A program made the position numbers and the translations under genes. This document shows, one piece after another, positions 1-64,000 of a stretch of 64,000 nucleotides of DNA. Each line of letters opens with the position of its first letter. Positions within the stretch are counted from its first letter, which is position 1. Origin of the DNA: Motilibacter peucedani. Lineage in GTDB: Bacteria; Actinomycetota; Actinomycetes; Motilibacterales; Motilibacteraceae. The notes below the pieces were generated by a model. The model searched no databases, was not told where the DNA came from, and saw nothing but the letters and a program-made list of their open reading frames with translations. The stretch is taken from positions 124,001-188,000 of the forward strand of contig NZ_RBWV01000009.1 of NCBI RefSeq assembly GCF_003634695.1. Reading direction: 5' to 3'.

Positions 1-1171
1 CGAGCACCCGGCTGGCGATGGGGCCGAGGTAGCCGCGGTAGCGGTCGAGGATCGTGGTGATCGCGGGGTCGGGTGCGACGTCGCGGCTGTTGAGCAGGTT
101 GACCGCCGAGGTGGCGCTGCGGTCGACGTCACCGGTGCGCCGGTCGAGCACCAGGTCGACGTCGGTGATGAACCGGCCGTAGTTGCCGGCCTGGACCACG
201 AGCCGCTTGTTGCCCGCCGGGTCGTCGAGCTTGCAGTTGTAGGCCTGGTGGGTGTGGCCGGTCACCAGCACGTCGACCGCGGGCGTGACGTTGGCGTTGA
301 TCGTCGTGATGGGGGCCGACAGGCCCTCGCACGCGTTGTAGGAGCCGGTCGTCTCGCCGCCCTCGTGGAGGACCGCCACGATCGACTGGACGCCCTGGGC
401 CTGCAGCCGGGCGGCGTACTTGTTGATCACGGTCGCCTCGTCGCGGAAGGTGAGGCCCTTGACGCCCGAGGCGGTCACGATCGAGGGGGTCGTCTTGGTG
501 ACCACGCCGATGAAGCCGACCTTGGCGCCGCCGTGGAACTTCTCGACGTGCGTGGCCGCGAGGATGGGCTCGCCGGTCGCGGTGAGCTCGACGTTGGCGG
601 CGAGGTAGTCGAAGTCGGCGCCGCGGAACCGCTTGCCGCCGTTGTCCTTGTCGGCGCAGCTGTTCTGGTTGTTGGCACCCTCGACGCCGTCGCGGATGCA
701 GCCGCCCTTCTGGATGCGGAAGAGCTCCTTGTAGCCCTCGTCGAACTCGTGGTTGCCCACCGCCGAGAGCTGCACGCCCATCGCGTTCAGCGCCTGGATC
801 GTCGGCTCGTCGTGGAACGCGGCCGAGAGCAGCGGCGAGGCACCGATGTTGTCGCCGGCGGTGAGGGTGAAGCTGTCGCGCTGGCCGGCGCGCAGCTGCT
901 TCAGGTGCGTCGAGAGGTACTCGGCACCGCCCACGACCGTCACGGCGGGCGTGCCGTCCGGGTTGGTGCCCGTGGTCACGCGGCTGCTCGACCCGGTCAG
1001 CGGGTCGAGGTTGCCGTGGAGGTCGTTGAAGGAGAGCAGCTGGATGTGCTGCAGGGGCGCTGACCTGATCGACTGCGCCGACGCGGTGGTCGGCAGGCTC
1101 GCGGTCGCGAGCGCGGCGCCGGCGGTCGCGGCCAGTGCGACGATCCGCGCGGTTCGGGAGGTTCGGCTCAT
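1..1171 (-). CDS. Secreted 5'-nucleotidase / metallophosphatase (C-terminus beyond window)
   Basis: This is a UshA-like exported phosphohydrolase that would release phosphate from nucleotides outside the cell. It starts at ATG 1171 and stays open to base 1, so 390 residues are visible and the C-terminal nucleotide-binding domain is missing. Residues 1-32 form a signal peptide ending ASA. The metallophosphatase motifs follow in order: FNDLHGN (metal Asp and His), TAGDNIGASP, AVGNHEFDEG and VTGHTHQAYNC. On the minus strand an AT-rich TAACGT lies 8 nt before the start, so the transcript may be nearly leaderless. It is divergent from mshD and sits beside ppk and pst genes, which fits phosphate scavenging. 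I saw no PHO box in front of it. The family is certain; the exact substrate is not. Confidence 0.93.
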   Translation of the reverse strand, partial: MSRTSRTARIVALAATAGAALATASLPTTASAQSIRSAPLQHIQLLSFNDLHGNLDPLTGSSSRVTTGTNPDGTPAVTVVGGAEYLSTHLKQLRAGQRDSFTLTAGDNIGASPLLSAAFHDEPTIQALNAMGVQLSAVGNHEFDEGYKELFRIQKGGCIRDGVEGANNQNSCADKDNGGKRFRGADFDYLAANVELTATGEPILAATHVEKFHGGAKVGFIGVVTKTTPSIVTASGVKGLTFRDEATVINKYAARLQAQGVQSIVAVLHEGGETTGSYNACEGLSAPITTINANVTPAVDVLVTGHTHQAYNCKLDDPAGNKRLVVQAGNYGRFITDVDLVLDRRTGDVDRSATSAVNLLNSRDVAPDPAITTILDRYRGYLGPIASRVL

Positions 1172-1267
1172 GTCCGTGCACGTTAGGCATCCGGCGCGCG
1201 GCGCGCCAGACCCCGCGGCCCAACTCGCGGGGAAGTCCGGGCGTCCGGAGCCTCGCGACGCTGTCGG

Positions 1268-1273
1268 TAGGGT
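1268..1273 (+). promoter_or_regulatory. -10 element of a probable leaderless mshD transcript
   Basis: TAGGGT fits the actinobacterial TANNNT -10 box and lies 7 nt before the GTG at 1281. Transcription would then begin at or next to the start codon. No convincing -35 hexamer is seen. Confidence 0.4.
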
Positions 1274-1280
1274 GTCCGCG

Positions 1281-2267
1281 GTGGACAGGCCGTACTCCCC
1301 CGCGCACCTCGAGACCGTCGAGCGCCTGAGCGAGCCCGAGGTCGACGCGGTCACCTGGACCCTCGAGGCCGCCACCGAGGCCGACGGCGTGCGCCCGCTG
1401 TCCGAGCACGTCGAGCTGCACCTGCGCGACGGCGGCGAGCGCCCGGCGCGCCACGTCCTCGCCTGGCACGGCGACACCCTCGCCGGCTACGCCCACCTGG
1501 ACACCACCGACGCGGTCGCCGGTCCGAGCGCCGAGCTCGTCGTCCACCCCGCCGCCCGGCGCGCGGGCGTCGGGACGGCACTGCTGCGTACGCTGCTCGG
1601 CGAGGCCGCGCCGGCCTCCCTGCGCGTGTGGGCGCACGGCTCGCTGCCCGGCGCCGACGCTCTCGCCACCTCGGTCGGCATGGCCCGCGTGCGCGAGCTG
1701 CTGCAGATGCGCCGCGCGCTCCCCTACGGCGGCGCCGTGCCGCCGCTGCCGGTCGACGTCGACGTGCGCGCCTTCGACCCGGACCGCGACGCCGAGGAGT
1801 GGGTGCGCGTCAACGCCGAGGCGTTCGCCGACCACCCCGAGCAGGGACGCCTCACCCTGCTCGACCTGGGGATCCGGATGCGGGAGCCGTGGTTCGACCC
1901 GGCCGGGTTCCTGGTCGCCGAGCGCGACGGCGCCATGGTCGGCTTCGCGTGGACCAAGGTGCACGGCGGGGCCGAGCAGCCCCGCCTGACCCTCGTCGGG
2001 GCCGCGCCCGTCGACCACCCCCACCCCCCGCTCGGCGAGCTCTACGTCCTCGGCGTCGCCCCGTCGGCGCGCGTCTCGGGCCTCGGGCGGGCGCTGACGG
2101 TGCGCGCGCTGCGGCACCTGGGCGAGCGCGGGCTGCGCCACGCGATGCTCTACGCCGACGCCGACAACGTGCCCGCGGTGCGGCTCTACACCTCCCTGGG
2201 GTTCACCCGCCACAGCTCCGACACGATGTGGCAGGGGGCGGCGGCGTGGCAGGCGCCGGGCTCCTGA
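1281..2267 (+). CDS. mshD: Mycothiol synthase (tandem GNAT acetyltransferase)
   Basis: MshD acetylates Cys-GlcN-Ins with acetyl-CoA, the last step of mycothiol synthesis, and marks the host as an actinobacterium. The 328-residue product has two GNAT folds. In the N-terminal half, [18 protein letters not shown] is the acetyl-CoA loop. In the C-terminal half, [19 protein letters not shown] is followed by [22 protein letters not shown], the usual end of the active domain. I chose GTG 1281 because a TANNNT box lies 7 nt upstream; GTG 1272 is in frame but has no room for a promoter or ribosome site. Family members are usually about 300 residues. A 9-bp hairpin covers the stop codon. It is unlinked to other mycothiol genes here. 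Confidence 0.93.
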
Positions 2268-2280
2268 GACGGGAGCCCGG
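2256..2280 (+). terminator. Hairpin over the mshD stop codon
   Basis: CCGGGCTCC (2256-2264) pairs perfectly with GGAGCCCGG (2272-2280) around a 7-nt loop that contains the stop codon. There is no T tract. It sits just before ppk (start 2293), so it could reduce read-through from mshD or mask the ppk ribosome site. Confidence 0.45.
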
Positions 2281-2292
2281 CCAGGTGCGACG

Positions 2293-4420
<2,128 letters not shown>

Positions 4421-4428
<8 letters not shown>

Positions 4429-6013
4429 GCAGCAGCCCGACGAGCACTCGGCCGGCACGGAGGACCCGCAGCCGCCGAGCGGTGCGGTCTCCACCTACCG
4501 CGAGGTCGAGCGCAAGTTCCGCGTCCACGGCCTGTTCCGGGTGCCCGACCTCGCCGGCGCCGGCCCGGTGGCGACGACGCAGGAGCGCGAGGTTCTGCAG
4601 CTGGCGGCGAGCTACCACGACACCAGCGACCTGCGCCTCGCCCGCGAAGGGGTCACGCTGCGCCGCCGCGAGGGCGGGCACGACGCCGGCTGGCACCTCA
4701 AGCTGCCGGTCGGCGAGCTCGGCTCGGGCGCACGTGACGAGCTGCGCCTGCCGCTCGAGGCGGGCGCGGTCGGCTCGGTCCCCACCGAGCTGCGCGAGCT
4801 CGTCACCGCCTACACCCGCGGCGCCGAGCTCCGGGTCGTCGCCACCCTGCGCACCGAGCGCACCCCGCTGGCGCTGCTCGACGCCGAGGGCGCCGAGCTC
4901 GCCGAGCTCACCGACGACACCGTCTCGGTCGTCGACGGCGAGCGCGTGCTGGTGCGCTTCCGCGAGCTCGAGCTCGAGGAGCACGCCGAGCTGGAGCCGG
5001 GCGCCCTCGACGAGGTGGTGGCCCGGCTCGGGCGCGCCGGCGCCGTGCCCGGCGAGTTCGTCTCCAAGGCGGTGCGCGCCCTGGGCCCCCTGGCGACCGC
5101 GCCCTCCGACGTCCCCGAGCCGCCCGAGGTCTCGCCGAAGTCGCCGGCGGAGGTGCTCGTACGCCGTCACCTCGCCACGCACGTACGCGCCCTGCGGGTC
5201 GCCGACCTCGGCGTGCGCCGGGGCGAGGACGACGCCGTGCACCAGATGCGGGTCTCCGCCCGACGGCTGCGCAGCGGGCTCCGGGTGTTCCGGCCGCTGC
5301 TCGACCGCGAGTGGGCCGACGCCCTGCGCGCCGAACTCGGCTGGATGGCCGAGGAGCTGGGCGCCGCCCGCGACCTCGAGGTGCTGCGCGAGCGGCTCGA
5401 GGCCGCGACCAGCTGGCTCCCCGACTCCGTCGAGCCCCTCGCGGCGCGCACGCTGGTCGACACCACGCTCACCGAGCGGTTCGACCGGGCGCGCGAGGAG
5501 GCGCTCGAGGCGCTGCGCTCCGAGCGCTACACCGCGCTGCTCGACGCGCTGGTCGCCGCCGCCGCCGAGCCGAAGCTCACGGAGGCGGCCGCCGAGCCGT
5601 GCGCGAGCGCCCTCCCACCCCTGGTCTCGGCGGCGTGGAAGCGGCTGGCCAAGGACGCGAAGCACCTCCACCTCGAGGGCCACGACGACGACTGGCACGA
5701 GACCCGCAAGGCCGCCAAGCAGGTGCGCTACGCCTGCGACGCGGTCGCGCCGGCGCTCGGCCGTCCGGCGAAGGCCCTGGCCAAGCAGGTGACCCGGGTG
5801 ACCGAGCTGCTGGGCGAGCACCAGGACGCCGCCATCGCGGCCGACGTGCTCGTCGAGCTGGCGGCCGGTCCGCACGTCAGCGGCCGCGCCGGGTTCGCGC
5901 TCGGGCTGATGCACCGCGACCAGCGCGACGCGGTGCACCTCGCCCGGGTCGAGTTCGGCCACGTCTGGCGCGGGGTGTCGGCGTCGCGCCACCGGGCGTG
6001 GCTGCGCCGGTGA
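4421..6013 (+). CDS. CYTH-CHAD domain protein
   Basis: The 530-residue protein joins an N-terminal CYTH (triphosphate tunnel) domain to a C-terminal CHAD domain. The CYTH signature ExExK is seen at residues 28-32 (EVERK), and arginine/glutamate-rich strands follow to about residue 230. The CHAD helical bundle starts near residue 243 with VLVRRHL and [13 protein letters not shown] and repeats as KQVRYACDA near the end. CYTH domains hydrolyse or bind triphosphate compounds, and CHAD domains bind polyphosphate. Position directly after ppk, with an 8-nt overlap, supports a role in polyphosphate turnover or anchoring (inference). The GTG start is set by this overlap. The stop overlaps the next start by 4 nt (GTGA). 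Confidence 0.92.
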
Positions 6014-6897
6014 GCCCCCGGTCGAGCACGAGCGTGCAGGCGGCAGGGACCGTCGTGCACCGGCCGGGCCCCGAGGGCCCGGAGGTGCTGCTCGTGCACC
6101 GGCCGCGCTACGACGACTGGTCGTTCCCCAAGGGCAAGCTCGACGGCGACGAGCACGTGGTGCTCGCCGCGGTCCGCGAGACGCGCGAGGAGTCGGGGCT
6201 CGGCGTGCGGCTCGAGCGGCCTCTGCGTACCCAGCGCTACACCGTCTCGGGCCGCCCGAAGGAGGTCCGCTACTGGGCGGCGACCGCCACCGGCGGGGAG
6301 TTCACCGCCAACGACGAGGTCGACGAGGTGGCCTGGCTCCCCGTGCCGGCCGCGCGCGAACGGCTCACCTGGAGCCGTGACACCACGCTCCTCGACGACG
6401 TCGAGCGCGGGCCGCTGCCCACCACCGCCGTGGTGGTGCTGCGCCACTGCCGGGCGGTCCCCCGAGACGACTGGGCCGCCGACGACGACCTCCGCCCGCT
6501 CGACGCGCTAGGCGTCGCGAGCGCCGCGGCGCTCGCACCGGTCCTGGCGGCCTACGCGCCCCGACGGATCCTCTGCTCCGACACCGTCCGCACCCTCGAG
6601 ACCGTGCGTCGCCTCGCCGAGCAGGAGGGCATCGCCGTCGAGGTGACGCCGATGCTGGGCACGAGCGCCATCAGCGCCGCGCCCGCCGCCGCCCAGGCCG
6701 CTGCCGACGCCGTGCGCTCGTCGACGGAGCCCGTCCTCCTGTGTACTCACCGGCAGGTGGTCCGTGACGTGCTAGGCGGGCTGATGCGCACGACCGACGA
6801 GAAGCCACCGCAGACCACTTTGCAGCCGGGCGAGTTCTTCGTGCTGCACTTCGCGGCCGGCGTCTTCGTCGCGCTCGAGCGGCACAGCGGCGTCTGA
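6010..6897 (+). CDS. NUDIX hydrolase fused to histidine phosphatase (MutT1-like)
   Basis: The 295-residue protein has a NUDIX domain (about 8-135) followed by a phosphoglycerate-mutase-type phosphatase domain (about 140-295). The Nudix box is seen from GKLDGDEHVV through RETREESGLG. The phosphatase nucleophile lies in VVLRHCRAVPR, with a second active-site His in LLCTHRQVVRD. This is the layout of mycobacterial MutT1, which cleans oxidised nucleotides and hydrolyses dinucleoside polyphosphates. The GTG start overlaps the upstream stop by 4 nt, so it is the third gene of a ppk operon. Substrate choice (8-oxo-dGTP or Ap4A-like) cannot be decided from sequence. Confidence 0.92.
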   Translation: MSPRSSTSVQAAGTVVHRPGPEGPEVLLVHRPRYDDWSFPKGKLDGDEHVVLAAVRETREESGLGVRLERPLRTQRYTVSGRPKEVRYWAATATGGEFTANDEVDEVAWLPVPAARERLTWSRDTTLLDDVERGPLPTTAVVVLRHCRAVPRDDWAADDDLRPLDALGVASAAALAPVLAAYAPRRILCSDTVRTLETVRRLAEQEGIAVEVTPMLGTSAISAAPAAAQAAADAVRSSTEPVLLCTHRQVVRDVLGGLMRTTDEKPPQTTLQPGEFFVLHFAAGVFVALERHSGV

Positions 6898-6952
6898 GCA
6901 GCCCGGGTCCCCCGGACGGGTCGAGCTCGTCGAAGTTCTTGGCGCAAGGGCG

Positions 6953-7029
6953 GTTCACCTGCTAGCCCTCGGCTGTGCAAGGGGGCGACATGGAGCCCAC
7001 ACGCCATGTTCACCACGCGTTCACCTCTC
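6953..7029 (+). promoter_or_regulatory. PHO box (PhoP-binding repeats) upstream of pstS
   Basis: Two adjacent 11-bp direct repeats, GTTCACCACGC (7008-7018) and GTTCACCTCTC (7019-7029), match the GTTCACC core of actinomycete PHO boxes. A third copy, GTTCACCTGCT, begins at 6953, exactly 55 bp (five 11-bp units) upstream of the first. PhoP would bind here under phosphate starvation and activate pstS. Confidence 0.85.
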
Positions 7030-7038
7030 TCCGAGATT

Positions 7039-7068
7039 GCCGTCACCTGCGGCTCCTACGGTGACGGC
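7039..7068 (+). promoter_or_regulatory. Leader hairpin of pstS
   Basis: GCCGTCACC (7039-7047) and GGTGACGGC (7060-7068) form a perfect 9-bp stem with a 12-nt loop, between the PHO box and the pstS start (7108). It would lie in the 5' untranslated region and may stabilise the messenger. Confidence 0.5.
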
Positions 7069-7107
7069 GCAACCTACGAAGACCCCCGAAGAGAGAGATC
7101 CCTCGAC

Positions 7108-8226
7108 GTGAAGTTCCAGCACCTCGGCCGCGTGTCGGCGCTCGCCCTCGCCGGCGCCCTGGCCCTGACCGCCTGTGGCTCGGACGACAACAGCGACAGC
7201 ACGGCCGCCTCGTCGGGCTCCGGCTCCTCGGCTGCGAGCGGCGACTGCCCGAGCGGCACGTTGAACGCTGAGGGCTCGAGCGCTCAGCAGAACGCGATGG
7301 GCGCGTGGATCAAGGCGTACCAGTCCCAGTGCTCCGGCACGACGATCAACTACAACCCGACCGGTTCCGGCGCCGGCGTCACCGCCTTCATCGGCGCCCG
7401 TGAGCCGCTGGTCGGGTCCGACTCGGCGCTCAAGCCCGACGAGAAGACCCAGGCCGACGCCCGCTGCAAGACCGGCAAGGCCATCGACCTGCCGATGGTC
7501 ATCGGCCCGATCGCCGTCGCCTACAACGTGAAGGGCGTCGACGACCTCCAGCTCTCCGCCTCGACCGTGGCCAAGATCTTCGCCGGCACGGTCAAGACGT
7601 GGGACGACGCGGCGATCAAGGCCGAGAACCCCAGCGCGAAGCTGCCCTCGACGCCGATCCAGACCATCCACCGCTCGGACGCGTCGGGCACCACCGACAA
7701 CTTCACCAAGTGGCTCGCGGCTGCGGCGCCGTCCGACTGGACCTACGCCAACGACAAGCAGTGGAAGGCCCCCGGCGGCCAGGGCGCCGCCAAGTCGGCC
7801 GGTGTGGCTGACGCGGTCGCCAACGGCGACGGGACCATCGGCTACGTCGAGTACTCCTTCGTGCAGTCGGCCAGCCTGAAGGCCGCGAAGATCTCCAACG
7901 ACGGCAAGAACTTCGTGGAGCTGACCCCGGCCAACGCCTCGACCGCGGTCGAGAGCGCCAAGCCCGCCGACGGCGCGACCGGCAACGACCTCGCGCTCAA
8001 GCTCGACTACGCGACCACGGCCGCCAACGCGTACCCGATCGTCCTGGTGACCTACGAGATCACCTGCGAGAAGGGCCTCTCGGCCGGCGACGCGAAGTTC
8101 GTCAAGTCGTTCCTCTCCTACACCTCGGGCGACGGCCAGTCGCAGCTCACCCCCGACCTCGGCTACGCGCCGCTGCCGGCGAGCATCCAGGCCAAGGTGA
8201 AGACCGCCGTCGCGGCGATCAGCTAG
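7108..8226 (+). CDS. pstS: Phosphate ABC transporter, substrate-binding lipoprotein
   Basis: PstS binds phosphate outside the membrane and hands it to PstCA. I place the start at GTG 7108, giving 372 residues, because the signal peptide (LGRVSALALAGALALTAC) then begins correctly. LTAC is the lipobox, followed by a Ser/Gly linker. Phosphate-binding loops are visible: AEGSSAQQNAM, PTGSGAGVTAFIGAREPLVGSDS and HRSDASGTTDNFTKWL. Upstream are PHO-box repeats and a leader hairpin. A 12-bp hairpin between pstS and pstC probably makes pstS the most abundant product of the operon. Confidence 0.97.
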   Translation: MKFQHLGRVSALALAGALALTACGSDDNSDSTAASSGSGSSAASGDCPSGTLNAEGSSAQQNAMGAWIKAYQSQCSGTTINYNPTGSGAGVTAFIGAREPLVGSDSALKPDEKTQADARCKTGKAIDLPMVIGPIAVAYNVKGVDDLQLSASTVAKIFAGTVKTWDDAAIKAENPSAKLPSTPIQTIHRSDASGTTDNFTKWLAAAAPSDWTYANDKQWKAPGGQGAAKSAGVADAVANGDGTIGYVEYSFVQSASLKAAKISNDGKNFVELTPANASTAVESAKPADGATGNDLALKLDYATTAANAYPIVLVTYEITCEKGLSAGDAKFVKSFLSYTSGDGQSQLTPDLGYAPLPASIQAKVKTAVAAIS

Positions 8227-8240
8227 TACGCACCACCGAG

Positions 8241-8274
8241 GGCGCTCCGTCGGGCTCCGGCTCGACGGGGCGCC
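8241..8274 (+). terminator. Intercistronic hairpin between pstS and pstC
   Basis: GGCGCTCCGTCG (8241-8252) pairs with CGACGGGGCGCC (8263-8274) over 12 bp with one G-T pair and a 10-nt loop. There is no strong T tract. It probably acts as a partial terminator or 3' stabiliser that raises pstS over pstCAB. Confidence 0.65.
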
Positions 8275-8358
8275 GTCGTCTGTACGACACTGCGGCCGAC
8301 CGGCCCACCCGCACCAGCCCTCGCCGACCCTGGCAGGGCAGCACGACACGGAGGACAC

Positions 8359-9336
8359 GTGGCAGCCGACACACAGGCGCCGGAGGGGCTCCGGACGACG
8401 AGCTCGCGCAGCGGCGTACGCCTGGGTGACCGCGTCTTCAGCGGCCTGGCCCTCGGGGCGGGTGTGACGCTGCTCGTGGTCATGGCCGCCATCGCCGTCT
8501 TCCTGCTCGTCAAGGCGGTCCCCGGCATCCGCGACGACAGCACCAACTGGCTGACGACGACCCGCTGGGAGCCCGACTCCCTGCCCTCGGTGTGGGGCAT
8601 CGCCGCGCTGGCCTTCGGCACCGTCCTCAGCAGCGTGATCGCCCTCCTGCTGGCGGTCCCGGTGGCTCTCGGCATCGCGCTGTTCATCTCGCACTACGCG
8701 CCGCGCCGGCTCGCGGTGGTCCTCGGCGCCCTCGTCGACCTGCTGGCCGCCGTGCCGAGCGTCGTCTACGGCCTGTGGGGCCTGCGCTGGCTGCAGGGCC
8801 AGATGGTGCCGTTCCAGGGCTGGCTCAACCACTGGTTCGGCTGGATCCCGCTGTTCGGCGGCACGGTGACCGGCGCCCGTACGCTGTTCACCGCCGGCGT
8901 CGTGCTGGCCATCATGATCCTGCCCATCGTGGCGGCGGTCAGCCGCGAGGTCTTCCTCCAGGCGCCCCGCACGCTCGAGGAGGCGGCACTGGCGCTGGGC
9001 GCCACGCGATGGGAGATGATCCGCACCACGGTGCTGCCCTTCGGCCGCCCCGGCGTGATCTCCGCGATCATGCTCGGACTGGGCCGGGCGCTCGGCGAGA
9101 CCATCGCCATCGCCCTGGTGCTCAGCACCAGCTACGAGCTCAACTGGCACATCCTCGAGCCGGGCGGCACGACCGTCGCCGCCAACATCCCCCTCCAGTT
9201 CGCCGAGGCGAGGGACACCGGCCGCAGCGCCCTCATCGCCTCCGGCCTCGTGCTGTTCGTCATCACGATGGCCGTGAACATGGGCGCCCGCGCGATCGTC
9301 GCGCGGCGCAAGGACTTCTCCGGAGCCTCGGCATGA
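8359..9336 (+). CDS. pstC: Phosphate ABC transporter permease PstC
   Basis: The 325-residue inner-membrane permease pairs with PstA. Six hydrophobic segments are visible, from VTLLVVMAAIAVFLLVKAV to the last one near ALIASGLVLFVITMAVNMG. The EAA loop that contacts PstB reads LEEAALALGATRWEMIRTTVLP, followed by GRALGETIAIALVL, a hallmark of PstC. The GTG start at 8359 follows a clear GGAGGA ribosome site. The stop overlaps the pstA start (ATGA), so the two are translationally coupled. Confidence 0.96.
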   Translation: MAADTQAPEGLRTTSSRSGVRLGDRVFSGLALGAGVTLLVVMAAIAVFLLVKAVPGIRDDSTNWLTTTRWEPDSLPSVWGIAALAFGTVLSSVIALLLAVPVALGIALFISHYAPRRLAVVLGALVDLLAAVPSVVYGLWGLRWLQGQMVPFQGWLNHWFGWIPLFGGTVTGARTLFTAGVVLAIMILPIVAAVSREVFLQAPRTLEEAALALGATRWEMIRTTVLPFGRPGVISAIMLGLGRALGETIAIALVLSTSYELNWHILEPGGTTVAANIPLQFAEARDTGRSALIASGLVLFVITMAVNMGARAIVARRKDFSGASA

Positions 9337-10406
9337 GCGCCGTCCTCGACGCCTCGCCCCGCGAGCGCGACCCGCAGCTGCACACCCGCCCCCTCGCCCG
9401 CTGGATGCCGTGGGCGGTGGGCGGCGTGGCCGTCGTCCTCGGCCTGCTGGTGGCCACGGTCCTGCACGCGAGCGCCCGCGGCGGCCGGGTGCTGGTCGCC
9501 GCTGTGATGGCCGACGCGCTGTTCGGTGTGGGCATCTACGCCTTGTCCTCCGCCCGCGAGGGCAGCCGACGGGCCACCGACCGGCTGGTGACCACCGTGG
9601 TCTACAGCTGTTTCGGGCTCGCCGTCCTGCCCCTCGTCGGACTGCTGGCGACCACCGTCAAGCGCGGCTACAGCCGCATGACGCCCGACTTCTTCACCCA
9701 CTCCATGCGCGGCGTCGGGCCGCGCGACGACGCCGGCGGCATCTACCACGCCATCGTCGGCACCGTCGAGCAGGTCGGCATCGCCAGCCTGATCGCCGTG
9801 CCGCTCGGCCTGCTCGTCGCCGTCTACCTGGTGGAGTACGGCCGTGGCGCGCTAGCCAAGGCGGTCACCTTCTTCGTCGACGTCATGACGGGCATCCCCT
9901 CGATCGTGGCCGGCCTGTTCGTCTTCACGCTGTTCATCGTGATCCTGCCGTTCCACTACAACGGGTTCTGGGGCGCGCTGTCCCTCTCGATCCTCATGGT
10001 GCCCACCGTCGTGCGCAGCTCGGAGGAGATGCTGCGGCTGGTGCCGAACGAGCTGCGGGAGGCGTCGTTCGCCCTGGGCGTCCCGCGCTGGAAGACCATC
10101 CTGTCGATCGTCTTCCCGACGGCGATCGCCGGCATCATCACCGGCATCATGCTCGCGGTGGCGCGCATCATCGGCGAGACGGCCCCCCTGGTGCTGACGA
10201 CGTTCTTCACGGACTCGATCAACATGAACCCGTTCAGCGGCCCGCAGGTCTCGCTGCCGCTCTACGTCTTCAACCAGGCGACCTCCTCGGGGCCCTACAC
10301 CCAGCAGCGGGCGTGGGCCGCGGCCCTGACGCTCATCCTCATCGTGCTCGTGCTCAACCTCGTGGCTCGGCTCGTCGCCTGGTGGCGCGCGCCCAAGGCC
10401 CGCTGA
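9333..10406 (+). CDS. pstA: Phosphate ABC transporter permease PstA
   Basis: This 357-residue permease is the second membrane subunit. An N-terminal cytosolic stretch and two hydrophobic segments ([40 protein letters not shown]) precede the conserved core. The EAA loop is [22 protein letters not shown], followed by [16 protein letters not shown], as in other PstA proteins. It is longer at the N-terminus than E. coli PstA (about 300). The ATG at 9333 overlaps the pstC stop by 4 nt. Confidence 0.96.
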
Positions 10407-10425
10407 AACAGGAGACAATCCCACC

Positions 10426-11202
10426 ATGGCCAAGCGCATCGACGTCAGCGGTCTGAACGTCTACTACGGCTCCTTCCGCGCCGTCGAGGACGTCAACATC
10501 ACCATCGAGCCCCGCTCCGTCACGGCCTTCATCGGGCCCTCGGGCTGCGGCAAGTCGACCTTCCTGCGCACGCTCAACCGCATGCACGAGGTCATCCCCG
10601 GCGCCCACGTCGAGGGCAAGGTCATGATCGACGACGAGGACCTCTACGCCCCCGGCGTCGACCCCGTCGCGGTCCGGCGCATGGTCGGCATGGTGTTCCA
10701 GCGCCCGAACCCGTTCCCGACGATGTCGATCTACGACAACGTCGCGGCTGGGCTGCGCCTCAACGGGGTCAAGAAGCGCTCCGTGCTGGACGACGTGGTC
10801 GAGAAGTCGCTGCAGGGCGCCAACCTGTGGAACGAGGTCAAGGACCGGCTGGGGCGCCCCGGCGCGGGGCTGTCCGGCGGCCAGCAGCAGCGGCTGTGCA
10901 TCGCCCGGGCCATCGCCGTCGAGCCCGAGATCCTGCTCATGGACGAGCCCTGCTCCGCCCTGGACCCGATCTCCACGCTGGCGATCGAGGACCTGATCTC
11001 GACGATCAAGGAGCAGTACACCATCGTGATCGTCACCCACAACATGCAGCAGGCCGCCCGCGTGAGCGAGACCACGGCCTTCTTCAACATCGCGGGGGCA
11101 GGCAAGCCGGGCCACCTGATCGAGGTCGGCCCGACCGCCAAGATGTTCTCGAACCCGTCGGTGCGGGCCACCGAGGACTACATCTCGGGCCGCTTCGGCT
11201 GA
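10426..11202 (+). CDS. pstB: Phosphate ABC transporter ATP-binding protein
   Basis: PstB energises phosphate import. All ATPase motifs are present in 258 residues: Walker [11 protein letters not shown]-loop VFQRPNPFP (typical of PstB), signature LSGGQQQR, Walker [14 protein letters not shown] and the switch His in [10 protein letters not shown] strong ribosome site (CAGGAGA) precedes ATG 10426. It ends the pst operon. No phoU follows, unlike many pst loci. A hairpin at 11223-11248 closes the operon. Confidence 0.98.
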
Positions 11203-11222
11203 CCGGCGGCACTGCTGACGGG

Positions 11223-11248
11223 CGCTGCGCCTGCGGACGGGCGCAGCG
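11223..11248. terminator. Bidirectional hairpin after pstB
   Basis: CGCTGCGCC (11223-11231) pairs with GGCGCAGCG (11240-11248) over 9 bp with an 8-nt loop. It lies between the pstB stop and the convergent stop at 11250. Confidence 0.6.
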
Positions 11249-11249
11249 G

Positions 11250-11504
11250 CTAGTGCTCGACGAGCCCGAGGACCTCGTCGAGCTCGTCCGGGCTGAGCGG
11301 GTGGTCGCTCGAGGCGGCCGCCACCATGACCTCGCCGAACAGCTCGATCTCGGCCAGGGCCGCCGGGTCCTGGAGCCGGAGGTCGGGCTTGACGATCACG
11401 CTCGGCCGCCTCCTCTTCGCCTCGTCACGCTCCGCGGCAGCCCGGTCGCCGCCGACTGCCAGGCTATCGGCGTCGGACTCCTGGCGGACACGGATCGCGT
11501 TCAT
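11250..11504 (-). CDS. Small conserved-looking acidic protein, unknown
   Basis: I do not recognise this 84-residue protein. It has a basic/polar N-half (RVRQESDADSL, then DEAKRRRPSVIVKPDLRL) and an acidic helical C-half ending DELDEVLGLVEH. It has no signal, membrane segment or cysteine motif. I chose ATG 11504 over GTG 11507 because a TAGGGT box lies 5 nt upstream of it. A single GTTCACC half-site (minus strand, 11517-11523) just upstream suggests a possible link to the phosphate regulon, but one half-site is weak evidence. It converges on pstB. Confidence 0.55.
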   Translation of the reverse strand: MNAIRVRQESDADSLAVGGDRAAAERDEAKRRRPSVIVKPDLRLQDPAALAEIELFGEVMVAAASSDHPLSPDELDEVLGLVEH

Positions 11505-11594
11505 CACTCACCCTATGGTGAACGATCCACCCGTCCGGCGTCCGCCGAATCGATGCTTCCGTCAGCAACCAGCCGCCGTCGCGCTCAGGACCGG

Positions 11595-11600
11595 TACGGT
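11595..11600 (+). promoter_or_regulatory. -10 element, probable leaderless transcript
   Basis: TACGGT (TANNNT) lies 6 nt before GTG 11607. This supports both the start codon and a real gene there. Confidence 0.4.
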
Positions 11601-11606
11601 GGGCGC

Positions 11607-11825
11607 GTGGTTCCCGTCCGGCACACCTGCACCGTCGTGCACACCGGCAGCTTCGCCTCCGCCCGGTGCACCTGCGGGTGGCGCGGCTCGGCCCGCCGCA
11701 GCATCGGGCGGGCCCGTGCCGACGGCGCGGCGCACGAGGAGACGGCCGCAGCGGCGGCCGCAGCGTCCGCTCTGCCGGCCCAGCGGACGCGCGACGACGC
11801 ACCGGCGGACCTCGCCGCGCGCTGA
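11607..11825 (+). CDS. Small cysteine-containing protein, unknown
   Basis: A 72-residue product. Its N-terminal half has three cysteines and a CxCGW motif (HTCTVVHTGSFASARCTCGW) followed by an Arg-rich helix and an Ala-rich tail. The spacing (CT, then CTCGW) could bind a metal, but this is inference. The GTG at 11607 is preceded by a TANNNT -10 box at 6 nt, with no ribosome site, as for leaderless genes. The opposite strand is also open here but encodes only Arg/Pro/Ala-rich low-complexity sequence, so I prefer the plus strand. Confidence 0.5.
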   Translation: MVPVRHTCTVVHTGSFASARCTCGWRGSARRSIGRARADGAAHEETAAAAAAASALPAQRTRDDAPADLAAR

Positions 11826-11862
11826 GTCACCCCAGCGCCGCCGAGACCCCTGGGCGCGGCGT

Positions 11863-12576
11863 TCAGGCCCAGATGGCGGCGAGGACGCCGTCCTCGAGCT
11901 CCTCGGGCGGGTCCGGCAGCGAGCGCGCCGCCCCGGTCGCCACCCGCGCCGCGCTCCAGGCCGCGACCGCCGCGTCGAGCACGTCGTCGGGCCCGGCGCG
12001 CTCCCCCGCCTCGCCGAGGTCGCCCGCCAGCTCGATGCCGGCGGCGCGCAGCGCGGCCCGGCGCTCCTCGGAGCCGGCCCAGGTGCGCTTGGGGTGGCGC
12101 GCCGGGGCGCCGGTCAGCACCGCGTACGACAGCTCCGGGTGCACCTCGACGACCCGCGGCCCGGCGGTGCGGTCGCGCAGCCAGGCGTCGACCTCGAGGA
12201 CCTTGGTGCGCAGCGCGTACGCCTGTGCCGAGACCCCCTCGCCACCGGCCGCGCGGCTCCGGGCGTTGGCCTCTGCGTGGGTGGGCGCCTCGAGCGCCGC
12301 GCGCGACGGTGTGCGGAAGACGGAGGAGCGGCGGGCGCCCAGCTCGCGCGCGGCGAGCAGGTCGGCCTGGCGCGGCCCTCCCGCGGACAGGCCGACCGGG
12401 ATGTCGATGCCGACGACGGTCAGTGCCGCCGCCGCCGCGCCGGCTCGCGCGACGAGCTCCGCGGCCCGCGGTGCGAACAGCGCGACCGACGGACGGCCCA
12501 GGGCGAGCAGGACGCCGACCCAGCCGCCGCGGCAGGCGTCGACGCCCAGCACCGGCGGCGGGCCGCCCGCGGCCAC
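11863..12576 (-). CDS. DUF429 family protein (predicted RNase H-like nuclease)
   Basis: The 237-residue protein matches the DUF429 family. It begins VLGVDACRGGWVG, with an acidic residue typical of RNase H-like folds. It then has VVGIDIPVGLSAGG with another conserved Asp, and later VVEVHPELSYAVLTG and HPKRTWAGSEERR. The C-terminal helix has DDVLDAAVAAWSA with more conserved Asps. Activity is not established for the family. The start is GTG 12576, 13 nt after the stop of the small upstream gene, so the two are probably cotranscribed. Confidence 0.82.
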   Translation of the reverse strand: MAAGGPPPVLGVDACRGGWVGVLLALGRPSVALFAPRAAELVARAGAAAAALTVVGIDIPVGLSAGGPRQADLLAARELGARRSSVFRTPSRAALEAPTHAEANARSRAAGGEGVSAQAYALRTKVLEVDAWLRDRTAGPRVVEVHPELSYAVLTGAPARHPKRTWAGSEERRAALRAAGIELAGDLGEAGERAGPDDVLDAAVAAWSAARVATGAARSLPDPPEELEDGVLAAIWA

Positions 12577-12589
12577 GTCGTCGACTGCG

Positions 12590-12814
12590 CTACTTCTTCG
12601 CCGACGCCGACTTGGCGGGCCGGGCGCTGACCGCCCACACGTGCGACATGTGCACCCGTGCCTCGCCCTTGGCCACGGGGTGCGAGACGACCCCGCCCTC
12701 GCGCATCTGCTGGGCGATGACGTCGAGCAGCTCGGGCAGCGGGGTCTCGGCGGGATAGCTCAGCTCGAGGGGCTCGCCCGGGCCGTGCAGGACGATCGTG
12801 TGCGTGGATGCCAT
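12590..12814 (-). CDS. Small protein, unknown
   Basis: A 74-residue protein I cannot assign. It begins MASTHTIVLHGPGEPLELSYP, then a helical segment (LPELLDVIAQQMREGG), and ends in a lysine-rich tail. The fold could be a small alpha/beta unit; no motif is recognised. A TAGCGT box lies 7 nt upstream of ATG 12814, so it is likely leaderless. It lies 13 nt upstream of the DUF429 gene and probably forms an operon with it. Confidence 0.6.
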   Translation of the reverse strand: MASTHTIVLHGPGEPLELSYPAETPLPELLDVIAQQMREGGVVSHPVAKGEARVHMSHVWAVSARPAKSASAKK

Positions 12815-12821
12815 GCCCAGA

Positions 12822-12827
12822 ACGCTA
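12822..12827 (-). promoter_or_regulatory. -10 element, probable leaderless transcript
   Basis: On the minus strand TAGCGT (TANNNT) lies 7 nt before ATG 12814. Confidence 0.4.
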
Positions 12828-12837
12828 GCCCACCGGG

Positions 12838-13599
12838 TCAGCGGCGGGACCCGCGAGAGACCGAGGTGCTGAACTGGTAGTACTCCGGCCGGTAGAGCGT
12901 GGTGCCGAGCTCGAAGGCCACGTCGTCCTGGTCGGAGGTGGTCTGGCTGATGACGAGGACCGGCGCGCCGCTGCGCAGGCCCAGCAGCTTGGCGTTCGGC
13001 GCCTCTGCCGCCGCGGCGGAGACGGTGAGCTCCGACCGGCTCGGCTGCACGTCGAACTCGCTGGCCAGCAGCTCGTAGAGCGAGGCGTCGGTGAGGTCGG
13101 CGCCGCGCAGCGAGCGGAAGCGGCGCAGCGGCAGGTGGCTCGTGGTCAGAGCCACGGGCGCGCCGTCGACGACCCGCAGGCGGGTGACCGCCAGCAGCTG
13201 CGTGCCGGAGCGCAGGCCCAGCGACTTCGCCTGGGCGGGTGTGGCCGCCTCGGTCTCGGTCGAGATGTGCCGGGTCTGCAGGCTGTGCCCCTCGGCGAGC
13301 ACCGTCTCGGTGAAGCTGCGGAGCGCCGAGGGCACCTCGCTCAGGGCTGCGGAGGTGACGAACCAGCCACGGCCGTGGGAGGGGGTGAGCACGCCCTCGT
13401 TGACGAGCTCCTGCAGCGAGCGGCGGATGGTCACGCGGCTCACGCCGAGCTCGGTCGCCAGCACGCGCTCCGGCATGAGGCGGGAGCCCTCGTGGAGGTG
13501 GCCCTGCGCGATCTGGTCGGCGAGGTAGTTGCGCACCTGCACGTAGGCCGGGTCCGGCCCGCGGCTGAGGTCAGGGCGGTCGAAGGACGTCGAGGTCAC
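12838..13599 (-). CDS. GntR/HutC-family transcriptional regulator with UTRA domain
   Basis: The 253-residue regulator has an N-terminal winged helix (about 18-85: YVQVRNYLADQI, then MPERVLATELGVSRVTIRRSLQELVNEG) and a C-terminal UTRA effector domain (about 105-245). The family (HutC, NagR, DasR) senses small acids or phosphosugars. The start is GTG 13599; a TAGGCT -10 box 6 nt upstream indicates a leaderless messenger. A nested dyad at 13620-13657 is a probable self-operator. Its neighbours give no substrate. It could act on the amino-sugar island at 26-35 kb, but I found no copy of its dyad there. Confidence 0.93.
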   Translation of the reverse strand: MTSTSFDRPDLSRGPDPAYVQVRNYLADQIAQGHLHEGSRLMPERVLATELGVSRVTIRRSLQELVNEGVLTPSHGRGWFVTSAALSEVPSALRSFTETVLAEGHSLQTRHISTETEAATPAQAKSLGLRSGTQLLAVTRLRVVDGAPVALTTSHLPLRRFRSLRGADLTDASLYELLASEFDVQPSRSELTVSAAAAEAPNAKLLGLRSGAPVLVISQTTSDQDDVAFELGTTLYRPEYYQFSTSVSRGSRR

Positions 13600-13605
13600 G
13601 CACCG

Positions 13606-13611
13606 AGCCTA
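13606..13611 (-). promoter_or_regulatory. -10 element of the GntR gene
   Basis: TAGGCT on the minus strand, 6 nt before GTG 13599, consistent with a leaderless start. Confidence 0.45.
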
Positions 13612-13619
13612 GTCCCAGA

Positions 13620-13657
13620 GGGACGCTCCTCGTTGCTCATCCAACGAGAATCGTCCC
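13620..13657. promoter_or_regulatory. Nested perfect dyad, probable GntR operator
   Basis: The outer arms are GGGACG (13620-13625) and CGTCCC (13652-13657). The inner arms are CTCGTTG (13629-13635) and CAACGAG (13642-13648). A 3-nt gap separates each outer from each inner arm, so the element is symmetric over 38 bp. It lies directly upstream of the -10 box of the GntR gene, covering its -35 region. Confidence 0.6.
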
Positions 13658-13718
13658 AGTGGTGCCGTGTGGGCCCCGCTCGGCGGCCACTCGGCCGCGC
13701 GTGGGCGAGAATGCGTGC

Positions 13719-13913
13719 ATGAACGGTCTGCGCGTCGTCCTCGGCGTCATCGAGATCTGCGTCGGCGTCGCGCTCGGGCTCGGCGTCTGGCGCGGGCGCG
13801 ACAACGCGCCGGAGGCGATCCGCACGGGCGCACGGCGCGACTGGCGGCTCACGATCGCCATCGCCCTCGTGGTCGTGGGACTCGTGCAGGTCGTCCAGTC
13901 GCTGGTCTCCTGA
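13719..13913 (+). CDS. Small two-helix membrane protein, unknown
   Basis: The 64-residue product has two hydrophobic helices, VVLGVIEICVGVALGLGVW and LTIAIALVVVGLVQVVQSLV, joined by a charged loop (RGRDNAPEAIRTGARRDWR). ATG 13719 is the first start that begins the first helix; no clear ribosome site precedes it. Codon bias matches the region. No function can be assigned. It is divergent from the GntR gene. Confidence 0.6.
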   Translation: MNGLRVVLGVIEICVGVALGLGVWRGRDNAPEAIRTGARRDWRLTIAIALVVVGLVQVVQSLVS

Positions 13914-13949
13914 GCCCGGCACCGTCCTCGCAGCACCACACGACACCTC

Positions 13950-14225
13950 TCACCGCCCCACCGGGAGCAGCACGGCAGCCGGCAGCCACTCCTCGACGAG
14001 GTGCACCCGGTCGCCCTCGGCGACGGCGTAGACGACGCGGCCCTGCCAGCCCTGCGGGCCGCGGCGCCACTCGGCCAGGAGGCCCGGCCAGGTGCCGGGG
14101 TGGCCGGGCGGATCGCTCACCCAGCAGTGCCGTGCACCGGGAGGCTGCGCAGCAGCCGCGGCCCGGGCGGGCTCCGGACGCGGCAGCCCGCCCGTCCAGC
14201 CCCTGCGGTGCATGCCCCCGGCCAC
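13950..14225 (-). CDS. Small LexA-boxed protein, unknown (probable SOS gene)
   Basis: A 91-residue product of unknown function. The C-terminal two thirds look folded: RHCWVSDPPGHPGTWPGLL, then EWRRGPQGWQGRVVYAV and VHLVEEWLPAAVLLP, rich in Trp and Pro. Upstream on the minus strand are a perfect LexA palindrome (14243-14264) and a CATCCT -10 box 6 nt before GTG 14225, so it should be DNA-damage induced and leaderless. ATG 14213 is an alternative start. From memory, similar small ORFs occur beside translesion-polymerase genes in other actinobacteria; none lies nearby here. Confidence 0.65.
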   Translation of the reverse strand: MAGGMHRRGWTGGLPRPEPARAAAAAQPPGARHCWVSDPPGHPGTWPGLLAEWRRGPQGWQGRVVYAVAEGDRVHLVEEWLPAAVLLPVGR

Positions 14226-14231
14226 GCCACC

Positions 14232-14237
14232 AGGATG
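14232..14237 (-). promoter_or_regulatory. -10 element of the LexA-boxed small gene
   Basis: CATCCT on the minus strand lies 6 nt before GTG 14225 and directly downstream of the LexA box. Confidence 0.35.
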
Positions 14238-14242
14238 GCAGA

Positions 14243-14264
14243 CGGTCGAACACGTGTTCGACCG
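14243..14264. promoter_or_regulatory. Perfect LexA (SOS) box
   Basis: A 22-bp perfect palindrome with core TCGAACACGTGTTCGA, matching the Gram-positive/actinobacterial SOS consensus CGAAC-N4-GTTCG exactly. It lies 18 bp upstream of GTG 14225, at the -35 position of that gene, and 13 bp from the stop of the neighbouring gene. Confidence 0.85.
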
Positions 14265-14276
14265 GATCCGGCCTTG

Positions 14277-14699
14277 CTACATCCGCCGGCGCACCCAGGC
14301 CTGGGCACCGAGCGACACCGCTCCGTGGAGCGCCGCCAGCGCGGTGAACGGCCCCGCGTGGCCGTGGGCGAGCTCGAGGACCGCCCCGACGGCGAGCACC
14401 GGCGCCAGCGCGGCGGCCGCCGCGGAGGACGCCGTCGCCTGCACGCGCCGGTCGCGCTCGTCGGCGGCCGGCAGGAGCAGGTCGTGCACGACGTCGCGGT
14501 CGGGGACCAGGCGCGCCAGCGCTGCCCACCCGGCGAAGCCCACCGCTGCGACGACCGCGGCGGGGCGGTTGCCGCCGGCGAGCGCGGCGACAGTGACCGC
14601 GGTGCCCAGCGCGAGCAGGAGCAGCGGCCACCAGCGCGCGGCCCGTGGCTCGCAGTCGACCGCACCGTCACCCGCGGGTTGCTGGGACGTCGGCGTCAT
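14277..14699 (-). CDS. Membrane protein paired with XRE regulator
   Basis: A 140-residue integral membrane protein with about four hydrophobic helices (WWPLLLLALGTAVTVAALAGG; AAVVAAVGFAGWAALARL; ASSAAAAALAPVLAVGAVLEL; FTALAALHGAVSLGAQAWV). ATG 14699 lies inside the upstream XRE gene, a 32-nt overlap in another frame, so translation is probably coupled. Pairs of a short XRE repressor and a small membrane protein are common in Gram-positive bacteria, but their role is generally unknown. Confidence 0.75.
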   Translation of the reverse strand: MTPTSQQPAGDGAVDCEPRAARWWPLLLLALGTAVTVAALAGGNRPAAVVAAVGFAGWAALARLVPDRDVVHDLLLPAADERDRRVQATASSAAAAALAPVLAVGAVLELAHGHAGPFTALAALHGAVSLGAQAWVRRRM

Positions 14700-14883
14700 C
14701 GTGGAAGACCTCCTCGACCGGGGTGCGGAAGAGCCGCCCGATGCGCAGCGCGAGCGGCAGGCTCGGGTCGTAGCGACCGTTCTCGATCGCGTTGACCGTC
14801 TGGCGGGAGACCCCGAGCTGCGCCGCCAGGGCTCCCTGGCTGAGGCCTGCGCGCGTGCGCAGCTCGGCGACCTCGTTGCGCAC
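14668..14883 (-). CDS. XRE-family helix-turn-helix regulator
   Basis: A 71-residue Cro/CI-type DNA-binding protein. The helix-turn-helix is LSQGALAAQLGVSRQTVNAIE, followed by NGRYDPSLPLALRIGRLFRTPVEEVF, a typical short YgzD-like regulator. I chose GTG 14883 (VRNEVAELRTRAG) because this is where relatives begin and because a promoter (TTGACA, 18 bp, CATCGT) ends 6 nt before it. A dyad over the -35 box suggests self-repression. The longer open frame (TTG 14919) would run through the promoter. Confidence 0.88.
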   Translation of the reverse strand: MRNEVAELRTRAGLSQGALAAQLGVSRQTVNAIENGRYDPSLPLALRIGRLFRTPVEEVFHDDADVPATRG

Positions 14884-14889
14884 CTCGCC

Positions 14890-14931
14890 ACGATGCGCCG
14901 CGACAGGACCACCTGTCAAGCGTCCTTGACA
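14890..14931 (-). promoter_or_regulatory. Promoter and operator of the XRE gene
   Basis: On the minus strand, TTGACA (14914-14919), an 18-bp spacer and CATCGT (14890-14895) lie 6 nt before the start codon. The inverted repeat TGTCAAG-N4-CTTGACA (14914-14931) overlaps the -35 box, an ideal site for autorepression. Confidence 0.65.
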
Positions 14932-14952
14932 GCCCGACCGTGCCCGGACACA

Positions 14953-14991
14953 CCGCAGCGGCGCCCCCCGAGGAGGGGAGCGCCGCTGCGG
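14953..14991 (-). terminator. Strong terminator hairpin after the GH3 gene
   Basis: CCGCAGCGGCGC (14953-14964) pairs perfectly with GCGCCGCTGCGG (14980-14991) over 12 bp, with further C/G pairing in the loop. It lies 20 nt beyond the GH3 stop. Confidence 0.75.
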
Positions 14992-15010
14992 GTCGTACGT
15001 GCCGGCTGGC

Positions 15011-18000
15011 CTAGAAGTGGAACGGCCAGGAGGCGTTGACCCAGGTGGTGGCCTGGCCCGCCGTCAGCGTGACGGTGGAGGCGCCGGCCTGGTCGGCGGA
15101 GCCGTTCGGCGTGCCGTTGAACCACTGCGGCGCGTAGCCGCTGGCGGGGTTCACGAACTCGACCTGGTAGTCGCCGGGCGCCACCCCGTCGAACTCGTAG
15201 CTGCCGTTGCTGCCCGTCGTGGCCGCAGGGACCGCGTCGGTGGTGCTGCCCACCGGCACGAGGTGGACCGCGACGCCTGTCGCCGGGAAGCTGAAGCTGT
15301 TGCCCCCGAACGAGATCGACAGGTTCGTCGAGCCGGCGAGGACCGCGGTGGTCGACGTCGGCGCCTGGCCCAGCACCGTGAGGTGCAGCTGCTGGGTGGC
15401 AGCGGGCAGGCCGTTCGACGCGGACAGCGTCACCGCGTACCCGCCCTGGGTGCCGGCCTCCGGAGTGCCGGACAGGGTGGCGGTGCCGTCACCGTTGTCC
15501 TTGAAGGTCACGCCGGTCGGGAGTGCGCCCGACTCGGTGATCGCCGCGGTCGGGAACCCGGTCGTCGTCACCGTGACGGTGCCCGCCGAGCCGGCCACGA
15601 ACGTCGCGTTCGCCGAGGAGGTGATGGCCGTACGCGTGCCGACGCTCAGCACGAACTGCTGCGTCTGCGTCGGCGAGACGCCGTTGGAGGCCGTGATGGT
15701 GACCGGGAAGCTGCCCGTCGTCGCGGGCGCCGTGCCGGCGATCGTCGCCGTCCCGTCGCCGTTGTCGGTGAAGGTGATGCCCGCGGGCAGCGCACCCGAC
15801 TCGGTCAGCGTGGCCTGAGGCACCGCGTTGGTGGTCACCGTGAAGGTGCCCGCCGCGCCGGCCTCGAAGACGGCCGAGGGGTTGGACGTGATCTGCAGCG
15901 GGGCCACGTTGACGGTGAAGTCGGTGGACACCTTGGTGCCGCGGTACTTCAGCGTCGCCGTGACGGTGGCGATGCCGCTGCCGACCGTGCGCAGCGTGCT
16001 GCCCTGGACGGCCACGACGCTGCTGCGGTTGGAGGAGAAGGACACGGTCGCCCCGGCGGGGAGCGGCGTGCTCTTGCCCTTGGTGATGTAGCCGTAGAGG
16101 CTCTGGTCGTCCATCGAGACCGTGAGCTGCGGGTCGATGGTCGTGCCGACCGCGACCTGCACGCGCTGCGCGACCTGCTTGGCCGCGTCACCCGCCTGCA
16201 CCGGCTTGGCCGTCAGGACAGCCGGCTCGGCAGCGATGGTGCCGCTGACCGACAGGGTGCCCTTGAGCTTGACGTCGGTGGAGGACGCCGCGACCTGGAG
16301 GCCGTAGCGGCCCGGGTCGACGACGTACTTGTTGGAGGCCTCGTCCCAGAAGGCCAGCTTGCTGGCCGGCACGCGGAACTCGACGGTCTTGCTGTGGTTG
16401 GCGCGGATGTCGACCTTGTCGGAGGCCAGCAGGCGCTTGACCGGACGTTGCTTCGAGGCGGGCTCGAACGGCGTGGTCGCGTAGAGCTGCGCCACCTCGG
16501 CGCCGTCGACGTCACCGGTGTTCTTCACCCGGGCCCGCACGACGATGTCCTGGTTCGGGTCGACCGCGTCGCGCTGGATGCGCAGGCGCTCGTAGGAGAA
16601 CGAGGTGTAGCTGCCGCCGTAGCCGAAGGGGTAGGTCGGCTTGCCGGTGAAGTACTGGTACGTGCGGCCCTGCGTGGTGGCGGTGGGCCGGATCGTGTAG
16701 TCGCTGATGGGCGGCAGCTGGCTGTCGTTGGCGTACCACGTGAAGGGCAGGTGGCCGCTCGGGTTGACCTTGCCGAAGAGGACATCGGCGAGGGCGTTGC
16801 CCTGCTCCTGACCGTTGTAGGAGCTCCACACCAGCGCGTTGGCCTTCGACTGGAACGCCGAGACGTCGACGGCGCCGACGGTCTCGAGGTAGACGACGGT
16901 GCGCGGGTTGGCCGCGACGGCCTGGCGGATCATCTCCGACTGGGCGCCGGGCAGCGCGATCGTCTCGCGGTCGTTGTCCTCGGCGGAGGTGCCGTTGTCG
17001 GTGCCGGCGACCACGATCACCGCGTCGTAGCCCTTGGCGGCCGCGATCGAGGCCTGGTCCACAGTGGTCAGGCTGGAGGCGGAGGTGCCGCCGGTGACGC
17101 CGGGCAGGAAGTCGACGGTGGCGGCGGGGTTGACTGCCTGCACCGCGGCCTTGATGCCCTGGTAGGAGTCGACGTTGTTCGCCGAGCCGGAGGCAGCCTG
17201 GATGGCCGAGTAGCCACCGAGGTAGAGCCCGCCGCTCGGGTGGCCGAAGTAGCCCATGACCGCGACCTTGTAGGAGCCCTTCGCGGGCACCTGCAGCGGG
17301 AGCAGCGGGTTCTTCTTGACCTTGGAGTTCTTCAGCAGCACCAGGCTCTCGTCGGCCGAGGCGCGGGCCTGGGCCAGACGCTCCGGGGTCTCGGTGATCG
17401 CCTTGTTGGCGTCGCTGCTGACCCAGGTGGTGCCACCGAGGCGCGTGCGGGCGGCCTGCACCCACGGCACGAGGTTCTCGGCGTCGAACTCGCCGGTCTC
17501 GATGCGCGCGGTGAACAGGCGCACGGCGGAGACGTCGACGTCACCCTCGTTGTAGATGTCGGTCTGCGTCTGGATGTGCTGCGCGACCGCGGTGGGGATC
17601 GTGTTGCCGTAGCCGTACTGGTCGGAGTAGCCCGCGTTGCAGTCGAGGTCCTCGCCCGCGGAGTTCGCGAAGGCGGTGCGGCCGTACTGGTCGAGCGGGG
17701 CGGACGCCTCCGGCGGCTGCCAGTGGTGGTCCTTCTGGATGACCTCGACCGCGTCGCAGTCGCTGGTGAAGTAGCCGTCGAAGCCGAACGTCTGACGCGC
17801 CAGGGTGTCCATGAGCTGCACGCTGGCCGCGGCCGGGACGCCGTTGACCTCGTTGTAGGAGCTCATGATCGAGCCGGGGTGCGCCTGCTGGACGATCTGG
17901 GCGAACTGCGAGGTGTAGTACTCGCGCAGCGTGCGCTGGTCCATGTTGGCCGTGCCCTGGCGGCGGTCGACCTCGCTGTTGTTCGCGGCGTAGTGCTTCA

Positions 18001-18637
18001 GCGTCGCGATGGCCTTGTAGTAGCCGTTGGCAGACGGGAGGAGCTTGCCGTCCTGCGTCTGGCCCTGGAGGCCGTCGACGTACTGAGAGGCGAGGTTCGC
18101 CGTCAGCGTCGGGTCCTCGCTCCACGACTCGTCGTTGCGCCCCCACCGCGGGTCGCGCGTGAGGTTGACGGTCGGGGCGTAGAAGTCGAGGTTCTGCGTG
18201 TTGAAGGGCGCGACGTCGCGCGCCTCGTCGCCGATGAGGCTCGACTCCTTGTAGACCAGGTCAGGGTTCCACGTGCTGCCCAGGGAGAGGTCCGAGGGGT
18301 ATGACGTGGTATTGGTCAGGGTCGTGGCGTTGCCCGAGGGCGTCAACGTCAGCGCGTTGATGCCGTGGTTCGCCTCGTTCCACCAGCCCCACTCGGCGAT
18401 CCCCAGCCGGGGGATGGCAGGAGCACGACTGCTGTTCATCTCCGAGGCCTTCTCGGCCAAGGTCATCCGGGAGACCAGGTCCGCGGCCCGCTCGACGGGC
18501 GAGTAGCTCCGGTCGAGGTAGATCGGCGTCTCGGACGCCGATGAGGATGGAGCCGCAGCAGCGGTCGCCGCCATTCCGGCGACCGCACTGGTGATCACCA
18601 CGCCTACCGTGGTGAGGGATGAAGCCCAACGGTGCAT
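15011..18637 (-). CDS. Secreted GH3 beta-xylosidase-like glycoside hydrolase with Ig-like tail
   Basis: A 1,208-residue exported enzyme. ATG 18637 begins a signal peptide (MHRWASS through ATAAAA). The GH3 N-domain spans about 45-340, with WGWWNEANHGINA as in xylosidases and the nucleophile D293 in YFTSDCDAV. The GH3 C-domain spans about 430-640 (VVAGTDNGTSAED) and a FnIII-like domain lies around 660-780. A BIG2-like stretch (about 820-910), two putative Ig repeats (about 912-1090, each with LTESGALP/ITESGALP and DNGDGTAT) and a C-terminal Cna-like domain (about 1090-1208) follow. The added domains are unusual for GH3 xylosidases (about 750-900) and suggest cell-surface or polymer attachment. 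The promoter at 18731-18759 shares an element with the GH8 gene. Confidence 0.9.
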   Translation of the reverse strand: MHRWASSLTTVGVVITSAVAGMAATAAAAPSSSASETPIYLDRSYSPVERAADLVSRMTLAEKASEMNSSRAPAIPRLGIAEWGWWNEANHGINALTLTPSGNATTLTNTTSYPSDLSLGSTWNPDLVYKESSLIGDEARDVAPFNTQNLDFYAPTVNLTRDPRWGRNDESWSEDPTLTANLASQYVDGLQGQTQDGKLLPSANGYYKAIATLKHYAANNSEVDRRQGTANMDQRTLREYYTSQFAQIVQQAHPGSIMSSYNEVNGVPAAASVQLMDTLARQTFGFDGYFTSDCDAVEVIQKDHHWQPPEASAPLDQYGRTAFANSAGEDLDCNAGYSDQYGYGNTIPTAVAQHIQTQTDIYNEGDVDVSAVRLFTARIETGEFDAENLVPWVQAARTRLGGTTWVSSDANKAITETPERLAQARASADESLVLLKNSKVKKNPLLPLQVPAKGSYKVAVMGYFGHPSGGLYLGGYSAIQAASGSANNVDSYQGIKAAVQAVNPAATVDFLPGVTGGTSASSLTTVDQASIAAAKGYDAVIVVAGTDNGTSAEDNDRETIALPGAQSEMIRQAVAANPRTVVYLETVGAVDVSAFQSKANALVWSSYNGQEQGNALADVLFGKVNPSGHLPFTWYANDSQLPPISDYTIRPTATTQGRTYQYFTGKPTYPFGYGGSYTSFSYERLRIQRDAVDPNQDIVVRARVKNTGDVDGAEVAQLYATTPFEPASKQRPVKRLLASDKVDIRANHSKTVEFRVPASKLAFWDEASNKYVVDPGRYGLQVAASSTDVKLKGTLSVSGTIAAEPAVLTAKPVQAGDAAKQVAQRVQVAVGTTIDPQLTVSMDDQSLYGYITKGKSTPLPAGATVSFSSNRSSVVAVQGSTLRTVGSGIATVTATLKYRGTKVSTDFTVNVAPLQITSNPSAVFEAGAAGTFTVTTNAVPQATLTESGALPAGITFTDNGDGTATIAGTAPATTGSFPVTITASNGVSPTQTQQFVLSVGTRTAITSSANATFVAGSAGTVTVTTTGFPTAAITESGALPTGVTFKDNGDGTATLSGTPEAGTQGGYAVTLSASNGLPAATQQLHLTVLGQAPTSTTAVLAGSTNLSISFGGNSFSFPATGVAVHLVPVGSTTDAVPAATTGSNGSYEFDGVAPGDYQVEFVNPASGYAPQWFNGTPNGSADQAGASTVTLTAGQATTWVNASWPFHF

Positions 18638-18650
18638 CGATGCACTCCGT

Positions 18651-18694
18651 TCTGCCCGGGCGTCCTCGCCCGGCGCTCGCCGTAGCCGGGCAGA
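18651..18694 (-). promoter_or_regulatory. Leader hairpin of the GH3 gene
   Basis: TCTGCCCGG (18651-18659) and CCGGGCAGA (18686-18694) pair over 9 bp, enclosing further GC-rich pairing, in the untranslated leader between promoter and start codon. Confidence 0.4.
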
Positions 18695-18730
18695 ATCATC
18701 CCCAGGAAGGGACGTGTCCGGCATCTCGGG

Positions 18731-18759
18731 ACAGTAGGACGACGGTTTGTACAAGTCAA
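18731..18759 (-). promoter_or_regulatory. Promoter of the GH3 gene with TTGTACAA palindrome
   Basis: On the minus strand, TTGACT (18754-18759) and TACTGT (18731-18736) are spaced by 17 bp. The palindrome TTGTACAA (18747-18754) abuts the -35 box inside the spacer; the GH8 promoter has TTGTTCAA in the same place. Confidence 0.7.
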
Positions 18760-18875
18760 GAACAATCTCGGGCCGTCCCACCCACCGGGACGGAGCACGG
18801 TACAGACCGCCGGACGGGCCCTCCGCACGACCCCGTGGTTGGCTAGGGCAGAGCAGGCGACGAGAGGAGCGAGCG

Positions 18876-19874
18876 GTGCGCGCAGTCCAGGTCCCCACAG
18901 CCGGCGGCAGCTTCGAGCTGGTCGAGCGGGAGGCGCCGCGACCGGGTCGCGGACAGGTGCTCGTACGCGTCGCGGCCTGCGGCGTCTGCCACAGCGACGT
19001 CATGGCGCGGGTCGGGATGGCGAGCTCCTACCCCCGGGTGCCCGGTCACGAGGTGGCCGGCACGGTCGAGGCAGTCGGCGAGGGCGTCGACCGCTGGCAG
19101 GCGGGGCAGCGCGTCGGCGTCGGCTGGTTCGGAGGTGCCTGCTTCACCTGCGTCCCGTGCCGCGAGGGCGACTTCATCTCGTGCACCGCCCGCAACGTCA
19201 CGGGGCTCACGGCCGACGGCGGCTACGCCGACCTCGTGGTCGCCCCGCAGGACGCGCTGGCCGCGATCCCCGACGCGCTGACCGACGTCGAGGCGGCGCC
19301 GCTGATGTGCGCCGGCGTGACGACCTTCAACGCGCTGCGCGAGAGCGGCGCCCGCGGCGGCGACCTGGTCGCGATCGTCGGGCTGGGCGGCCTCGGGCAC
19401 CTCGGCGTCCAGTACGCAGCGGCGATGGGCTTCGAGGTCGTCGCCGTCGCGCGCGGGGCCGAGAAGGGCGAGTTCGCCTCGCAGCTCGGCGCGCACCACT
19501 ACGTCGACAGCACCAGCTCCGACGTGGCCGCGGAGCTGCAGCGCCTGGGCGGCGCGCAGACCGTGCTCTCGACCGTCACCGACGCCGGCGCCACCAGCGC
19601 CACGGTGGGCGGACTGCGCCACCGCGGCCGGCTCGTCGTGGTCGGGGCCCCTCAGGAGCCGCTGCAGCTCGAGGCCGGCGCCATGATCGGTCCGAGCCTC
19701 GTGGTCGCCGGCCACGCATCGGGCTCGGCCAAGGACAGCGAGGACGCCCTGCGCTTCGCCGCGCTCTCCGGCGTGCGGCCCATGACGGAGACCGCGCCGC
19801 TCGAGCAGGCCGAGGACGCCTTCGGCCGCATGATGGCCGGCAAGCCCCGCTTCCGCATGGTGCTCACGGTCTGA
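18876..19874 (+). CDS. Zinc-dependent alcohol dehydrogenase
   Basis: A 332-residue MDR-superfamily enzyme that oxidises alcohols with NAD(P). Catalytic zinc ligands are seen in ACGVCHSD and PGHEVAG; the structural zinc cysteines in CFTCVPCREGDFISC. The Rossmann motif is VGLGGLGHLG. GTG 18876 follows AGAGGAG. Similarity to the AdhA/propanol-preferring group is likely, but the substrate is unknown. The stop overlaps the next start by one base, so it is coupled to the PhzF gene. Confidence 0.94.
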   Translation: MRAVQVPTAGGSFELVEREAPRPGRGQVLVRVAACGVCHSDVMARVGMASSYPRVPGHEVAGTVEAVGEGVDRWQAGQRVGVGWFGGACFTCVPCREGDFISCTARNVTGLTADGGYADLVVAPQDALAAIPDALTDVEAAPLMCAGVTTFNALRESGARGGDLVAIVGLGGLGHLGVQYAAAMGFEVVAVARGAEKGEFASQLGAHHYVDSTSSDVAAELQRLGGAQTVLSTVTDAGATSATVGGLRHRGRLVVVGAPQEPLQLEAGAMIGPSLVVAGHASGSAKDSEDALRFAALSGVRPMTETAPLEQAEDAFGRMMAGKPRFRMVLTV

Positions 19875-20719
19875 TGGAGGTGCTGCGCTACGCGGCGTTC
19901 ACGACCACGCCCGAGGGTGGCAACCCCGCGGGCGTCGTGCTCGACGCGACGGGCGCGTCCGACGTCGAGATGCAGGCGGTCGCGGCGGAGGTCGGCTACT
20001 CCGAGACGGCGTTCGTGACCGAGGGGGCGGGCACGCGTGCGGCGCGCGTCCGCTACTTCAGCCCGCTGGTCGAGGTCGACTTCTGCGGCCACGCGACCAT
20101 CGCGACCGGCGTCGCCCTCGCCGAGCGGCTGGGCGTCGGGGACTTCGAGCTGCGTACCAACGCCGGCGTCGTGCCGGTGGCCGTCGCGCCGACGCCCCAG
20201 GGCCTGCGGGCGGCCCTCACCAGCGTGGCGACGTGGAGCCGCCCGGCGACACCCGAGGAGGTCGAGCCGACGCTCTCCTGCCTCGGCTGGTCGGCGACCG
20301 ACCTGGCCGACCCGGCCGTGCTGCCCGCGCACGTCGCCTGGTCCGGCAACGAGCACCTGGTGCTGCCGGTGGCCACGCGCGCGCGGCTTGCCGACATGGC
20401 CTACGACTTCGACCGCCTCCGCGCCCACATGCTGGCGCACCGGTGGCCGACTGTGCTGCTCGTGCACGTGGAGAGCGACGAGCTCGTCCACGCCCGCAAC
20501 CCCTTCGCCACGGGCGGGGTCGTCGAGGACCCCGCGACGGGTTCGGCGGCGGCAGCGTTCGGCGGCTACCTGCACGCCCTCGGCCGCGTCACCGGGCCGC
20601 GCGAGGTCCTCGTCCACCAGGGCGACGACATGGGACGACCGAGCCGGCTGACCGTGCAGCTGCGGCCCGGCGACCTGCGGGTCACGGTCGCAGGGACGGC
20701 GGTGCCGATCCCCGCCTGA
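19874..20719 (+). CDS. PhzF-family isomerase/epimerase
   Basis: The 281-residue protein belongs to the PhzF/diaminopimelate-epimerase fold. The catalytic Glu is in GYSETAFV, a conserved FCGHAT follows, and the C-half has NPFATGGVVEDPATGSAAAAFGGYL (shown here in part), the family signature. PhzF itself acts in phenazine synthesis, but most relatives have unknown isomerase activity, and no phenazine genes are nearby. ATG 19874 overlaps the dehydrogenase stop (TGATG), so the two are one operon and may act on the same metabolite. Confidence 0.93.
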   Translation: MEVLRYAAFTTTPEGGNPAGVVLDATGASDVEMQAVAAEVGYSETAFVTEGAGTRAARVRYFSPLVEVDFCGHATIATGVALAERLGVGDFELRTNAGVVPVAVAPTPQGLRAALTSVATWSRPATPEEVEPTLSCLGWSATDLADPAVLPAHVAWSGNEHLVLPVATRARLADMAYDFDRLRAHMLAHRWPTVLLVHVESDELVHARNPFATGGVVEDPATGSAAAAFGGYLHALGRVTGPREVLVHQGDDMGRPSRLTVQLRPGDLRVTVAGTAVPIPA

Positions 20720-20722
20720 GCG

Positions 20723-20890
20723 TCAGCGGATGTGGGCGATGACCGCGTCGACGACCGGCTGCGGCACGACCTCGAGCCCGTGGTCCTCGCGGGCGTGAGC
20801 CGCGACCTGCCAGAGGATGCCCTCCTGGTCGTCAGCGGTGAAGCGGCGGTGGCAGCCGGGGACGACGTCGCCGCAGGCGAAGCTCTTCAT
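20723..20890 (-). CDS. DUF1059 family small protein
   Basis: A 55-residue protein of the DUF1059 family. Cysteines and histidines are arranged as FACGDVVPGCHRRF, with a later HAREDHGLE, a possible metal site. ATG 20890 overlaps the stop of the upstream EAL gene by 4 nt (ATGA), so it is cotranslated. The function of the family is unknown; an accessory to EAL signalling is inference only. Confidence 0.85.
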   Translation of the reverse strand: MKSFACGDVVPGCHRRFTADDQEGILWQVAAHAREDHGLEVVPQPVVDAVIAHIR

Positions 20891-22065
20891 GGGCGGTTCT
20901 CTCCTTCGAGGGTGCGCTCGACCAGGGTGGCCAGGGCGTTGGTGAGGTCGTCGATGCCGACGGTGCCGAGCAGGAGGCCCCGGTCGTCGACGCACACGAG
21001 CGGGTCGAGCCTGTTCGCGGCCGGCCGGGCCATCGCCCGGCGCGCGGCGTCGTGCACGGGGGTGTCGTCGCGCACGAGCAGCATCCCGGCGGCGGCGCGG
21101 TGCTCCGGCGCGTCGTCCGCGCGGCGCAGCGGCAGCAGCAGGGAGGTGGGGCAGCCGTACTCGTCGACCACGACCTGCGGTCCGTCGCTCGGGGCCGGCG
21201 CCGAGCCGGGAGCGAGCGCCGGAGCCGTACGCAGCACCGCGCGTACGAGTGTCACGTCGTCCGCGCGCCGCGCGGCGAGCAGGATGCGGGCGGCGAGCTC
21301 GTCGGGCAGCTCGGTGAAGGTCGCGGCGGGGCGGCCCAGCAGGTAGCCCTGCGCGAGCGGGATGCCCAGAGCGATGCAGGTCTCGAGCTCCTCGACGCGC
21401 TCGATGCCCTCGGCCAGCAGCCACGCGTCGAGCGAGCCGGTGATGGCGCCGAACAGCCGCGCCATGGACGCCTTGGCGGCGTCGGTGTCGATGTCCTCGA
21501 CGAGGGCGCGGTCGAGCTTCACCAGCTGCGGGCGCACGTCGAGCAGCTGCGAGAGGCCCGCGTAGCCGCTGCCCGCGTCGTCCATGGCGATCAGCGCGCC
21601 GGCCGCACGCAGCGCGTCGAGGTGCGCGGCGAGCCCGTCGCCGGAGTCGTACTGCACGTGCTCGGTGAGCTCGACGACGACGCCGGTCAGGTCGCCGCCG
21701 GAGGCGAACGCCGCGCGCACGGGCTCCGACGGCAGCAGCGTGGGTGTGATGTTGACCGTCAGGAAGCGCGACTCCTCGAGGTGGCGGCGCTCCTCCAGCG
21801 CGCGGCGCACGACCCGCGCCTCCATCTCCTCGGCGCAGCCGTAGAGGTGCGCCTGCTGGAACCAGACGTCCGGCGGCGCCTGCAGAGGTCCCGAGAACCG
21901 CGCGAGGCACTCGTAGCCGGCGACGCGCGCGCGGGCGAGGTCGACGATGGGCTGGTAGACGAGCGCCGGCTGCGCGGGGTCGTCGAGGACGGTGCGCAGC
22001 GCCTCGTCCCAGGTGACCGGCGACTCCGACCCGGCCGCGGGCAGGGTGAGGTCGACGGCGGTCAT
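20887..22065 (-). CDS. EAL-domain c-di-GMP phosphodiesterase with C-terminal CBS-like domain
   Basis: A 392-residue soluble protein. The EAL domain covers about residues 18-255. Its signature is YECLAR, so the metal-binding Glu is kept though Ala is Cys. Other catalytic residues are kept: Asn in LTVNITP, Glu in VVELTEH, DD in AMDDAGSGYAG, Lys in LVKLDR, and Glu in LAEGIE. The C-terminal part (about 290-385) has VHDAARRAMARP and VCVDDRGLLLGTVGIDDL, a CBS-like unit that may bind adenine nucleotides. Activity as a phosphodiesterase is likely. A perfect 16-bp palindrome lies 14 bp upstream of the ATG. Confidence 0.9.
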   Translation of the reverse strand: MTAVDLTLPAAGSESPVTWDEALRTVLDDPAQPALVYQPIVDLARARVAGYECLARFSGPLQAPPDVWFQQAHLYGCAEEMEARVVRRALEERRHLEESRFLTVNITPTLLPSEPVRAAFASGGDLTGVVVELTEHVQYDSGDGLAAHLDALRAAGALIAMDDAGSGYAGLSQLLDVRPQLVKLDRALVEDIDTDAAKASMARLFGAITGSLDAWLLAEGIERVEELETCIALGIPLAQGYLLGRPAATFTELPDELAARILLAARRADDVTLVRAVLRTAPALAPGSAPAPSDGPQVVVDEYGCPTSLLLPLRRADDAPEHRAAAGMLLVRDDTPVHDAARRAMARPAANRLDPLVCVDDRGLLLGTVGIDDLTNALATLVERTLEGENRP

Positions 22066-22079
22066 GCGGACCTATCGGC

Positions 22080-22095
22080 GGTCCACCGGTGGACC
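22080..22095. promoter_or_regulatory. Perfect 16-bp palindrome upstream of the EAL gene
   Basis: GGTCCACCGGTGGACC lies in the intergenic region between the EAL gene (minus, start 22065) and the reductase gene (plus, start 22217). The regulator is unknown. Confidence 0.55.
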
Positions 22096-22216
22096 TGAGC
22101 GTGTGAGAGGCGCCACGCGTACGCGCCGAGCGGGTTCTCGGGGACTAGGCGCGGGCATCCGGTAGTTGGCACCCGCAGAGCGGGCCGCAGGCCCGACAGC
22201 TCGGACTGGAGGCAAC

Positions 22217-22912
22217 GTGAAGATCGGCATCATCGGAGCAGGCAACATCGGCAGCGCCCTGGCGCGGCGGCTGACGCCCCTCGGGCACGAGGTGGCCATC
22301 GCCAACTCCCGCGGGCCGGAGACGCTCGAGGACCTGGCCGAGGAGACCGGCGCGCGTGCGGTCGAGGTGACGGAGGCCGCCAAGGGCGCCGACATCGTCG
22401 TGGTGACGATCCCGGAGCACAAGGTCCCCGACCTGCCGGCCGGCGTCCTCGACGGCGCAGCGGCCGACGGCGCGTTCGTCGACACCGGCAACTACTACCC
22501 GCGCGAGCGCGACGGCCGGATCGACGCGATCGAGGACGGCACGCCGGAGACCCGCTGGGTCGAGCAGCAGCTCGGGCGCCCGCTGGTCAAGGCGTTCAAC
22601 AACATCTACGCCCAGAGCCTGCAGGACAACGGCAAGCCCGCCGGCACCCCCGGCCGCATCGCGCTGCCGGTCGCCGGTGACGACGAGGCCGCCAAGGCCA
22701 AGGTGCTCGCACTCGTCGAGGAGCTCGGCTTCGACGCCATCGACGCGGGCGGCATCGACGAGTCGTGGCGCCAGCAGCCCGGCAGCCCGGTCTACACCAA
22801 GGACTTCGACGCCGAGGGCGTGCGCTCGGGGCTGGCCGCGGCCAGCAAGGAGCGCCCCGAGGGCTTCAGCGCGACCCCGTCGAGCCCGGGGACGTTCGAG
22901 AACCCGGCGTAG
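22217..22912 (+). CDS. NADPH:F420 oxidoreductase-like dinucleotide-binding protein
   Basis: The 231-residue protein begins VKIGIIGAGNIGSALARRL, a Rossmann fingerprint, and matches the NADP oxidoreductase coenzyme-F420-dependent family. Further conserved parts are IANSRGPETL, VVVTIPEHKVPDL, FVDTGNYYPRERDG and VKAFNNIYAQSL. True F420 reductases and paralogues that act on other substrates share this fold. GTG 22217 follows GGAGG at 5 nt. A perfect 15-bp hairpin closes it. Confidence 0.88.
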   Translation: MKIGIIGAGNIGSALARRLTPLGHEVAIANSRGPETLEDLAEETGARAVEVTEAAKGADIVVVTIPEHKVPDLPAGVLDGAAADGAFVDTGNYYPRERDGRIDAIEDGTPETRWVEQQLGRPLVKAFNNIYAQSLQDNGKPAGTPGRIALPVAGDDEAAKAKVLALVEELGFDAIDAGGIDESWRQQPGSPVYTKDFDAEGVRSGLAAASKERPEGFSATPSSPGTFENPA

Positions 22913-22922
22913 CCCGCCCGGC

Positions 22923-22954
22923 AGGCGCCCGCGACCCCCGGGTCGCGGGCGCCT
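22923..22954. terminator. Bidirectional terminator hairpin
   Basis: AGGCGCCCGCGACCC (22923-22937) and GGGTCGCGGGCGCCT (22940-22954) form a perfect 15-bp stem. It sits between two converging genes, ending 3 nt before the LysR stop. Confidence 0.8.
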
Positions 22955-22957
22955 CCG

Positions 22958-23854
22958 TCATCCCTGGCCCCGGGCGGTGGCTGTCGCCAGCGCCTCGAAC
23001 GTCGCGACCATCGACCGGGTCTCCCCCACCCGGTGCACCAGCGAGACCTCGCTCCGCACGCGCGCCTCCGGCAGCGAGAGGCAGCGGACCTCGGGAGTGG
23101 CCAGCACGCGTACGCACTCCGGCGCGATCGTCACCCCCAGCCCGGCGCCGACCAGGCGCACGATCGTCAGCCAGTGCGTGGCCTCGTGAGCGACGGTCGG
23201 GCGGAAGCCCTGCTCCTCGCAGATGCTCAGCGGCTTCTCGTAGGCACGGGTGCCGGCCCCGCGGATGGGCGACACGAACACGTCGCCCCGCAGGGCCAGG
23301 GCCGAGGTCTCGTCGCCTGCGGCCGCCGGGTGCGCGGCCGGGACCACGGCGACGAACGGCTCGACGAGCAGCGGCGCCGCGACCAGGCCGGCGACCGGCT
23401 CGGAGTCGCGCACCACGCCCACGTCGACGCTCCCGTCGAGCAGGCCCTCGACGACGCGCGAGGTGTAGGACTCGTGCAGGCGCAGCTGCACCCCCGGGTA
23501 CCGCTCCAGGTGGGCGCGCAGGACGTGCGGCAGGAGCGTCAGCATGACCGACCCGACGTAGCCGACGTTGAGCACCCCGGCCTCGCCCCGGCCGATGCTT
23601 CGCGCCTCGTCGACGTCGCGCGCGACGTTGCGCAACGTACGCCGTGCGCGGTCGAGGAACGCCTCCCCCGCGGGCGTGAGCCCGACCGAGCGCGAGCTGC
23701 GGGTCAGCAGCTGGTGGCCGACGATCTCCTCGAGCTGGCGGATCGCCTGCGAGAGCGGCGGCTGGGCCATGTGCAGCCGCTGCGCGGCTCGCCCGAAGTG
23801 CAGCTCCTCGGCGACGGCGACGAAGTAGCGCAGGTGGCGCAGCTCCACGTCCAT
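22958..23854 (-). CDS. LysR-family transcriptional regulator
   Basis: A 298-residue regulator with an N-terminal winged helix (LRHLRYFVAVAEELHFGRAA, then PLSQAIRQLEEIVG) and a periplasmic-binding-like effector domain (about 90-290) beginning GVLNVGYVGSV. It is divergent from the GNAT gene (start 23924) with 69 bp between, the usual arrangement for a LysR regulator and its target. The ligand is unknown. Confidence 0.93.
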   Translation of the reverse strand: MDVELRHLRYFVAVAEELHFGRAAQRLHMAQPPLSQAIRQLEEIVGHQLLTRSSRSVGLTPAGEAFLDRARRTLRNVARDVDEARSIGRGEAGVLNVGYVGSVMLTLLPHVLRAHLERYPGVQLRLHESYTSRVVEGLLDGSVDVGVVRDSEPVAGLVAAPLLVEPFVAVVPAAHPAAAGDETSALALRGDVFVSPIRGAGTRAYEKPLSICEEQGFRPTVAHEATHWLTIVRLVGAGLGVTIAPECVRVLATPEVRCLSLPEARVRSEVSLVHRVGETRSMVATFEALATATARGQG

Positions 23855-23923
23855 ACCTGCAGCGTCTCACCCGAGAGGAACGAGATGTTGGACGTCCGGA
23901 CCTCCCGGCGCTGCAATGGAGGC

Positions 23924-24424
23924 ATGGACGTGACGATCCGACCGATGCAGACAGCCGAGGACGCCGCGGCGTTCCGCACCCTCAACGAGGAGTGGATCCG
24001 CCGCTACTTCACCGTCGAGCCGGAGGACGAGCGCCAGCTCGGCGACCCCTTCGGCGTCATCGTCGAGCCGGGCGGCGAGGTGCTCATGGCCGAGGTCGAC
24101 GGCGAGGTCGTCGGGTGCGTGGCGCTGCGCCCGGCGGGCGACGGAGACTACGAGCTGTCGAAGATGTCGGTCAGCCCCTCGATGCGCGGCGGCGGGATCG
24201 GGCGGCGCATCCTCACCGCGGCCGTCGACCGGGCCCGCGAGCTCGGCGCCACCTCGCTGTTCCTCGGCAGCTCGACGCAGCTCGGCCCCGCCGTGCACCT
24301 CTACGAGTCGGTCGGCTTCGAGCACGTGCCGCCGGAGTCGGTGCACATGCCGTACGCGCGTGCCAGCGTCTTCATGCGGATGCCGCTCAGCGCGGTGGAC
24401 GGCTCGCTCTCCTCGACCCCGTGA
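23924..24424 (+). CDS. GNAT-family N-acetyltransferase
   Basis: A 166-residue single-domain acetyltransferase. The acetyl-CoA loop is KMSVSPSMRGGGIGRRIL, and the C-terminal AVHLYESVGFEHV is typical. TGGAGG precedes ATG 23924. It may be controlled by the divergent LysR regulator. The substrate is not predictable. Confidence 0.9.
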   Translation: MDVTIRPMQTAEDAAAFRTLNEEWIRRYFTVEPEDERQLGDPFGVIVEPGGEVLMAEVDGEVVGCVALRPAGDGDYELSKMSVSPSMRGGGIGRRILTAAVDRARELGATSLFLGSSTQLGPAVHLYESVGFEHVPPESVHMPYARASVFMRMPLSAVDGSLSSTP

Positions 24425-24542
24425 TCAGACCAGTGCGGTCCACTTGGTGACCGGGAAGATCTCGTCCTCGTCGGCGCACTGGTTCCTGGTCCCGGTCGGC
24501 GCGACGGGGGTGACCAGTTCCGCAGACGGCTTGTGGATCCGG

Positions 24543-24548
24543 TAGGGT
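24543..24548 (+). promoter_or_regulatory. -10 element of the ROK regulator gene
   Basis: TAGGGT (TANNNT) lies 6 nt before GTG 24555, consistent with a leaderless messenger; GGTAGGG is too close to act as a normal ribosome site. The 130 bases between the GNAT stop and this box hold no other gene I can support. Confidence 0.45.
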
Positions 24549-24554
24549 CCCCCC

Positions 24555-25883
24555 GTGTCCAGAGCCACCACGGACCTCGCGCAGCACGCGCGGCAGGGCA
24601 GTGGTTGGCGCTCGCTGACCTGGCCCCTCGGCAACACGCGCAGGCGGAGCGCAGACCCCGTCGGGCAGCCGCCCTCGGTCGCAGTTGCGGACCTGCGCGG
24701 ACGGAACGCCGCGGTCGTGCTCACGACCCTGCGCAACGCACCCGAGGGCATGAAGGTAGCCCCCTTGGCGGACGTGACGGCGCTGTCCCGGCCGACGATC
24801 GAGGTCATCGTCGACGACCTGAAGTCAGTAGGACTGGTGGTCGAGCTCCCCCCGACCAGCTCGGTCGGTCGTCCCGCTCGCCGGTTCGCCTTCAACCCCG
24901 GGGCTGCGCACGTCGTCGGCGTGGATGTCCGCGCCCACGAGGTCGCTGCCTCGGTCGTGGACCTCGACGGTCGCGTGCTCGCCCGCGAGCGCAAGCGTGT
25001 CCGTCGAGACCTCCGCGGCAGGGCGCGAGCTGCAGCCACCGTCGAGGTCGTGAGGGTGGCGCTGTCACGTGCCGACGTCTCGGTCGACACCGTGGCCGCG
25101 GCGGTCGTCGGGACACCCGGGTGGGTGGAGGACAACGCCAGGGTCCGCTACGTCGACAACCTGCGCGACTGGGCCGAGACCGACATCGCAGGCATCCTGG
25201 CGGCAGAGCTGAAGTGCGCTGTCGCTGTGGACAACGACGCCAACCTCGCCGCAGTCGGGGAGCACTCCCAGGGCGTGGCGCACGGCGTGGACGACCTCAT
25301 CTTCATCCTGCTCGGGGAGCGCGTAGGGGCCGGCATCATCGCCGGCGGAAGACCGCTGCACGGGCACCACGGTGCTGCCGGCGAGATCGGCTTCATGGTC
25401 CACCCAGCAGGCAGCAGGCTCGCCGCGCGCGCCATCGGCGAGAAGGGCAAGTCCCGTCCCGGCCTCGACCCGCTGGACTTCAGCGCCGCCCACCTGGCGC
25501 AGGGCGCGCCAGGTGACCTCACCGCCGGACGCGAGGACCTGGAGTCCGTCGGCACGCGGCTCGCGCACGCGCTCGCTCCCACCCTGCTCGCCCTCGACCC
25601 CGCCATGGTGGTCCTCGGCAGCAACCTGTTCGGCGCCGCTGACAACGAGTCCGCGCGCGAGCGCGTGGTGTCCGCCGCCCGGGAGGAAGCACGAGCGCTC
25701 CTGGTCGACCCGCCGGAGTGGAGGGTCTCAGCGCTCGGCGACGACGTCGTCCTCGCCGGCGCCGCGACCTTCGCCCTGAGCGGCGTGGAAGCCGTGCTGG
25801 CCAGTGAGCCCCTGAGCCTGTTCCCGTCGTGGAGCTCGCCGAGCGCTCCGGCGACGCACCCCGCCGCGTCTCGTACTTCCTAG
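24555..25883 (+). CDS. ROK-family transcriptional repressor (likely regulator of the amino-sugar operon)
   Basis: A 442-residue NagC/XylR-type regulator. After a divergent N-terminus, the winged helix covers about 45-100 (RNAAVVLTTLRNAPEGMKV, then ALSRPTIEVIVDDLKSVGLV). The sugar-kinase-like domain follows: GVDVRAHEVAASVVDLDG, then VAVDNDANLAAVGEH. The zinc motif CxCGxxGCxE normally found after the active site is absent (GEIGFMVHPAGS instead), so the kinase fold is probably sensory only. It lies 176 bp upstream of the operon starting at 26060, whose promoter carries a 24-bp dyad. Repression by this protein, relieved by a sugar or phosphosugar, is inferred. Confidence 0.88.
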   Translation: MSRATTDLAQHARQGSGWRSLTWPLGNTRRRSADPVGQPPSVAVADLRGRNAAVVLTTLRNAPEGMKVAPLADVTALSRPTIEVIVDDLKSVGLVVELPPTSSVGRPARRFAFNPGAAHVVGVDVRAHEVAASVVDLDGRVLARERKRVRRDLRGRARAAATVEVVRVALSRADVSVDTVAAAVVGTPGWVEDNARVRYVDNLRDWAETDIAGILAAELKCAVAVDNDANLAAVGEHSQGVAHGVDDLIFILLGERVGAGIIAGGRPLHGHHGAAGEIGFMVHPAGSRLAARAIGEKGKSRPGLDPLDFSAAHLAQGAPGDLTAGREDLESVGTRLAHALAPTLLALDPAMVVLGSNLFGAADNESARERVVSAAREEARALLVDPPEWRVSALGDDVVLAGAATFALSGVEAVLASEPLSLFPSWSSPSAPATHPAASRTS

Positions 25884-25971
25884 GACGGCCCAGCCACCTC
25901 GGACCTGTCGAGGGTTCCGAGGTGTCCGCATCTCCTCCGGCGCACTCCCCCTGTCGACGCCCGACGTCACT

Positions 25972-26032
25972 TGACAGCGGCCTTGGCCGGCCCTAGATTC
26001 CCAGCCATTCTGAAACGCAACTGCGTTGCAGA
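25972..26032 (+). promoter_or_regulatory. Promoter and operator of the amino-sugar operon
   Basis: TTGACA (25972-25977), 16 bp and TAGATT (25994-25999) form a near-consensus promoter. Downstream, at the expected start of transcription, TCTGAAACGCA (26009-26019) and TGCGTTGCAGA (26022-26032) make 11-bp arms with one mismatch around 2 bases. A repressor bound here would block initiation. Confidence 0.8.
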
Positions 26033-26059
26033 ACGAAGCCAAGGCTTGGGAGTCAGCAG

Positions 26060-27061
26060 TTGAACCAGATCCGCGTGGGGGTGATCGGTGTCGGTGCGCT
26101 CGGCAGCATGCACCTCCGCAACCTCGCAAGCCTCCCTGCCTGCCGGGTGACGCACGTCGCTGACACCCACCTGTCAGAGGGCGGTGCGGCGACGGCCCAC
26201 CTGCACGGAGCCACGCTCACCGACGTCGCCTCGATGCTGGCCCCGGGGACCGTCGACGCCGTCGTCGTCTCCACCCCGACCGACACCCATGCGCAGCTGG
26301 TGGTGGCAGCTCTGCGCGCGGGTGTGTCGGTGTTCTGCGAGAAGCCGATGGCACGAACGGCCCAGGAGGCACGGACTCTCGTCGACCTGGCTCGGTCAAG
26401 GGGGGCGAAGGTCGCCGTCGGGCACGTCGTGCGCTACTTCCCGGAGTACGCAGCCGCCTACGACCTCGTGCGCGGCAAGCAGCTCGGCACAGTGCGCTCA
26501 GCGCGCATGGCGCGGCTGAACGCCTCACCCGGGCGCGTCCAGCAGTGGTACCGGCAGAGCGGTCGCAGCGGCGGGGTCCTGCTCGACATGGCCATCCACG
26601 ACATCGACTGGGCCTTGTGGACGTTCGGGCCTGCTGCTCGCGTGTTCGCCACCCGTGCAGGGGAACCGGGAGCCGAGGTCGTGTCCGTCACCCTCAAGCA
26701 CCTCGACGGGCAGATCACCTACCTGGACGCCAGCTGGCGCGACGACGCCTTCAGCACGTCGCTCGAGCTGTGGGGGTCCGAGGGGTTCTACCGGGTGGCA
26801 GGTTCCTCGTCCGCAGGGTTCGAGGTGTCCTGCCCGAGGACCGACCAGTCCGGCGACTACCTCCCCGGGCCCGACTCGAGCCCGGTCCCCGACGACCCCT
26901 ACCGGCTGGAGCTGGCCGCAGCCGTCGACTGGTTCGCCGGCACGGGTCCGGCTCCGCTGGCCACCGCCGAGGAGGGGCTCGCCGCCCTCCGCGTCGTCGA
27001 GGCAGCCGAAGCGAGCATCCAGAGCAGGCAGCCCGTCATGGTCGAGGAGGAGGCAGCATGA
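26060..27061 (+). CDS. Gfo/Idh/MocA-family oxidoreductase 1
   Basis: A 333-residue NAD(P)-dependent enzyme. The nucleotide fold is at the N-terminus (IRVGVIGVGALGSMHLRNL); CEKPMAR carries the family EKP motif; the second domain has GGVLLDMAIHDIDWALWTFG. The start is TTG 26060, the only start that keeps the beta strand intact, with GGGAG upstream. No signal peptide, so it acts in the cytosol. Relatives oxidise sugars or cyclitols, and some cleave glycosides through a transient 3-keto step. It is the first gene of the operon and overlaps the second dehydrogenase by 4 nt. Confidence 0.92.
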   Translation: MNQIRVGVIGVGALGSMHLRNLASLPACRVTHVADTHLSEGGAATAHLHGATLTDVASMLAPGTVDAVVVSTPTDTHAQLVVAALRAGVSVFCEKPMARTAQEARTLVDLARSRGAKVAVGHVVRYFPEYAAAYDLVRGKQLGTVRSARMARLNASPGRVQQWYRQSGRSGGVLLDMAIHDIDWALWTFGPAARVFATRAGEPGAEVVSVTLKHLDGQITYLDASWRDDAFSTSLELWGSEGFYRVAGSSSAGFEVSCPRTDQSGDYLPGPDSSPVPDDPYRLELAAAVDWFAGTGPAPLATAEEGLAALRVVEAAEASIQSRQPVMVEEEAA

Positions 27062-28032
27062 CCAGGGTCGGGTTCCTGGGCTGCGCGCACGTGCACGCGA
27101 CCACCTACTGCGACGAGCTGGGCCGTGCTTCGTCGGGGGCGGAGGCCGTCGCCGTCTACGACCACGACCCGCAGCGGCGCGACGCCTTCGCCCGCGACAA
27201 CGGTCTCGCGGCCATGCCGACCCCGGAGAGCCTGTGCGAGGTTGTCGATGCGGTCATCGTCACCAGCGAGCACGTCCACTACGCGGACCTGGTGGCCGCC
27301 GCAGCTGCCGCCGGCCTGCCCATCCTGTGCGAGAAGCCCCTCGGTGACACACCAGTCGCCTCAGACCTGCTGCGCTGCAGCGGCTCCTGGCTCTCGATGG
27401 CGCTCCCCGTGAGGTACGCACCGGCTGTGCAGTCGACCAGGGCCCTGGCGCAGTCCGGTGCCCTGGGCCGCCTGCTTGCCGCCAGCGGGGTCAACCACGC
27501 ACCCAACCCGGGCGGCTTCTTCACCGACCCCGCCCTCGCCGGTGGCGGCTCACTGCTCGACCACGTCGTCCACCTCGCGGACGCGCTGCGGTGGATCAGC
27601 GGTGCGGAGTACTCCTCGGTGTTCGCCGAGACGAGCCAGGCGTCCGACCTCGCCGTCGAGGACATCGCGCAGGTCGTCGCCTTCACCACGGACGACGCCT
27701 GGCTGACCATCGACGCGAGCTGGTCACGGCCGCGCGGCATGCTGGGCGGGGTCGACTTCCTCATGCGGCTGTGGTTCGAGCGCGGCCGGGTCGAGATCGA
27801 CGCCTTCGCCCGGCGCGCGGAGATCGTCCGACCCGGCGGCGCGGTGGAGCACCTGCCCTACGGCCGCGGCATCAACTCGAGCCTCCTGCAGCACTGGCTG
27901 CGGGCCATCCGCGACGGGGCACCCCCGCCCATCCCTGTCGAGGACGGCTGGCGTGCGACCGAGGTCGCGTTCGCCGCACTGCAGTCCGCCGCCAGCGCCT
28001 CGCTGGTCACACTTCCCACGAAGGAGCGCTGA
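27058..28032 (+). CDS. Gfo/Idh/MocA-family oxidoreductase 2
   Basis: A 324-residue paralogue of the preceding gene, though clearly diverged. The N-terminus is TRVGFLGCAHVHATTYCDEL, where the usual glycine loop is replaced by GCAHVHA, a variant seen in some family branches. The EKP motif is present (ILCEKPLGD). The catalytic region reads GGSLLDHVVHLADALRWISG. It starts at ATG 27058, overlapping the first dehydrogenase stop. Two such enzymes in tandem suggest sequential oxidation and reduction on one sugar substrate (inference). Confidence 0.9.
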   Translation: MTRVGFLGCAHVHATTYCDELGRASSGAEAVAVYDHDPQRRDAFARDNGLAAMPTPESLCEVVDAVIVTSEHVHYADLVAAAAAAGLPILCEKPLGDTPVASDLLRCSGSWLSMALPVRYAPAVQSTRALAQSGALGRLLAASGVNHAPNPGGFFTDPALAGGGSLLDHVVHLADALRWISGAEYSSVFAETSQASDLAVEDIAQVVAFTTDDAWLTIDASWSRPRGMLGGVDFLMRLWFERGRVEIDAFARRAEIVRPGGAVEHLPYGRGINSSLLQHWLRAIRDGAPPPIPVEDGWRATEVAFAALQSAASASLVTLPTKER

Positions 28033-28035
28033 GCC

Positions 28036-29055
28036 ATGCCTGCTGCACCTGCCCGCGCGAGCCTGCTGCGCCGAGGGGGCCTCTGGCTGGTCCTCGCGCT
28101 GGTCGTGGCCGTCCTGGCCGCGGTGTCCCCCACCTTCCGACAACCCCTCAACCTGCAGAACATCCTCGAGCAGAACTCGATCATCGGCATCGTCGCCTGC
28201 GGCATGATCGTGATGATGGTCTCGGGGGGCTTCGACCTCTCCGTCGGGGCGGTGGGGGTCTCCGCCTCCGTGCTCGCCGCCGTCGTCTCCGGTCGCGCGC
28301 CGGTCGCCGTCACGATCGGGGCGGCACTCGCCCTCGGGCTCGGGATCGGACTGGTCAACGGGTTCCTCATCGCCAGGGTCCGCATCAACGCCTTCGTCGC
28401 CACCTTCGCGATGGCGAGCGTCGTGTCCGGCCTGCTGTTCGTCTCGACCGGCGCAGAGTCCAAGCCCGCGGACGTCCGCCTGCTGGCCCAGGCCGCAGGC
28501 GACCGCGTCCTCGGCATCCCCGTCGTCTTCGTCATCTTCGTGCTGTGCCTGCTGTCGGTGTGGGTCTTCCTCACCCGGACCCGCTACGGCCACTACGTCT
28601 ACAGCGTCGGCGGCAACGACGAGGCGAGCCACCTGTCCGGGGTGCCCGTCGAGCGCGTACGCATGCTCGCCTTCGCCCTCGGCGGCCTGTTCGCCGGCGG
28701 AGCCGGGCTCCTGCTCCTCGGCCAGACCGCGGTCGGTCAGCCGACAGCAGCCTCCAACTGGCCGCTCCAGGCGATCGCCATCTGCGTCGTCGGAGGGGTG
28801 GCCCTGACGGGCGGGGTCGGGCGAGCCGAGGACGTGCTCGCTGCGACCCTCCTGCTCGGCGTCATCGCCAACGGCCTCAACCAGCTCAACGTCTCGCCGT
28901 ACTGGCAGCCCACCGTCACCGGCCTCGTGATCCTCGTCGCCGTGGTCCTCGAGCAGTACAACCGGCTCCACCGGCCGAGTCCGCGACCCGCGCCCGTGGC
29001 TCCGCAGACGGTGAGCCAACCCGTGACGGCGTCTGCGGCACGCACCGCCGACTGA
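28036..29055 (+). CDS. Ribose-type sugar ABC transporter permease
   Basis: A 339-residue RbsC-like permease with about nine hydrophobic segments. Typical pieces are QNSIIGIVACGMIVMMVSGGFDLSVGAVG, shown here only as the short core MVSGGFDLSVG, and later YSVGGNDEASHLSGVPVERV and ALTGGVGRAEDVL. Starts at ATG 28036, 3 nt after the second dehydrogenase. It works with the binding protein and ATPase that follow. The C-terminus carries a Pro/Ala-rich tail. Confidence 0.94.
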   Translation: MPAAPARASLLRRGGLWLVLALVVAVLAAVSPTFRQPLNLQNILEQNSIIGIVACGMIVMMVSGGFDLSVGAVGVSASVLAAVVSGRAPVAVTIGAALALGLGIGLVNGFLIARVRINAFVATFAMASVVSGLLFVSTGAESKPADVRLLAQAAGDRVLGIPVVFVIFVLCLLSVWVFLTRTRYGHYVYSVGGNDEASHLSGVPVERVRMLAFALGGLFAGGAGLLLLGQTAVGQPTAASNWPLQAIAICVVGGVALTGGVGRAEDVLAATLLLGVIANGLNQLNVSPYWQPTVTGLVILVAVVLEQYNRLHRPSPRPAPVAPQTVSQPVTASAARTAD

Positions 29056-29112
29056 CCTGCCAGCCCCTTCCGCCCACGCGACCCCACTCCCTCGAGCTCC
29101 CAGGAGAGACCC

Positions 29113-30195
29113 ATGTCCCGACGCACGACCCACCGCCCGGCGCTCCGCGTGCTCACCAGCTCGGTGACGCTGGCGGCCGCGCTCACCGCGCTCGCCGCCT
29201 GCGGTGCGAGCAGCGACCCGGCCCCCGCCGACGCTGCCTCGTCGGCCGCACCCGTACAGGCGTCACCCGCTCCTGCAGGGGCAGCGCAGCAGGCGGCCGA
29301 CCCCCACCTCCCCGCCGGGACGTGCAAGGGGAAGAAGGTCGGCCTGTCCAACATCTCCACGACCATCCCCTTCCTCGCCTCCATGGACGACGCCTTCAAG
29401 CAGGAGGCCGAGCGCCTGGGCATGAAGGCGACGATCCTCAACGGCAACCTGGACAACTCCACGCTCGTCAGCAACACCCAGAACCTCATCGCGCAGAAGG
29501 TGGACCTGCTGCTGGTCACGTCCTCGAGCCCGACAGCACCGCTCGGCGCGATCGGCCAGGCCCGCAGCGCCAAGATCCCCGTCATCGCGCTGAACGCGAA
29601 GCTCGACCCGAAGGCGGACGTGGTGACCTACGTCGGGGCCTCTGACTACCAGTACGGGCAGTCCTTGGGCGCACTGCTCAAGCAGGCACTGCCGGGCGGC
29701 GGCAAGATCGCCGTCATCCTCGGGCCGCTCGGCGGGACCCCGCAGGTGCAGCGGCTCAAGGGGATGCAGGACGCGCTGAAGGACTCGCCCGACTACACGA
29801 TCGTCGCCAAGCCCGTCGACGAGTTCGACAACAGCAAGAACCTCTCAGCGACGCAGGACCTGATGTCGAAGTACCCCAAGGGCAGCCTCGACGCAGTCGT
29901 CGCACAGGGCCCGCAGATGTACGTCGGCGCCAACTGGGCCAAGGACCACGGGCGCACCGACGTGAAGTTCATCGCCGGTGACTACTCGAAGCAGGTCGAG
30001 GACGCGATCCGCACCGGAGCGCTGTACGGCACCGTGAACCAGAGCCCGCGCCTGGAGGGACTGCTCGGAGCCGCGTACGCATGCATGCAGCTGAGCGGCC
30101 GCGGCGCCGACATCCCCGCACCGGACGCCCAGATCGCCCTGCCCACCATCACCAAGGACGACGTGGACGCCAACCCCTCGGAGTGGAGCGGCTGA
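29113..30195 (+). CDS. Sugar ABC transporter substrate-binding lipoprotein
   Basis: A 360-residue type I binding protein. The signal peptide ends at the lipobox LAAC and is followed by an Ala/Ser/Pro linker of about 40 residues. The mature fold starts KKVGLSNISTTIPFLASMDDAFKQEA, in shortened form VGLSNISTTIPF, as in ribose/galactose-binding proteins; VTSSSPTAPLGAI and AVVAQGPQMYVGA lie in the sugar pocket region. A clear AGGAGA ribosome site precedes ATG 29113. The specific sugar is not readable from sequence. Confidence 0.94.
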   Translation: MSRRTTHRPALRVLTSSVTLAAALTALAACGASSDPAPADAASSAAPVQASPAPAGAAQQAADPHLPAGTCKGKKVGLSNISTTIPFLASMDDAFKQEAERLGMKATILNGNLDNSTLVSNTQNLIAQKVDLLLVTSSSPTAPLGAIGQARSAKIPVIALNAKLDPKADVVTYVGASDYQYGQSLGALLKQALPGGGKIAVILGPLGGTPQVQRLKGMQDALKDSPDYTIVAKPVDEFDNSKNLSATQDLMSKYPKGSLDAVVAQGPQMYVGANWAKDHGRTDVKFIAGDYSKQVEDAIRTGALYGTVNQSPRLEGLLGAAYACMQLSGRGADIPAPDAQIALPTITKDDVDANPSEWSG

Positions 30196-30276
30196 GAACG
30201 ACGCTCGAGGAGCCGATGCACCTCGGTGGGCTCCGCCTCAGAACCGCCGCACCCAGCAACCCGGGAAGGGAACCCC

Positions 30277-31815
30277 ATGCCCACCGTCCGGCTGAAGACC
30301 AGGGGCCTCACCAAGCAGTTCGGCTCCGCAGTCGTCCTCAAGGGCGTCGACTTCGACGTGCGCGAGGGTGAGATCCACGGGCTGATCGGACAGAACGGCG
30401 CCGGCAAGTCGACCTTGGTCAAGACCCTGGCCGGGCTCTACCCCGACCACGGCGGCACCGTCGAGGTCGACGGCCAGCGCGTCGGCCTGCGCACCCCGCG
30501 CCAGTCGCGGGCAGAGGGCATCGCGGTGATCTACCAGGAGTTCAGCCTGGTGCCCTCGATGACCGTCGCCGAGAACCTGCTGCTGGGACGCGAGAAGCAC
30601 GCGGTCCGCTACAGCTCGCCGGCCACGCGGCAGGAGGCCGCTCGCCTGCTCGAGTCCGTGCAGATCGACATCGGGGCGTCCTTGGACACGCCGGTCGCCG
30701 AGCTCAGCCCCGCCGTCATGCAACGGATCGAGATCGCCAAGGCGCTCGCCCAGGACGCCAGCGTCCTGGTCATGGACGAGCCCACGGCCCGGCTCTCGGA
30801 GGAGGAGCGGGGTTGGCTGTTCTCGACGATGCGACGGCTCTCCGACAGCGGAGTGGGCATCATGTTCATCTCCCACTTCCTCGAGGAGGTGCGAGGGGTC
30901 ACCGACCATCTCACCGTCCTGCGCAACGGGGCGGTGGTCGGCGAGGGCAGCACCAGCGCGTTCAGCGTCGCCCGGATGGCCGAGCTCATGCTCGGCGAGG
31001 GGCTGAAGTCCGCCCTGGAGAGCGAGAGCCACATCAGCCGGGCGGGCCCGGCCAACCCCGTCGTGCTCAGTGCTCAGCACGTCGTCGGCGGGGAGCGGCT
31101 CGGCCCCGTCTCCCTCGAGCTCCGGGCGCGGGAGATCGTGGGAGTCGCCGGCCTCGTCGGCTCCGGGCGTACGCGGCTGGCCCGCGTGCTGACGGGAGCG
31201 GACCGTCCGACCGGCGGCCACATCGCGGTCGAAGGCCAGACCGTCACCTTCCGCAGCCCGCGCCAGGCGATCGCCAGCGGCGTGGTCCTCGTGCCCGAGG
31301 ACCGGAAGCACCAGGGGCTCAGCCTGGTCGCGCCGGTCGCGGACAACCTGAGCCTGATGTCCCTGCAGCAGCGACGGGGCAGGGCCGGCTTCGTCGGCAG
31401 GAGGTACGTCAGGTCCCTCGCCCAGAGCCTGGTCACCGACCTGCAGGTCGCCCCTCCGCGCATCGACCTGCCTGCCAGCGCCCTCAGCGGCGGGAACCAG
31501 CAGAAGGTGCTGCTGGGCAAGGCGATCGCGGCGAGGCCGCAGGTCCTGGTCATCGACCAGCCCACCGCCGGCGTCGACGTCGGGACCAAGGCGCAGATCC
31601 ACGGCCTGCTCCACGCGATGGCCGACGACGGGGTGGCGCTGATGGTGGTCTCCGACGACATCGACGAGCTGTACGCGCTGAGCGACCGGCTCTGTGTCAT
31701 GCGCAAGGGAAGGATCGTCTGGCAGGGCACACCCGGCCAGGTCGGACGCGAGGAGCTGCTGGCCATGATGTCCGCCGCCACCGACGACGCCACGGACGAG
31801 GAGGCCTGCGGATGA
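30277..31815 (+). CDS. Sugar ABC transporter ATPase (RbsA-like, two NBDs)
   Basis: A 512-residue double ATPase. NBD1 has Walker A GQNGAGKST and Walker B VLVMDEPTA, but a degenerate signature (LSPAVMQR). NBD2 has the usual atypical P-loop (VGSGRTRLAR), an intact signature LSGGNQQK, and Walker B VLVIDQPTAGVDVG in which the catalytic Glu is Gln. Thus only the composite site NBD1-Walker/NBD2-signature looks fully competent. I chose ATG 30277 (GGGAAGGGA upstream) over an upstream in-frame start because alignment begins at RLKTRGLTKQF. The stop overlaps the next start. Confidence 0.94.
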   Translation: MPTVRLKTRGLTKQFGSAVVLKGVDFDVREGEIHGLIGQNGAGKSTLVKTLAGLYPDHGGTVEVDGQRVGLRTPRQSRAEGIAVIYQEFSLVPSMTVAENLLLGREKHAVRYSSPATRQEAARLLESVQIDIGASLDTPVAELSPAVMQRIEIAKALAQDASVLVMDEPTARLSEEERGWLFSTMRRLSDSGVGIMFISHFLEEVRGVTDHLTVLRNGAVVGEGSTSAFSVARMAELMLGEGLKSALESESHISRAGPANPVVLSAQHVVGGERLGPVSLELRAREIVGVAGLVGSGRTRLARVLTGADRPTGGHIAVEGQTVTFRSPRQAIASGVVLVPEDRKHQGLSLVAPVADNLSLMSLQQRRGRAGFVGRRYVRSLAQSLVTDLQVAPPRIDLPASALSGGNQQKVLLGKAIAARPQVLVIDQPTAGVDVGTKAQIHGLLHAMADDGVALMVVSDDIDELYALSDRLCVMRKGRIVWQGTPGQVGREELLAMMSAATDDATDEEACG

Positions 31816-32816
31816 ACCGGCCCGGCGAGGCGATGCTTGCCGAGATCGCCGAGCAGCCCGCCGCCCTCCAACGGCTCCTGCACGACGGCTCGGAGGAGAT
31901 CGCGAGCGCCCGTCGCCGCATCGCCTCGTTCGCGCCGCGCCTGGTCCTGTTCGTCGGGCGCGGCACCAGCGGGCACGCGGGCGTCTACGCCAAGTACCTC
32001 ACCGAGGTGCACGGTGGTCTGCCCACGGGCTTCATCTCCCCCTCGTCCCTGACGGTCTACAAGGCCCGCCCTGTCCTCGACAAGGCGGTCGTCATCACCG
32101 TCAGCCAGTCGGGAGGGTCACCGGACCTCGTCGAGGCGACGGCAGCCCTCAAGGCGCTCGGCGCGCTGACGGTGGCGGTGACCAACAACGCCGCCTCTGC
32201 GCTCGCGGCGGTCGCCGACCTGCACGTCGACGTCCTCGCCGGCCCCGAGAAGGCGGTCGCGGCGACGAAGACCTACACCTCCGAGCTGCTCGCCCTCTAC
32301 CTGCTGCTGGTGGGCGGTGACGCCTCCGCCGTCCCGGGCGCGGCCCAGGCGACCCTGGAGCACGACGAGCAGGTCGACCGCGCCGCCGAGAGGTACCGGT
32401 TCACCCAGCGCGTCATCACCACCGGACGCGGCTTCTCCTCGGCCACCGCGAGCGAGGCGGCCCTCAAGCTGATGGAGACGAGCTACCTCTCGGCCCAGGC
32501 CTTCTCCGCGGCTGAGCTGCTGCACGGGCCGATCGCCGTCCTCGGGCCAGGGGTCCCCGTCATCGCGGTGCGCACGCCGGGCGCCGGGGCCGACTCCATG
32601 AGCCCGCTCCTGGAACGGCTGGCCGCCGAACGGGTGGACGTGCTGACCGTCGGTCCGGCGGGCGGTCTCGAGGTGGCGACGGACGGGCTGCCGGAGGAGC
32701 TGCACCCAGTCGTGAACATCCTGCCCCTGCAGCGACTCGCGTGGCGCCTCGCGCTCGACCGCGGGGAGGACCCCGACCGTCCGCGCGGGCTGCTCAAGGT
32801 CACCGAGACGTGGTGA
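31812..32816 (+). CDS. Double-SIS-domain sugar-phosphate deaminase/isomerase (NagB-II/AgaS-like)
   Basis: A 334-residue protein with two SIS domains, like the isomerase half of GlmS. First domain: FVGRGTSGHAGVYAKYLTE and ITVSQSGGSPDLVEA. Second domain: TTGRGFSSATASEAALKLMET and AAELLHGPIAVL. No glutaminase domain, so it is not GlmS. Such proteins deaminate glucosamine-6-phosphate to fructose-6-phosphate (NagB-II) or act on galactosamine-6-phosphate (AgaS). Placement beside nagA supports this. ATG 31812 and GTG of the next gene both overlap by 4 nt. Confidence 0.88.
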   Translation: MNRPGEAMLAEIAEQPAALQRLLHDGSEEIASARRRIASFAPRLVLFVGRGTSGHAGVYAKYLTEVHGGLPTGFISPSSLTVYKARPVLDKAVVITVSQSGGSPDLVEATAALKALGALTVAVTNNAASALAAVADLHVDVLAGPEKAVAATKTYTSELLALYLLLVGGDASAVPGAAQATLEHDEQVDRAAERYRFTQRVITTGRGFSSATASEAALKLMETSYLSAQAFSAAELLHGPIAVLGPGVPVIAVRTPGAGADSMSPLLERLAAERVDVLTVGPAGGLEVATDGLPEELHPVVNILPLQRLAWRLALDRGEDPDRPRGLLKVTETW

Positions 32817-33763
32817 CGGCACCGCTCGGCACGGACGGGTACGTGGTGGCGGTCGACGTGGGCGGGACCTCGCTCAAGGGTGCTCGGACCGCCACCGGCG
32901 GAGAGGTCCTCGAGACGGTCGAGGTCCCCACGGGTCGGGGTGCCGACGCGGTCGACCAGGTCCTGTCGCTGTGCCGGTCCCTCGCCGGTCCGCGCACCGT
33001 CGCAGTCGGCCTGGCGGTCCCCGGACTCGTCGACAGCGACCGCGGTGTGGTGCGCTACGCCGCCAACCTCGGCTGGCGCGACCTCCCGCTGCGTGACCTC
33101 GTCGCCGACGAGCTGGGTCTGCCGGTCACCGTCGAACAGGACGTCCGTGCCGCGGGCAGGGCCGAGGCGGCCCTCGACCGGGACGGTGCGGGCGGCAGCC
33201 TGCTGCTCGTGGTCCTCGGCACCGGCGTCGGCGCCACCGTGGTGTTCGACGGTCTCCCCGTCGTGGGCGACACCAGCACGGCCGGCGAGTTCGGCCACGT
33301 GGTCACCCGACCCGGCGGCTTGGCCTGCACCTGCGGGCAGCGGGGGTGCCTCGAGGCGTACGCGTCCGCGGCGTCCATCGCTCGCAGGTACCACGCAGCC
33401 GGCGGCGACAGGAGCGCCACGGCCGCCGAGATCGCGACGTCCGTCGACCCGCTCGCCCTGCAGGTGTGGCAGGAGGCGGCCGACGCGCTCGGGCTGGCAC
33501 TCGCCGGGGCCACGGTCCTGCTCGACCCGGCGGCGATCGTCCTCGCCGGCGGGCTCAGCCGGGCCGGCAGCCGCCTCGTCGATCCCGTCCACCGCTCGCT
33601 CCAGCAGCAGCTCGCCTGGCGCGACGCCCCACCCGTGCGGCTCTCCCGCTTGGGCTCGAGGGCCGGGCAGGCCGGCGCCGCGCTCGTCGCCTGGGAAGCC
33701 GCTGCAGCGCTCGGCACCGGTCGGCCCGCGGGCCGGACGCCCGCACCGCGGCTGCGCAGATGA
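32813..33763 (+). CDS. ROK-family sugar kinase (probable N-acetylhexosamine kinase)
   Basis: A 316-residue ROK kinase. The phosphate-binding loop is VAVDVGGTSLKG; the catalytic Asp lies in VTVEQDVRAAG; the zinc motif CxCGxxGCxE is intact in CTCGQRGCLEAYAS, in contrast to the upstream ROK regulator. ROK kinases of this layout phosphorylate glucose, N-acetylglucosamine or N-acetylmannosamine. Position between SIS and nagA favours N-acetylhexosamine. GTG 32813 overlaps the SIS stop (GTGA), which decides the start. Confidence 0.93.
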   Translation: MTAPLGTDGYVVAVDVGGTSLKGARTATGGEVLETVEVPTGRGADAVDQVLSLCRSLAGPRTVAVGLAVPGLVDSDRGVVRYAANLGWRDLPLRDLVADELGLPVTVEQDVRAAGRAEAALDRDGAGGSLLLVVLGTGVGATVVFDGLPVVGDTSTAGEFGHVVTRPGGLACTCGQRGCLEAYASAASIARRYHAAGGDRSATAAEIATSVDPLALQVWQEAADALGLALAGATVLLDPAAIVLAGGLSRAGSRLVDPVHRSLQQQLAWRDAPPVRLSRLGSRAGQAGAALVAWEAAAALGTGRPAGRTPAPRLRR

Positions 33764-34926
33764 CCACGTACGTCGCAGCGACGCGGCTGGTCACGCGTGA
33801 CGGTGTGCTCAGCCCCGGCTGGGTCAGCGTGGAGAACGGCGTGTTCACCGAGGTAGCGAGCGGGTCACCGCCGGAGTCGGCCTCGGTCCAGCGAACGCTG
33901 GACGGGTGGGCGGTCCCGGGGTTCATCGACCTGCACATGCACGGCGGCGGCGGGTTCGACGTCGCGGCCTCCCCCGAACAGATGATGGGCGCCGTCGAGT
34001 TCCACCAGCGGCACGGGACGACCCGGACCCTGGTCTCGCTCGTCGCGGCCCCGTTGACCGACCTGCGGACGCAGCTGGGCTGGGTCGCCGGGTTGGCCGG
34101 CGACGCCTGCCTCGGGGCCCACCTGGAGGGGCCCTTCCTGGCTGCATCCGCGTGCGGCGCGCAGAACCCGCTCTTCCTGCGTCACCCCGACCCCGCCCTG
34201 GTGGAGCAGCTCGCGGGAGCGGCTCGGGGTCACCTGCGCACGATCACCGTCGCACCGGAGCTGCCCGACGCGCTGGCCTCCACCCGCGCCGCGGTCGAGC
34301 TCGGAGTGGTGGTCGGGGTCGGGCACACGGCCGCGTCCTACGACGAGGCCAGCGCTGCGTACGAGTCGGGCGCGACGCTCGCCACGCACCTCTTCAACGC
34401 GATGCCGGCCATCCACCACCGGGAGCCCGGAGCGGTCACTGCCGCTCTCCGGTACGCGGTGGGCTGCGAGGTCGTCAACGACGGCGTTCACGTCCACCCG
34501 GCCATCTCCTCGCTGGTCGCAGAGGTCCCGGGGCGCCTCGCGCTGGTGACCGACGCCATGGCGGCCGCCGGCGCGCCCGCCGGCCGCTACCGCCTCGGCG
34601 GCCAGGACGTCGACGTCGTGGACGGCCAGGCCCGGCTCTCCCGCTCCGGGGCACTGGCCGGCAGCACCCTCACGATGGACGCGGCGTTCCGCCGCTCGGT
34701 GCGGCAGTCCGGGCTCACCGTCGAGGCGGCCTCACGGGCCGCGTCCGCGAACCCCGCACGCGTCCTCGGCATCGCCGCCACGCACGGCTCGATCGCGCCC
34801 GGGTACGTCGCTGACCTCGTCGACCTCGACGACGACCTGCACGTCCGGGCCGTGATGCGCGCCGGGAGCTGGCTGCCCGCTCACGCCCCCCGGCGCTCCC
34901 CCGTGCGCGCACGGGCGCAGACGTAG
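33760..34926 (+). CDS. nagA: N-acetylglucosamine-6-phosphate deacetylase
   Basis: NagA removes the acetyl group from N-acetylhexosamine-6-phosphate. The 388 residues keep all metal and substrate residues: DLHMHGGGGFD, GAHLEGPFLA, VGHTAASYDEA, THLFNAMPAIHHREPG, NDGVHVHPA and VTDAMAAAG (catalytic Asp). ATG 33760 overlaps the kinase stop by 4 nt. It is the last gene of the operon, followed by a double hairpin. The product would feed the SIS deaminase, closing a route to fructose-6-phosphate. Confidence 0.96.
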   Translation: MTTYVAATRLVTRDGVLSPGWVSVENGVFTEVASGSPPESASVQRTLDGWAVPGFIDLHMHGGGGFDVAASPEQMMGAVEFHQRHGTTRTLVSLVAAPLTDLRTQLGWVAGLAGDACLGAHLEGPFLAASACGAQNPLFLRHPDPALVEQLAGAARGHLRTITVAPELPDALASTRAAVELGVVVGVGHTAASYDEASAAYESGATLATHLFNAMPAIHHREPGAVTAALRYAVGCEVVNDGVHVHPAISSLVAEVPGRLALVTDAMAAAGAPAGRYRLGGQDVDVVDGQARLSRSGALAGSTLTMDAAFRRSVRQSGLTVEAASRAASANPARVLGIAATHGSIAPGYVADLVDLDDDLHVRAVMRAGSWLPAHAPRRSPVRARAQT

Positions 34927-34930
34927 AGCG

Positions 34931-34985
34931 CAGGACGCCCCCGTCCGACGGGAGGGCCGCCACAGGCGGCCCTCCTCGCGTCCTG
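34931..34985. terminator. Double-hairpin bidirectional terminator
   Basis: GGAGGGCCGCC (34951-34961) and GGCGGCCCTCC (34965-34975) form a perfect 11-bp stem with a 3-nt loop, nested inside CAGGACGC (34931-34938) / GCGTCCTG (34978-34985). It separates nagA from the converging catalase gene. Confidence 0.8.
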
Positions 34986-35004
34986 TCCCGACAGGTCAGC
35001 CTGC

Positions 35005-37212
35005 TCAGCTGATGCGCGACACCCCCGTCCGGGACCAGTGCCGGTGGGCGGCGACGGCGGCGACGAAGCTGGGGGCCGCCGCCTGAGCGGTCGCGGCCAC
35101 CACGACACCGGGCTCCCGCGAGAGGGACCCCAGAGCGGCGCGCGGCACGGCTGAACCGTCCCCGGACGCTCCGATCGCCTTGTAGTGCATGAAGGCCTCC
35201 TCGACGAAGTGCACGGCCGCACCGTTCGAGGTGAGGGACGCCGTGCCGCCTGCGACGAACAGCGCGTCGAACTGGACCGACTTGGACGTCAGGTAGGTCA
35301 TGGTCGCGGTGACGGAGCCACCCGACGCGGGGATCGGCCCCAGCCGAGGGCCCACGACGACCGGCGTCACCCTCGCCCGCCGCAGCGCGGCGCTGATGGC
35401 GGCGACATCGGTCGCGGAGACGCCCTCCGCCACGAGAACGCCCACCTTGCGCGTCGCCGCGTCGGGCTTCGAGATGCGCTCCTGGCTGAGCGAGGGCGCG
35501 GTCCCGATCCGGGTGTTGGGCGAGCCGGACGGCACCGGCAGGCCGAGGTAGCCGGCGACCTCCCTCACCAGCCGGTCGTCGATGTTGGCGAGCAGCCCGA
35601 GCATGCGCTCCTGCACTGCCTTCACCGTCACGTGGCCGAGCTCGAACTGCAGGGCCTGGATGATGTGCTGCTTCTCCGGCTCGGTCATGCTCTGGAAGAA
35701 CAGCGTCGCCTGGCTGAAGTGGTCTGCGAAGGTACTGCTGCGTGCCCTGATCTTCGTGCCGGACACGGGCTCGGCGTAGGAGACGTAGCCGCCGGCCGCA
35801 GCGCTCGACTCGTGACCCGTGCCACCGGGCAGCGAGTTCGGCTCGTAGTTCACGCGTCCCGGCCGGTTCGCGTAGCGCATGAACCCGTCCTGCTGGAAGT
35901 TGTTGACGGGCGAGCGGGGCTGGTTGACCGGCAGCTGGGTCCAGTTGGGCCCGTTGAAGCGGTTGAGCTGGGTGTCGAAGTAGGAGAAGTTGCGGCCCTG
36001 CAGCAGGGGGTCGTCGCTGAAGTCGATGCCCGGCACCACGTGGCTGGTGCAGAAGGCGACCTGCTCGGTCTCGGCGAAGTAGTTCTGCGGGTTGCGGTTC
36101 AGCGTCATGGTGCCGACCAGCTGGACGGGGACGACCTCCTCCGGCCACAGCTTCGTCGCGTCGAGCACGTCGAACGTCACCTTGTCGACGTCGTTCTCCG
36201 CGAGCAGCTGGACGCCCAGGTCCCACTTCGGGAAGTTGCCGGCGTCGATCGCCTCGGCGAGGTCGCGGCGGTGGAAGTCGGGGTCGACGCCTCCGAGCTT
36301 CTGCGCCTCGTCCCACACGAGCGAACGGACACCGAGCCTGGGCTTCCAGTGGAACTTGACGAGGGTGGAGCGACCCGACGCGTCGACCAGCCGGAAGGTG
36401 TGGATGCCGAAGCCCTCCATCATCCGGAAGCTGCGCGGGATGCCGCGGTCGGACGTGACCCACATCAGCATGTGGGCCGACTCCGGCGTCAGGGAGATGA
36501 AGTCGTAGAACGTGTCGTGAGCGGTGGAGGCCTGCGGGACCTCGATGTGCGGCTCCGGCTTGAACGAGTGGACCAGGTCGGGGAACTTGATGGCGTCCTG
36601 GATGAAGAAGACCGGGATGTTGTTGCCCACGAGGTCCCAGATGCCCTCGCTGGTGTAGAACTTCGTCGCGAAGCCCCGGGCGTCCCGGGCGGTGTCGGCC
36701 GACCCGCGGGAGCCGTTGACCGTCGAGAAGCGGACGAAGACCTCGGTGCGCGCGCCGACCTGGGTGAGCACCTTGGCGCTGGTGTACTGCGCGAGCGAGG
36801 TGTGGAGCTCGAAGACGCCGTGCGCGCCCGCACCGCGGGCGTGCACGACGCGCTCCGGGATCCGCTCGTGGTCGAAGTGCATCATCTTCTCGCGGAAGAA
36901 GGGGTCCTCGAGCAGGGACGGGCCCCTCGTCCCGGCCCGCAGGGTGTTCTGGTCGTCGGAGATGCGGACGCCGAGGTTGCTGGTCAGCGCCGCGCCGTGC
37001 TTGACCTGCGGACCGGGGGCGCCCGGGACGGCGCCGGGCTCCAGCCGCGTCGTGGCCGCCTCAGCGTCGCCGGCGCCGGCGACGGCGCCGGCCAGGGCGA
37101 TCGCACCTGCTCCGGCGCCTGCGGCGGCCATGAAGTGCCGGCGCGAGAGTCCGGAGGCGCCCTCGTCGGAGGGCTGCTGACTGTCCTGGGGATTGCGGAC
37201 CGACTCGGTCAC
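35005..37212 (-). CDS. katE: Large-subunit catalase (HPII type) with predicted Tat signal
   Basis: A 735-residue clade-2 catalase that removes hydrogen peroxide with heme. Catalytic His124 is in [12 protein letters not shown], the distal Asn in [10 protein letters not shown], and the proximal heme Tyr in [11 protein letters not shown]. The last 130-150 residues form the DJ-1/PfpI-like domain of this clade ([15 protein letters not shown]). Unusually, the N-terminus reads [24 protein letters not shown] (RR at 24-25 plus a hydrophobic stretch), a Tat export signal, so it may act outside the membrane. Start GTG 37212 follows AAGGAG. Confidence 0.96.
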
Positions 37213-37231
37213 CTGGAGCTCCTTCGCCCGG

Positions 37232-37248
37232 TGCGGCGCTTCGCCGCA
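37232..37248 (-). terminator. Small hairpin between the M56 gene and katE
   Basis: TGCGGCG (37232-37238) and CGCCGCA (37242-37248) pair over 7 bp with a 3-nt loop, in the 43-bp gap after the M56 stop and before katE. It may be a weak terminator. Confidence 0.35.
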
Positions 37249-37255
37249 TGTCGGC

Positions 37256-38230
37256 TCAGTGTGTGCTCTGGGTCACGGTGATCGCAATACGACCGTTTCG
37301 TGTAGTAGCCGACGGTTCGGCGCTCGTGGCAGCCGACCGCCGGAGACGCTCGTAGCCGTCCTCGACGCCGTGAGCCGCGTCGCCGACGGCCAGGTTCACG
37401 GCGACGACGGAGGCGATCACCGCCAGGACGGCGGCGCGCCGGTCCGGGGGCCTCGGCCGCACGAGTGCAGCGGCTCGCGCGGCGGCACCGCCCTGCGACA
37501 TCGCGAGGTGGCCGCCGCCCGTGCTGGCGCGCCGGCGGGCGAGGGACGCCCGAGCCACGGTTCGCGCCGCGGCGGCCCGGTCACCGACCCGGTCGGCAGC
37601 GTCCTCGTCGGCCCAGCGCTCCACCGACTCGTGCACGGCGTGGACCAAGGGGCGGAGCAGCGGGTTCAGCACGGCCCCCGTCCTCGCTGCGAGCACGTGC
37701 ACGCCGTGGTGCCGGGCCAGGTGCGCCTGCTCGTGGGCGACGACCACCGCGCGCTCGACCTCAGCCAGCAGGTCGAACAGGCCCGTGTGGACCACGACGA
37801 CGCTGCGCGGCCCGGCCACCGCGTACGCCTCCGGAGCGTCGTCGCTCAGGAGCAGGACGCCACCCGCCGGACGGTCCCCCAGCGCCCTGTGAGCGGCCCA
37901 CCAGTCCCGCGCCGCGGCGCACCCGGCGGGCAGCGCCCCCGTCACGGCGAGGAGGGCCGCACCGAGCACCAGCGCGCACGTCGCGAGCGAGCCCGGCGGC
38001 AGGTGGACCAGGACGGCGGGCAGCAGGCTCGACCACCGCAGCAGCAGCAGGTCTGCGGCGACGGAGGCGATCCCCAGGCAGGTCGCGAAGCCGATGCCGA
38101 CCGACAGCAGCGTCAGGCACCAGGTCGCCGTCGCGGGATGGGTGCGCCCGAGGGCTCTCGCCGCGCGGCGGGCGAGGAGTGCGGCGAGGCAGGGCAGGCC
38201 GAGGACGAGCAGCAGCGCGGCGGCGCTCAC
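37256..38230 (-). CDS. M56 (BlaR1/MecR1-type) membrane metallopeptidase
   Basis: A 324-residue membrane protease. Four hydrophobic segments are visible (start of the protein, near 85-105, and a last one at RAAVLAVIASVVAVNLAVG). The zinc site is VVVAHEQAHLARHHG (HExxH) between segments 3 and 4, with a downstream WADEDAADRVG Glu. There is no C-terminal beta-lactam sensor domain. It overlaps the BlaI-like gene by 4 nt, the classic regulator-protease pair: the protease would cleave the repressor on a membrane signal. Confidence 0.9.
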   Translation of the reverse strand: MSAAALLLVLGLPCLAALLARRAARALGRTHPATATWCLTLLSVGIGFATCLGIASVAADLLLLRWSSLLPAVLVHLPPGSLATCALVLGAALLAVTGALPAGCAAARDWWAAHRALGDRPAGGVLLLSDDAPEAYAVAGPRSVVVVHTGLFDLLAEVERAVVVAHEQAHLARHHGVHVLAARTGAVLNPLLRPLVHAVHESVERWADEDAADRVGDRAAAARTVARASLARRRASTGGGHLAMSQGGAAARAAALVRPRPPDRRAAVLAVIASVVAVNLAVGDAAHGVEDGYERLRRSAATSAEPSATTRNGRIAITVTQSTH

Positions 38231-38628
38231 CCGTCGTCGCGCCCGAGCTCGTCGAGGAGCGCCCGGAGGGTCGCTTCGTCGGCCTCGTCCAGCCCGCCGA
38301 CGAAGCGCGCGAGCACGCCCCGACGGTCCGCGCCGGAGTCGAGGACGCGGCGCATCCGCTTGGCGAGGGCGCTCGCCCGCACGGCCCCGTCGTCGGCGAC
38401 GGCGGAGTACGCGTAGGCCCGACCGACGCGTACGCGGGTGACGGCGCCCTTGTCGTGCAGTCGAGCGAGCGTGGTCATGACGGTGGTGTAGGCGAGGGCG
38501 TCGCCGCCGGGCAGCGCGTCCCTGGTCTGGCCCGGTGTGAGCGGGTCCGGAGCGCCGCGCAGGACCTGGAGCACGTCGTGCTCGAGCGAGCCGCGCTCGC
38601 GACGGCCTCGCAGCCGGTCGCCCACCAT
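38227..38628 (-). CDS. BlaI/MecI/CopY-family repressor
   Basis: A 133-residue winged-helix repressor (SLEHDVLQVLRGAPDPLTPGQ, then YTTVMTTLARLHDKGAVTR) with a C-terminal dimer helix (about 95-133). ATG 38628 has a perfect AGGAGG ribosome site 6 nt upstream; the longer open frame lacks one. It overlaps the M56 peptidase. No beta-lactamase is nearby; the likely target is the operon itself, through the dyad at 39259-39280. Confidence 0.93.
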   Translation of the reverse strand: MVGDRLRGRRERGSLEHDVLQVLRGAPDPLTPGQTRDALPGGDALAYTTVMTTLARLHDKGAVTRVRVGRAYAYSAVADDGAVRASALAKRMRRVLDSGADRRGVLARFVGGLDEADEATLRALLDELGRDDG

Positions 38629-38681
38629 GCCGTCCTCCTGCCCGCGTCCTCGGTCGTTGCGAGACAGTCTGCGCCCGGGCG

Positions 38682-39227
38682 TCAGTCCTCGCCGTGCGGA
38701 GTCTTCGAGAAGGAGTCGTGCCACGACGCCTTCGCGCCCGAGTCGCCGATCCGGTAGACCGTGACGACGGACCCGATCGTCGCGACGACCGCTAGCACGG
38801 CGAGCGCCGCGGCCAGGGGCAGGGCGAAGCCGCCCTCACGACGCAGCGCCGTGGCGCCTCGGGCAGCTGGGTCGGCGTGAGCGGAGGTGCCACTGCCGGC
38901 GAGGGACCAGCGGTGGGCGGCCCACACCAGCACGGACACCACGAACAGCCCGATGGCCCACGGCAGCATCTGGTCGCCGAGCTCGGCGTGCCGCTCGACC
39001 AGGGGGTCCGGGTCGACCCGGTGCTCGAGCCACTCGCCCGCGTGCGTGGTGACCGGGACGCTGACGAGCGTGACGAGGGCCAGGACGGGCAGCGCGACGC
39101 CGATCCTCGCTCTGGCCGCCGGCCAGAACACCGAGAGCAGCAGCAGCAGCCCGGTCAGCGGCACGAGCGCCACGACCACGTGGACGAGCAGGACGTGGGC
39201 GGGGAGCCCGTTGACCTCGGTCGGCAT
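38682..39227 (-). CDS. DUF2231-like four-helix membrane protein
   Basis: A 181-residue membrane protein. Hydrophobic helices are VLLVHVVVALVPLTGLLLLLSVFW, IGVALPVLALVTLVSVPVTTHAG, LPWAIGLFVVSVLVWAAH and LPLAAALAVLAVVATIGSVVTVY, here listed only by their cores. The pattern HVLLVHVVVALVPL and a His after a small residue (THAGEWLE) match DUF2231, a family suggested to bind heme or metal. ATG 39227 follows GAGGAGA. It lies 53 nt upstream of the BlaI-like gene in the same direction and is probably its cotranscribed partner. Confidence 0.8.
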   Translation of the reverse strand: MPTEVNGLPAHVLLVHVVVALVPLTGLLLLLSVFWPAARARIGVALPVLALVTLVSVPVTTHAGEWLEHRVDPDPLVERHAELGDQMLPWAIGLFVVSVLVWAAHRWSLAGSGTSAHADPAARGATALRREGGFALPLAAALAVLAVVATIGSVVTVYRIGDSGAKASWHDSFSKTPHGED

Positions 39228-39258
39228 CGCGTTCTCCTCGAGTCGTCGTGACAGCGAC

Positions 39259-39280
39259 GCTACTACTGGAGTCTGTAGCA
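39259..39280 (-). promoter_or_regulatory. Candidate BlaI operator
   Basis: On the minus strand, TGCTACA and AGTAGTA flank a 6-bp spacer; each differs by one base from the TACTACA/TGTAGTA half-sites of known BlaI/MecI operators, though the spacing is longer than usual. The inner arms GCTAC/GTAGC are exact. It lies 32-53 bp upstream of the DUF2231-like gene. Confidence 0.4.
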
Positions 39281-39302
39281 GCAACTCGAGACGTGGCCGC
39301 CC

Positions 39303-40271
39303 TCAGCCGCCGGCAGCACCCACCAGGTCCGCGAACCGGTCGGTCGTCGCCACGAGCAGGGCGGTCGAGCCAGAGAGCGCATGGCCCTCGTCGTCGACGA
39401 CGTGCAGCTCGGAGCCGGGCCACGCCTGGTGCAGCTCCCAGGCCGTGACCGGCGGGGTGCACACGTCGTGCCTGCCCTGCAGGAGCACCCCGGGGATCCC
39501 CTCGAGCAGACCGGCGTCCCTGATCAGCTGGCCCTCGTCGAGGAACCCCCGGTGCGCGACGTAGTGGCTCTCGATGCGCGCGAAGGCCACCGCGAAGCGC
39601 GGCTCGGCGAACAGCGCCTCCACCTCAGGGGTGGCGTGCATCGCGGCCGTCTCCCAGCGCGTCCACGAGAGGGCGGCGGCGACGCGTACGTCGTCGTCCC
39701 GGGACTCGAGCCGACGGCGGTAGGCCGCGACGAGGTCGTCCCGCTCCTCGGCCGGCACGGCACGACGGAACTCGTCCCACCGCTCCGGCAGCATCCGGGA
39801 GGCGCCGTCGCGGTAGGCCCAGTCGAGCTCGCTGCGGCGAAGCGTGAAGATCCCGCGCAGGACCATCGCGGCCACACGGGCCGGGTGCCGCTGGGCGTAC
39901 GCGAGGGCGAGCGCGCTCCCCCACGACCCGCCTGACAGCACCCACCGCTCGACGCCCAGCTCCACCCGCAGACGCTCGATGTCGTCGACGAGGTGCCACG
40001 TGGTATTGGTGTCGAGGGAGACCTCGGGATCGCTGGCGTGCGGCTCGCTGCGCCCGCATCCGCGCTGGTCGAGAAGCACGATGCGGTAGCGCGCCGGGTC
40101 GTACGCGCGTCGCATCGACGGTACGCACCCGCCACCCGGCCCGCCGTGGACGACGAGCAGCGGCACGCCCTCGGGGTTGCCGCACTCCTCCCACCACAGG
40201 CGCTGGCCGTCACCGGGCTCGAGCCAGCCGGTGCGGTAGGGCTCGAGCGGCGGGTAGAGACCGTGCGGCAC
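39303..40271 (-). CDS. pip: Proline iminopeptidase (alpha/beta hydrolase)
   Basis: A 322-residue enzyme that releases N-terminal proline from peptides. The oxyanion stretch is VVHGGPGGG, the nucleophile is Ser in GGSWGSALALAYAQRHP, and the acid and His are in QGRHDVCTP and DDEGHAL. VVLDQRGCGRSEPHAS type text (LLDQRGCGRS) is characteristic. The start GTG 40271 overlaps the methyltransferase stop by one base (TAGTG). The much longer open frame upstream is an artefact. Confidence 0.94.
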   Translation of the reverse strand: MPHGLYPPLEPYRTGWLEPGDGQRLWWEECGNPEGVPLLVVHGGPGGGCVPSMRRAYDPARYRIVLLDQRGCGRSEPHASDPEVSLDTNTTWHLVDDIERLRVELGVERWVLSGGSWGSALALAYAQRHPARVAAMVLRGIFTLRRSELDWAYRDGASRMLPERWDEFRRAVPAEERDDLVAAYRRRLESRDDDVRVAAALSWTRWETAAMHATPEVEALFAEPRFAVAFARIESHYVAHRGFLDEGQLIRDAGLLEGIPGVLLQGRHDVCTPPVTAWELHQAWPGSELHVVDDEGHALSGSTALLVATTDRFADLVGAAGG

Positions 40272-41161
40272 TACTCGGCCCGTCGCCCCACGGTGATACC
40301 CGGCGCGCCCGACGGCGTGGGGAGCGATGCGACGTCGACGAGTCCCGCAGCGCCCAGCAACGAGGCAGCGCCTGCGGCGTCGAGCAGCGTGCCACCGAAG
40401 ACCAGCGTCCGCAAGGCGGTCAGCGCGCGCTCGACAGGCCTGCCCTGGTCCGGCTTCCCGTGGGCCAGCAGCAGCCAGCCGTCCGGCCGCAGCGCGCGGG
40501 CGACACGGCCGACGCCCTCGCGCAGGGCTGCCGGCGGCACGAACGGCGCGGGGATCCAAGCCAGGTCGTACGCCGCTGGCTCGTCGAGCGCGCCGACGTC
40601 CTCGAGGCGCAGGTCCACGCGGTCGTGGACGGCCAGGGCGTCGATGCGCTGCCGCGCGAGGTCGAGCACGCGCGGTGCGACGTCGATGCCGGTCACGTGG
40701 AGTGCAGAGAACTCCGCGGCGAAGGCTGCGGCGAGCGCGCCGACACCCGTACCGACGTCGAGCATCCGGGCGCCCGGCGCGGCCAGCCGCTCACCCAAGC
40801 CGGGGAGCGCGGGCAGGACCAGCTGGCGGAACGCCGCGGCGGTCTGGCCGCTGGCGACTCCCTGCGCGAGGAGCACCTCGTCGGGGAGCCCCGCCCAGCC
40901 CGCGGAACCCTGCACGACCGCGGCAGCCTGCAGCAGCCCGGCCGAGGCCTGCGCCGCCACCTGCTGAGGTGAGGCACCGAAGCCTGTGCTGAGAGGGGCA
41001 CCGGGCGCGAGGAGTCCCGATGCCTCGAGCACCGCCCTGGCCGCCTGCCCCTCGTCGCCCTGCGGGTCGCGGGCCAGCAGCACCACGGCCGCGAGGCACC
41101 AGGCGCCCTGGTCCCACGCCGTCAGGGTGTCGAGCACGGGGTCGACCGGTCCTGACGCCAC
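40271..41161 (-). CDS. SAM-dependent methyltransferase
   Basis: A 296-residue protein. The first 120 residues are helical and Ala-rich ([10 protein letters not shown]-like region at 20-30). The class I SAM fold begins at [19 protein letters not shown], then [15 protein letters not shown] and [14 protein letters not shown]. The target molecule cannot be inferred. It starts at GTG 41161 and is translationally coupled to the iminopeptidase. Confidence 0.86.
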
Positions 41162-41321
41162 CGCTGGTCCTCCTCGCGCTCACCGGGACGGGCTGCGGCC
41201 AGCGTGCCCCGCGGGTCACGTCGTGTCTATAGCCCTCGCAAGGCTCAGGTGCCACTCCGGACTGTCGATGGTGGAGCAGGTCCGCGGCCACGCAGACGTC
41301 ACAGCTCAGAGTTGGAGCGAC

Positions 41322-42329
41322 ATGTCGATCTTCAGGACGAACCGTGCTGCCACGGACGCAGCTGCGCCGGCACCGGTCCCCACCGGGCCCGACGAGACCG
41401 TGCTCGCGCTCGAGCGGGAGCTCGCTGAGGTCCGCCGGCTCGCGGCCGTGAGCACCGAGCGCTACGAGCTGATGGTGCAGGCGGCCGGGATCGGCCTGTG
41501 GGACATGGACGTCGTCGCCCACGACCCCGTCAACCCGAACAACGCCTTCAACTGGTCCCACGAGTTCCGCACCATGCTCGGCTACACCGACGAGCGCGAC
41601 TTCCCGAACGTCCTGAGCAGCTGGGCCTCCCGGCTGCACCCCGACGACGTCGAGCGGACCGTCAACGCCTTCCTGAACCACATGAACGACCGTTCCGGCC
41701 GGACGCCGTACAACATCGAGTACCGCCTGCAGCTGAAGACCGGCGAGTACCGCTGGTTCATCGCCACCGGGGCGACCGCTCGTGACACGTCGGGCACTCC
41801 GCTGCGGGTGGCCGGCGCACTGCGCGACATCGACAACGAGCGGCGGCTGATCGAGAGCTCCGAGCGCCAGGTGGACCAGCTGTCGGCGTCCTCCGCCCAG
41901 CTCGCCGGCGTCAGCGCCGACCTCTCCCGCGCTGTCGAGGCCGCCGCTGCCCGCGCGACCGAGGCGGCCGGGACGATCGGCCAGCTCGACGAGAGCAGCG
42001 CCGAGATCGGCGCCGTCGTCAAGCTCATCACCGGGATCGCCTCGCAGACGAACCTCCTGGCCCTGAACGCCACCATCGAGGCCGCCCGTGCCGGCGAGTC
42101 GGGCCGTGGCTTCGCCGTCGTCGCCAACGAGGTCAAGGAGCTGGCCAACGAGACCGGCCGTGCGACCGGCGACATCGCGAACCAGGTCGACGGGATCCGG
42201 TCGCAGACCTCCGACGCGGTGCGCAGCATCGAGGAGATCAACACCGCCGTGCGGGCGCTGACCTCGACCCAGCAGGCCATCGACGAGATCGTCCAGCAGC
42301 AGGCGGCCGCGGCCACCCTCACCCGCTAG
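41322..42329 (+). CDS. Soluble PAS-domain methyl-accepting chemotaxis protein
   Basis: A 335-residue cytosolic receptor. A coiled helix (about 25-45) leads to a PAS domain (about 50-170: [41 protein letters not shown]). The MCP signalling helices follow, with the conserved tip [24 protein letters not shown] and [15 protein letters not shown], given here in two pieces. No transmembrane segment or HAMP domain. ATG 41322 follows TTGGAG. It would sense an internal redox or metabolic cue and act on CheA/CheW coded elsewhere; it suggests motility. Confidence 0.93.
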
Positions 42330-42799
42330 CCCTCGTCGTCGCGGCCCTCGCTCGGTCGCACGGCCCGTCCGGCCGAGAAGGCGTACGCGGACGGGCCGTG
42401 CGCACGAAGGTGGCGCAGGCGCTCGGCGGCCTCGGCCATCCGCGGGCGGTGCCCTTCCGGCACCCACCACAGCGCGGAGGTCGCCTCGGGGTGCCTGGAG
42501 AACCAGCACCGCCGCTGCCTCAGCGCGTCCAGGTGCTGGCCGCTGTGGACGAACCGGTCCAGCGCCTCCAGCGACTCCCACACCGACAGGTTGACCACCA
42601 GGCCTGCACTGTCGCCGAGGTCCCAGGCGAACGGGTGCGTACGCATGCCGGGCGGGACCTCGGCGGCCGTGCGCCACACGAACCCCGGTGCCGACCTGCC
42701 CTCGGCCTCGACCGGCCCCGCGGCAGCCACGAAGCCGGCGAGCCGTTCGGACGACATCGGCGCGATCAGGCGCGACACGTTGACCTGGGCGAGGTGCAC
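42326..42799 (-). CDS. DUF3291 family protein
   Basis: A 157-residue protein of the DUF3291 (dimeric alpha/beta barrel-like) family: [14 protein letters not shown], later [24 protein letters not shown] and [21 protein letters not shown]. The function is unknown; the fold resembles heme-degrading or monooxygenase-type barrels. GTG 42799 with GGGAG 7 nt upstream is preferred to upstream in-frame starts. It converges on the chemotaxis gene and overlaps it by 4 nt. Confidence 0.86.
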
Positions 42800-43014
42800 G
42801 GTCGACTCCCTTCCCTGCAGCGACACGCGATGCACCTGGCGTCAGCGCTGTGGAAGCGGCTCCCCGATGCGCGGGAAGTCATCACATGTGCCTAGGCGGA
42901 GGTCGTCACATCGGCTGGCCCCCCTCGCCGAAGCTCATCCCGCCGCCTGACGCGGCGCAGGGCGGCCCGCTCCTACGGTCGAGGTGACACCAGATGGTCA
43001 CGTGGAGCGGACAC

Positions 43015-43977
43015 ATGATCGAAGCACGAGGACTGACCAAGAGGTACGGACCGAAGACCGCCGTGGACGACCTGACGTTCACCGTGCGGCCAGGGATGGT
43101 GACCGGGTTCCTGGGGCCGAACGGCGCGGGCAAGTCGACCACCATGCGGATGGTGGTGGGGCTCGACGCGCCCTCGAGCGGCACGGTGACGGTGAACGGC
43201 AAGGCGTACGCGGAGCACGCCGCGCCGCTGCGGGAGGTCGGGGTGCTCCTCGAGGCGAGGGCCGTGCACACGAGCCGCACCGCGGAGAACCACCTCCTGG
43301 CGCTGGCCGCCACCACCGGCATCGGCCGCAAGCGCGTCAAGGAGGTCATCGACCTCGTCGGGCTGCAGGACGTCGCGTCCAAGCGGGCGGGGGCCTTCTC
43401 GCTCGGCATGGGCCAGCGGCTGGGGATCGCCTCGGCCCTGCTCGGCGACCCGGCGACGGTGATGCTCGACGAGCCGGTCAACGGGCTCGACCCGGAGGGC
43501 ATCCTCTGGATCCGCACCCTGCTGAAGGACCTCGCGGCCGAAGGCCGCACCGTGTTCGTCTCCTCGCACCTGATGTCCGAGATGGCGCTGACCGCCGACC
43601 ACCTCATCGTCGTCGGGCGCGGCCGGCTCATCCGCGACGTCTCGGTGCAGGACTTCATCCAGAGCGCCTCGGCCAAGAGCGTCCTGGTGCGCTCGCCCCA
43701 GGCGTCCGAGCTCCGCGGGCTGCTGCTCGGCGAGGGCGTCTCGGTCTCCAGCAGCTCACCCGGTGACCTGCACGTCACCGGCCTCGAGAGCGAGGAGATC
43801 GGGACACGGGCGGCAGCTGCCGGCATCACCCTCTACGAGCTGACGCCGGTCCAGGCCTCCCTCGAGCAGGCCTTCATGGAGCTGACCCGCGACGCCGTCG
43901 AGTACCGCGCACCGGGCGCGCGCGGCCAGTCGGACCGTGCGTACCCCGTCGAGTCCGACCAGGAGGCTGCGGCATGA
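43015..43977 (+). CDS. ABC-2 type transporter ATPase
   Basis: A 320-residue ATPase of the CcmA/DrrA type. Walker A GPNGAGKST, signature FSLGMGQR, Walker B VMLDEPVNGLDPEG, switch VSSHLMSEM. The C-terminal 90 residues form the extra domain of drug or antibiotic exporters. ATG 43015 (MIEARGLTKRYG) is preferred; ATG 42994 is in frame. It is coupled to the permease and then to a two-component system, an arrangement common for antibiotic self-resistance or envelope stress exporters. Confidence 0.92.
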   Translation: MIEARGLTKRYGPKTAVDDLTFTVRPGMVTGFLGPNGAGKSTTMRMVVGLDAPSSGTVTVNGKAYAEHAAPLREVGVLLEARAVHTSRTAENHLLALAATTGIGRKRVKEVIDLVGLQDVASKRAGAFSLGMGQRLGIASALLGDPATVMLDEPVNGLDPEGILWIRTLLKDLAAEGRTVFVSSHLMSEMALTADHLIVVGRGRLIRDVSVQDFIQSASAKSVLVRSPQASELRGLLLGEGVSVSSSSPGDLHVTGLESEEIGTRAAAAGITLYELTPVQASLEQAFMELTRDAVEYRAPGARGQSDRAYPVESDQEAAA

Positions 43978-44801
43978 GCACGACCACCGCCCCCACCCGC
44001 CCGGCCCACACCCCCGGCGTGTCGGCCGGCGCCGGGATCGTGACCTTCCCCCGCGTCGTCGCGTCGGAGTGGGTCAAGTTCCGGACGCTGCGGTCGAGCT
44101 GGCTGACCCTGCTCGGGGCCGTCCTCGCGCCGATCCTCATCGCGATCCCCATCGGCTACAACACGGGGAAGAACTGGGGCGGCCTGGCACCGGAGGACCA
44201 GGCACCGTCGGGCGTCCTGCAGGGCTACTTCCTGGCGCAGCTGCTCATCGGCGTGCTCGGTGTGCTGTTCGTCTCCGGTGAGTACTCCACCGGCATGATC
44301 CGCTCCACCCTGGCGGCGGTGCCGAAGCGGGTGCCGGTGCTCGTGGCCAAGGCGATCGTCTTCGGTGCGCTGTCGGCCGTGGCGCTGACAGCCGCATCCG
44401 TCCTCGCCTTCCTCGTCGGCAACGTCTACCTCCACGCCGACGGCCACGGCTACTCGCTGACCGACGCGACCGTTCCCCGTGTCGTCGTCGGCACCGGCAT
44501 CTACCTCGCGCTCGTGGGGCTGCTCGGCGGGGCGCTCGGCTGGATCGTGCGCAGCACGCCGGGAGGGATCTCAGCGCTGGTGGCGATCGTCATCGTCATC
44601 CCCACGGTCTTCGAGATCCTGCCGGGCACGTGGGCGAAGGACGTCGGCCAGGTCCTGCCCAGCAGCGCCGGAGGCTCGTTCGTGTCGAGCGTCCACGCCG
44701 CGCATACCCTGCCGCCGTGGACGGGACTCGGGGTGATGGCGCTCTGGGTGGTCGGCTCGCTCGGAGTGGCGGCGGTGCTCCTGAAGCGGCGGGACGGCTG
44801 A
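43974..44801 (+). CDS. ABC-2 type transporter permease
   Basis: A 275-residue membrane protein with six hydrophobic stretches. VVASEWVKFRTLRSSWLTLL at the N-terminus is typical of actinobacterial ABC-2 permeases, followed by LLIGVLGVLFVSGEYSTGMIRSTLAAVPKR, abbreviated here to FVSGEYSTGMIRSTL. ATG 43974 overlaps the ATPase stop. It would export or extract a hydrophobic compound. The stop lies within the next gene (CTGA overlap). Confidence 0.9.
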   Translation: MSTTTAPTRPAHTPGVSAGAGIVTFPRVVASEWVKFRTLRSSWLTLLGAVLAPILIAIPIGYNTGKNWGGLAPEDQAPSGVLQGYFLAQLLIGVLGVLFVSGEYSTGMIRSTLAAVPKRVPVLVAKAIVFGALSAVALTAASVLAFLVGNVYLHADGHGYSLTDATVPRVVVGTGIYLALVGLLGGALGWIVRSTPGGISALVAIVIVIPTVFEILPGTWAKDVGQVLPSSAGGSFVSSVHAAHTLPPWTGLGVMALWVVGSLGVAAVLLKRRDG

Positions 44802-45949
44802 CGGCGCCGCCCTGGCGCTCGCACGCAGCCGATGCCGGCGTGGCGGCGGCGGTCCTGGTCTTCTCCCTCGCCAGCCGCGAGGAGGACGGCCGTCAGGGGG
44901 CGGCCTGGAGCTGGCTGCTCGCGGTCGCCCTCGCCGTCCCGCTGCTGGCCCGCCGCCGGGCCCCGTTCGCGGTCCTGCTGGTCCAGAGCGCTGTCGCCTT
45001 CACCCAGTGGCTCGTCGACACCCAGCCGCCGGCCGACCTCGCGTTCCTGGCGGGGCTGTACGCCGTGGGCGCCTACGACTCGCGGCGCCCTCCGATCGTG
45101 GCGTCCGCCCTCATCGCCGAGGTCGGCGTCGTCCTCGCCACCCTGAAGTGGGCACCGCCGGGCCACAGCTGGAGCGCGCTCGTCCTGCTGACCGGCACTG
45201 TGACCGCAGCATGGGTCCTCGGCGTCCACATGCGGACGAGGCGCGCGTACCTCGCGTCGGTGCTGGAGCGGGCGGCAACGGCCGAGCGCGAGCGCGACCA
45301 GCAGGGCGTCATCGCCGCCGCGTCGGAACGAGCGCGGATCGCGCGCGAGATGCACGACATCGTGGCGCACAGCCTCTCCGTCATCATCGCCCTCAGCGAC
45401 GGTGCCAGCGCGACGGTCCGCCGGGACCCCGAGGAGGCGGCGGGGGCGATGGACCAGGTGTCCCGCGTGGGACGCCAGGCCCTCAGCGACACCCGCAGAC
45501 TGCTCGGCGTGCTCCGGTCCGGTGACGAGCCCGAGCTCGAGCCTGCGCCGGGTGTCGACCAGCTCGACGGCCTGATCCGTGACGTGCGCGGCGCTGGGCT
45601 CCCCGTGGAGCTGGTCGTCGAGGGCAGGGTGGTGCGGCTGGCGCCGAGCGCTCAGCTCGCTGCGTACCGTCTGGTCCAGGAGAGCCTCACGAACGTCCTG
45701 AAGCACGCCCCGTCCGCGACCGGGGCCAGCGTCCTGCTGCGCTACGGCCCGGAGGTCCTCGACATCGAGGTCACCAACGACGCAGCTCCGGACGGCACGT
45801 CTGCGGCGGGCGCCGCCGGTCACGGCATCCGGGGGATGAGTGAGCGCCTGACGATGTTCGGAGGGAACCTCGAGGCCGCACCGCGGCCCGGAGGAGGCTG
45901 GCGCGTGGCCGGGTCACTGCACCTCGACCCCGACAGGAGGAACCAGTGA
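44798..45949 (+). CDS. NarL-type sensor histidine kinase (apparent CTG start)
   Basis: A 383-residue membrane kinase if it starts at CTG 44798, which overlaps the permease stop as CTGA. Four or five N-terminal hydrophobic helices (about 14-150) form the DUF7134-type sensor. The HisKA_3 phosphorylated His is in ARIAREMHDIVAHSLSV; the ATPase domain has LVQESLTNVLKHAPSA and GHGIRGMSERLTMFGG. The first standard in-frame start, GTG 44840, would remove the conserved Asp and half of the first helix, so I favour CTG. It forms a two-component pair with the next gene. Confidence 0.85.
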   Translation: MTAPPWRSHAADAGVAAAVLVFSLASREEDGRQGAAWSWLLAVALAVPLLARRRAPFAVLLVQSAVAFTQWLVDTQPPADLAFLAGLYAVGAYDSRRPPIVASALIAEVGVVLATLKWAPPGHSWSALVLLTGTVTAAWVLGVHMRTRRAYLASVLERAATAERERDQQGVIAAASERARIAREMHDIVAHSLSVIIALSDGASATVRRDPEEAAGAMDQVSRVGRQALSDTRRLLGVLRSGDEPELEPAPGVDQLDGLIRDVRGAGLPVELVVEGRVVRLAPSAQLAAYRLVQESLTNVLKHAPSATGASVLLRYGPEVLDIEVTNDAAPDGTSAAGAAGHGIRGMSERLTMFGGNLEAAPRPGGGWRVAGSLHLDPDRRNQ

Positions 45950-46617
45950 GCGCGATCCGGGTCCTGCTCGCGGACGACCAACCGCTCGTGCGGCAGGGCT
46001 TCCGCATGGTGCTGTCCGCGCAGGAGGGCATCGAGGTCGTCGGTGAGGCGGGCGATGGTCGACGAGCGCTCGAGCAGACGCTGGCCCTGCGGCCCGACGT
46101 CGTCCTGATGGACGTCCGCATGCCCGTGGTGGACGGGATCGCGGCCACGCGCCGCATCGTCTCCGAGGCTCCGGACTCCCGGGTGCTCATCCTCACGACG
46201 TACGACATCGACGAGTACGCCTTCTCCGGTCTCCGTGCCGGAGCCAGCGGCTTCCTGCTCAAGGACGTCCTGCCGGAGGAGCTCGTGGCGGGGATCCGCA
46301 CCGTCGCAGGAGGTGACGCCGTGGTGGCGCCGCGCGTCACCCGCCGACTCCTCGACGTCTTCGCCGCCCAGCTCCCCGGAGGCACGACACCCAGGCCCGA
46401 CGTGCTGGCCTCGCTGACCGGGCGCGAGCGGGAGGTCTTCCAGGAGATCGCCGCCGGGTCGAGCAACGCCGAGATCGCACGCACGCTGCACCTGTCGGAC
46501 GCCACCGTCAAGACCCATGTCGGCCGCATCCTCGCCAAGCTCGGACTGCGCGACCGTGTCCAGGCGGTCATCCTGGCCTACGACCACGGCATCGCGTCGC
46601 CCCTCCAACGGCCCTGA
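45946..46617 (+). CDS. NarL/FixJ-family response regulator
   Basis: A 223-residue regulator. The receiver domain has the DD pair (VLLADDQPLVRQGF), phosphorylated Asp in VVLMDVRMPVVDG, and the Lys in FLLKDVLPEELV. The LuxR helix-turn-helix is LTGREREVFQEIAAGSSNAEIARTLHLS, in parts TGREREVFQEI and NAEIARTLHLSDATVKTH. GTG 45946 overlaps the kinase stop. Likely controls its ABC exporter operon. Confidence 0.95.
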   Translation: MSAIRVLLADDQPLVRQGFRMVLSAQEGIEVVGEAGDGRRALEQTLALRPDVVLMDVRMPVVDGIAATRRIVSEAPDSRVLILTTYDIDEYAFSGLRAGASGFLLKDVLPEELVAGIRTVAGGDAVVAPRVTRRLLDVFAAQLPGGTTPRPDVLASLTGREREVFQEIAAGSSNAEIARTLHLSDATVKTHVGRILAKLGLRDRVQAVILAYDHGIASPLQRP

Positions 46618-46663
46618 CGACGTGATGGCTGCCGCCCCGCAGGTCCTGCGTAGCGTCGAGGGC

Positions 46664-47608
46664 ATGGCTCTCCGGGCGCTCGCGCTCGCCGTCGTCCTGG
46701 CGGGGTGCGGCACGAGCAGCGGGGCCGCCGTGTCGGCTGCGACGCCCTTCTCCAGCGGCGACCTGGGCAAGGTGGCTGCGTCACCCGCCCGCAGGGCCAC
46801 ACCGCCCGCCACCGCGGCACGGGTGACGAAGGTGCTGACGGTCGTGGAGGAGAACCGGCGCTCGAGCGGGGCCGCACTCGCGATGCCCTACCTCGCCGCC
46901 TTGGGCCGCACGTACGGCGAAGCGGGCGACTACCGCTCACTGACGCACCCCTCGCTGCCGAACTACCTGGCGATGGCAGGGGGCAGCACCTTCGGCGTGA
47001 CCGACGACAAGGGCCCGGCCAGGCACCCCCTCCACGGCCCCTCTGTCTTCGACGTGGCCCTGGCCGCCGGCGCGAGCGCGAGGGTCTACGCAGAGGCGAT
47101 GCCAGCGCCCTGCACCACGCGCACGACCGGCCGGTACGCCGTGAAGCACAACCCGTGGGCGTACTTCGCGGACGCTGCCTCACGACGCAACTGCGCCCGG
47201 TACGACGTCCCGGCGGGCTCGCCGTCGAGCGGCCTGCTCCACGCCGACATCGCCGCGGGGCGCCTGCCGGAGGTCGGGCTGCTCGTGCCTGACATCTGCG
47301 ACGACGGCCACGACTGCTCGCTGGGCAGGGCCGACGCGTGGCTGCACCGGTGGCTGCCACAGGTCTTCGCCGGCCCCGACTGGCGCGCGGGACGGCTCGC
47401 CGTCGTCGTGACCTTCGACGAGGTCGAGGGCCACGGCGGAGGGCACGTGCTGACCGTGGTGATGGCGCCGGGGCTCACCGGCGCCAGGCCTCGCTCCGCT
47501 CTCGACCACAGGTCGTGGAGCCGCTGGATGAGCGAGCTCACCGGCACGGCTCCCCTGCGGGAAGCCGCGAGCGCGCCCTCGCTCGGTCGTGCGTTCGGAC
47601 TCGACTGA
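46664..47608 (+). CDS. Phosphoesterase-family lipoprotein
   Basis: A 314-residue secreted lipoprotein (lipobox VLAGC after MALRALALAV) of the phosphoesterase family that includes acid phosphatases and phospholipases C. Recognisable parts are KVLTVVEENRR, where the usual Asn/His near the metal is kept in part, LTHPSLPNYLAMAGGSTFGVTDD, LLVPDICDDGHDC and VVVTFDEVEGHGGGH. The catalytic Thr/Ser-Asp pattern looks like acid phosphatase AcpA rather than PLC. ATG 46664 has GAGGG just upstream. The substrate is unknown; phosphate release is plausible. Confidence 0.85.
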   Translation: MALRALALAVVLAGCGTSSGAAVSAATPFSSGDLGKVAASPARRATPPATAARVTKVLTVVEENRRSSGAALAMPYLAALGRTYGEAGDYRSLTHPSLPNYLAMAGGSTFGVTDDKGPARHPLHGPSVFDVALAAGASARVYAEAMPAPCTTRTTGRYAVKHNPWAYFADAASRRNCARYDVPAGSPSSGLLHADIAAGRLPEVGLLVPDICDDGHDCSLGRADAWLHRWLPQVFAGPDWRAGRLAVVVTFDEVEGHGGGHVLTVVMAPGLTGARPRSALDHRSWSRWMSELTGTAPLREAASAPSLGRAFGLD

Positions 47609-47663
47609 GCGGGACCACGCGGGACCGCCCGGGTCGCAGCACGTGTCAGCCTGCGGTTCGTCG

Positions 47664-47680
47664 TTCAGGCGGTTGTCATG
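47664..47680 (+). promoter_or_regulatory. Shared upstream motif, copy A
   Basis: TTCAGGCGGTTGTCATG begins exactly 40 bp before ATG 47704. The same TTCAGGCGG core lies at 53591 (40 bp before the paralogue's ATG) and 57883 (before the response regulator). Confidence 0.45.
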
Positions 47681-47703
47681 CGCGCGAGCGCAGGATCGCT
47701 CGT

Positions 47704-48510
47704 ATGCAACGGCTCCCTGACCACCTCGTCGACGACGCAGCGCCCCGCGCGCACTGGCACAACAAGGTGCCCGAGATCACGATCTTCTTCTGGGTGGTGA
47801 AGGTCCTCTGCACCACGGTCGGCGAGTCGGCCGCCGACTACATCAACGAGACGCTGGGCTTCGGCCTCGGCCCCACGACCGCTCTCATGACCGTCGTCCT
47901 CGTCGTGGTCCTGGCCCTCCAGTTCAGGACCCGCGTCTACACCCCGTGGGTCTACTGGCTCACTGTCGTGCTCGTCAGCGTGGTGGGGACGCTCGCGACG
48001 GACAACCTGACCGACGGGCTCGGCGTCAGCCTGCTGGTCACCACCCCCGTCTTCGCCGTGCTCCTCGCCGCGGTCTTCGCCGCCTGGTACCGCAGCGAGG
48101 GCACGCTCTCCATCCACTCCATCGTCACGCCTCGCCGGGAGGCGTTCTACTGGCTGGTCGTCCTCGTGACCTTCGCGCTCGGAACGGCGGCGGGCGACCT
48201 GCTGGTCGACCGGCTCAGCATGTCGCTGCTGGCAGCGGTCGCGGTGTACGCGGCAGCCCTCGCGCTGGTCTTCGTCGTGTGGCGCACGCGCCTCGTCGGG
48301 CCGCTCACGACCTTCTGGGTGGGGTACGTGCTCACCCGGCCGCTCGGGGGTTCCACCGGCGACTACCTCAGCGGCGACAAGGCTGACGGTGGCGCCGGGC
48401 TCGGTACGGCCGTCACGACCTCGGCGTTCCTGCTCTGCATCCTCGCGACCGTCGCCTACCTCAGCGCGAGCGGGCGTGACCGAACGCCGGATCCGACGAT
48501 CGCCGGCTGA
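47704..48510 (+). CDS. COG4705 membrane protein, paralogue 1
   Basis: A 268-residue integral membrane protein of COG4705 with about eight helices. A motif of an aromatic-Trp pair, then L-x-T/G-x-G-x-x-x-D, recurs four times: FFWVVKVLCTTVGESAADY, YWLTVVLVSVVGTLATD, YWLVVLVTFALGTAAGD and FWVGYVLTRPLGGSTGD, so the protein is an internal repeat. A six-base-pair hairpin sits before the start. ATG 47704 begins MQRLPDHLVDD. The UPF0104 gene follows after 29 bp. Its function is not known; see paralogue at 53631. Confidence 0.9.
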   Translation: MQRLPDHLVDDAAPRAHWHNKVPEITIFFWVVKVLCTTVGESAADYINETLGFGLGPTTALMTVVLVVVLALQFRTRVYTPWVYWLTVVLVSVVGTLATDNLTDGLGVSLLVTTPVFAVLLAAVFAAWYRSEGTLSIHSIVTPRREAFYWLVVLVTFALGTAAGDLLVDRLSMSLLAAVAVYAAALALVFVVWRTRLVGPLTTFWVGYVLTRPLGGSTGDYLSGDKADGGAGLGTAVTTSAFLLCILATVAYLSASGRDRTPDPTIAG

Positions 48511-48539
48511 GAGGCGTACGAGGACGCGGAGCGCTCGGC

Positions 48540-49523
48540 GTGCGACCGGGTTCTTGGCGCAGCGCGGCGGTGCAGTGCGCCTGGGCGGCGGGCGCCCTCG
48601 CTCTGCTGGCTCTGGTGGTGGTCCGGCAGCCGGCGGCGGTGGTGCAGGGACTGCGTACCCTCTCGACAGCGAGTACGCCGTGGCTGGGGCTCGCCGGCGC
48701 GGCGGTCGTCCTGCTGTGGGTCAGCGGGACGCTCACGCAGCTCGGGGCCCTGCCGCTCAGCCCACCCGTCGTCCGACTGTTCGCCGTCCAGGTCGCGGGT
48801 TCGTTCGCCAACCACGTCTCCCCCGCCGGCGCCGGCGGCTTCGCCGTCAACTTCCGGTTCCTGCGCCGCCAGGGCCTCACCCGCGAGTCGGCCGCCGCGT
48901 CACAGGTGCTGGGCTCGGCGGCCGGGGTCACCGCTCACCTGGCGCTGCTCGTCACCGTCGCGGTCGCCGCCCCGCGCGTCGAGCAGCACGCTGCCCTCGT
49001 GCCGCTCCGGTCGCTGCTCCGGGAGCCGACGGGCTGGGTCGTGCCGGCAGGGGCAGTCCTCCTGCTGCTGCTGGGTCTGCTGGGCGTGATGACGGGGGCC
49101 CGCGGCGGCTGGGTGGCGACGCGGACCAGGGCGGCGGCCGCTGGTGCCCGGCGTACGCTGCTCGCCCAGGCTGCGATCCTGCGCGACCCGCGGCGCGCCG
49201 TGCTCCTGTGGGGCGGCGCCGTCACCGGGCCGCTGTTGCACGCACTGGTGCTCTTCGCCGTTCTCCGAGCACTGGACCACCCGCTGCCGCTGGTCACCGT
49301 GACGCTCGCCTACTCGGCCGGCTCTGCGATCAGCGCCCTCGTGCCTTCACCGGGCGGGCTGGGAGCGCTGGACGTCACCCTGCCCGCCGCCCTGGTGGCA
49401 GTGGGGCTGCCGGCTTCCGTGGCGGTCGACGCACTGCTCGGCTACCGGTTCATGACCGTGTGGGTGCCGCTGCCGCCCGGGGCGGCCACGCTCGCCGTCC
49501 TGTCCAGCCGGCGGATCATCTGA
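48540..49523 (+). CDS. UPF0104 / lysylphosphatidylglycerol-synthase-type membrane protein
   Basis: A 327-residue membrane protein with about eight helices, in the family that includes the flippase half of MprF. FAVQVAGSFANHVSPAGAGGFAVNFRFLRR contains the family motif (SPAGAGGFAVN) and LVPSPGGLGALD is the second one. It has no aminoacyl-transferase domain. In other bacteria such proteins move lipids across the membrane. Starting at GTG 48540, 29 bp after the COG4705 gene, it is likely its operon partner. Confidence 0.87.
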   Translation: MRPGSWRSAAVQCAWAAGALALLALVVVRQPAAVVQGLRTLSTASTPWLGLAGAAVVLLWVSGTLTQLGALPLSPPVVRLFAVQVAGSFANHVSPAGAGGFAVNFRFLRRQGLTRESAAASQVLGSAAGVTAHLALLVTVAVAAPRVEQHAALVPLRSLLREPTGWVVPAGAVLLLLLGLLGVMTGARGGWVATRTRAAAAGARRTLLAQAAILRDPRRAVLLWGGAVTGPLLHALVLFAVLRALDHPLPLVTVTLAYSAGSAISALVPSPGGLGALDVTLPAALVAVGLPASVAVDALLGYRFMTVWVPLPPGAATLAVLSSRRII

Positions 49524-49550
49524 TGTGCACCGACGCGCAGGTCAGCGGGG

Positions 49551-49623
49551 TGGGCCGCCAGGGGATCGAACCCTGAACCCGCGGATTAAAAGTCCGCTGC
49601 TCTGCCGATTGAGCTAGCGGCCC
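49551..49623 (-). tRNA. tRNA-Lys (anticodon UUU)
   Basis: On the minus strand a 73-nt cloverleaf: acceptor GGGCCGC / GCGGCCC, D arm with AGCTC-AATCGGCA-GAGC, anticodon loop CTTTTAA (anticodon TTT), T arm GGGTTCGATCCC, discriminator A. The 3' CCA is not encoded. No integrase is nearby, so it does not mark an inserted element. Confidence 0.97.
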
Positions 49624-49849
49624 GTGGCGCCCATCTGCAGCACCACGGCGAGCCTACCGAGGCCTGTCGCCCCCCACCGCGGACCGCGAGGCTCCGCAGC
49701 GAGGTCGCCACCTCATGCCGGAGCCACTCGATCACGAACAGATCACAGTCGGTCGAACCAGAGCACCCGTGGACTCAACCGGACCTTGACGCACGTACGC
49801 TCGGGCCACTTCGCTAGTACCGCCCGAGTCGGGCGCTCCCCGGCGCCCG
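49624..49849. other. Intergenic region between tRNA-Lys and the GH43 gene
   Basis: About 226 bases without a gene. It must hold the tRNA promoter (minus) and the GH43 promoter (plus). A TTGACG at 49786-49791 is the only -35-like hexamer pointing to GH43; no matching -10 at normal spacing is visible. Confidence 0.4.
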
Positions 49850-49865
49850 CTTTCAACGTTGAAAG
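49850..49865 (+). promoter_or_regulatory. LacI-type operator overlapping the GH43 ribosome site
   Basis: CTTTCAACGTTGAAAG is a perfect 16-bp palindrome with central CG, like LacI-family operators. Its right arm runs into AAAGGG, the ribosome site of GTG 49873. A bound repressor, or the RNA hairpin, would block the gene. No lacI gene lies in the window. Confidence 0.65.
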
Positions 49866-49872
49866 GGACCAC

Positions 49873-51699
49873 GTGCCCACACGCCTGCGCAGACGCCTCG
49901 CCGAGCTCGGAGGGGCGGCGCTCGCCCTCGCCCTGCTCGTGCCCGTCGGAGCCGGGACCGCGTCCGCGGCCGAGAAGCTCCCCGACGGCTCGCGCCTCTC
50001 GGTCGCCCCGGTGATCGACTCGAACTTCGCCGACCCCGACGTGCTGCTGGTCGACGGCGTCTACCACGCCTACGCGACCAACGACAGCGGTCAGAACGTC
50101 CAGCACCAGACGTCGAAGAACCTGCGGAGCTGGACGCCGCAGCCCGACGCGGCCCCGACGCTCGGGCCGTGGGTCGGCGACTGCAGCTTCACGCCCGGCG
50201 GTGCTACCGACCGCTGCGTGTGGGCGCCCGAGGTGACGAAGGTGGCCGGCGGGTACGCGCTCTACTACACCGCGCGCGACCGCGCCTCGCAGCGCCAGTG
50301 CATCGGCGTCTCGACCGCGACCTCGCCGAACGGGCCGTTCCTCCCGGTCGGAGACGGCCCGCTGGTCTGCCCGTCCGACCTCGGCGGCGCGATCGACGCC
50401 AGCACCTACACCGAGGGCGGCCAGCAGTACCTCCTGTGGAAGGCCGACGGCAACTGCTGCGCGCTGCCTGCCACGATCTTCGTCCAGCCCCTGTCGGCTG
50501 ACGGGAAGACCCTGACCGGCCCGGCGACACCGCTGATCCACAACGACCAGCCCTGGGAGGGCGCGGTCAACGAGGCACCGAGCCTGGTCAAGCACGGCTC
50601 GACCTACTACCTCTTCTACTCGGCCAACGACTTCTACGGCGGCAACTACCGCACGGGCTACGCGACCGCGACGAGCCTGACCGGGCCCTACACGAAGTCG
50701 AAGACCGAGCTCATGACGAGCGACCGCTTCCAGGGCGACGTCCGCGGCCCCGGTGGCGAGGACGTCATCACCCGCCGCGACGGCAGCACCGCGATCGTCT
50801 ACCACGGCTGGGACCCGACCTACACGTACCGCGCGATGTACGTGAGCGACCTCGACTGGACCGCCAGCGGCCCGAAGGTCGCCGATGAGTCCACCCGCTA
50901 CCAGGCCGAGGACGCCACCGTCACGAACGCCCGCGTCGTCGGCGACGACAGCGCCTCCGGGCTGCAGAAGGTCGGCGGCATGGACTTCGCCGACAGCTCG
51001 ATCACCTGGAAGGTCTGGGCCGACGCGGCCGGGCCGCAGACCCTGGGCATCCGCTTCGCCAACGGCTCGACCGACGGCCCCACCCGGGTCCTGTCGACCG
51101 ACCTGCTGAGCGTGAACGGCGCCGCCGCCACGACGGTGACCTTCCCCCACACCACGTGGGGCAACTGGCAGCTCTCGGAGCAGCGGGTGCAGCTCAAGAA
51201 GGGCTGGAACACCGTCACGCTCACCCGCGGCACCTACTACGCCGAGATCGACTCGCTCGACGTCTACTCGGCGCTCCCCGACCCCTCGCCCATGGGCGTG
51301 CCGGCCGGCGCTCCCCGCGGCACCCGCTACGAGGCCGAGCAGGGCGTCATCACCGACGCGCACGTACGCAGTGACGGCGCCGCGTCCGGCGGCGCGGTCG
51401 TCGGCGGGCTCGACAACGCCGACAGCTCGGTGACGCTGAAGGTCTGGGCCGACGAGTCGGGTCACAAGACCCTCGGCATCGTCTTCGCCAACGGCTCCGA
51501 GCGCGGTGGCTACCTGCTCGAGTCGACCTCACGCGTCACGGTGGACGGCCGCGACGAGGGCATCGTGGAGTTCCCCCACACCCGTTGGGGCAACTGGACC
51601 GAGGTGACGCACGACGTCCGGCTGAAGCACGGCTGGAACAACGTGACGATCACCAAGGAGACGTTCTACGCGGAGATCGACGCGGTCGACGTCTACTAG
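49873..51699 (+). CDS. Secreted GH43 arabinan endo-1,5-alpha-L-arabinosidase-like enzyme with two CBM domains
   Basis: A 608-residue exported enzyme. The signal peptide ends near SAAE (about residue 34). The five-bladed propeller (about 45-335) has catalytic residues D54 (NFADPDV), D175 (GGAIDAS) and E234 (VNEAPSL). Two carbohydrate-binding modules of the CBM35/CBM6 kind follow, at about 341-470 (TRYQAEDATV) and 485-608 (TRYEAEQGV), each ending WGNW...KxGWNxVT...YAEIDxxDVY. Most GH43 arabinanases lack such tandem modules. GTG 49873 follows AAAGGGA. It could also be an arabinofuranosidase. Confidence 0.9.
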   Translation: MPTRLRRRLAELGGAALALALLVPVGAGTASAAEKLPDGSRLSVAPVIDSNFADPDVLLVDGVYHAYATNDSGQNVQHQTSKNLRSWTPQPDAAPTLGPWVGDCSFTPGGATDRCVWAPEVTKVAGGYALYYTARDRASQRQCIGVSTATSPNGPFLPVGDGPLVCPSDLGGAIDASTYTEGGQQYLLWKADGNCCALPATIFVQPLSADGKTLTGPATPLIHNDQPWEGAVNEAPSLVKHGSTYYLFYSANDFYGGNYRTGYATATSLTGPYTKSKTELMTSDRFQGDVRGPGGEDVITRRDGSTAIVYHGWDPTYTYRAMYVSDLDWTASGPKVADESTRYQAEDATVTNARVVGDDSASGLQKVGGMDFADSSITWKVWADAAGPQTLGIRFANGSTDGPTRVLSTDLLSVNGAAATTVTFPHTTWGNWQLSEQRVQLKKGWNTVTLTRGTYYAEIDSLDVYSALPDPSPMGVPAGAPRGTRYEAEQGVITDAHVRSDGAASGGAVVGGLDNADSSVTLKVWADESGHKTLGIVFANGSERGGYLLESTSRVTVDGRDEGIVEFPHTRWGNWTEVTHDVRLKHGWNNVTITKETFYAEIDAVDVY

Positions 51700-51717
51700 C
51701 CGACCCGCACGCACGAC

Positions 51718-51750
51718 GAAGGGGAGGGAGCCCGAGGCTCCCTCCCCTTC
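51718..51750. terminator. Bidirectional terminator hairpin
   Basis: GAAGGGGAGGGAGCC (51718-51732) and GGCTCCCTCCCCTTC (51736-51750) form a perfect 15-bp stem with a 3-nt loop between the converging GH43 and GH8 genes. Confidence 0.85.
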
Positions 51751-51780
51751 TGCGTCGCTCTGCGCCTCAGCGCACCGGGG

Positions 51781-53100
51781 TCACTTGGCCGAGTGCGACC
51801 AGACGCCGTTGACCGGGCCGTACATCCGGAAGTTGCCGCTGTCGTAGAGCATGCCCAGCAGGTAGAGCATGCCGTCGTAGTAGCGCGCCCGGCCCGAGGG
51901 CACCGGCGTGTTCCAGAAGTCCTTCACGAACTCCAGCCGCTTGGGGTTGGTGGACGTGATGGCGGAGGTCGAGTTCATCGCCACGAGTCCCTCGGCGTGC
52001 TTGGGCTCGTAGGTGTTCTGACCGCCGACGAGCGGCGTGCCGTTGAGCTGGTAGCGGCTGACGTAGCTGTTCACGCCCTGGCCGATGAAGAAGTTCTCCA
52101 GCGTGTTGGAGAACTGGGTCTGCCACGGCTGCACGCCCCACCACGACGCGTCGAGGTTGGCGTTCGCGATCACGCGCCAGGCGTCCTCCTGGAAGGTGAT
52201 CGAGTAGCTCTCGTCAGACGGCGGGAACTCCCAGAAGGCGCGGTGCGGCGTGCCGTCGAAGTTCGAGTAGCACGGGGAGAGCCCTGTCGTCGGGTTGTGC
52301 GCGACCTGCAGCATCTTCTCGCCGGCAGCGACCGCCTTGCCCCACAGCTTCGCGTCGTCCGGGTCGGCCTTGGCGAAGACGCGGTAGAACGCCGGGAGGG
52401 CGTAGGACGCGTCGCTCCAGTCGTTGACGCCGGGCGGCGAGAACGTCGGGAGGTAGGCCTTCGAGTCGAACATGTTGACGCCGCCGGTGTCGGCGTTGTG
52501 CCACATGGCGTGCAGGATCTGCTTCGCCTCGGGACCGTAGGCGTACTTGCCCTGGCCGTTGCCCCAGCGGCCGGCCGCGAAGGTCAGCGCCGCGGCGATC
52601 CACTGGTCGCCGTCGGGAGCGATGCCCGGGTCGATGATCGAGCCGTCGGTGCGGGTGTGCCAGGCGAAGAAGTACTTCGTCGGGCCGCTCTGCAGCTGCA
52701 TGTTGGTCTTCGCGAAGTTCCACAGCGAGTCGAACTCGTGCTTCTTGCCGAGCTGGACCGCGATCATCATCGCGTAGCCGATGCCCTCGGTGCGCACGTC
52801 GTGGTTCGCGACGTCGGTCACGTAGCCCATGTCGGGGCTGACCTGGTAGTAGATCGACTGCCCGTCGAAGTAGTCGGGCGCCGTCCCAGGGTTGCCGTGG
52901 AAGAGCTGGTTCCACGCGGCGTCGATCTTGCGCTTGACCGCGTGGTGCGAGTAGCCGGCCTCCTCGAAGACGTTGGCGTAGTGGCCGCCCGTGGGGCCAC
53001 TGTGCCGGTCGGGCCCCGTCGCCGCCTGGGCGGTGGCCGAGCCGGCGAGCACCGTGGCCGCGGACAGCGCGGCCATCCCGATGCGTACTGCCTTGCGCAT
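51781..53100 (-). CDS. Secreted GH8 reducing-end xylose-releasing exo-oligoxylanase
   Basis: A 439-residue GH8 enzyme. The signal peptide is MRKAVRIGMAALSAATVLAG. The catalytic acid is E105 in NHDVRTEGIGYAMM, the base is probably D306 in FQEDAWRV, and D163 in IAPDGDQW lines the active site. The string DMGYVTDVANHDVRTEG and the spacing match exo-oligoxylanases (Rex), which remove xylose from the reducing end of xylo-oligomers, more than cellulases. GAGGAG precedes ATG 53100. With the GH3 xylosidase (15 kb) and the GH43 enzyme it completes hemicellulose breakdown. Confidence 0.9.
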   Translation of the reverse strand: MRKAVRIGMAALSAATVLAGSATAQAATGPDRHSGPTGGHYANVFEEAGYSHHAVKRKIDAAWNQLFHGNPGTAPDYFDGQSIYYQVSPDMGYVTDVANHDVRTEGIGYAMMIAVQLGKKHEFDSLWNFAKTNMQLQSGPTKYFFAWHTRTDGSIIDPGIAPDGDQWIAAALTFAAGRWGNGQGKYAYGPEAKQILHAMWHNADTGGVNMFDSKAYLPTFSPPGVNDWSDASYALPAFYRVFAKADPDDAKLWGKAVAAGEKMLQVAHNPTTGLSPCYSNFDGTPHRAFWEFPPSDESYSITFQEDAWRVIANANLDASWWGVQPWQTQFSNTLENFFIGQGVNSYVSRYQLNGTPLVGGQNTYEPKHAEGLVAMNSTSAITSTNPKRLEFVKDFWNTPVPSGRARYYDGMLYLLGMLYDSGNFRMYGPVNGVWSHSAK

Positions 53101-53120
53101 GCGGCACTCCTCTGTGTCGT

Positions 53121-53144
53121 CCCGCCGGGCGACAGCCCGGCGGG
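53121..53144 (-). promoter_or_regulatory. Leader hairpin of the GH8 gene
   Basis: CCCGCCGGGC (53121-53130) and GCCCGGCGGG (53135-53144) form a perfect 10-bp stem with a GACA loop, between promoter and ribosome site. Stabilising or regulatory role inferred. Confidence 0.45.
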
Positions 53145-53147
53145 GGC

Positions 53148-53177
53148 ACGTTAGGGAGGGTCGTTGAACAAAGTCAA
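53148..53177 (-). promoter_or_regulatory. Promoter of the GH8 gene with TTGTTCAA element
   Basis: On the minus strand, TTGACT (53172-53177) and TAACGT (53148-53153) are 18 bp apart. The near-palindrome TTGTTCAA (53164-53171) sits right after the -35 box, as TTGTACAA does in the GH3 promoter. Confidence 0.6.
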
Positions 53178-53252
53178 GAGTGCACCGGTATGTCACGGCG
53201 TGTCCCCGAGCGCCCCGCGCGTGTCGGGGCGCTCGGCGCGCTCGACCGAGCG

Positions 53253-53519
53253 CTACTTCTCGCAGGCGATCCCGTCGTGGTCGCGGTCCGACTTCGTGTT
53301 GGCGTTGTAGAGCGCGCGGTCGTAGACCGGCCTGTGCTTGGCGTGCCCGCCGCCCTTGCGCTTGTCGACCGCACCGGGCCGCGCGACGCCGCCCTTGTAG
53401 ACCGCGTTGAGCGCGGTGCAGTTCGCGAACGTACGCGGTGAGGCCTCCGCCGGGCCCGCGGCGACGAGCCCCGCGGCCACCATGCCGGCCGCTGCCGCCG
53501 TCACGACGATGCGCTTCAT
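53253..53519 (-). CDS. Secreted excalibur calcium-binding protein
   Basis: An 88-residue exported protein with a signal peptide (KRIVVTAAAAGMVAAGLVAA) and an excalibur domain ending NANTKSDRDHDGIACEK, where DxDxDG and the Cys are typical. ATG 53519 follows a GGGGGAGA site; the longer frame is not a gene. Role outside the cell is unknown; proteins with only this domain are common in actinobacteria. Confidence 0.92.
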   Translation of the reverse strand: MKRIVVTAAAAGMVAAGLVAAGPAEASPRTFANCTALNAVYKGGVARPGAVDKRKGGGHAKHRPVYDRALYNANTKSDRDHDGIACEK

Positions 53520-53590
53520 GTCCGTCTCCCCCGTCCGGCTGGTCCGCCCCCAGCCACAGGTTAGGCGAGGCAAGCTTCCGCTGAAGGCCG

Positions 53591-53606
53591 CTCAGGCGGA
53601 TTTCAG
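53591..53606 (+). promoter_or_regulatory. Shared upstream motif, copy B
   Basis: CTCAGGCGGATTTCAG begins exactly 40 bp before ATG 53631 and is a direct repeat (CTCAG / TTCAG, 11 bp apart). Confidence 0.45.
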
Positions 53607-53630
53607 ACCGCCCGACCTACGGTCGTCGGC

Positions 53631-54428
53631 ATGTCTCTGCGCCACCCCCGCTTCCCCGACCCCGTCGCCGCCAAGGTGCCCGAGGTGACCGTGCTGTTCT
53701 GGGTCATCAAGGTGCTCACGACCGGGATGGGGGAAGCAGCCTCCGACTACCTCGGGAACACGAGCCTCGTGCTCGGTGGTCTGGTCGGCGTGGGCGGCTT
53801 CGGCCTGGCGATGTGGCTGCAGCTGCGCTCGACGCGCTACGCGGCACAGACGTACTGGTTCGCCGTCGCCATGGTCGCCGTCTTCGGCACGATGGTCGCC
53901 GACATCCTGCACGTCGCGACGAGCCTGTCCTACTGGGTCACCAGCGCGTTCTACGCGGTCGCCGTCGGCGTCTGCTTCGTCCTCTGGCGCCGCAGCGAGG
54001 GCACGCTGTCCGTGCACAGCATCGTCACGGCCCGGCGTGAGCGCTTCTACTGGTGCACCGTGCTGGCGACCTTCGCGCTCGGCACGGCCGTCGGCGACCT
54101 CACCGGCATGACCGTGGGGCTCGGGTTCTTCTCCTCCGGAGTCATGTTCGCCGTCGCGATCCTGGTCCCGCTCGTCGCCTGGCGCCTCGGCGCGAACCCG
54201 GTGCTGACGTTCTGGACGGCGTACGTGCTGACCCGGCCGCTCGGCGCCTCCTTCGCCGACTGGTTCGGCAAGGAGCGTTCGATCGGTGGCGGCCTCGGCT
54301 TCGGCGACGGCACGGTGACCGCCGTGATGCTGGTGCTCATCGTCCTGCTCGTCCTATACGCGGCCCTGTCGGGCACGGACGCGCAGCCCGAGCACGACGA
54401 GCTCGTGCCCGCGGCCACCTCGGCCTGA
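53631..54428 (+). CDS. COG4705 membrane protein, paralogue 2
   Basis: A 265-residue paralogue of the protein at 47704. The same four aromatic-Trp repeats appear: LFWVIKVLTTGMGEAASDY, YWFAVAMVAVFGTMVAD, YWCTVLATFALGTAVGD and FWTAYVLTRPLGASFAD. The shared stretch YxRSEGTLSxHSIVTxRRExFYW between repeats 2 and 3 is nearly identical in both. Start ATG 53631. It is followed 3 nt later by a DedA gene. No function is established. Confidence 0.9.
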   Translation: MSLRHPRFPDPVAAKVPEVTVLFWVIKVLTTGMGEAASDYLGNTSLVLGGLVGVGGFGLAMWLQLRSTRYAAQTYWFAVAMVAVFGTMVADILHVATSLSYWVTSAFYAVAVGVCFVLWRRSEGTLSVHSIVTARRERFYWCTVLATFALGTAVGDLTGMTVGLGFFSSGVMFAVAILVPLVAWRLGANPVLTFWTAYVLTRPLGASFADWFGKERSIGGGLGFGDGTVTAVMLVLIVLLVLYAALSGTDAQPEHDELVPAATSA

Positions 54429-54431
54429 CGG

Positions 54432-55055
54432 GTGACGACGCTGGCCTTCAACCCCCTCGACGCCCACAGCGTCCTCTCGAGCTTCGGGACCCTCGGCATC
54501 TTCGTCGTCCTGTTCGCCGAGACCGGGCTGCTCGTCGGGTTCTTCCTGCCGGGCGACTCCCTGCTCTTCACGGCCGGCCTGCTGTGCACGACCGAGACCA
54601 CCTCGGCGACCCACCTGTCGCTCGGACCGGTCCTGGTGGCCGCGGCGGCAGGGGCGGTGCTCGGAGCGCAGACCGGCTACGTCATCGGCCGTGGCGCGGG
54701 CTCGACGTTCGTCGACCGCCCCGACCGGCCGCGGCTCCAGCTGGCCGTCGAGCGGGCGCGTACGACGCTCGAGAGGTACGGCGTGGCCAAGGCCGTCGTG
54801 CTCGCCCGCTTCGTGCCGCTCGTGCGGACCGTGCTCAACCCGCTGGCCGGCGCCGCGCGCGTGCCGGTCGTCGAGTTCACGCTGTGGCAGGTCGTCGGCG
54901 GGGTGCTGTGGAGCTGCGGCGTGACGCTCGCGGGGTACGCGCTGGGCTCGCGCATACCGAGCATCGACCGCTACCTGCTGCCGATCGTCGCGGTGGTGGT
55001 CGTCGTGTCCCTGGTGCCCGTGCTGCTTGAGCTGCGTCGGGCGCGACGGGGCTAG
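54432..55055 (+). CDS. DedA-family membrane protein
   Basis: A 207-residue DedA protein. The core motif is VLFAETGLLVGFFLPGDSLLFTAG and the second is ARFVPLVRTVLNPLAGAAR, which carries the essential Arg and Pro. About five helices. DedA proteins help move phospholipid or undecaprenyl-phosphate carriers. Start GTG 54432, 3 nt after the COG4705 gene, marks them as one operon. Confidence 0.93.
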   Translation: MTTLAFNPLDAHSVLSSFGTLGIFVVLFAETGLLVGFFLPGDSLLFTAGLLCTTETTSATHLSLGPVLVAAAAGAVLGAQTGYVIGRGAGSTFVDRPDRPRLQLAVERARTTLERYGVAKAVVLARFVPLVRTVLNPLAGAARVPVVEFTLWQVVGGVLWSCGVTLAGYALGSRIPSIDRYLLPIVAVVVVVSLVPVLLELRRARRG

Positions 55056-55807
55056 CCGGCCCGCTCGGGCTCGACGGGGATGCGCTCCGGCGCACCGAGG
55101 AAGCCGATGAGGACCACGGCGGTCACCGACTGCGCGCACAGCAGCGCGGCGAGGACCACCGCCTGGAAGCGGGCGGCCTGGGTCGGGCTCGCGCCGCCGA
55201 GCAGCGCGCCGATGAACGAGCCGGGGAGCGTGACGAGCCCGGTCGTACGCGTCTGGTCGAGCGCCGGCACGAGCGCCTCGGCCACCGAGCTGCGGGCGAT
55301 GTCGAGCACGGCCTGGCGGGGACGGGCGCCGAGCGCCAGCCAGCCCTCGACCTCCTCGCGCCGTGCGCGGAGCCCCGCGACGAGGTGGCGCCCGGTCAGG
55401 GTCGCGCCGGTCATCGTGCCGCCGATGACGATGCCGCCCATCGCGATGAGGTAGCGCGACTCCCGCGGCAGCACGGGGATCGCGAAGACCACGCCCAGGG
55501 CGACCGCGGTGCCCGCGGCGCACGCCGCCACGACAGCGCGACCCGCGCGGTCGAGGGCGCGCAGCCGGCTCGTCGCCGTCCACGACGCCGTCGTGAGCAT
55601 CACCGCGAGCACAGCGATCACCGCGGGCAGAGCGGTGATGGCGCCGCGCAGGACCAGACCGACCACCGCCAGCTGCGCCACCCCCCGCGCCAGGGCGACT
55701 GCGGGGGCCCGGCCGATGCGTACGCCGGCCGCGAGCAGCACCCCCTGCGCCACCGCGAGCAGCGCCACGAGCCCGACCGCCAGGTGCACCACCTGCGAGG
55801 TGGTCAT
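55052..55807 (-). CDS. FetB/YbbM-type ABC permease (UPF0014), no ATPase nearby
   Basis: A 251-residue permease with six or seven helices. The characteristic block RYLIAMGGIVIGGTMTGATLTG and the later VTLPGSFIGALLGGASPTQAARFQ match FetB, the membrane half of an iron exporter with FetA. The ATG overlaps the histidine-kinase stop by 4 nt. No FetA-like ATPase is in the window, so it is an orphan permease cotranslated with a two-component system; it may serve as part of the sensor or use an ATPase from elsewhere (inference). Confidence 0.88.
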   Translation of the reverse strand: MTTSQVVHLAVGLVALLAVAQGVLLAAGVRIGRAPAVALARGVAQLAVVGLVLRGAITALPAVIAVLAVMLTTASWTATSRLRALDRAGRAVVAACAAGTAVALGVVFAIPVLPRESRYLIAMGGIVIGGTMTGATLTGRHLVAGLRARREEVEGWLALGARPRQAVLDIARSSVAEALVPALDQTRTTGLVTLPGSFIGALLGGASPTQAARFQAVVLAALLCAQSVTAVVLIGFLGAPERIPVEPERAG

Positions 55808-57177
55808 GCGGGCGGCAGCTCGACCTGGAAGCGCGCGCCTCCCGGGCCCGGCAGCAGGCGCACGTCACCGCCGGACGTCTGCGCGAGCCGGCGCGCCAGC
55901 GCGAGGCCCAGGCCCGCACCGCCGTGGCCGTCGTCCACGCGCCGCCCGGGCGTGAAGGGGTCGTCGGCGACGGCCGGGTCGACGCCCGGCCCGTCGTCGC
56001 GCACCTCCACGAGCACCGCCTCGCCCTCCCGTCGCGCGCTGAGCACCACCGTGGACGAGGCGTGGCGCAGCGCGTTGTCGAGCAGCGGGGAGACCGTCCG
56101 CTCGAGGACCTCGGGCGCCACACCGGCCCACACGGGCGGGTGCCCGATGACCCGCACGCCCACGGCCGCCGTGGGCACTCCGGCGCGCAGCCGCTCCAGC
56201 ACCTCCACGCACTCGGCGCGGCCACGCACGCCCGCCTCCGTGCGCGCCGTCGTGAGCAGCGTCTCCAGGATCCGCGTCATGCCGTCGGCCTCGCCGAGCA
56301 CCGAGGACAGCGCCCCGCGCACGTCCTCGAGCGGCCGCCCGGGGCGCAGCGCCAGCTCGGCCTCCGCGGTGATGCGGGCGATGGGCGTGCGCAGCTCGTG
56401 CGACAGCTCGGCATTGAGCTGCTGCTCGCGGCGCAGCACGGCCGAGAGCCGGTCCAGCACGTCGTCGAGCCGCTCGGCCAGGACCTCGAGCTCCTCCGGC
56501 CGCCGCGCGGCGCCGAAGCGGCGGTCGACCTCGCCGGTGCTCCACTCGGCCGCCTGGGACGCCATCTCCTCCACGGGTCGCAGGGCCCGCGCCACGCTCG
56601 CCCTCGTCACGAGGTACATCGCCACGAGGAGCAGCGCACCGAGGGCCAGCAGCGCCACCTGCACGAGGTCCTGGGTGCGGCTGTAGGGGTCGAGCGCGAG
56701 AGCTGTGACCACCGTGCCCACCTGGCGGTCGCCCTGGCGCACCGGCAGTGCGAGGAACCGCACGGCCTCCGGCTCGTCCGTCGTGACCAGCACCTCACCG
56801 CGCTGGGCGAGGCCGCGTACGGTCTGCTCCCACTCGCCCTCCCCCGCCGCCCGCTCGACCAGCGTGGTGCCCTGCAGCACCCACACTCCCGAGACGGTCG
56901 CGGCGTCCTGCACCGCGTCGGCCAGCCGCAGCGTGCCGTCCGGACGGACCTCCACCGTGCTGAGCACGGCGGCCCCACGCGTACGCAGCACGGAGTCCGC
57001 GTTGCTGCGCAGCCGCACCGAGAGCGCGACGTCGAACCCCACGGTCAGCACCAGCACCCACGCAGCTGTGACCGCCAGCGCGGAGAGCGCGAGGCGCCCG
57101 CGCAGCGACCCCGGCAGGCGCGGCGGCCACACCCTGCGCAGCAGCGGCTCGAGCCGCCTCACTCCGGCGCGGAGCAC
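55804..57177 (-). CDS. OmpR-type sensor histidine kinase
   Basis: A 457-residue kinase. TM1 lies near 32-55 (LALSALAVTAAWVLVLTVGF), an extracytoplasmic sensor to about 175, TM2 near 178-198 (VALLALGALLLVAMYLV), then HAMP and HisKA with the phosphorylated His in AELSHELRTPIARI. The ATPase domain has LLDNALRHASS, VRDDGPGVD and GGAGLGLALARRLA. It overlaps the response regulator gene by 19 nt and the FetB gene by 4 nt. Confidence 0.94.
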   Translation of the reverse strand: MLRAGVRRLEPLLRRVWPPRLPGSLRGRLALSALAVTAAWVLVLTVGFDVALSVRLRSNADSVLRTRGAAVLSTVEVRPDGTLRLADAVQDAATVSGVWVLQGTTLVERAAGEGEWEQTVRGLAQRGEVLVTTDEPEAVRFLALPVRQGDRQVGTVVTALALDPYSRTQDLVQVALLALGALLLVAMYLVTRASVARALRPVEEMASQAAEWSTGEVDRRFGAARRPEELEVLAERLDDVLDRLSAVLRREQQLNAELSHELRTPIARITAEAELALRPGRPLEDVRGALSSVLGEADGMTRILETLLTTARTEAGVRGRAECVEVLERLRAGVPTAAVGVRVIGHPPVWAGVAPEVLERTVSPLLDNALRHASSTVVLSARREGEAVLVEVRDDGPGVDPAVADDPFTPGRRVDDGHGGAGLGLALARRLAQTSGGDVRLLPGPGGARFQVELPPA

Positions 57178-57830
57178 CGGTAGCCGATGCCGTGCGCCGT
57201 CTCGAGGACGACGGGCGAGCCCGCCTCCCGCAGCTTGCGCCGGAGCCGCGCGACGTACTGGTCGAGGGTGTTGTCGTGCACGCGGGCACCCTCCGGCCAG
57301 CCGGCCCGCACCAGGTCGCGGCGGCGCACCACCTGCCCCGGCCCGGCGACCAGCGCGCTGAGCAGCCGGAACTCCGTCGGCGTCAGCGGAACCGGGCCGC
57401 CGGGCGTCAGCATCGAGTGGCTGACCGGGTCGAGCTGGAGCCCGGGGAGGGTGACCGGCGCGGGCGGCGTCCGCTTCAGCAGCGCGCTCAGCCGGGCCAC
57501 GAGCTCGGAGAAGTGGAACGGCTTGGTCAGGTAGTCGTCGCCGCCCGCGGCGAAGCCCGAGAGCCGGTCGTGCACGGCGTCCCTGGCCGTCAGGAACAGC
57601 ACGGGCGCGAGGACGCCGCGGGCCCGCAGCGCCGCGCAGAGGTCACGGCCGTCGGCGTCGGGCAGGCCGACGTCGAGGACGAGCAGGTCGGTGCCCCGCT
57701 CGGCCAGCTGCACGGCGGCAGCCGCGTCGGGGGCGGTCGCGACGGTGAAGCCCTCGTCACGCAGGCCCGTCGCGATGAGCCGGCGCAGCGCCGAGTCGTC
57801 CTCGACGACGAGGACCCGCGCGGCGACCAC
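57159..57830 (-). CDS. OmpR/PhoB-family response regulator
   Basis: A 223-residue regulator. Receiver: VLVVEDDSALRRLIA, phosphorylated Asp in LLVLDVGLPDADG, Lys in YLTKPFHFSEL. Winged-helix DNA-binding domain: LTPTEFRLLSALVAGPGQVV then LDQYVARLRRKL. ATG 57830. The sequence upstream has the 11-bp-spaced direct repeat TTCAG (57883-57898), a fitting site for autoregulation. Confidence 0.95.
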   Translation of the reverse strand: MVAARVLVVEDDSALRRLIATGLRDEGFTVATAPDAAAAVQLAERGTDLLVLDVGLPDADGRDLCAALRARGVLAPVLFLTARDAVHDRLSGFAAGGDDYLTKPFHFSELVARLSALLKRTPPAPVTLPGLQLDPVSHSMLTPGGPVPLTPTEFRLLSALVAGPGQVVRRRDLVRAGWPEGARVHDNTLDQYVARLRRKLREAGSPVVLETAHGIGYRCSAPE

Positions 57831-57882
57831 CCGCCCATGGTGCCGTACGCAGCGCCCGTCGCGGTCGTGCCCACCGCGTGCG

Positions 57883-57898
57883 TTCAGGCGGCGTTCAG
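57883..57898 (-). promoter_or_regulatory. Shared upstream motif, copy C (response regulator promoter)
   Basis: TTCAGGCGGCGTTCAG (plus strand), a direct repeat of TTCAG with 11-bp period; on the minus strand CTGAACGCCGCCTGAA. It lies 53 bp upstream of the response regulator start. Confidence 0.5.
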
Positions 57899-57902
57899 CG
57901 GG

Positions 57903-58607
57903 TCACGCAGCGGGCAGCCGGTAGAACTCGGCCGGGTCGCCGGCGAGGCTGGCCTTGACGCCCCGGCTCCACTCGTCGACGAGCACCTCGAAGCGCCCTG
58001 CCCGGACGCCGTCGAGGGCCGCCCGCGCCGCGTCGGCCGGGTGGATCTTGGGCCCGTCGTAGTCCCTGGTCATGTCGGTGTCGGCGCTGCCGAGGTGCAC
58101 CCCGGTGACCAGCGTGCCCTGCGCGGCGAGCTCGAGCCGCACGCCGTTCGTGAGGCTCCACGCCGCTGCCTTGGCCGCCGCGTAGGCGTTGGCACCGTCG
58201 TAGGAGAACCACGACAGCGCCGACAGCACGTTGACGATGGCGCCGCCGCCGTTGCGGGCGAGCACCGGCGCGAAGGCGCGCACCATCGACAGCGTGCCGA
58301 AGAAGTGGGTCTCCATCTCGAGACGCACACGGTCCTCGTCACCCGACACGAGGTTGGCGCCCGTCGAGATCCCGGCGTTGTTGACCAGCAGCGTCACGTC
58401 GACCGCCGCCCCGGCCGCCGCGGCGACCGACGCCGGGTCGGTGATGTCGAGGGCGAGCACCTCGACACCGGGTACGTCGACGCTGCGCGGGTCGCGCGCC
58501 GTGGCGTAGACCTTCGCCGCGCCGCGCCTCTGCAGCTCGAGGACGAACTCCCGCCCGATGCCCCGGTTGGCGCCTGTGACCAGTGCGGTCGATCCTGCGA
58601 TGTCCAT
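57903..58607 (-). CDS. Short-chain dehydrogenase/reductase
   Basis: A 234-residue classical SDR. The cofactor motif is TGANRGIG, then NNAG in LLVNNAGIS, catalytic Ser in LSALSWFSYDG and the Tyr-x-x-x-Lys in YAAAKAAAW. The arrangement matches quinone or carbonyl reductases used in detoxification. It is divergent from a MerR regulator, with a dyad between them. Confidence 0.93.
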   Translation of the reverse strand: MDIAGSTALVTGANRGIGREFVLELQRRGAAKVYATARDPRSVDVPGVEVLALDITDPASVAAAAGAAVDVTLLVNNAGISTGANLVSGDEDRVRLEMETHFFGTLSMVRAFAPVLARNGGGAIVNVLSALSWFSYDGANAYAAAKAAAWSLTNGVRLELAAQGTLVTGVHLGSADTDMTRDYDGPKIHPADAARAALDGVRAGRFEVLVDEWSRGVKASLAGDPAEFYRLPAA

Positions 58608-58671
58608 GTCGTCCTGTCCTCCTGGGTGCGGTCGCGGGGCCCTTCGCCCCGGCCACTGCGTACGCTAGGAG

Positions 58672-58687
58672 TTGACGTTGGCGTCAA
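58672..58687. promoter_or_regulatory. MerR-type operator between SDR and merR
   Basis: TTGACG-TTGG-CGTCAA is a perfect 6-bp-arm dyad. On the minus strand TTGACG is followed after 19 bp by TACGCA, the long spacing usual for MerR-activated promoters, pointing at the SDR gene. Confidence 0.6.
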
Positions 58688-58727
58688 GGGCAAGTGTGGC
58701 GACGGATCTCGCAGGCAGGAGTCCCCC

Positions 58728-59111
58728 ATGCGGATCGGTGAGGTGGCGGCGGCGGCCGGGGTCAGCACGCGCGCGCTGCGCTACTACGAGGAGCAGGGCC
58801 TGCTCAGCTCGGTACGGAGCACGAGCGGGCAGCGCCACTACGACGCCGGCGCGGTCGAGCGCGTGCACTGGGTGCGGGCGCTCTACGCCGCCGGGCTCAG
58901 CAGCAAGGCGATCGTCGGCCTGCTGCCCTGCGTCCACACCGGCGTCGCGACCGAGGAGATGATCGGGCAGCTCTCGGCCGAGCGTGACCGGATCGACGCC
59001 CAGGTGCGCGAGCTGGCCGCCACGCGCGACCGGCTGGACGACGTCATCGCGGCGGCCCGGGCCACTGCGGCGGGCCGGTCCTGCACCGACGTGGAGGCTG
59101 CCGCTTCCTGA
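58728..59111 (+). CDS. MerR-family transcriptional regulator
   Basis: A 127-residue MerR protein: MRIGEVAAAAGVSTRALRYYEEQGLL, in parts RIGEVAAAAGVSTRALR and YYEEQGLLS, then a long dimer helix (about 80-115). A single pair of Cys residues is found (LPCVHTG; GRSCTDV) but not the pattern of metal sensors. AGGAG precedes ATG 58728. It probably activates the divergent SDR gene. Confidence 0.94.
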   Translation: MRIGEVAAAAGVSTRALRYYEEQGLLSSVRSTSGQRHYDAGAVERVHWVRALYAAGLSSKAIVGLLPCVHTGVATEEMIGQLSAERDRIDAQVRELAATRDRLDDVIAAARATAAGRSCTDVEAAAS

Positions 59112-59143
59112 CGTCGAGTGCCACCGGCAGGCAGGATGTCGCC

Positions 59144-60112
59144 ATGGCCACCGAGGAGCAGCGCGACGGCGTCCGGCTCACCAACCTCGACCAGGCGCTC
59201 TACGAGGGCGCCGGAGCCACCAAGCGCGACCTCGTCGACTACCTCGACGCCGTGTCCGACCGCCTCGTACCGGTGCTCGCCGGGCGAGCGCTCAGCGTGG
59301 TCCGCGCGCGGCCCGGGCAACCGCCGTTCATGCAGAAGAACCTGCCCGCCTACGCGCCCGAGACCATCGCGACGCTCGAGGTGCCGACGCAGGACGGCCG
59401 GCGGGTCGTGCACTACCCGGTCTGCGACTCCCGCGAGACGCTGCTGTGGTTCGCGAACCAGCGCTCGGTGGAGTACCACCCCACCCTCTTCCGCGGCCAC
59501 GACGCCGGAGCGCCCACGCACCTGGTGCTCGACATCGATCCGCCGGCGGGCGAGGACGCGTTCGGCGCCGCTGTCGCCGGTGCCCTGCTCGTGCGCCAGG
59601 CACTGGCGGACGCGGGGCTGGAGGCGCTGGCCAAGACCAGCGGCGCCAAGGGCGTCCACGTCGTGGTGCCGCTCGCGCCCGGCACGACCTCTGCGGACGC
59701 TGCGGCCGCGACGCGGGCCCTCGCCGAGCGCGCCGAGCGGCTCGACCCGGTCCTCGCCACGACCGCCTTCGTCATCGAGGAGCGGCACGGCAAGGTCTTC
59801 ATCGACGCGACGCGCGCCGGCGGCGCGACGCTCGCCGCCGCGTACAGCCCGCGCTGCCGCCCCGAGGTGCCGGTGTCGTACCCGCTGCCGTGGGACGAGC
59901 TCGCGGACGCGTCGCCACGCGACTTCACGATCCGTACGCTGCCCGCGCTCCTCGACGGCCGCGACCCGTGGAGCGAGCTGATGCCGGAGCCGCAGGCGCT
60001 GGACGCCGATCTCGTGGCCGAGGGCCAGGAGATCCCGGTGGCGCGGGTGGCCGCGATGCACGCCGGCAAGCGGCGCGCGGCTCAGCGCCGGGCGGAACCG
60101 CCCGAGGCCTGA
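59144..60112 (+). CDS. LigD-type polymerase domain, stand-alone
   Basis: A 322-residue single-domain enzyme matching the polymerase (AEP primase-like) domain of bacterial LigD, used in end joining. Catalytic Asps are in LVLDIDPPAG; GAKGVHVVVPL and DFTIRTLPALL are family motifs. No ligase, nuclease or Ku is present next to it. Many actinobacteria carry such free Pol-domain proteins. ATG 59144 lies 30 bp after merR on the same strand. Confidence 0.93.
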   Translation: MATEEQRDGVRLTNLDQALYEGAGATKRDLVDYLDAVSDRLVPVLAGRALSVVRARPGQPPFMQKNLPAYAPETIATLEVPTQDGRRVVHYPVCDSRETLLWFANQRSVEYHPTLFRGHDAGAPTHLVLDIDPPAGEDAFGAAVAGALLVRQALADAGLEALAKTSGAKGVHVVVPLAPGTTSADAAAATRALAERAERLDPVLATTAFVIEERHGKVFIDATRAGGATLAAAYSPRCRPEVPVSYPLPWDELADASPRDFTIRTLPALLDGRDPWSELMPEPQALDADLVAEGQEIPVARVAAMHAGKRRAAQRRAEPPEA

Positions 60113-60119
60113 GCCGGCG

Positions 60120-60578
60120 TCAGTCCCGCTCTGCGACCAGGCCGGGGGCGACGAAGACGCCGTTGTCGAGCGCGACGATGTCGCCCTGGAAGACCAGCTT
60201 GCGCAGCGCGACCTCGAGGTCGTCCTCCTCGGCGAGCTCCAGCAGCGCGTCCTCGGCACCGAGCACGACGTCCTCGTTGGCGACGCCGAGCACCGGGCCG
60301 TCGACCAGCGAACAACCGATGACGACCTCGGCGACGGGGATCGTGTCGCCGAAGTGGTCCTCGAGCGTGTCGAGGATGACGTCGACGGTCTCGTCCTCGA
60401 CCGCGAGCTCCTCGACCCACTCCTGCGCTCGCATCTCGCGGGCCGTCCAGACCCGGTCGCCTGCCGGCACGCCCGCGCCCATCTCGCCGAGCGCGACCAT
60501 CGACTGGAGGGGCACGGGAGAGTCGGTACGCCGCAGCACGAGCGACGGGCGGGTGCGGCGCGAGCTCATGGACGCCAT
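60120..60578 (-). CDS. Acidic protein of unknown function
   Basis: A 152-residue protein I cannot assign. It is strongly acidic with alternating strand and helix, e.g. MVALGEMGAGVPAGDRVW, EDETVDVILDTLEDHFGDTIPV, shown as DVILDTLEDHFGDTIPV, and GVANEDVVLGAEDALLELAEEDD. The end reads DNGVFVAPGLVAERD. No signal, membrane or metal motif. ATG 60578 and ATG 60569 are both possible. It lies between the LigD-Pol gene (convergent) and kbl (same strand, 13 bp upstream), so it may be the last gene of the speB-tdh-kbl operon. Confidence 0.7.
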   Translation of the reverse strand: MASMSSRRTRPSLVLRRTDSPVPLQSMVALGEMGAGVPAGDRVWTAREMRAQEWVEELAVEDETVDVILDTLEDHFGDTIPVAEVVIGCSLVDGPVLGVANEDVVLGAEDALLELAEEDDLEVALRKLVFQGDIVALDNGVFVAPGLVAERD

Positions 60579-60591
60579 GGTGCCACGAGGC

Positions 60592-61785
60592 TCACGCCGC
60601 GACGGCGGCCCGAGCACGGACGAACGCGTCGACGCACGCGCGTACGTCGTCCTCGGTGTGCGCAGCTGACAGCTGCACCCGGATCCGCGCCTTGCCCTGC
60701 GGGACGACCGGGTAGGAGAACGCGACCACGTAGACGCCTTCGAGCAGCATGGCCTCGGCGGTCCGGGCGGCCAGCGTCGCGTCACCGAACATCACGGGAG
60801 TGATGGGGTGCTCGCCGGTGAGCAGGTCGAAGCCCTCGTCCAGCATCAGCTGGCGGAACAGCTCGGTGTTCTTGCGCAGTGCCAGCCGCTTCTCGCCACT
60901 GCCCTCGACCAGCTCGAGCGCCTTGACAGAGCCGGCCACCACCGCAGGGGCGACGGCGTTCGAGAAGAGGTAGGGACGCGACCGCTGCCGCAGCAGCTCG
61001 ACGACCTCGGACCGGCCGCTCACGTAGCCGCCCGAGGCGCCGCCGAGGGCCTTGCCCAGGGTGCCGGTGACGATGTCGACGCGGTCCTGCACGCCGAAGT
61101 GCTCGGGTGTGCCACCTCCGGTGTCGCCGACGAAGCCGACCGCGTGGGAGTCGTCGACGAGCACGAGCGCGTCATAGCGCTCGGCGAGGTCGCAGATCTC
61201 GTCGAGAGGCGCGAGGTAGCCGTCCATCGAGAAGACGCCGTCGGTCACGACCATCCGGCGCCGGGCGCCGCTCGCGGCCTTCAGCTGCGCCTCCAGGTCG
61301 GCCATGTCGCGGTTGCGGTAGCGGAGCCGCTGGGCCTTGCACAGGCGGATGCCGTCGATGATGGAGGCGTGGTTGAGCTCGTCGGAGATGACTGCGTCAC
61401 GGGCGTCGAGCAGCACCTCGAAGACGCCGCCGTTGGCGTCGAAGCACGAGGAGTAGAGGATCGTGGCCTCTGTGCGCAGCAGGTGCGAGATGCGCTGCTC
61501 GAGCACGTGGTGCTGGGTCTGCGTGCCGCAGATGAACCGTACGCTGGCCATCCCGAAGCCCCACTCGTCGAGGGCGTCCTTGGCCGCCTGCACCACGTCG
61601 GGGTCGTCGGCGAGGCCGAGGTAGTTGTTGGAGCAGAAGTTCAGCACCGGCCGCACCTCGCCCGCGACGGCACTGCCGACGCGCGACGACTGCGGCGTCG
61701 TGAGCTCGCGCTCGGACTTGTAGAGGCCCGCGTCGCGGATCTCCTGCAGCGTCTCGCGGAGCTGCTCTCCGACTGCGCCGTACAT
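60592..61785 (-). CDS. kbl: Glycine C-acetyltransferase (2-amino-3-ketobutyrate CoA ligase)
   Basis: Kbl splits 2-amino-3-ketobutyrate with CoA into glycine and acetyl-CoA. The 397-residue PLP enzyme is typical: [30 protein letters not shown], and the PLP lysine in [21 protein letters not shown] 61785 directly follows the tdh stop (TAGATG), so the two are coupled. Together they degrade threonine. Confidence 0.97.
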
Positions 61786-62829
61786 CTAGGTCTCCGTCCA
61801 GTCGAGCACGACCTTGCCGTGCGCACCACCGCGTGCCACCTCGAACGCCGTCTTCCAGTCCCTCGCAGGGAAGCGGTCGGTGATGACGGGGCTCACGTCG
61901 AGCCCGGAGCGCAGCAGGGCGCTCATCGCGTACCACGTCTCGAACATCTCGCGACCGTAGATGCCCTTGATGGTGATCATGTGCGAGACCACCTTGGCCC
62001 AGTCGATGGTCACCGGCGCGCTGGGCAGGCCGAGGACGGCGACGCGGCCGCCGTGGTTGAGGTTGTCCAGGATCGCCGGCAGCGCTGACGGGCTCCCGCT
62101 CATCTCGAGCGCGACGTCGAAGCCCTCCACCATGCCCAGACGTCGCTGCGCGTCGGCGATGGTCCCAGTGGTCACATCGATGGCCAGGTCTGCACCCATC
62201 CGGCGGGCGAGCTCGAGGCGGGGTGCGCTGACGTCGGAGACCACGACGTACCTCGCTCCGACGTGCCGGCAGACGGCCGCGGCCATGAGCCCGATGGGGC
62301 CGGCTCCGGTGATGAGCACGTCCTCACCGACGAGCGGGAACGACAGCGCGGTGTGCACCGCGTTGCCGAAGGGGTCGAAGACGGCGGCGACGTCGAGGTC
62401 GGCGGTGGTCGCAGTCGCACCGGGATGGACCCACACGTTGCTCTCGGGCAGCACCACCAGCTCGGCGAACGCACCGTCGCGGTTCACCCCGACGCTCGAG
62501 GTGCGTATGCACAGGTGGCGCCGGCCTGCGCGGCAGTTGCGGCACGTGCCGCAGACGACGTGGCCCTCGCCCGAGACGAGGTCACCGACGCGTACGTCGC
62601 GGACCCCTGCCCCGACCTCGACGACCTCGCCGCAGAACTCGTGCCCCGGCACGAGAGGTGCGTCGACCGAACCTGCCGCCCACGCGTCCCACTCCCAGAT
62701 GTGCAGGTCGGTGCCGCAGATGCCGGTACGCAGCACGCGGATCAGGACGTCGTGCTCGCCGCACGCCGGGTCGGGGCGGTCGACCCACTCGAAGCCCGGC
62801 GCAGCAGCCGGCTTGTAGAGCGCACGCAC
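61786..62829 (-). CDS. tdh: L-threonine 3-dehydrogenase
   Basis: Tdh oxidises threonine to 2-amino-3-ketobutyrate with NAD. The 347-residue zinc MDR enzyme has [14 protein letters not shown] (catalytic Cys/Asp/His), GHEFCGEV, and the structural zinc cluster [15 protein letters not shown]. The Rossmann motif is [15 protein letters not shown] 62829. It lies 7 bp downstream of the agmatinase gene on the same strand. Confidence 0.96.
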
Positions 62830-62836
62830 GGCCGGG

Positions 62837-63784
62837 TCAGCGCCGGTTGAGGGCGAGGACGGAGAGCAGCTCGTAGGCGACGTGCGCGGCGGCGATGCCG
62901 GTGATCTCGGCGTGGTCGTAGGCCGGCGCGACCTCGACGACGTCGGCCCCCACGACGTCGAGCCCGACCAGTCCGCGCAGAGTGTTCAGCAGCTCCCGGC
63001 TCGTCAGCCCACCCGCCTCCGGCGTACCCGTTCCAGGTGCGTGCGCCGGGTCGAGCACGTCGATGTCGACCGAGACGTAGACCGGCGCGTTCTCCAGCCG
63101 CTTGCGCAGCCGCTCCACCGCGCGCGCCACGCCGTCGGTCTCGTAGTCGTCCGAGCGCATCACCGTGAAGCCCAGTCGCGAGTCGTCCTCGAGGTCCTGC
63201 TTGCTGTAGAGCGGGCCCCGGATCCCGATGTGCATGCAGCGCTCGAGGTCGAGCAGCCCCTCCTCGCTGGCCCGGCGGAAGGGCGTGCCGTGGGTGTAGG
63301 GCGCACCGAAGTAGGTGTCCCAGGTGTCGAGGTGGGCGTCGAAGTGCAGCACCGCGATCTTGCCGTGGTCCTTGGCGAGCGAGCGCAGGATCGGCAGCGC
63401 GATGGTGTGGTCTCCGCCGAGGGTGAGCACGGACGCGCCGCTCGCGCGCGTCTCGGTCATCGCGCCCTCGATCGTCGAGATGGCCTCGCCGAGGTCGAAC
63501 GGGTTGATCCCGATGTCGCCCGCGTCGGCCACCTGCTGCGTGCCGAACGGGTGCACGTCGAGCGCCGGGTTGTAGGGCCGCAGGAGCTTGGAGGCGGCGC
63601 GGATGTGCGAGGGGCCGAAGCGCGCGCCCGGCCGGTAGCTCACGCCCGAGTCGAACGGCATGCCGAGCACCGCGACGTCGACCCGCGACACCTCGTCGGT
63701 GCGCGGCAGCCGGGCGAACGTCGCGGGGCCGGCGTACCTCGGCACCCGGGTCGCGTCGACCGGGCCGACGGGCGGGACGTCCAT
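62837..63784 (-). CDS. speB: Agmatinase (ureohydrolase)
   Basis: A 315-residue binuclear manganese enzyme that makes putrescine and urea from agmatine. Metal ligands are seen in [23 protein letters not shown] and [19 protein letters not shown]. Relatives also hydrolyse guanidinobutyrate, so the substrate is not certain. A good AGGAGG ribosome site precedes ATG 63784. First gene of the operon with tdh and kbl. Confidence 0.95.
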
Positions 63785-63850
63785 GCGGGGTGCCTCCTGG
63801 AGTCATCCGGTCGTGCGGACCGTGCGTCGGGCTGGTCCGACGGAGCCAGC

Positions 63851-63878
63851 GTTGACCCGGCGTTTCGTGCTTGTCAAC
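63851..63878. promoter_or_regulatory. Dyad in the speB / regulator intergenic region
   Basis: GTTGAC (63851-63856) and GTCAAC (63873-63878) are perfect inverted arms with 16 bp between. On the minus strand the right arm contains TTGACA, a consensus -35 for the speB operon. The divergent regulator starting at 63950 may bind it. Confidence 0.5.
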
Positions 63879-63949
63879 CTCGGTTTACCGACAGGGCTCC
63901 GACGTGCATCATGGGAGCTCGCCCACGTCCCCGGCTGGAGGTGCCCCGC

Positions 63950-64000
63950 ATGACCGCCCCGGCGATCGGCGTGCGACTGCGCGACGCGCGGATGGCCCAG
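63950..64000 (+). CDS. Start of a probable XRE/PuuR-type regulator (cut by window end)
   Basis: Only 17 codons are visible: MTAPAIGVRLRDARMAQ, in which GxRLRxAR is a usual beginning of helix-turn-helix (XRE, often cupin-linked PuuR-type) regulators. GGAGG lies just upstream of ATG 63950. It is divergent from speB, where PuuR-type polyamine regulators often sit. Confidence 0.55.
   Translation, partial: MTAPAIGVRLRDARMAQ

Follow-up and report, generated by a model that had tools for sequence, protein, structure and literature searches.

The gene at positions 13950-14225 on the minus strand of the window (the whole 64-kb stretch of DNA analyzed here) belongs, with good confidence, to a new family of small proteins that spans the class and is repressed by LexA, and whose members are likely to be stand-alone adaptors or inhibitors that dock on a core machine of the cell. 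What the sequences show directly is the LexA box, its spacing from the start codon, the conserved open reading frame (ORF), the spread of the family among genomes, and the predicted fold, whereas its induction, leaderless translation, adaptor role, and target are inferred. The window gene itself has 91 codons and a GTG start, is probably leaderless, and appears to encode a small barrel protein under SOS control. The family had no previous name and has mostly been overlooked, and a search of the literature, mostly outside subscription journals, found no paper that describes it. By sequence, its members appear to be almost always tied to LexA/SOS control.

The LexA (SOS) box is found at positions 14243-14264 (no strand assigned), with a 14-bp core at 14247-14260, which is separated from the GTG start by 21 nt. 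Direct reading of this palindrome, CGGTCGAACACGTGTTCGACCG, confirmed that it equals its own reverse complement over all 22 bp and is centered on CGAAC-ACGT-GTTCG, so that the perfect palindrome with CGAAC-N4-GTTCG described in the sequence-only reading is borne out. The pattern CGAACnnnnGTTCG occurs once without mismatch in the 64-kb window, against 0.06 occurrences expected from Markov-1 shuffles, and there is one perfect 22-bp palindrome, where 0.15 are expected. Boxes with one mismatch, by contrast, occur at the level of chance (four versus 2.7), which means that the box count of the window is, by itself, weak evidence, and that it is the exactness of the box and, above all, its conservation that prove it.

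An extended -10-like element, TGCCATCCT, is located at positions 14232-14240 on the minus strand, with the TG at 14240-14239 preceding the hexamer CATCCT at 14237-14232. The hexamer ends 6 nt before the GTG, which places the expected start of transcription on the start codon, and a leaderless transcript, with its predicted start at the GTG itself, is thus a sound and probable reading. This arrangement of the box and the extended -10 would be that expected of a leaderless SOS promoter. The promoter consensus of the orthologues has the same order, with TCGAAC-N4-GTTCGA being followed by CGTGCnAnnCT, conserved at the extended -10 position, and then by the start codon. The box also fits the LexA consensus of Streptomyces venezuelae, tCGAAC-N4-GNNCGa (PMC9380542), and its match to this actinobacterial consensus, together with its fixed position in the orthologues, agrees with membership of the LexA regulon.

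Upstream of the box, a gene for a small membrane protein (14277-14699, minus strand) ends 13 nt before the palindrome, and is itself preceded by the gene of an XRE regulator (14668-14919, minus strand). As this pair (approximately 14277-14919) lies on the same strand as the small barrel gene and ends at 14277, and no divergent gene starts at the box in this locus, the box can serve only the gene at 13950-14225, just as the earlier reading had claimed. It is possible that the gene is also transcribed by read-through from the pair. The product contains six tryptophans and 12 prolines, in agreement with the Trp/Pro richness that had been noted previously.

Homologous loci were found at 59 sites in named genomes, mostly of the family Geodermatophilaceae. 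The start could be placed in 56 of these loci, which belong to Geodermatophilus, Blastococcus, Modestobacter, Goekera, Trujillonella, Motilibacter, Humibacillus, and metagenome-assembled genomes (MAGs). Of the placed loci, 53 have an exact box and the other three a box with a single mismatch, with a gap of 20-23 nt between the box and the start in all 56, and the proteins begin with M-A/V-G-G. An exact box is present in only 1.4% of random 190-bp windows taken from the same loci. The median dN/dS is 0.26 in the core domain and 0.23 in the N-terminal motif, and the family is, judging by these ratios, under purifying selection. Spurious ORFs are abundant in GC-rich DNA, and, given the chance level of the one-mismatch boxes in the window, the locus might be seen as a chance ORF that happens to lie beside a chance palindrome. 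The joint conservation of the protein, its start, and its box in 56 loci, together with the dN/dS of 0.26, makes this coincidence exceedingly improbable.

Further loci, both divergent and mobile, were recovered among 48 matches, in which some loci are counted twice, and these matches include 20 with an exact box and 20 with a box containing one mismatch. A recognizable box is absent, among the same matches, from the phage copies and a few others (L049, L154, L134, L139, L157, and L160), which indicates that SOS control is not universal in the family. The ORF and the box are kept together in the 56 placed loci and in divergent groups, rather than the box being conserved alone, which is the opposite of the outcome that the sequence-only reading had named as refuting. 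The proposal of a small protein under LexA control, by sequence, and with no described function is thus upheld.

The host genome, which was available as 17 contigs (4.19 Mb), contains 11 exact CGAACN4GTTCG sites, compared with three for the reversed control pattern. The box of recA in this genome has a 14-mer core, CGAACACGTGTTCG, that is identical to that of the window box, while ruvC is also among the genes with exact boxes, and lexA has a cluster of near-boxes. Five of the 11 exact boxes (L001, L005, L009, L010, and L011) precede large ORFs that resemble DUF222/13E12 genes, and the one of these five that was scanned matched DUF222 in Pfam. The presence of boxes at recA, ruvC, lexA, and the DUF222-type genes places the window gene in ordinary SOS company. 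Another exact LexA-like box (G000:C9:19299-19312, L002) is located between a membrane/ABC-2-like gene and the gene of a TetR-type regulator, which lie on opposite strands, and this site may be a TetR operator instead.

The protein is predicted to consist of a disordered N-terminal tail (residues 1-30, positions 14136-14225, minus strand) and a five-strand SH3/Tudor-like barrel (residues 31-88, positions 13962-14135, minus strand). The tail has a net charge of +3 and contains a conserved MAGGM and, in most relatives, the motif GRxGxSLxERAAxSG, although the short members of the Nocardioidaceae-like type lack the N-terminal motif. The barrel has a net charge of 0, and its conserved residues follow the pattern RHCWV...PGxWPGLLxEWRR...GWxGRVxYxV...LVExWLPAxxLxP. 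In the AlphaFold2 model, for which 30 sequences of the family were used as input, the barrel has a pLDDT of 93-95, with strands at residues 32-37, 45-56, 59-70, 73-82, and 86-88, and no helix.

Comparisons of this model with known structures recovered only generic small barrels, and were discarded as a clue to the identity of the protein. Foldseek returned no significant match (E-values of 0.6 and above), and the best fold match reached a Z of 7.2, against a mark of 8 for trust. The predicted barrel is similar to the eukaryotic Tudor/chromo-barrel domains of TDRD3, UHRF1, and MRG15, and the VIA-align comparison with TDRD3, for example, gave a Z of 7.0 and an rmsd of 2.0 over 52 residues, with 10% identity. 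This likeness is one of predicted fold, which supports neither common descent nor the binding of methylated residues, and the matches could simply reflect a common small-barrel arrangement. The window protein has no match among the Pfam, NCBIfam, PHROGs, and PADLOC profiles, and the only hit in PHROGs was a weak one (E 0.002) for another of the 30 members. The family profile gave only chance matches to the PDB sequences. The protein shows neither a catalytic site nor a membrane segment, as far as can be seen, and its small-barrel shape, lack of a catalytic signature, and conserved tail suggest that it is most likely a docking or adaptor protein.

Under this interpretation, LexA bound to the palindrome over the -35 region would block the RNA polymerase until damaged DNA activates RecA, which would lead, in turn, to the self-cleavage of LexA and the firing of the extended -10 promoter. 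The leaderless mRNA would then be translated into the 91-residue protein, with its flexible tail bearing a short conserved motif and its compact SH3/Tudor-like barrel. During the SOS response, this protein may dock on a conserved core machine, whether that of replication-repair, that of cell division, or the RNA polymerase.

The gene was found in 57 of the 394 genomes sampled from the class, and a phylum-wide sample yielded no family match outside this class. The host has a second copy (G000:C3:47227-47493; L036 9228-9503), preceded by a box with one mismatch, CGTACACCTGTTCG. This copy comes directly after the gene of a MobA/VirD2-type relaxase and has a resolvase nearby, and its contig may be a plasmid or an integrated element. 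One copy in another genome of the host's taxonomic family likewise has a MobA/VirD2-type relaxase at a distance of a few kb. Plasmid copies are found in Pimelobacter, Nocardioides, Yimella, Sinomonas, and Rhodococcus, of which those of the first four genera (L047, L048, L138, and L139) have no annotated gene, and ssb lies within a few kb of the family copy on the Pimelobacter, Yimella, and Sinomonas plasmids. In the neighborhoods examined, the families do not share any conserved operon partner, and the gene context thus does not point to the target. The neighbors that recur in the Geodermatophilaceae, named by eye, comprise an enzyme resembling 4-alpha-glucanotransferase, a DUF998-like membrane protein, a DMT transporter, and an EVE-like protein, and these neighbors, which reflect chromosomal synteny only, were set aside as a clue to function.

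A second group, formed by proteins of approximately 100 residues, was reached through weak matches, with 36 of the 151 genomes of one family being positive. These cousins are assigned to the Mycobacteriales on the basis of named relatives on plasmids of Mycolicibacterium alvei, Nocardia, and Rhodococcus. The alignment of the two profiles by hhalign gave a probability of 96.8% and an E-value of 2.5e-10 over 48 columns. In 34 of the 35 cousin loci, a box with no more than one mismatch stands immediately before the start, usually at a distance of 3-5 nt, and the most common form, CGAACrTATGrTCG, contains a TATGAT-like -10. The box thus coincides with the -10 in the cousins and overlies the -35 in the window family, which represents the same LexA control, by sequence, in two promoter layouts. 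The model of a mycobacterial cousin, predicted from a single sequence, was poor (pLDDT 41.5), and the presence of its three C-terminal strands in the same order was not counted as evidence.

The sequence-only reading had suggested that the protein might be a partner of a translesion polymerase, and had proposed a search for orthologues next to dnaE2 or imuB. None was found beside dnaE2, imuA, or imuB at any of the loci examined. An accessory role in translesion synthesis with DnaE2, ImuB, or DinB would, nonetheless, be in keeping with the SOS control that the small-barrel gene has in common with dnaE2 and dinB. The actinobacterial ImuA-ImuB-DnaE2 mutasome is likewise under SOS control, but the small-barrel gene is linked to it neither by gene order nor by strict co-occurrence. 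The DnaE2 model was matched above the curated cut-off in 37 of the 57 gene-positive genomes and in 123 of the 337 gene-negative ones (Fisher p 7e-5, with shared ancestry uncontrolled), a positive association, but it was not matched above this cut-off in the other 20 gene-positive genomes, among them the host genome and those of the four other members of its family. In the host, one exact LexA box does have a DnaE-type polymerase gene and a DinB gene in its vicinity, but no ImuB-like protein was matched in the host genome, and both of the host's Y-family polymerases are DinB-like, with the DinB-type catalytic motif intact. The partnership with a translesion polymerase is not supported, and a translesion role, although possible, is singled out by nothing and is the least probable of the functional alternatives to the docking reading considered here. 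In the host region in question (G000:C12:421947-428481; L008 and L150), the exact box precedes a very long ORF of the DnaE type (around 1587 codons) by approximately 1 kb, and this ORF is followed by a methyltransferase-like gene, and then by the DinB polymerase.

Slightly less doubtful, albeit still unlikely, is a feedback inhibitor or other modulator of the SOS switch or of RecA, such as DinI, RecX, or the plasmid-borne PsiB, a role that would fit with the copies found near ssb on plasmids and on elements that encode relaxases. Against this, ssb is common on plasmids, and the family-model searches revealed no similarity to known modulators of RecA or SOS. Much the same modest probability attaches to an SOS checkpoint role, in which the protein would, like YneA, SidA, or DivS, stop the cell from dividing or slow its replication, given that the gene is small, stand-alone, and, by its sequence, tightly repressed by the SOS system. 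Known inhibitors of division in the SOS response that are of similar size are membrane proteins or face the cell wall, whereas the window protein is a predicted soluble barrel, composed of strands in the model and with no membrane segment of the YneA/SidA/DivS type. More generally, YneA, SidA, DivS, TisB, and DinI are each encoded, like the window protein, by a short, stand-alone gene under a LexA box, but they have no family model in common with it, and it lacks any predicted membrane segment or helix. In S. venezuelae, pvnz_37140, which is located on a plasmid and precedes a Pol IV gene, is SOS-induced and bound by LexA (PMC9380542). The small ORF that follows its box, TCGAACACGTGCTC, has neither sequence similarity nor an HMM match to the family, and this operon was rejected as a member; no members were recognized among the S. 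venezuelae LexA targets checked.

A broader version of the docking reading, which may be entertained at somewhat less than even chances, is that of an undescribed core SOS effector. In this scenario, one ancestral small barrel would have been kept under LexA in the Geodermatophilaceae, the Nocardioidaceae-like lineages, and the Mycobacteriales through the two promoter layouts, recruited by plasmids and phages, and would dock on a universal target of the response to DNA damage. The most constant trait of the family, besides its fold, is the LexA box, which makes it a strong candidate for guilt by regulation, and it may represent a step that has yet to be studied, whether in the repair of DNA, in checkpoint control, or in the tuning of the SOS response. 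The Geodermatophilaceae are known for their tolerance of radiation and desiccation, and the cousins occur in the Mycobacteriales, in which drug resistance is touched by damage-induced mutagenesis. Annotation often overlooks small orphan genes, as in the case of the plasmid copies described above, and the family offers a small set of promoters and proteins open to direct testing.

Family members are also carried by two viral contigs and, in addition, by the Microcystis phage MinS1 (L049, MZ923504.1), which encodes a DUF3263 protein in addition to the family member. The recorded host of this phage is a cyanobacterium, whereas the family was otherwise encountered here only in actinobacteria, their plasmids, and viral contigs, and the host assignment of MinS1 may deserve a second look.

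Follow-up and report, generated by a model that had tools for sequence, protein, structure and literature searches.

Levoglucosan is broken down in Bacillus smithii by a pathway in which LgdA oxidises C3, LgdB1 and LgdB2 carry out elimination and hydration, and LgdC, an enzyme of the Gfo/Idh/MocA superfamily, reduces 3-ketoglucose (PMC7676230). The GH109 N-acetylgalactosaminidase and the GH188 sulfoquinovosidase are NAD-dependent glycosidases that proceed by oxidation, elimination, hydration and reduction (PMC10755693). They have the Gfo/Idh/MocA fold as well, and each is a single self-contained enzyme. A GGHGG loop with the catalytic acid/base histidine of GH109 is named in the title of an article cited in PMC10755693. 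GH188 is marked by a C-terminal His (His321 in ArSqgA) together with residues that bind the sulfonate. Further systems for comparison are the 2,7-anhydro-Neu5Ac oxidoreductase NanOx/YjhC, a single enzyme encoded with sialic-acid genes, and the biosynthetic aminoglycoside dehydrogenases GenD2 and KanD2. 3-Keto-glycosides are also handled by hydrolase systems with DUF1080/PF06439 domains.

Much of the carbon and nitrogen in soil and in cell walls is bound in amino sugars, and the step that brings these into metabolism is usually attributed to hydrolases. A literature search found no paper on the catabolism of 3-keto-N-acetylglucosamine (3-keto-GlcNAc).

Gene content of the locus

The window analysed here comprises 64,000 nucleotides of the Motilibacter peucedani genome. 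At positions 24555-34926, a ROK regulator and an eight-gene operon were confirmed, all on the forward strand, with domains assigned by Pfam and NCBIfam. The operon encodes, in this order, two Gfo/Idh/MocA oxidoreductases, a CUT2 importer, a NagB-II-like SIS deaminase, a ROK kinase and the GlcNAc-6-phosphate deacetylase NagA. An exact 4-nt overlap is found at the gfo1/gfo2, ATPase/SIS, SIS/ROK and ROK/NagA junctions, as expected of an operon.

The importer is of the ribose/arabinose type, as a preliminary description of the locus had recognised. It consists of a permease (28036-29055; BPD_transp_2), a substrate-binding lipoprotein (29113-30195; Peripla_BP_4, LAAC lipobox) and a double ATPase of the RbsA/AraG type with two ABC ATPase domains (about 30277-31815). 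When the lipoprotein is aligned to the E. coli ribose-binding protein, Ala and Val stand in place of R90 and R141, the arginines that clamp ribose.

The SIS-domain protein (31812-32816) is an aminosugar-phosphate isomerase/deaminase of the NagB-II/GlmS-isomerase type. Its best family scores are those of the GlmS isomerase domain and the NagB-II deaminase, the latter lying under the NF046059 cut-off (190 vs 430 bits), and it keeps the GlmS-like LKLxE, HGP and C-terminal Lys. Most of its closest relatives with a solved structure are uncharacterised; the GlcN6P deaminase 8eol ranks third. Judged by family scores and residues, the protein probably acts like NagB-II at most. The ROK sugar kinase (32813-33763, GTG start) carries DxGGT and the zinc motif CTCGQRGCLE, and NagA (33760-34926) scores 255.6 bits against the TIGR00221 cut-off of 225.65. 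The earlier proposal that importer, kinase, NagA and deaminase suffice for an N-acetylhexosamine is supported for GlcNAc: kinase, NagA and deaminase are intact and enough for it. The two dehydrogenases are indeed extra to this route.

The two dehydrogenases

Gfo1 (26060-27061, TTG start) and Gfo2 (27058-28032) both have the PF01408 Rossmann domain, the C-terminal domain and the EKP and DxxxH motifs of the superfamily. In Gfo1, the nucleotide motif GVGALG, EKP (Lys95) and the catalytic D176xxxH180xxD183 are intact; Gfo2 contains EKP (Lys93) and D168xxxH172xxD175. The glycine motif of Gfo2 departs from the superfamily and reads GCAHVH; residues H11, H13 and Y17 are invariant in its family. The preliminary description had listed the first two genes as tandem NAD-dependent dehydrogenases. 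The tandem is confirmed, while its genes come first only when counted after the regulator, and NAD is the probable cofactor by family membership.

AlphaFold2 models of Gfo1 and Gfo2 reached a pLDDT of 90.6 and 91.0, respectively. The best structural matches of the Gfo1 model are GenD2 (Z 39.8), KanD2 (Z 38.9), 1,5-AF reductase and levoglucosan dehydrogenase, and 3-dehydrogenases of glycosides are among its structural neighbours. GenD2 and KanD2 share about 25% identity with Gfo1 and, unlike it, are not linked to import genes or NagA. By profile, Gfo1 matches entry 8w9s best. For both proteins the structure searches point to no single family, the top matches lying within a few Z units of each other. 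Scores for the levoglucosan-dehydrogenase family are 65 (Gfo1) and 37 bits (Gfo2) against a cut-off of 650 bits.

Both models also match structures of GH188, at Z 34.0-36.5. Given the fold and mechanism shared by GH109 and GH188 (PMC10755693), and the N-acetylhexosamine glycoside that GH109 acts on, one of the two proteins might itself be an NAD-dependent N-acetylhexosamine glycosidase that closes the redox cycle in one active site, the other being accessory or acting on another derivative. This is improbable: a string search of both proteins found no GGHGG loop, Gfo1 has no histidine beyond residue 214, many other Gfo families match equally well or better, and the joint retention of two genes would be left unexplained. 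Filing the pair under GH109 was likewise rejected for want of this loop.

Genomic context within the genus and class

The genome contains a separate canonical GlcNAc operon (G000:C15, L125). Both operons comprise a ROK regulator, an ABC importer, a ROK kinase, NagA and a GlcN6P deaminase, but the canonical one has a GH3 hexosaminidase, a CUT1 importer and a classical NagB, whereas the window operon has the Gfo pair, the CUT2 importer and the SIS deaminase. The genome thus carries two such sets, one with a glycosidase and the other, at 24555-34926, with the Gfo pair in its stead. With a hexosaminidase-bearing GlcNAc operon elsewhere, the earlier suggestion of a glycoside or modified N-acetylhexosamine as substrate is a sensible guess.

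In the second species of the genus (G001), the syntenic order is gfo1, gfo2, permease, binding protein, ATPase and ROK kinase. A classical NagB gene lies divergently at the 5' side, and neither SIS nor NagA is found in the cluster. The Gfo pair therefore occupies operon positions 1 and 2 in both species, whereas NagA and the deaminase gene are subject to exchange. When 393 genomes of the class were searched with the two dehydrogenases and the binding protein as queries, the window-type operon turned up in this genus alone. No PF01261 eliminase/hydratase is encoded in the operon, although seven are found elsewhere in the genome, and PF06439 has no match in the G000 or G001 genomes.

Distribution of the Gfo1-Gfo2 pair

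A scan of genome contigs with the window Gfo2 alone returned no relative, whereas an alignment-based scan did. Of 80 loci, 62 have a gfo1 homologue immediately upstream of gfo2; the pair is spread over many phyla, among them Chloroflexota, Armatimonadota, Bacillota and archaea. The adjacent genes lie within 60 nt of each other in 56 of the 62 cases, and a 4-nt overlap is the commonest arrangement (23 loci). In a quick tree of Gfo2, the window pair forms a separate deep branch (stem 1.65). It also lacks the YPTWG motif of its relatives, so that its substrate may differ from theirs.

This breadth bears on the possibility that the dehydrogenases act on an aglycone or cyclitol part, e.g. the inositol of a mycothiol-related GlcNAc-inositol derivative. 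The top full-length NCBIfam match of Gfo1 is the inositol 2-dehydrogenase IolG, albeit far under the cut-off (148 vs 355 bits). The pair is widespread, however, among lineages not known for mycothiol synthesis (the four named above), and the cluster contains no inositol-pathway gene, which makes a cyclitol substrate quite unlikely.

The neighbourhood proposed as a genome-context check, a Gfo pair with SIS, ROK and NagA genes, is complete at one locus, where the pair adjoins NagA, SIS and a ROK kinase (L099). In other lineages the pair adjoins NagA with a ROK kinase (L121), NagA with a BadF-type kinase (L115, Terrimesophilobacter), GH20 with SIS and PIG-L (L093) or GH20 (L069, L102). Two loci combine the pair with a PF01261 TIM barrel (L082/L086). 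The pair is present in all 15 Jiangellaceae-family genomes. In this family it is located next to a secreted protein that bears GSDH and two PF06439 3-keto-disaccharide hydrolase domains. NagA, GH20 or NagB-II occurs within 5 kb of the pair in only 6 of 76 loci. NagA was found near the pair three times; 0.15-0.44 cases would be expected if the background rate is taken to be 0.2-0.6 per Mb.

That most relatives of the pair are located elsewhere, together with the standard kinase, NagA and deaminase, would suit a second, ordinary operon for GlcNAc utilisation whose main pathway can do without the two dehydrogenases. Little probability is given to this explanation, as the pair keeps its leading position in both Motilibacter species despite the NagA/deaminase exchange and recurs next to NagA in distant lineages.

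Proposed pathway

The best explanation, advanced tentatively and at somewhat less than even probability, is that a masked N-acetylhexosamine is unmasked via a keto intermediate with cleavage at C1 and then passed to kinase, NagA and deaminase. The CUT2 importer would take up a glycoside, an anhydro-sugar or another C1-linked derivative. In the cytosol, Gfo1 with NAD would oxidise a ring hydroxyl, most likely at C3. Because the ketone would make H2 acidic, the C1 substituent could be lost by beta-elimination, followed by addition of water. Gfo2, co-translated with Gfo1, would reduce the 3-keto-N-acetylhexosamine to GlcNAc using the NADH formed, with zero net redox change, and kinase, NagA and SIS deaminase would yield fructose-6-phosphate, acetate and ammonia. 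Elimination and hydration might be carried out by one of the Gfo proteins, as in GH109/GH188, by an unlinked TIM-barrel protein or by no enzyme. Substrate class, C3, the order of the two enzymes and the cleavage are all inferred.

The levoglucosan clusters likewise contain two Gfo/Idh/MocA dehydrogenases and an ABC sugar importer, and the keto-sugar chemistry proposed here would similarly yield a free sugar that a kinase can phosphorylate. In contrast, that pathway serves a neutral sugar without NagA or deaminase, and its elimination and hydration steps rely on two TIM-barrel enzymes that are absent from the window operon. The proposed role would resemble that of NanOx/YjhC, a Gfo/Idh/MocA protein that goes through a keto intermediate to unmask an amino sugar taken up by the cell, but the window operon has no sialic-acid genes.

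The masked-substrate reading is weakened by the location of most pair relatives away from amino-sugar genes. Its cleavage step, which the preliminary description had also assumed, is not established: the lack of PF01261 in the operon, of PF06439 in the genome and of GGHGG argues against it. Epimerisation needs just two dehydrogenases. One would oxidise an unusual N-acetylhexosamine, e.g. N-acetylallosamine at C3 or GalNAc at C4; its partner would reduce the resulting ketone from the opposite face, and the GlcNAc formed would pass to kinase, NagA and deaminase. Pairs of Gfo/Idh/MocA enzymes interconvert inositol epimers, and the gene content suits such a role, with two co-translated dehydrogenases that keep their Lys/Asp/His motifs and no eliminase, hydratase or glycosidase. 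The 3-keto-disaccharide hydrolase domains (Jiangellaceae) and TIM barrels beside related pairs suit cleavage better, and redox epimerisation is the less probable reading, though more likely than the other rivals. The earlier interpretation as a whole is thus partly supported.

More broadly, and more doubtfully than for the single operon, the data may reflect a recurrent branch of amino-sugar catabolism that does without hydrolases. Two distinct, co-translated Gfo/Idh/MocA dehydrogenases would release or remodel N-acetylhexosamines via 3-keto intermediates and feed them to kinase, NagA and deaminase. The branch would have come together independently in Actinomycetota and in Chloroflexota, the importers, kinases and deaminases differing from case to case. 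A redox route to GlcNAc, if there is one, would escape annotation that looks for glycosidases, and it could give access to compounds that hydrolases are unable to cleave. As a two-gene marker found across phyla, the pair makes a hunt for the substrate practical.

Regulator and operator

The operon would be substrate-inducible. The ROK-family regulator encoded upstream (24555-25883) has a winged-helix N-terminus and a ROK domain. The promoter/operator region (25990-26060, forward strand) contains a TTGACA element and, downstream of it at 26008-26033, the near-perfect palindrome TTCTGAAACGCA-AC-TGCGTTGCAGAA. A regulon was considered; the palindrome occurs just once in the genome, which speaks against it. 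In the sister species, a protein 68% identical to the regulator flanks the operon, and the half-site CAACTGCGTTGC is kept upstream of gfo1.

Organization of the operon

The amino-sugar region (24555-34926) holds a ROK regulator gene (24555-25883), followed by two tandem genes for Gfo/Idh/MocA oxidoreductases, gfo1 (26060-27061) and gfo2 (27058-28032). A ribose-type ABC (CUT2) importer is encoded next, with genes for the permease, the binding lipoprotein and the ATPase. The genes for a GlmS/NagB-II-type SIS protein, a ROK kinase and NagA complete the operon, which ends at 34926. Every gene type of the preliminary annotation was found again at its coordinates. The expected motifs are present in the ROK kinase, NagA and SIS protein, and 4-nt overlaps occur at four gene junctions. 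Upstream of gfo1, a TTGACA element is accompanied by the palindrome TTCTGAAACGCA-AC-TGCGTTGCAGAA (26008-26033), which occurs only once in the genome and of which one half is conserved at the equivalent position in the sister species. Convergent with the operon, 35005-37212 (minus strand) encodes a large protein that was identified by eye as catalase-like and has a twin-arginine-like sequence at its N-terminus.

A canonical GlcNAc/chitooligosaccharide operon is located elsewhere in the same genome (locus L125, G000:C15:192501-212500; 9176-18007). It comprises a ROK regulator, a CUT1 importer, a beta-N-acetylhexosaminidase-like GH3 protein, a ROK kinase, NagA (247 bits) and NagB, the latter two above cut-off. 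Since this GlcNAc-type operon is complete, the window operon represents a second set with the Gfo pair at the place of the glycosidase. Among the local evidence, this gene content speaks most strongly for a preparatory step that the pair would perform ahead of the kinase.

In the second species of the genus (G001), identities to the window are 68% for the regulator, 56% for gfo1, 58% for gfo2, 76% for both permease and binding protein, 65% for the ATPase and 55% for the ROK kinase. A divergent classical NagB is found in place of the SIS protein, and NagA is located away from the cluster. Judging from these two species, Gfo pair, importer and kinase form a stable core with an interchangeable deaminase. 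As a GlcN6P-type deaminase accompanies the core in both, the core appears tied to an amino sugar.

Conservation of the Gfo1-Gfo2 pair

When one genome per species was searched with a profile, 80 Gfo2 relatives (28-40% identity) were obtained, distributed over Actinomycetota, Chloroflexota, Armatimonadota, Bacillota, Planctomycetota, candidate phyla and archaea. A Gfo1 homologue is encoded immediately 5' on the same strand in 62 of the 80 loci, with a spacing of ≤60 nt in 56 and a 4-nt overlap in 23 of these pairs. The same order is kept in all 15 Jiangellaceae-family genomes of a class search. The pair is a conserved module. Based on their nucleotide-binding-site motifs, Gfo1 and Gfo2 are assigned to separate subfamilies: Gfo1 has the standard GxGxxG, and (S/G)xAHxHxxxY replaces the Rossmann glycine motif in the Gfo2 family (residues 11-17 of the window protein), with H11, H13 and Y17 invariant across many phyla (46 sequences). 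Another motif of the Gfo2 family, YPTWG, is missing from the window protein. In a quick tree, the window and sister Gfo2 form their own lineage (stem 1.65) outside all 76 others; most rows with amino-sugar context (L083, L093, L099, L115, L116, L121) share a 22-row clade (support 96) with the Jiangellaceae rows. The window operon is thus linked to other NagA-linked clusters by gene context, not by close kinship, and its pair may have a different substrate.

Genomic context of the pair

The combination of Gfo pair, SIS, ROK and NagA, proposed in the preliminary description as a genome-context search, was found in an Anaerolinea MAG (L099: ROK kinase, CUT1 importer, Gfo1, Gfo2, NagA, SIS deaminase). 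Another Chloroflexota MAG (L121) encodes Gfo1, Gfo2, ROK kinase and NagA, and Terrimesophilobacter (L115) a BadF-type kinase, GntR regulator, CUT1 importer, NagA, Gfo1 and Gfo2. L093 contains PIG-L, importer, Gfo1, Gfo2, GH20 and SIS, and GH20 adjoins the pair in L069 and L102. A gene for NagA, GH20 or NagB-II is found no more than 5 kb from the pair in 6 of 76 loci; for NagA, the three observed cases compare with an expectation of 0.15-0.44 that is based on assumed background rates. The NagA/GH20 clusters differ from one another in importer family, kinase family and deaminase type, which points to repeated assembly. Other genes neighbour the pair in the majority of the 76 loci, so the pair family is not specific for amino sugars. 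In two Anaerolineae, a 466-aa protein family without Pfam match (L093:1809-3209, L083:1516-2916) adjoins a PIG-L deacetylase near the Gfo pair and is possibly an unknown amino-sugar enzyme.

In Jiangellaceae, genes for a CUT1 importer and for a secreted protein of ~1500 aa precede the pair. The secreted protein combines a glucose/sorbosone dehydrogenase (GSDH) domain with two copies of PF06439 (3-keto-disaccharide hydrolase), and the arrangement looks like an extracellular 3-keto-glycoside system. These secreted proteins (L020-L032, e.g. L027:630-5174), encoded immediately 5' of importer and pair, also carry DUF1349 and a plastocyanin-like stretch. A PF01261 TIM barrel gene lies 5' of the pair in L082 and L086. 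In the window's own genome, a further Gfo/Idh/MocA gene adjoins a PF01261 TIM barrel (G000:C16:96260-98387), possibly a separate keto-sugar or inositol module.

Structure models and putative mechanism

The AlphaFold2 model of Gfo1 (pLDDT 90.6) matches GenD2 (Z 39.8), KanD2 (38.9), 1,5-anhydrofructose reductase (38.3), levoglucosan dehydrogenase (37.9) and WlbA (37.6), that of Gfo2 (pLDDT 91.0) 1,5-anhydrofructose reductase (37.0), GenD2 (36.3), DgpA1 (36.2) and levoglucosan dehydrogenase (35.8). Several of these enzymes act as 3-dehydrogenases on glycosides or sugar nucleotides. The Z values differ little from one another and point to no particular substrate.

The nearest worked example is levoglucosan breakdown, in which LgdA oxidises C3, elimination and hydration are carried out by LgdB1 and LgdB2, and LgdC, likewise a Gfo/Idh/MocA protein, converts 3-ketoglucose by reduction (PMC7676230). 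On this analogy, Gfo1 would be the oxidising partner, the C1 substituent would be lost, and Gfo2 would then act as the reducing partner. In contrast to the levoglucosan pathway with LgdB1/LgdB2, the window operon contains no eliminase/hydratase gene, the weak point of the cleavage reading. PF06439 has no match in the genome, and its seven PF01261 proteins are all encoded outside the operon. The main rival, redox epimerisation of an unusual HexNAc, requires two dehydrogenases and nothing more. A single Gfo protein might also perform the whole reaction, as one protein does in GH109 and GH188 (PMC10755693), but the GGHGG loop of GH109 is missing from both Gfo proteins. Oxidative cleavage of an imported glycoside or modified HexNAc in the cytosol, rather than by a glycoside hydrolase, as initially proposed, is partly supported. 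The proposal draws support from the canonical GlcNAc operon elsewhere and the recurrent amino-sugar/keto-sugar context, and is weakened by the absence of an eliminase/hydratase from the operon, of PF06439 from the genome and of GGHGG from both proteins. The operon would combine Gfo/Idh/MocA keto-sugar chemistry of a known kind with the NagA/deaminase route; a literature search, with most subscription journals outside its coverage, returned no paper on such a route.

The binding protein was aligned to the E. coli ribose-binding protein, whose numbering is used here. At positions of the ribose pocket, Phe15, Phe164, Asp215 and Gln235 are retained, and Arg90 is replaced by Ala, Arg141 by Val, Asn190 by Gly, Asn64 by Thr and Asp89 by Asn. 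From this alignment, ribose is an unlikely ligand, and the missing large polar residues might make space for a bulkier one.
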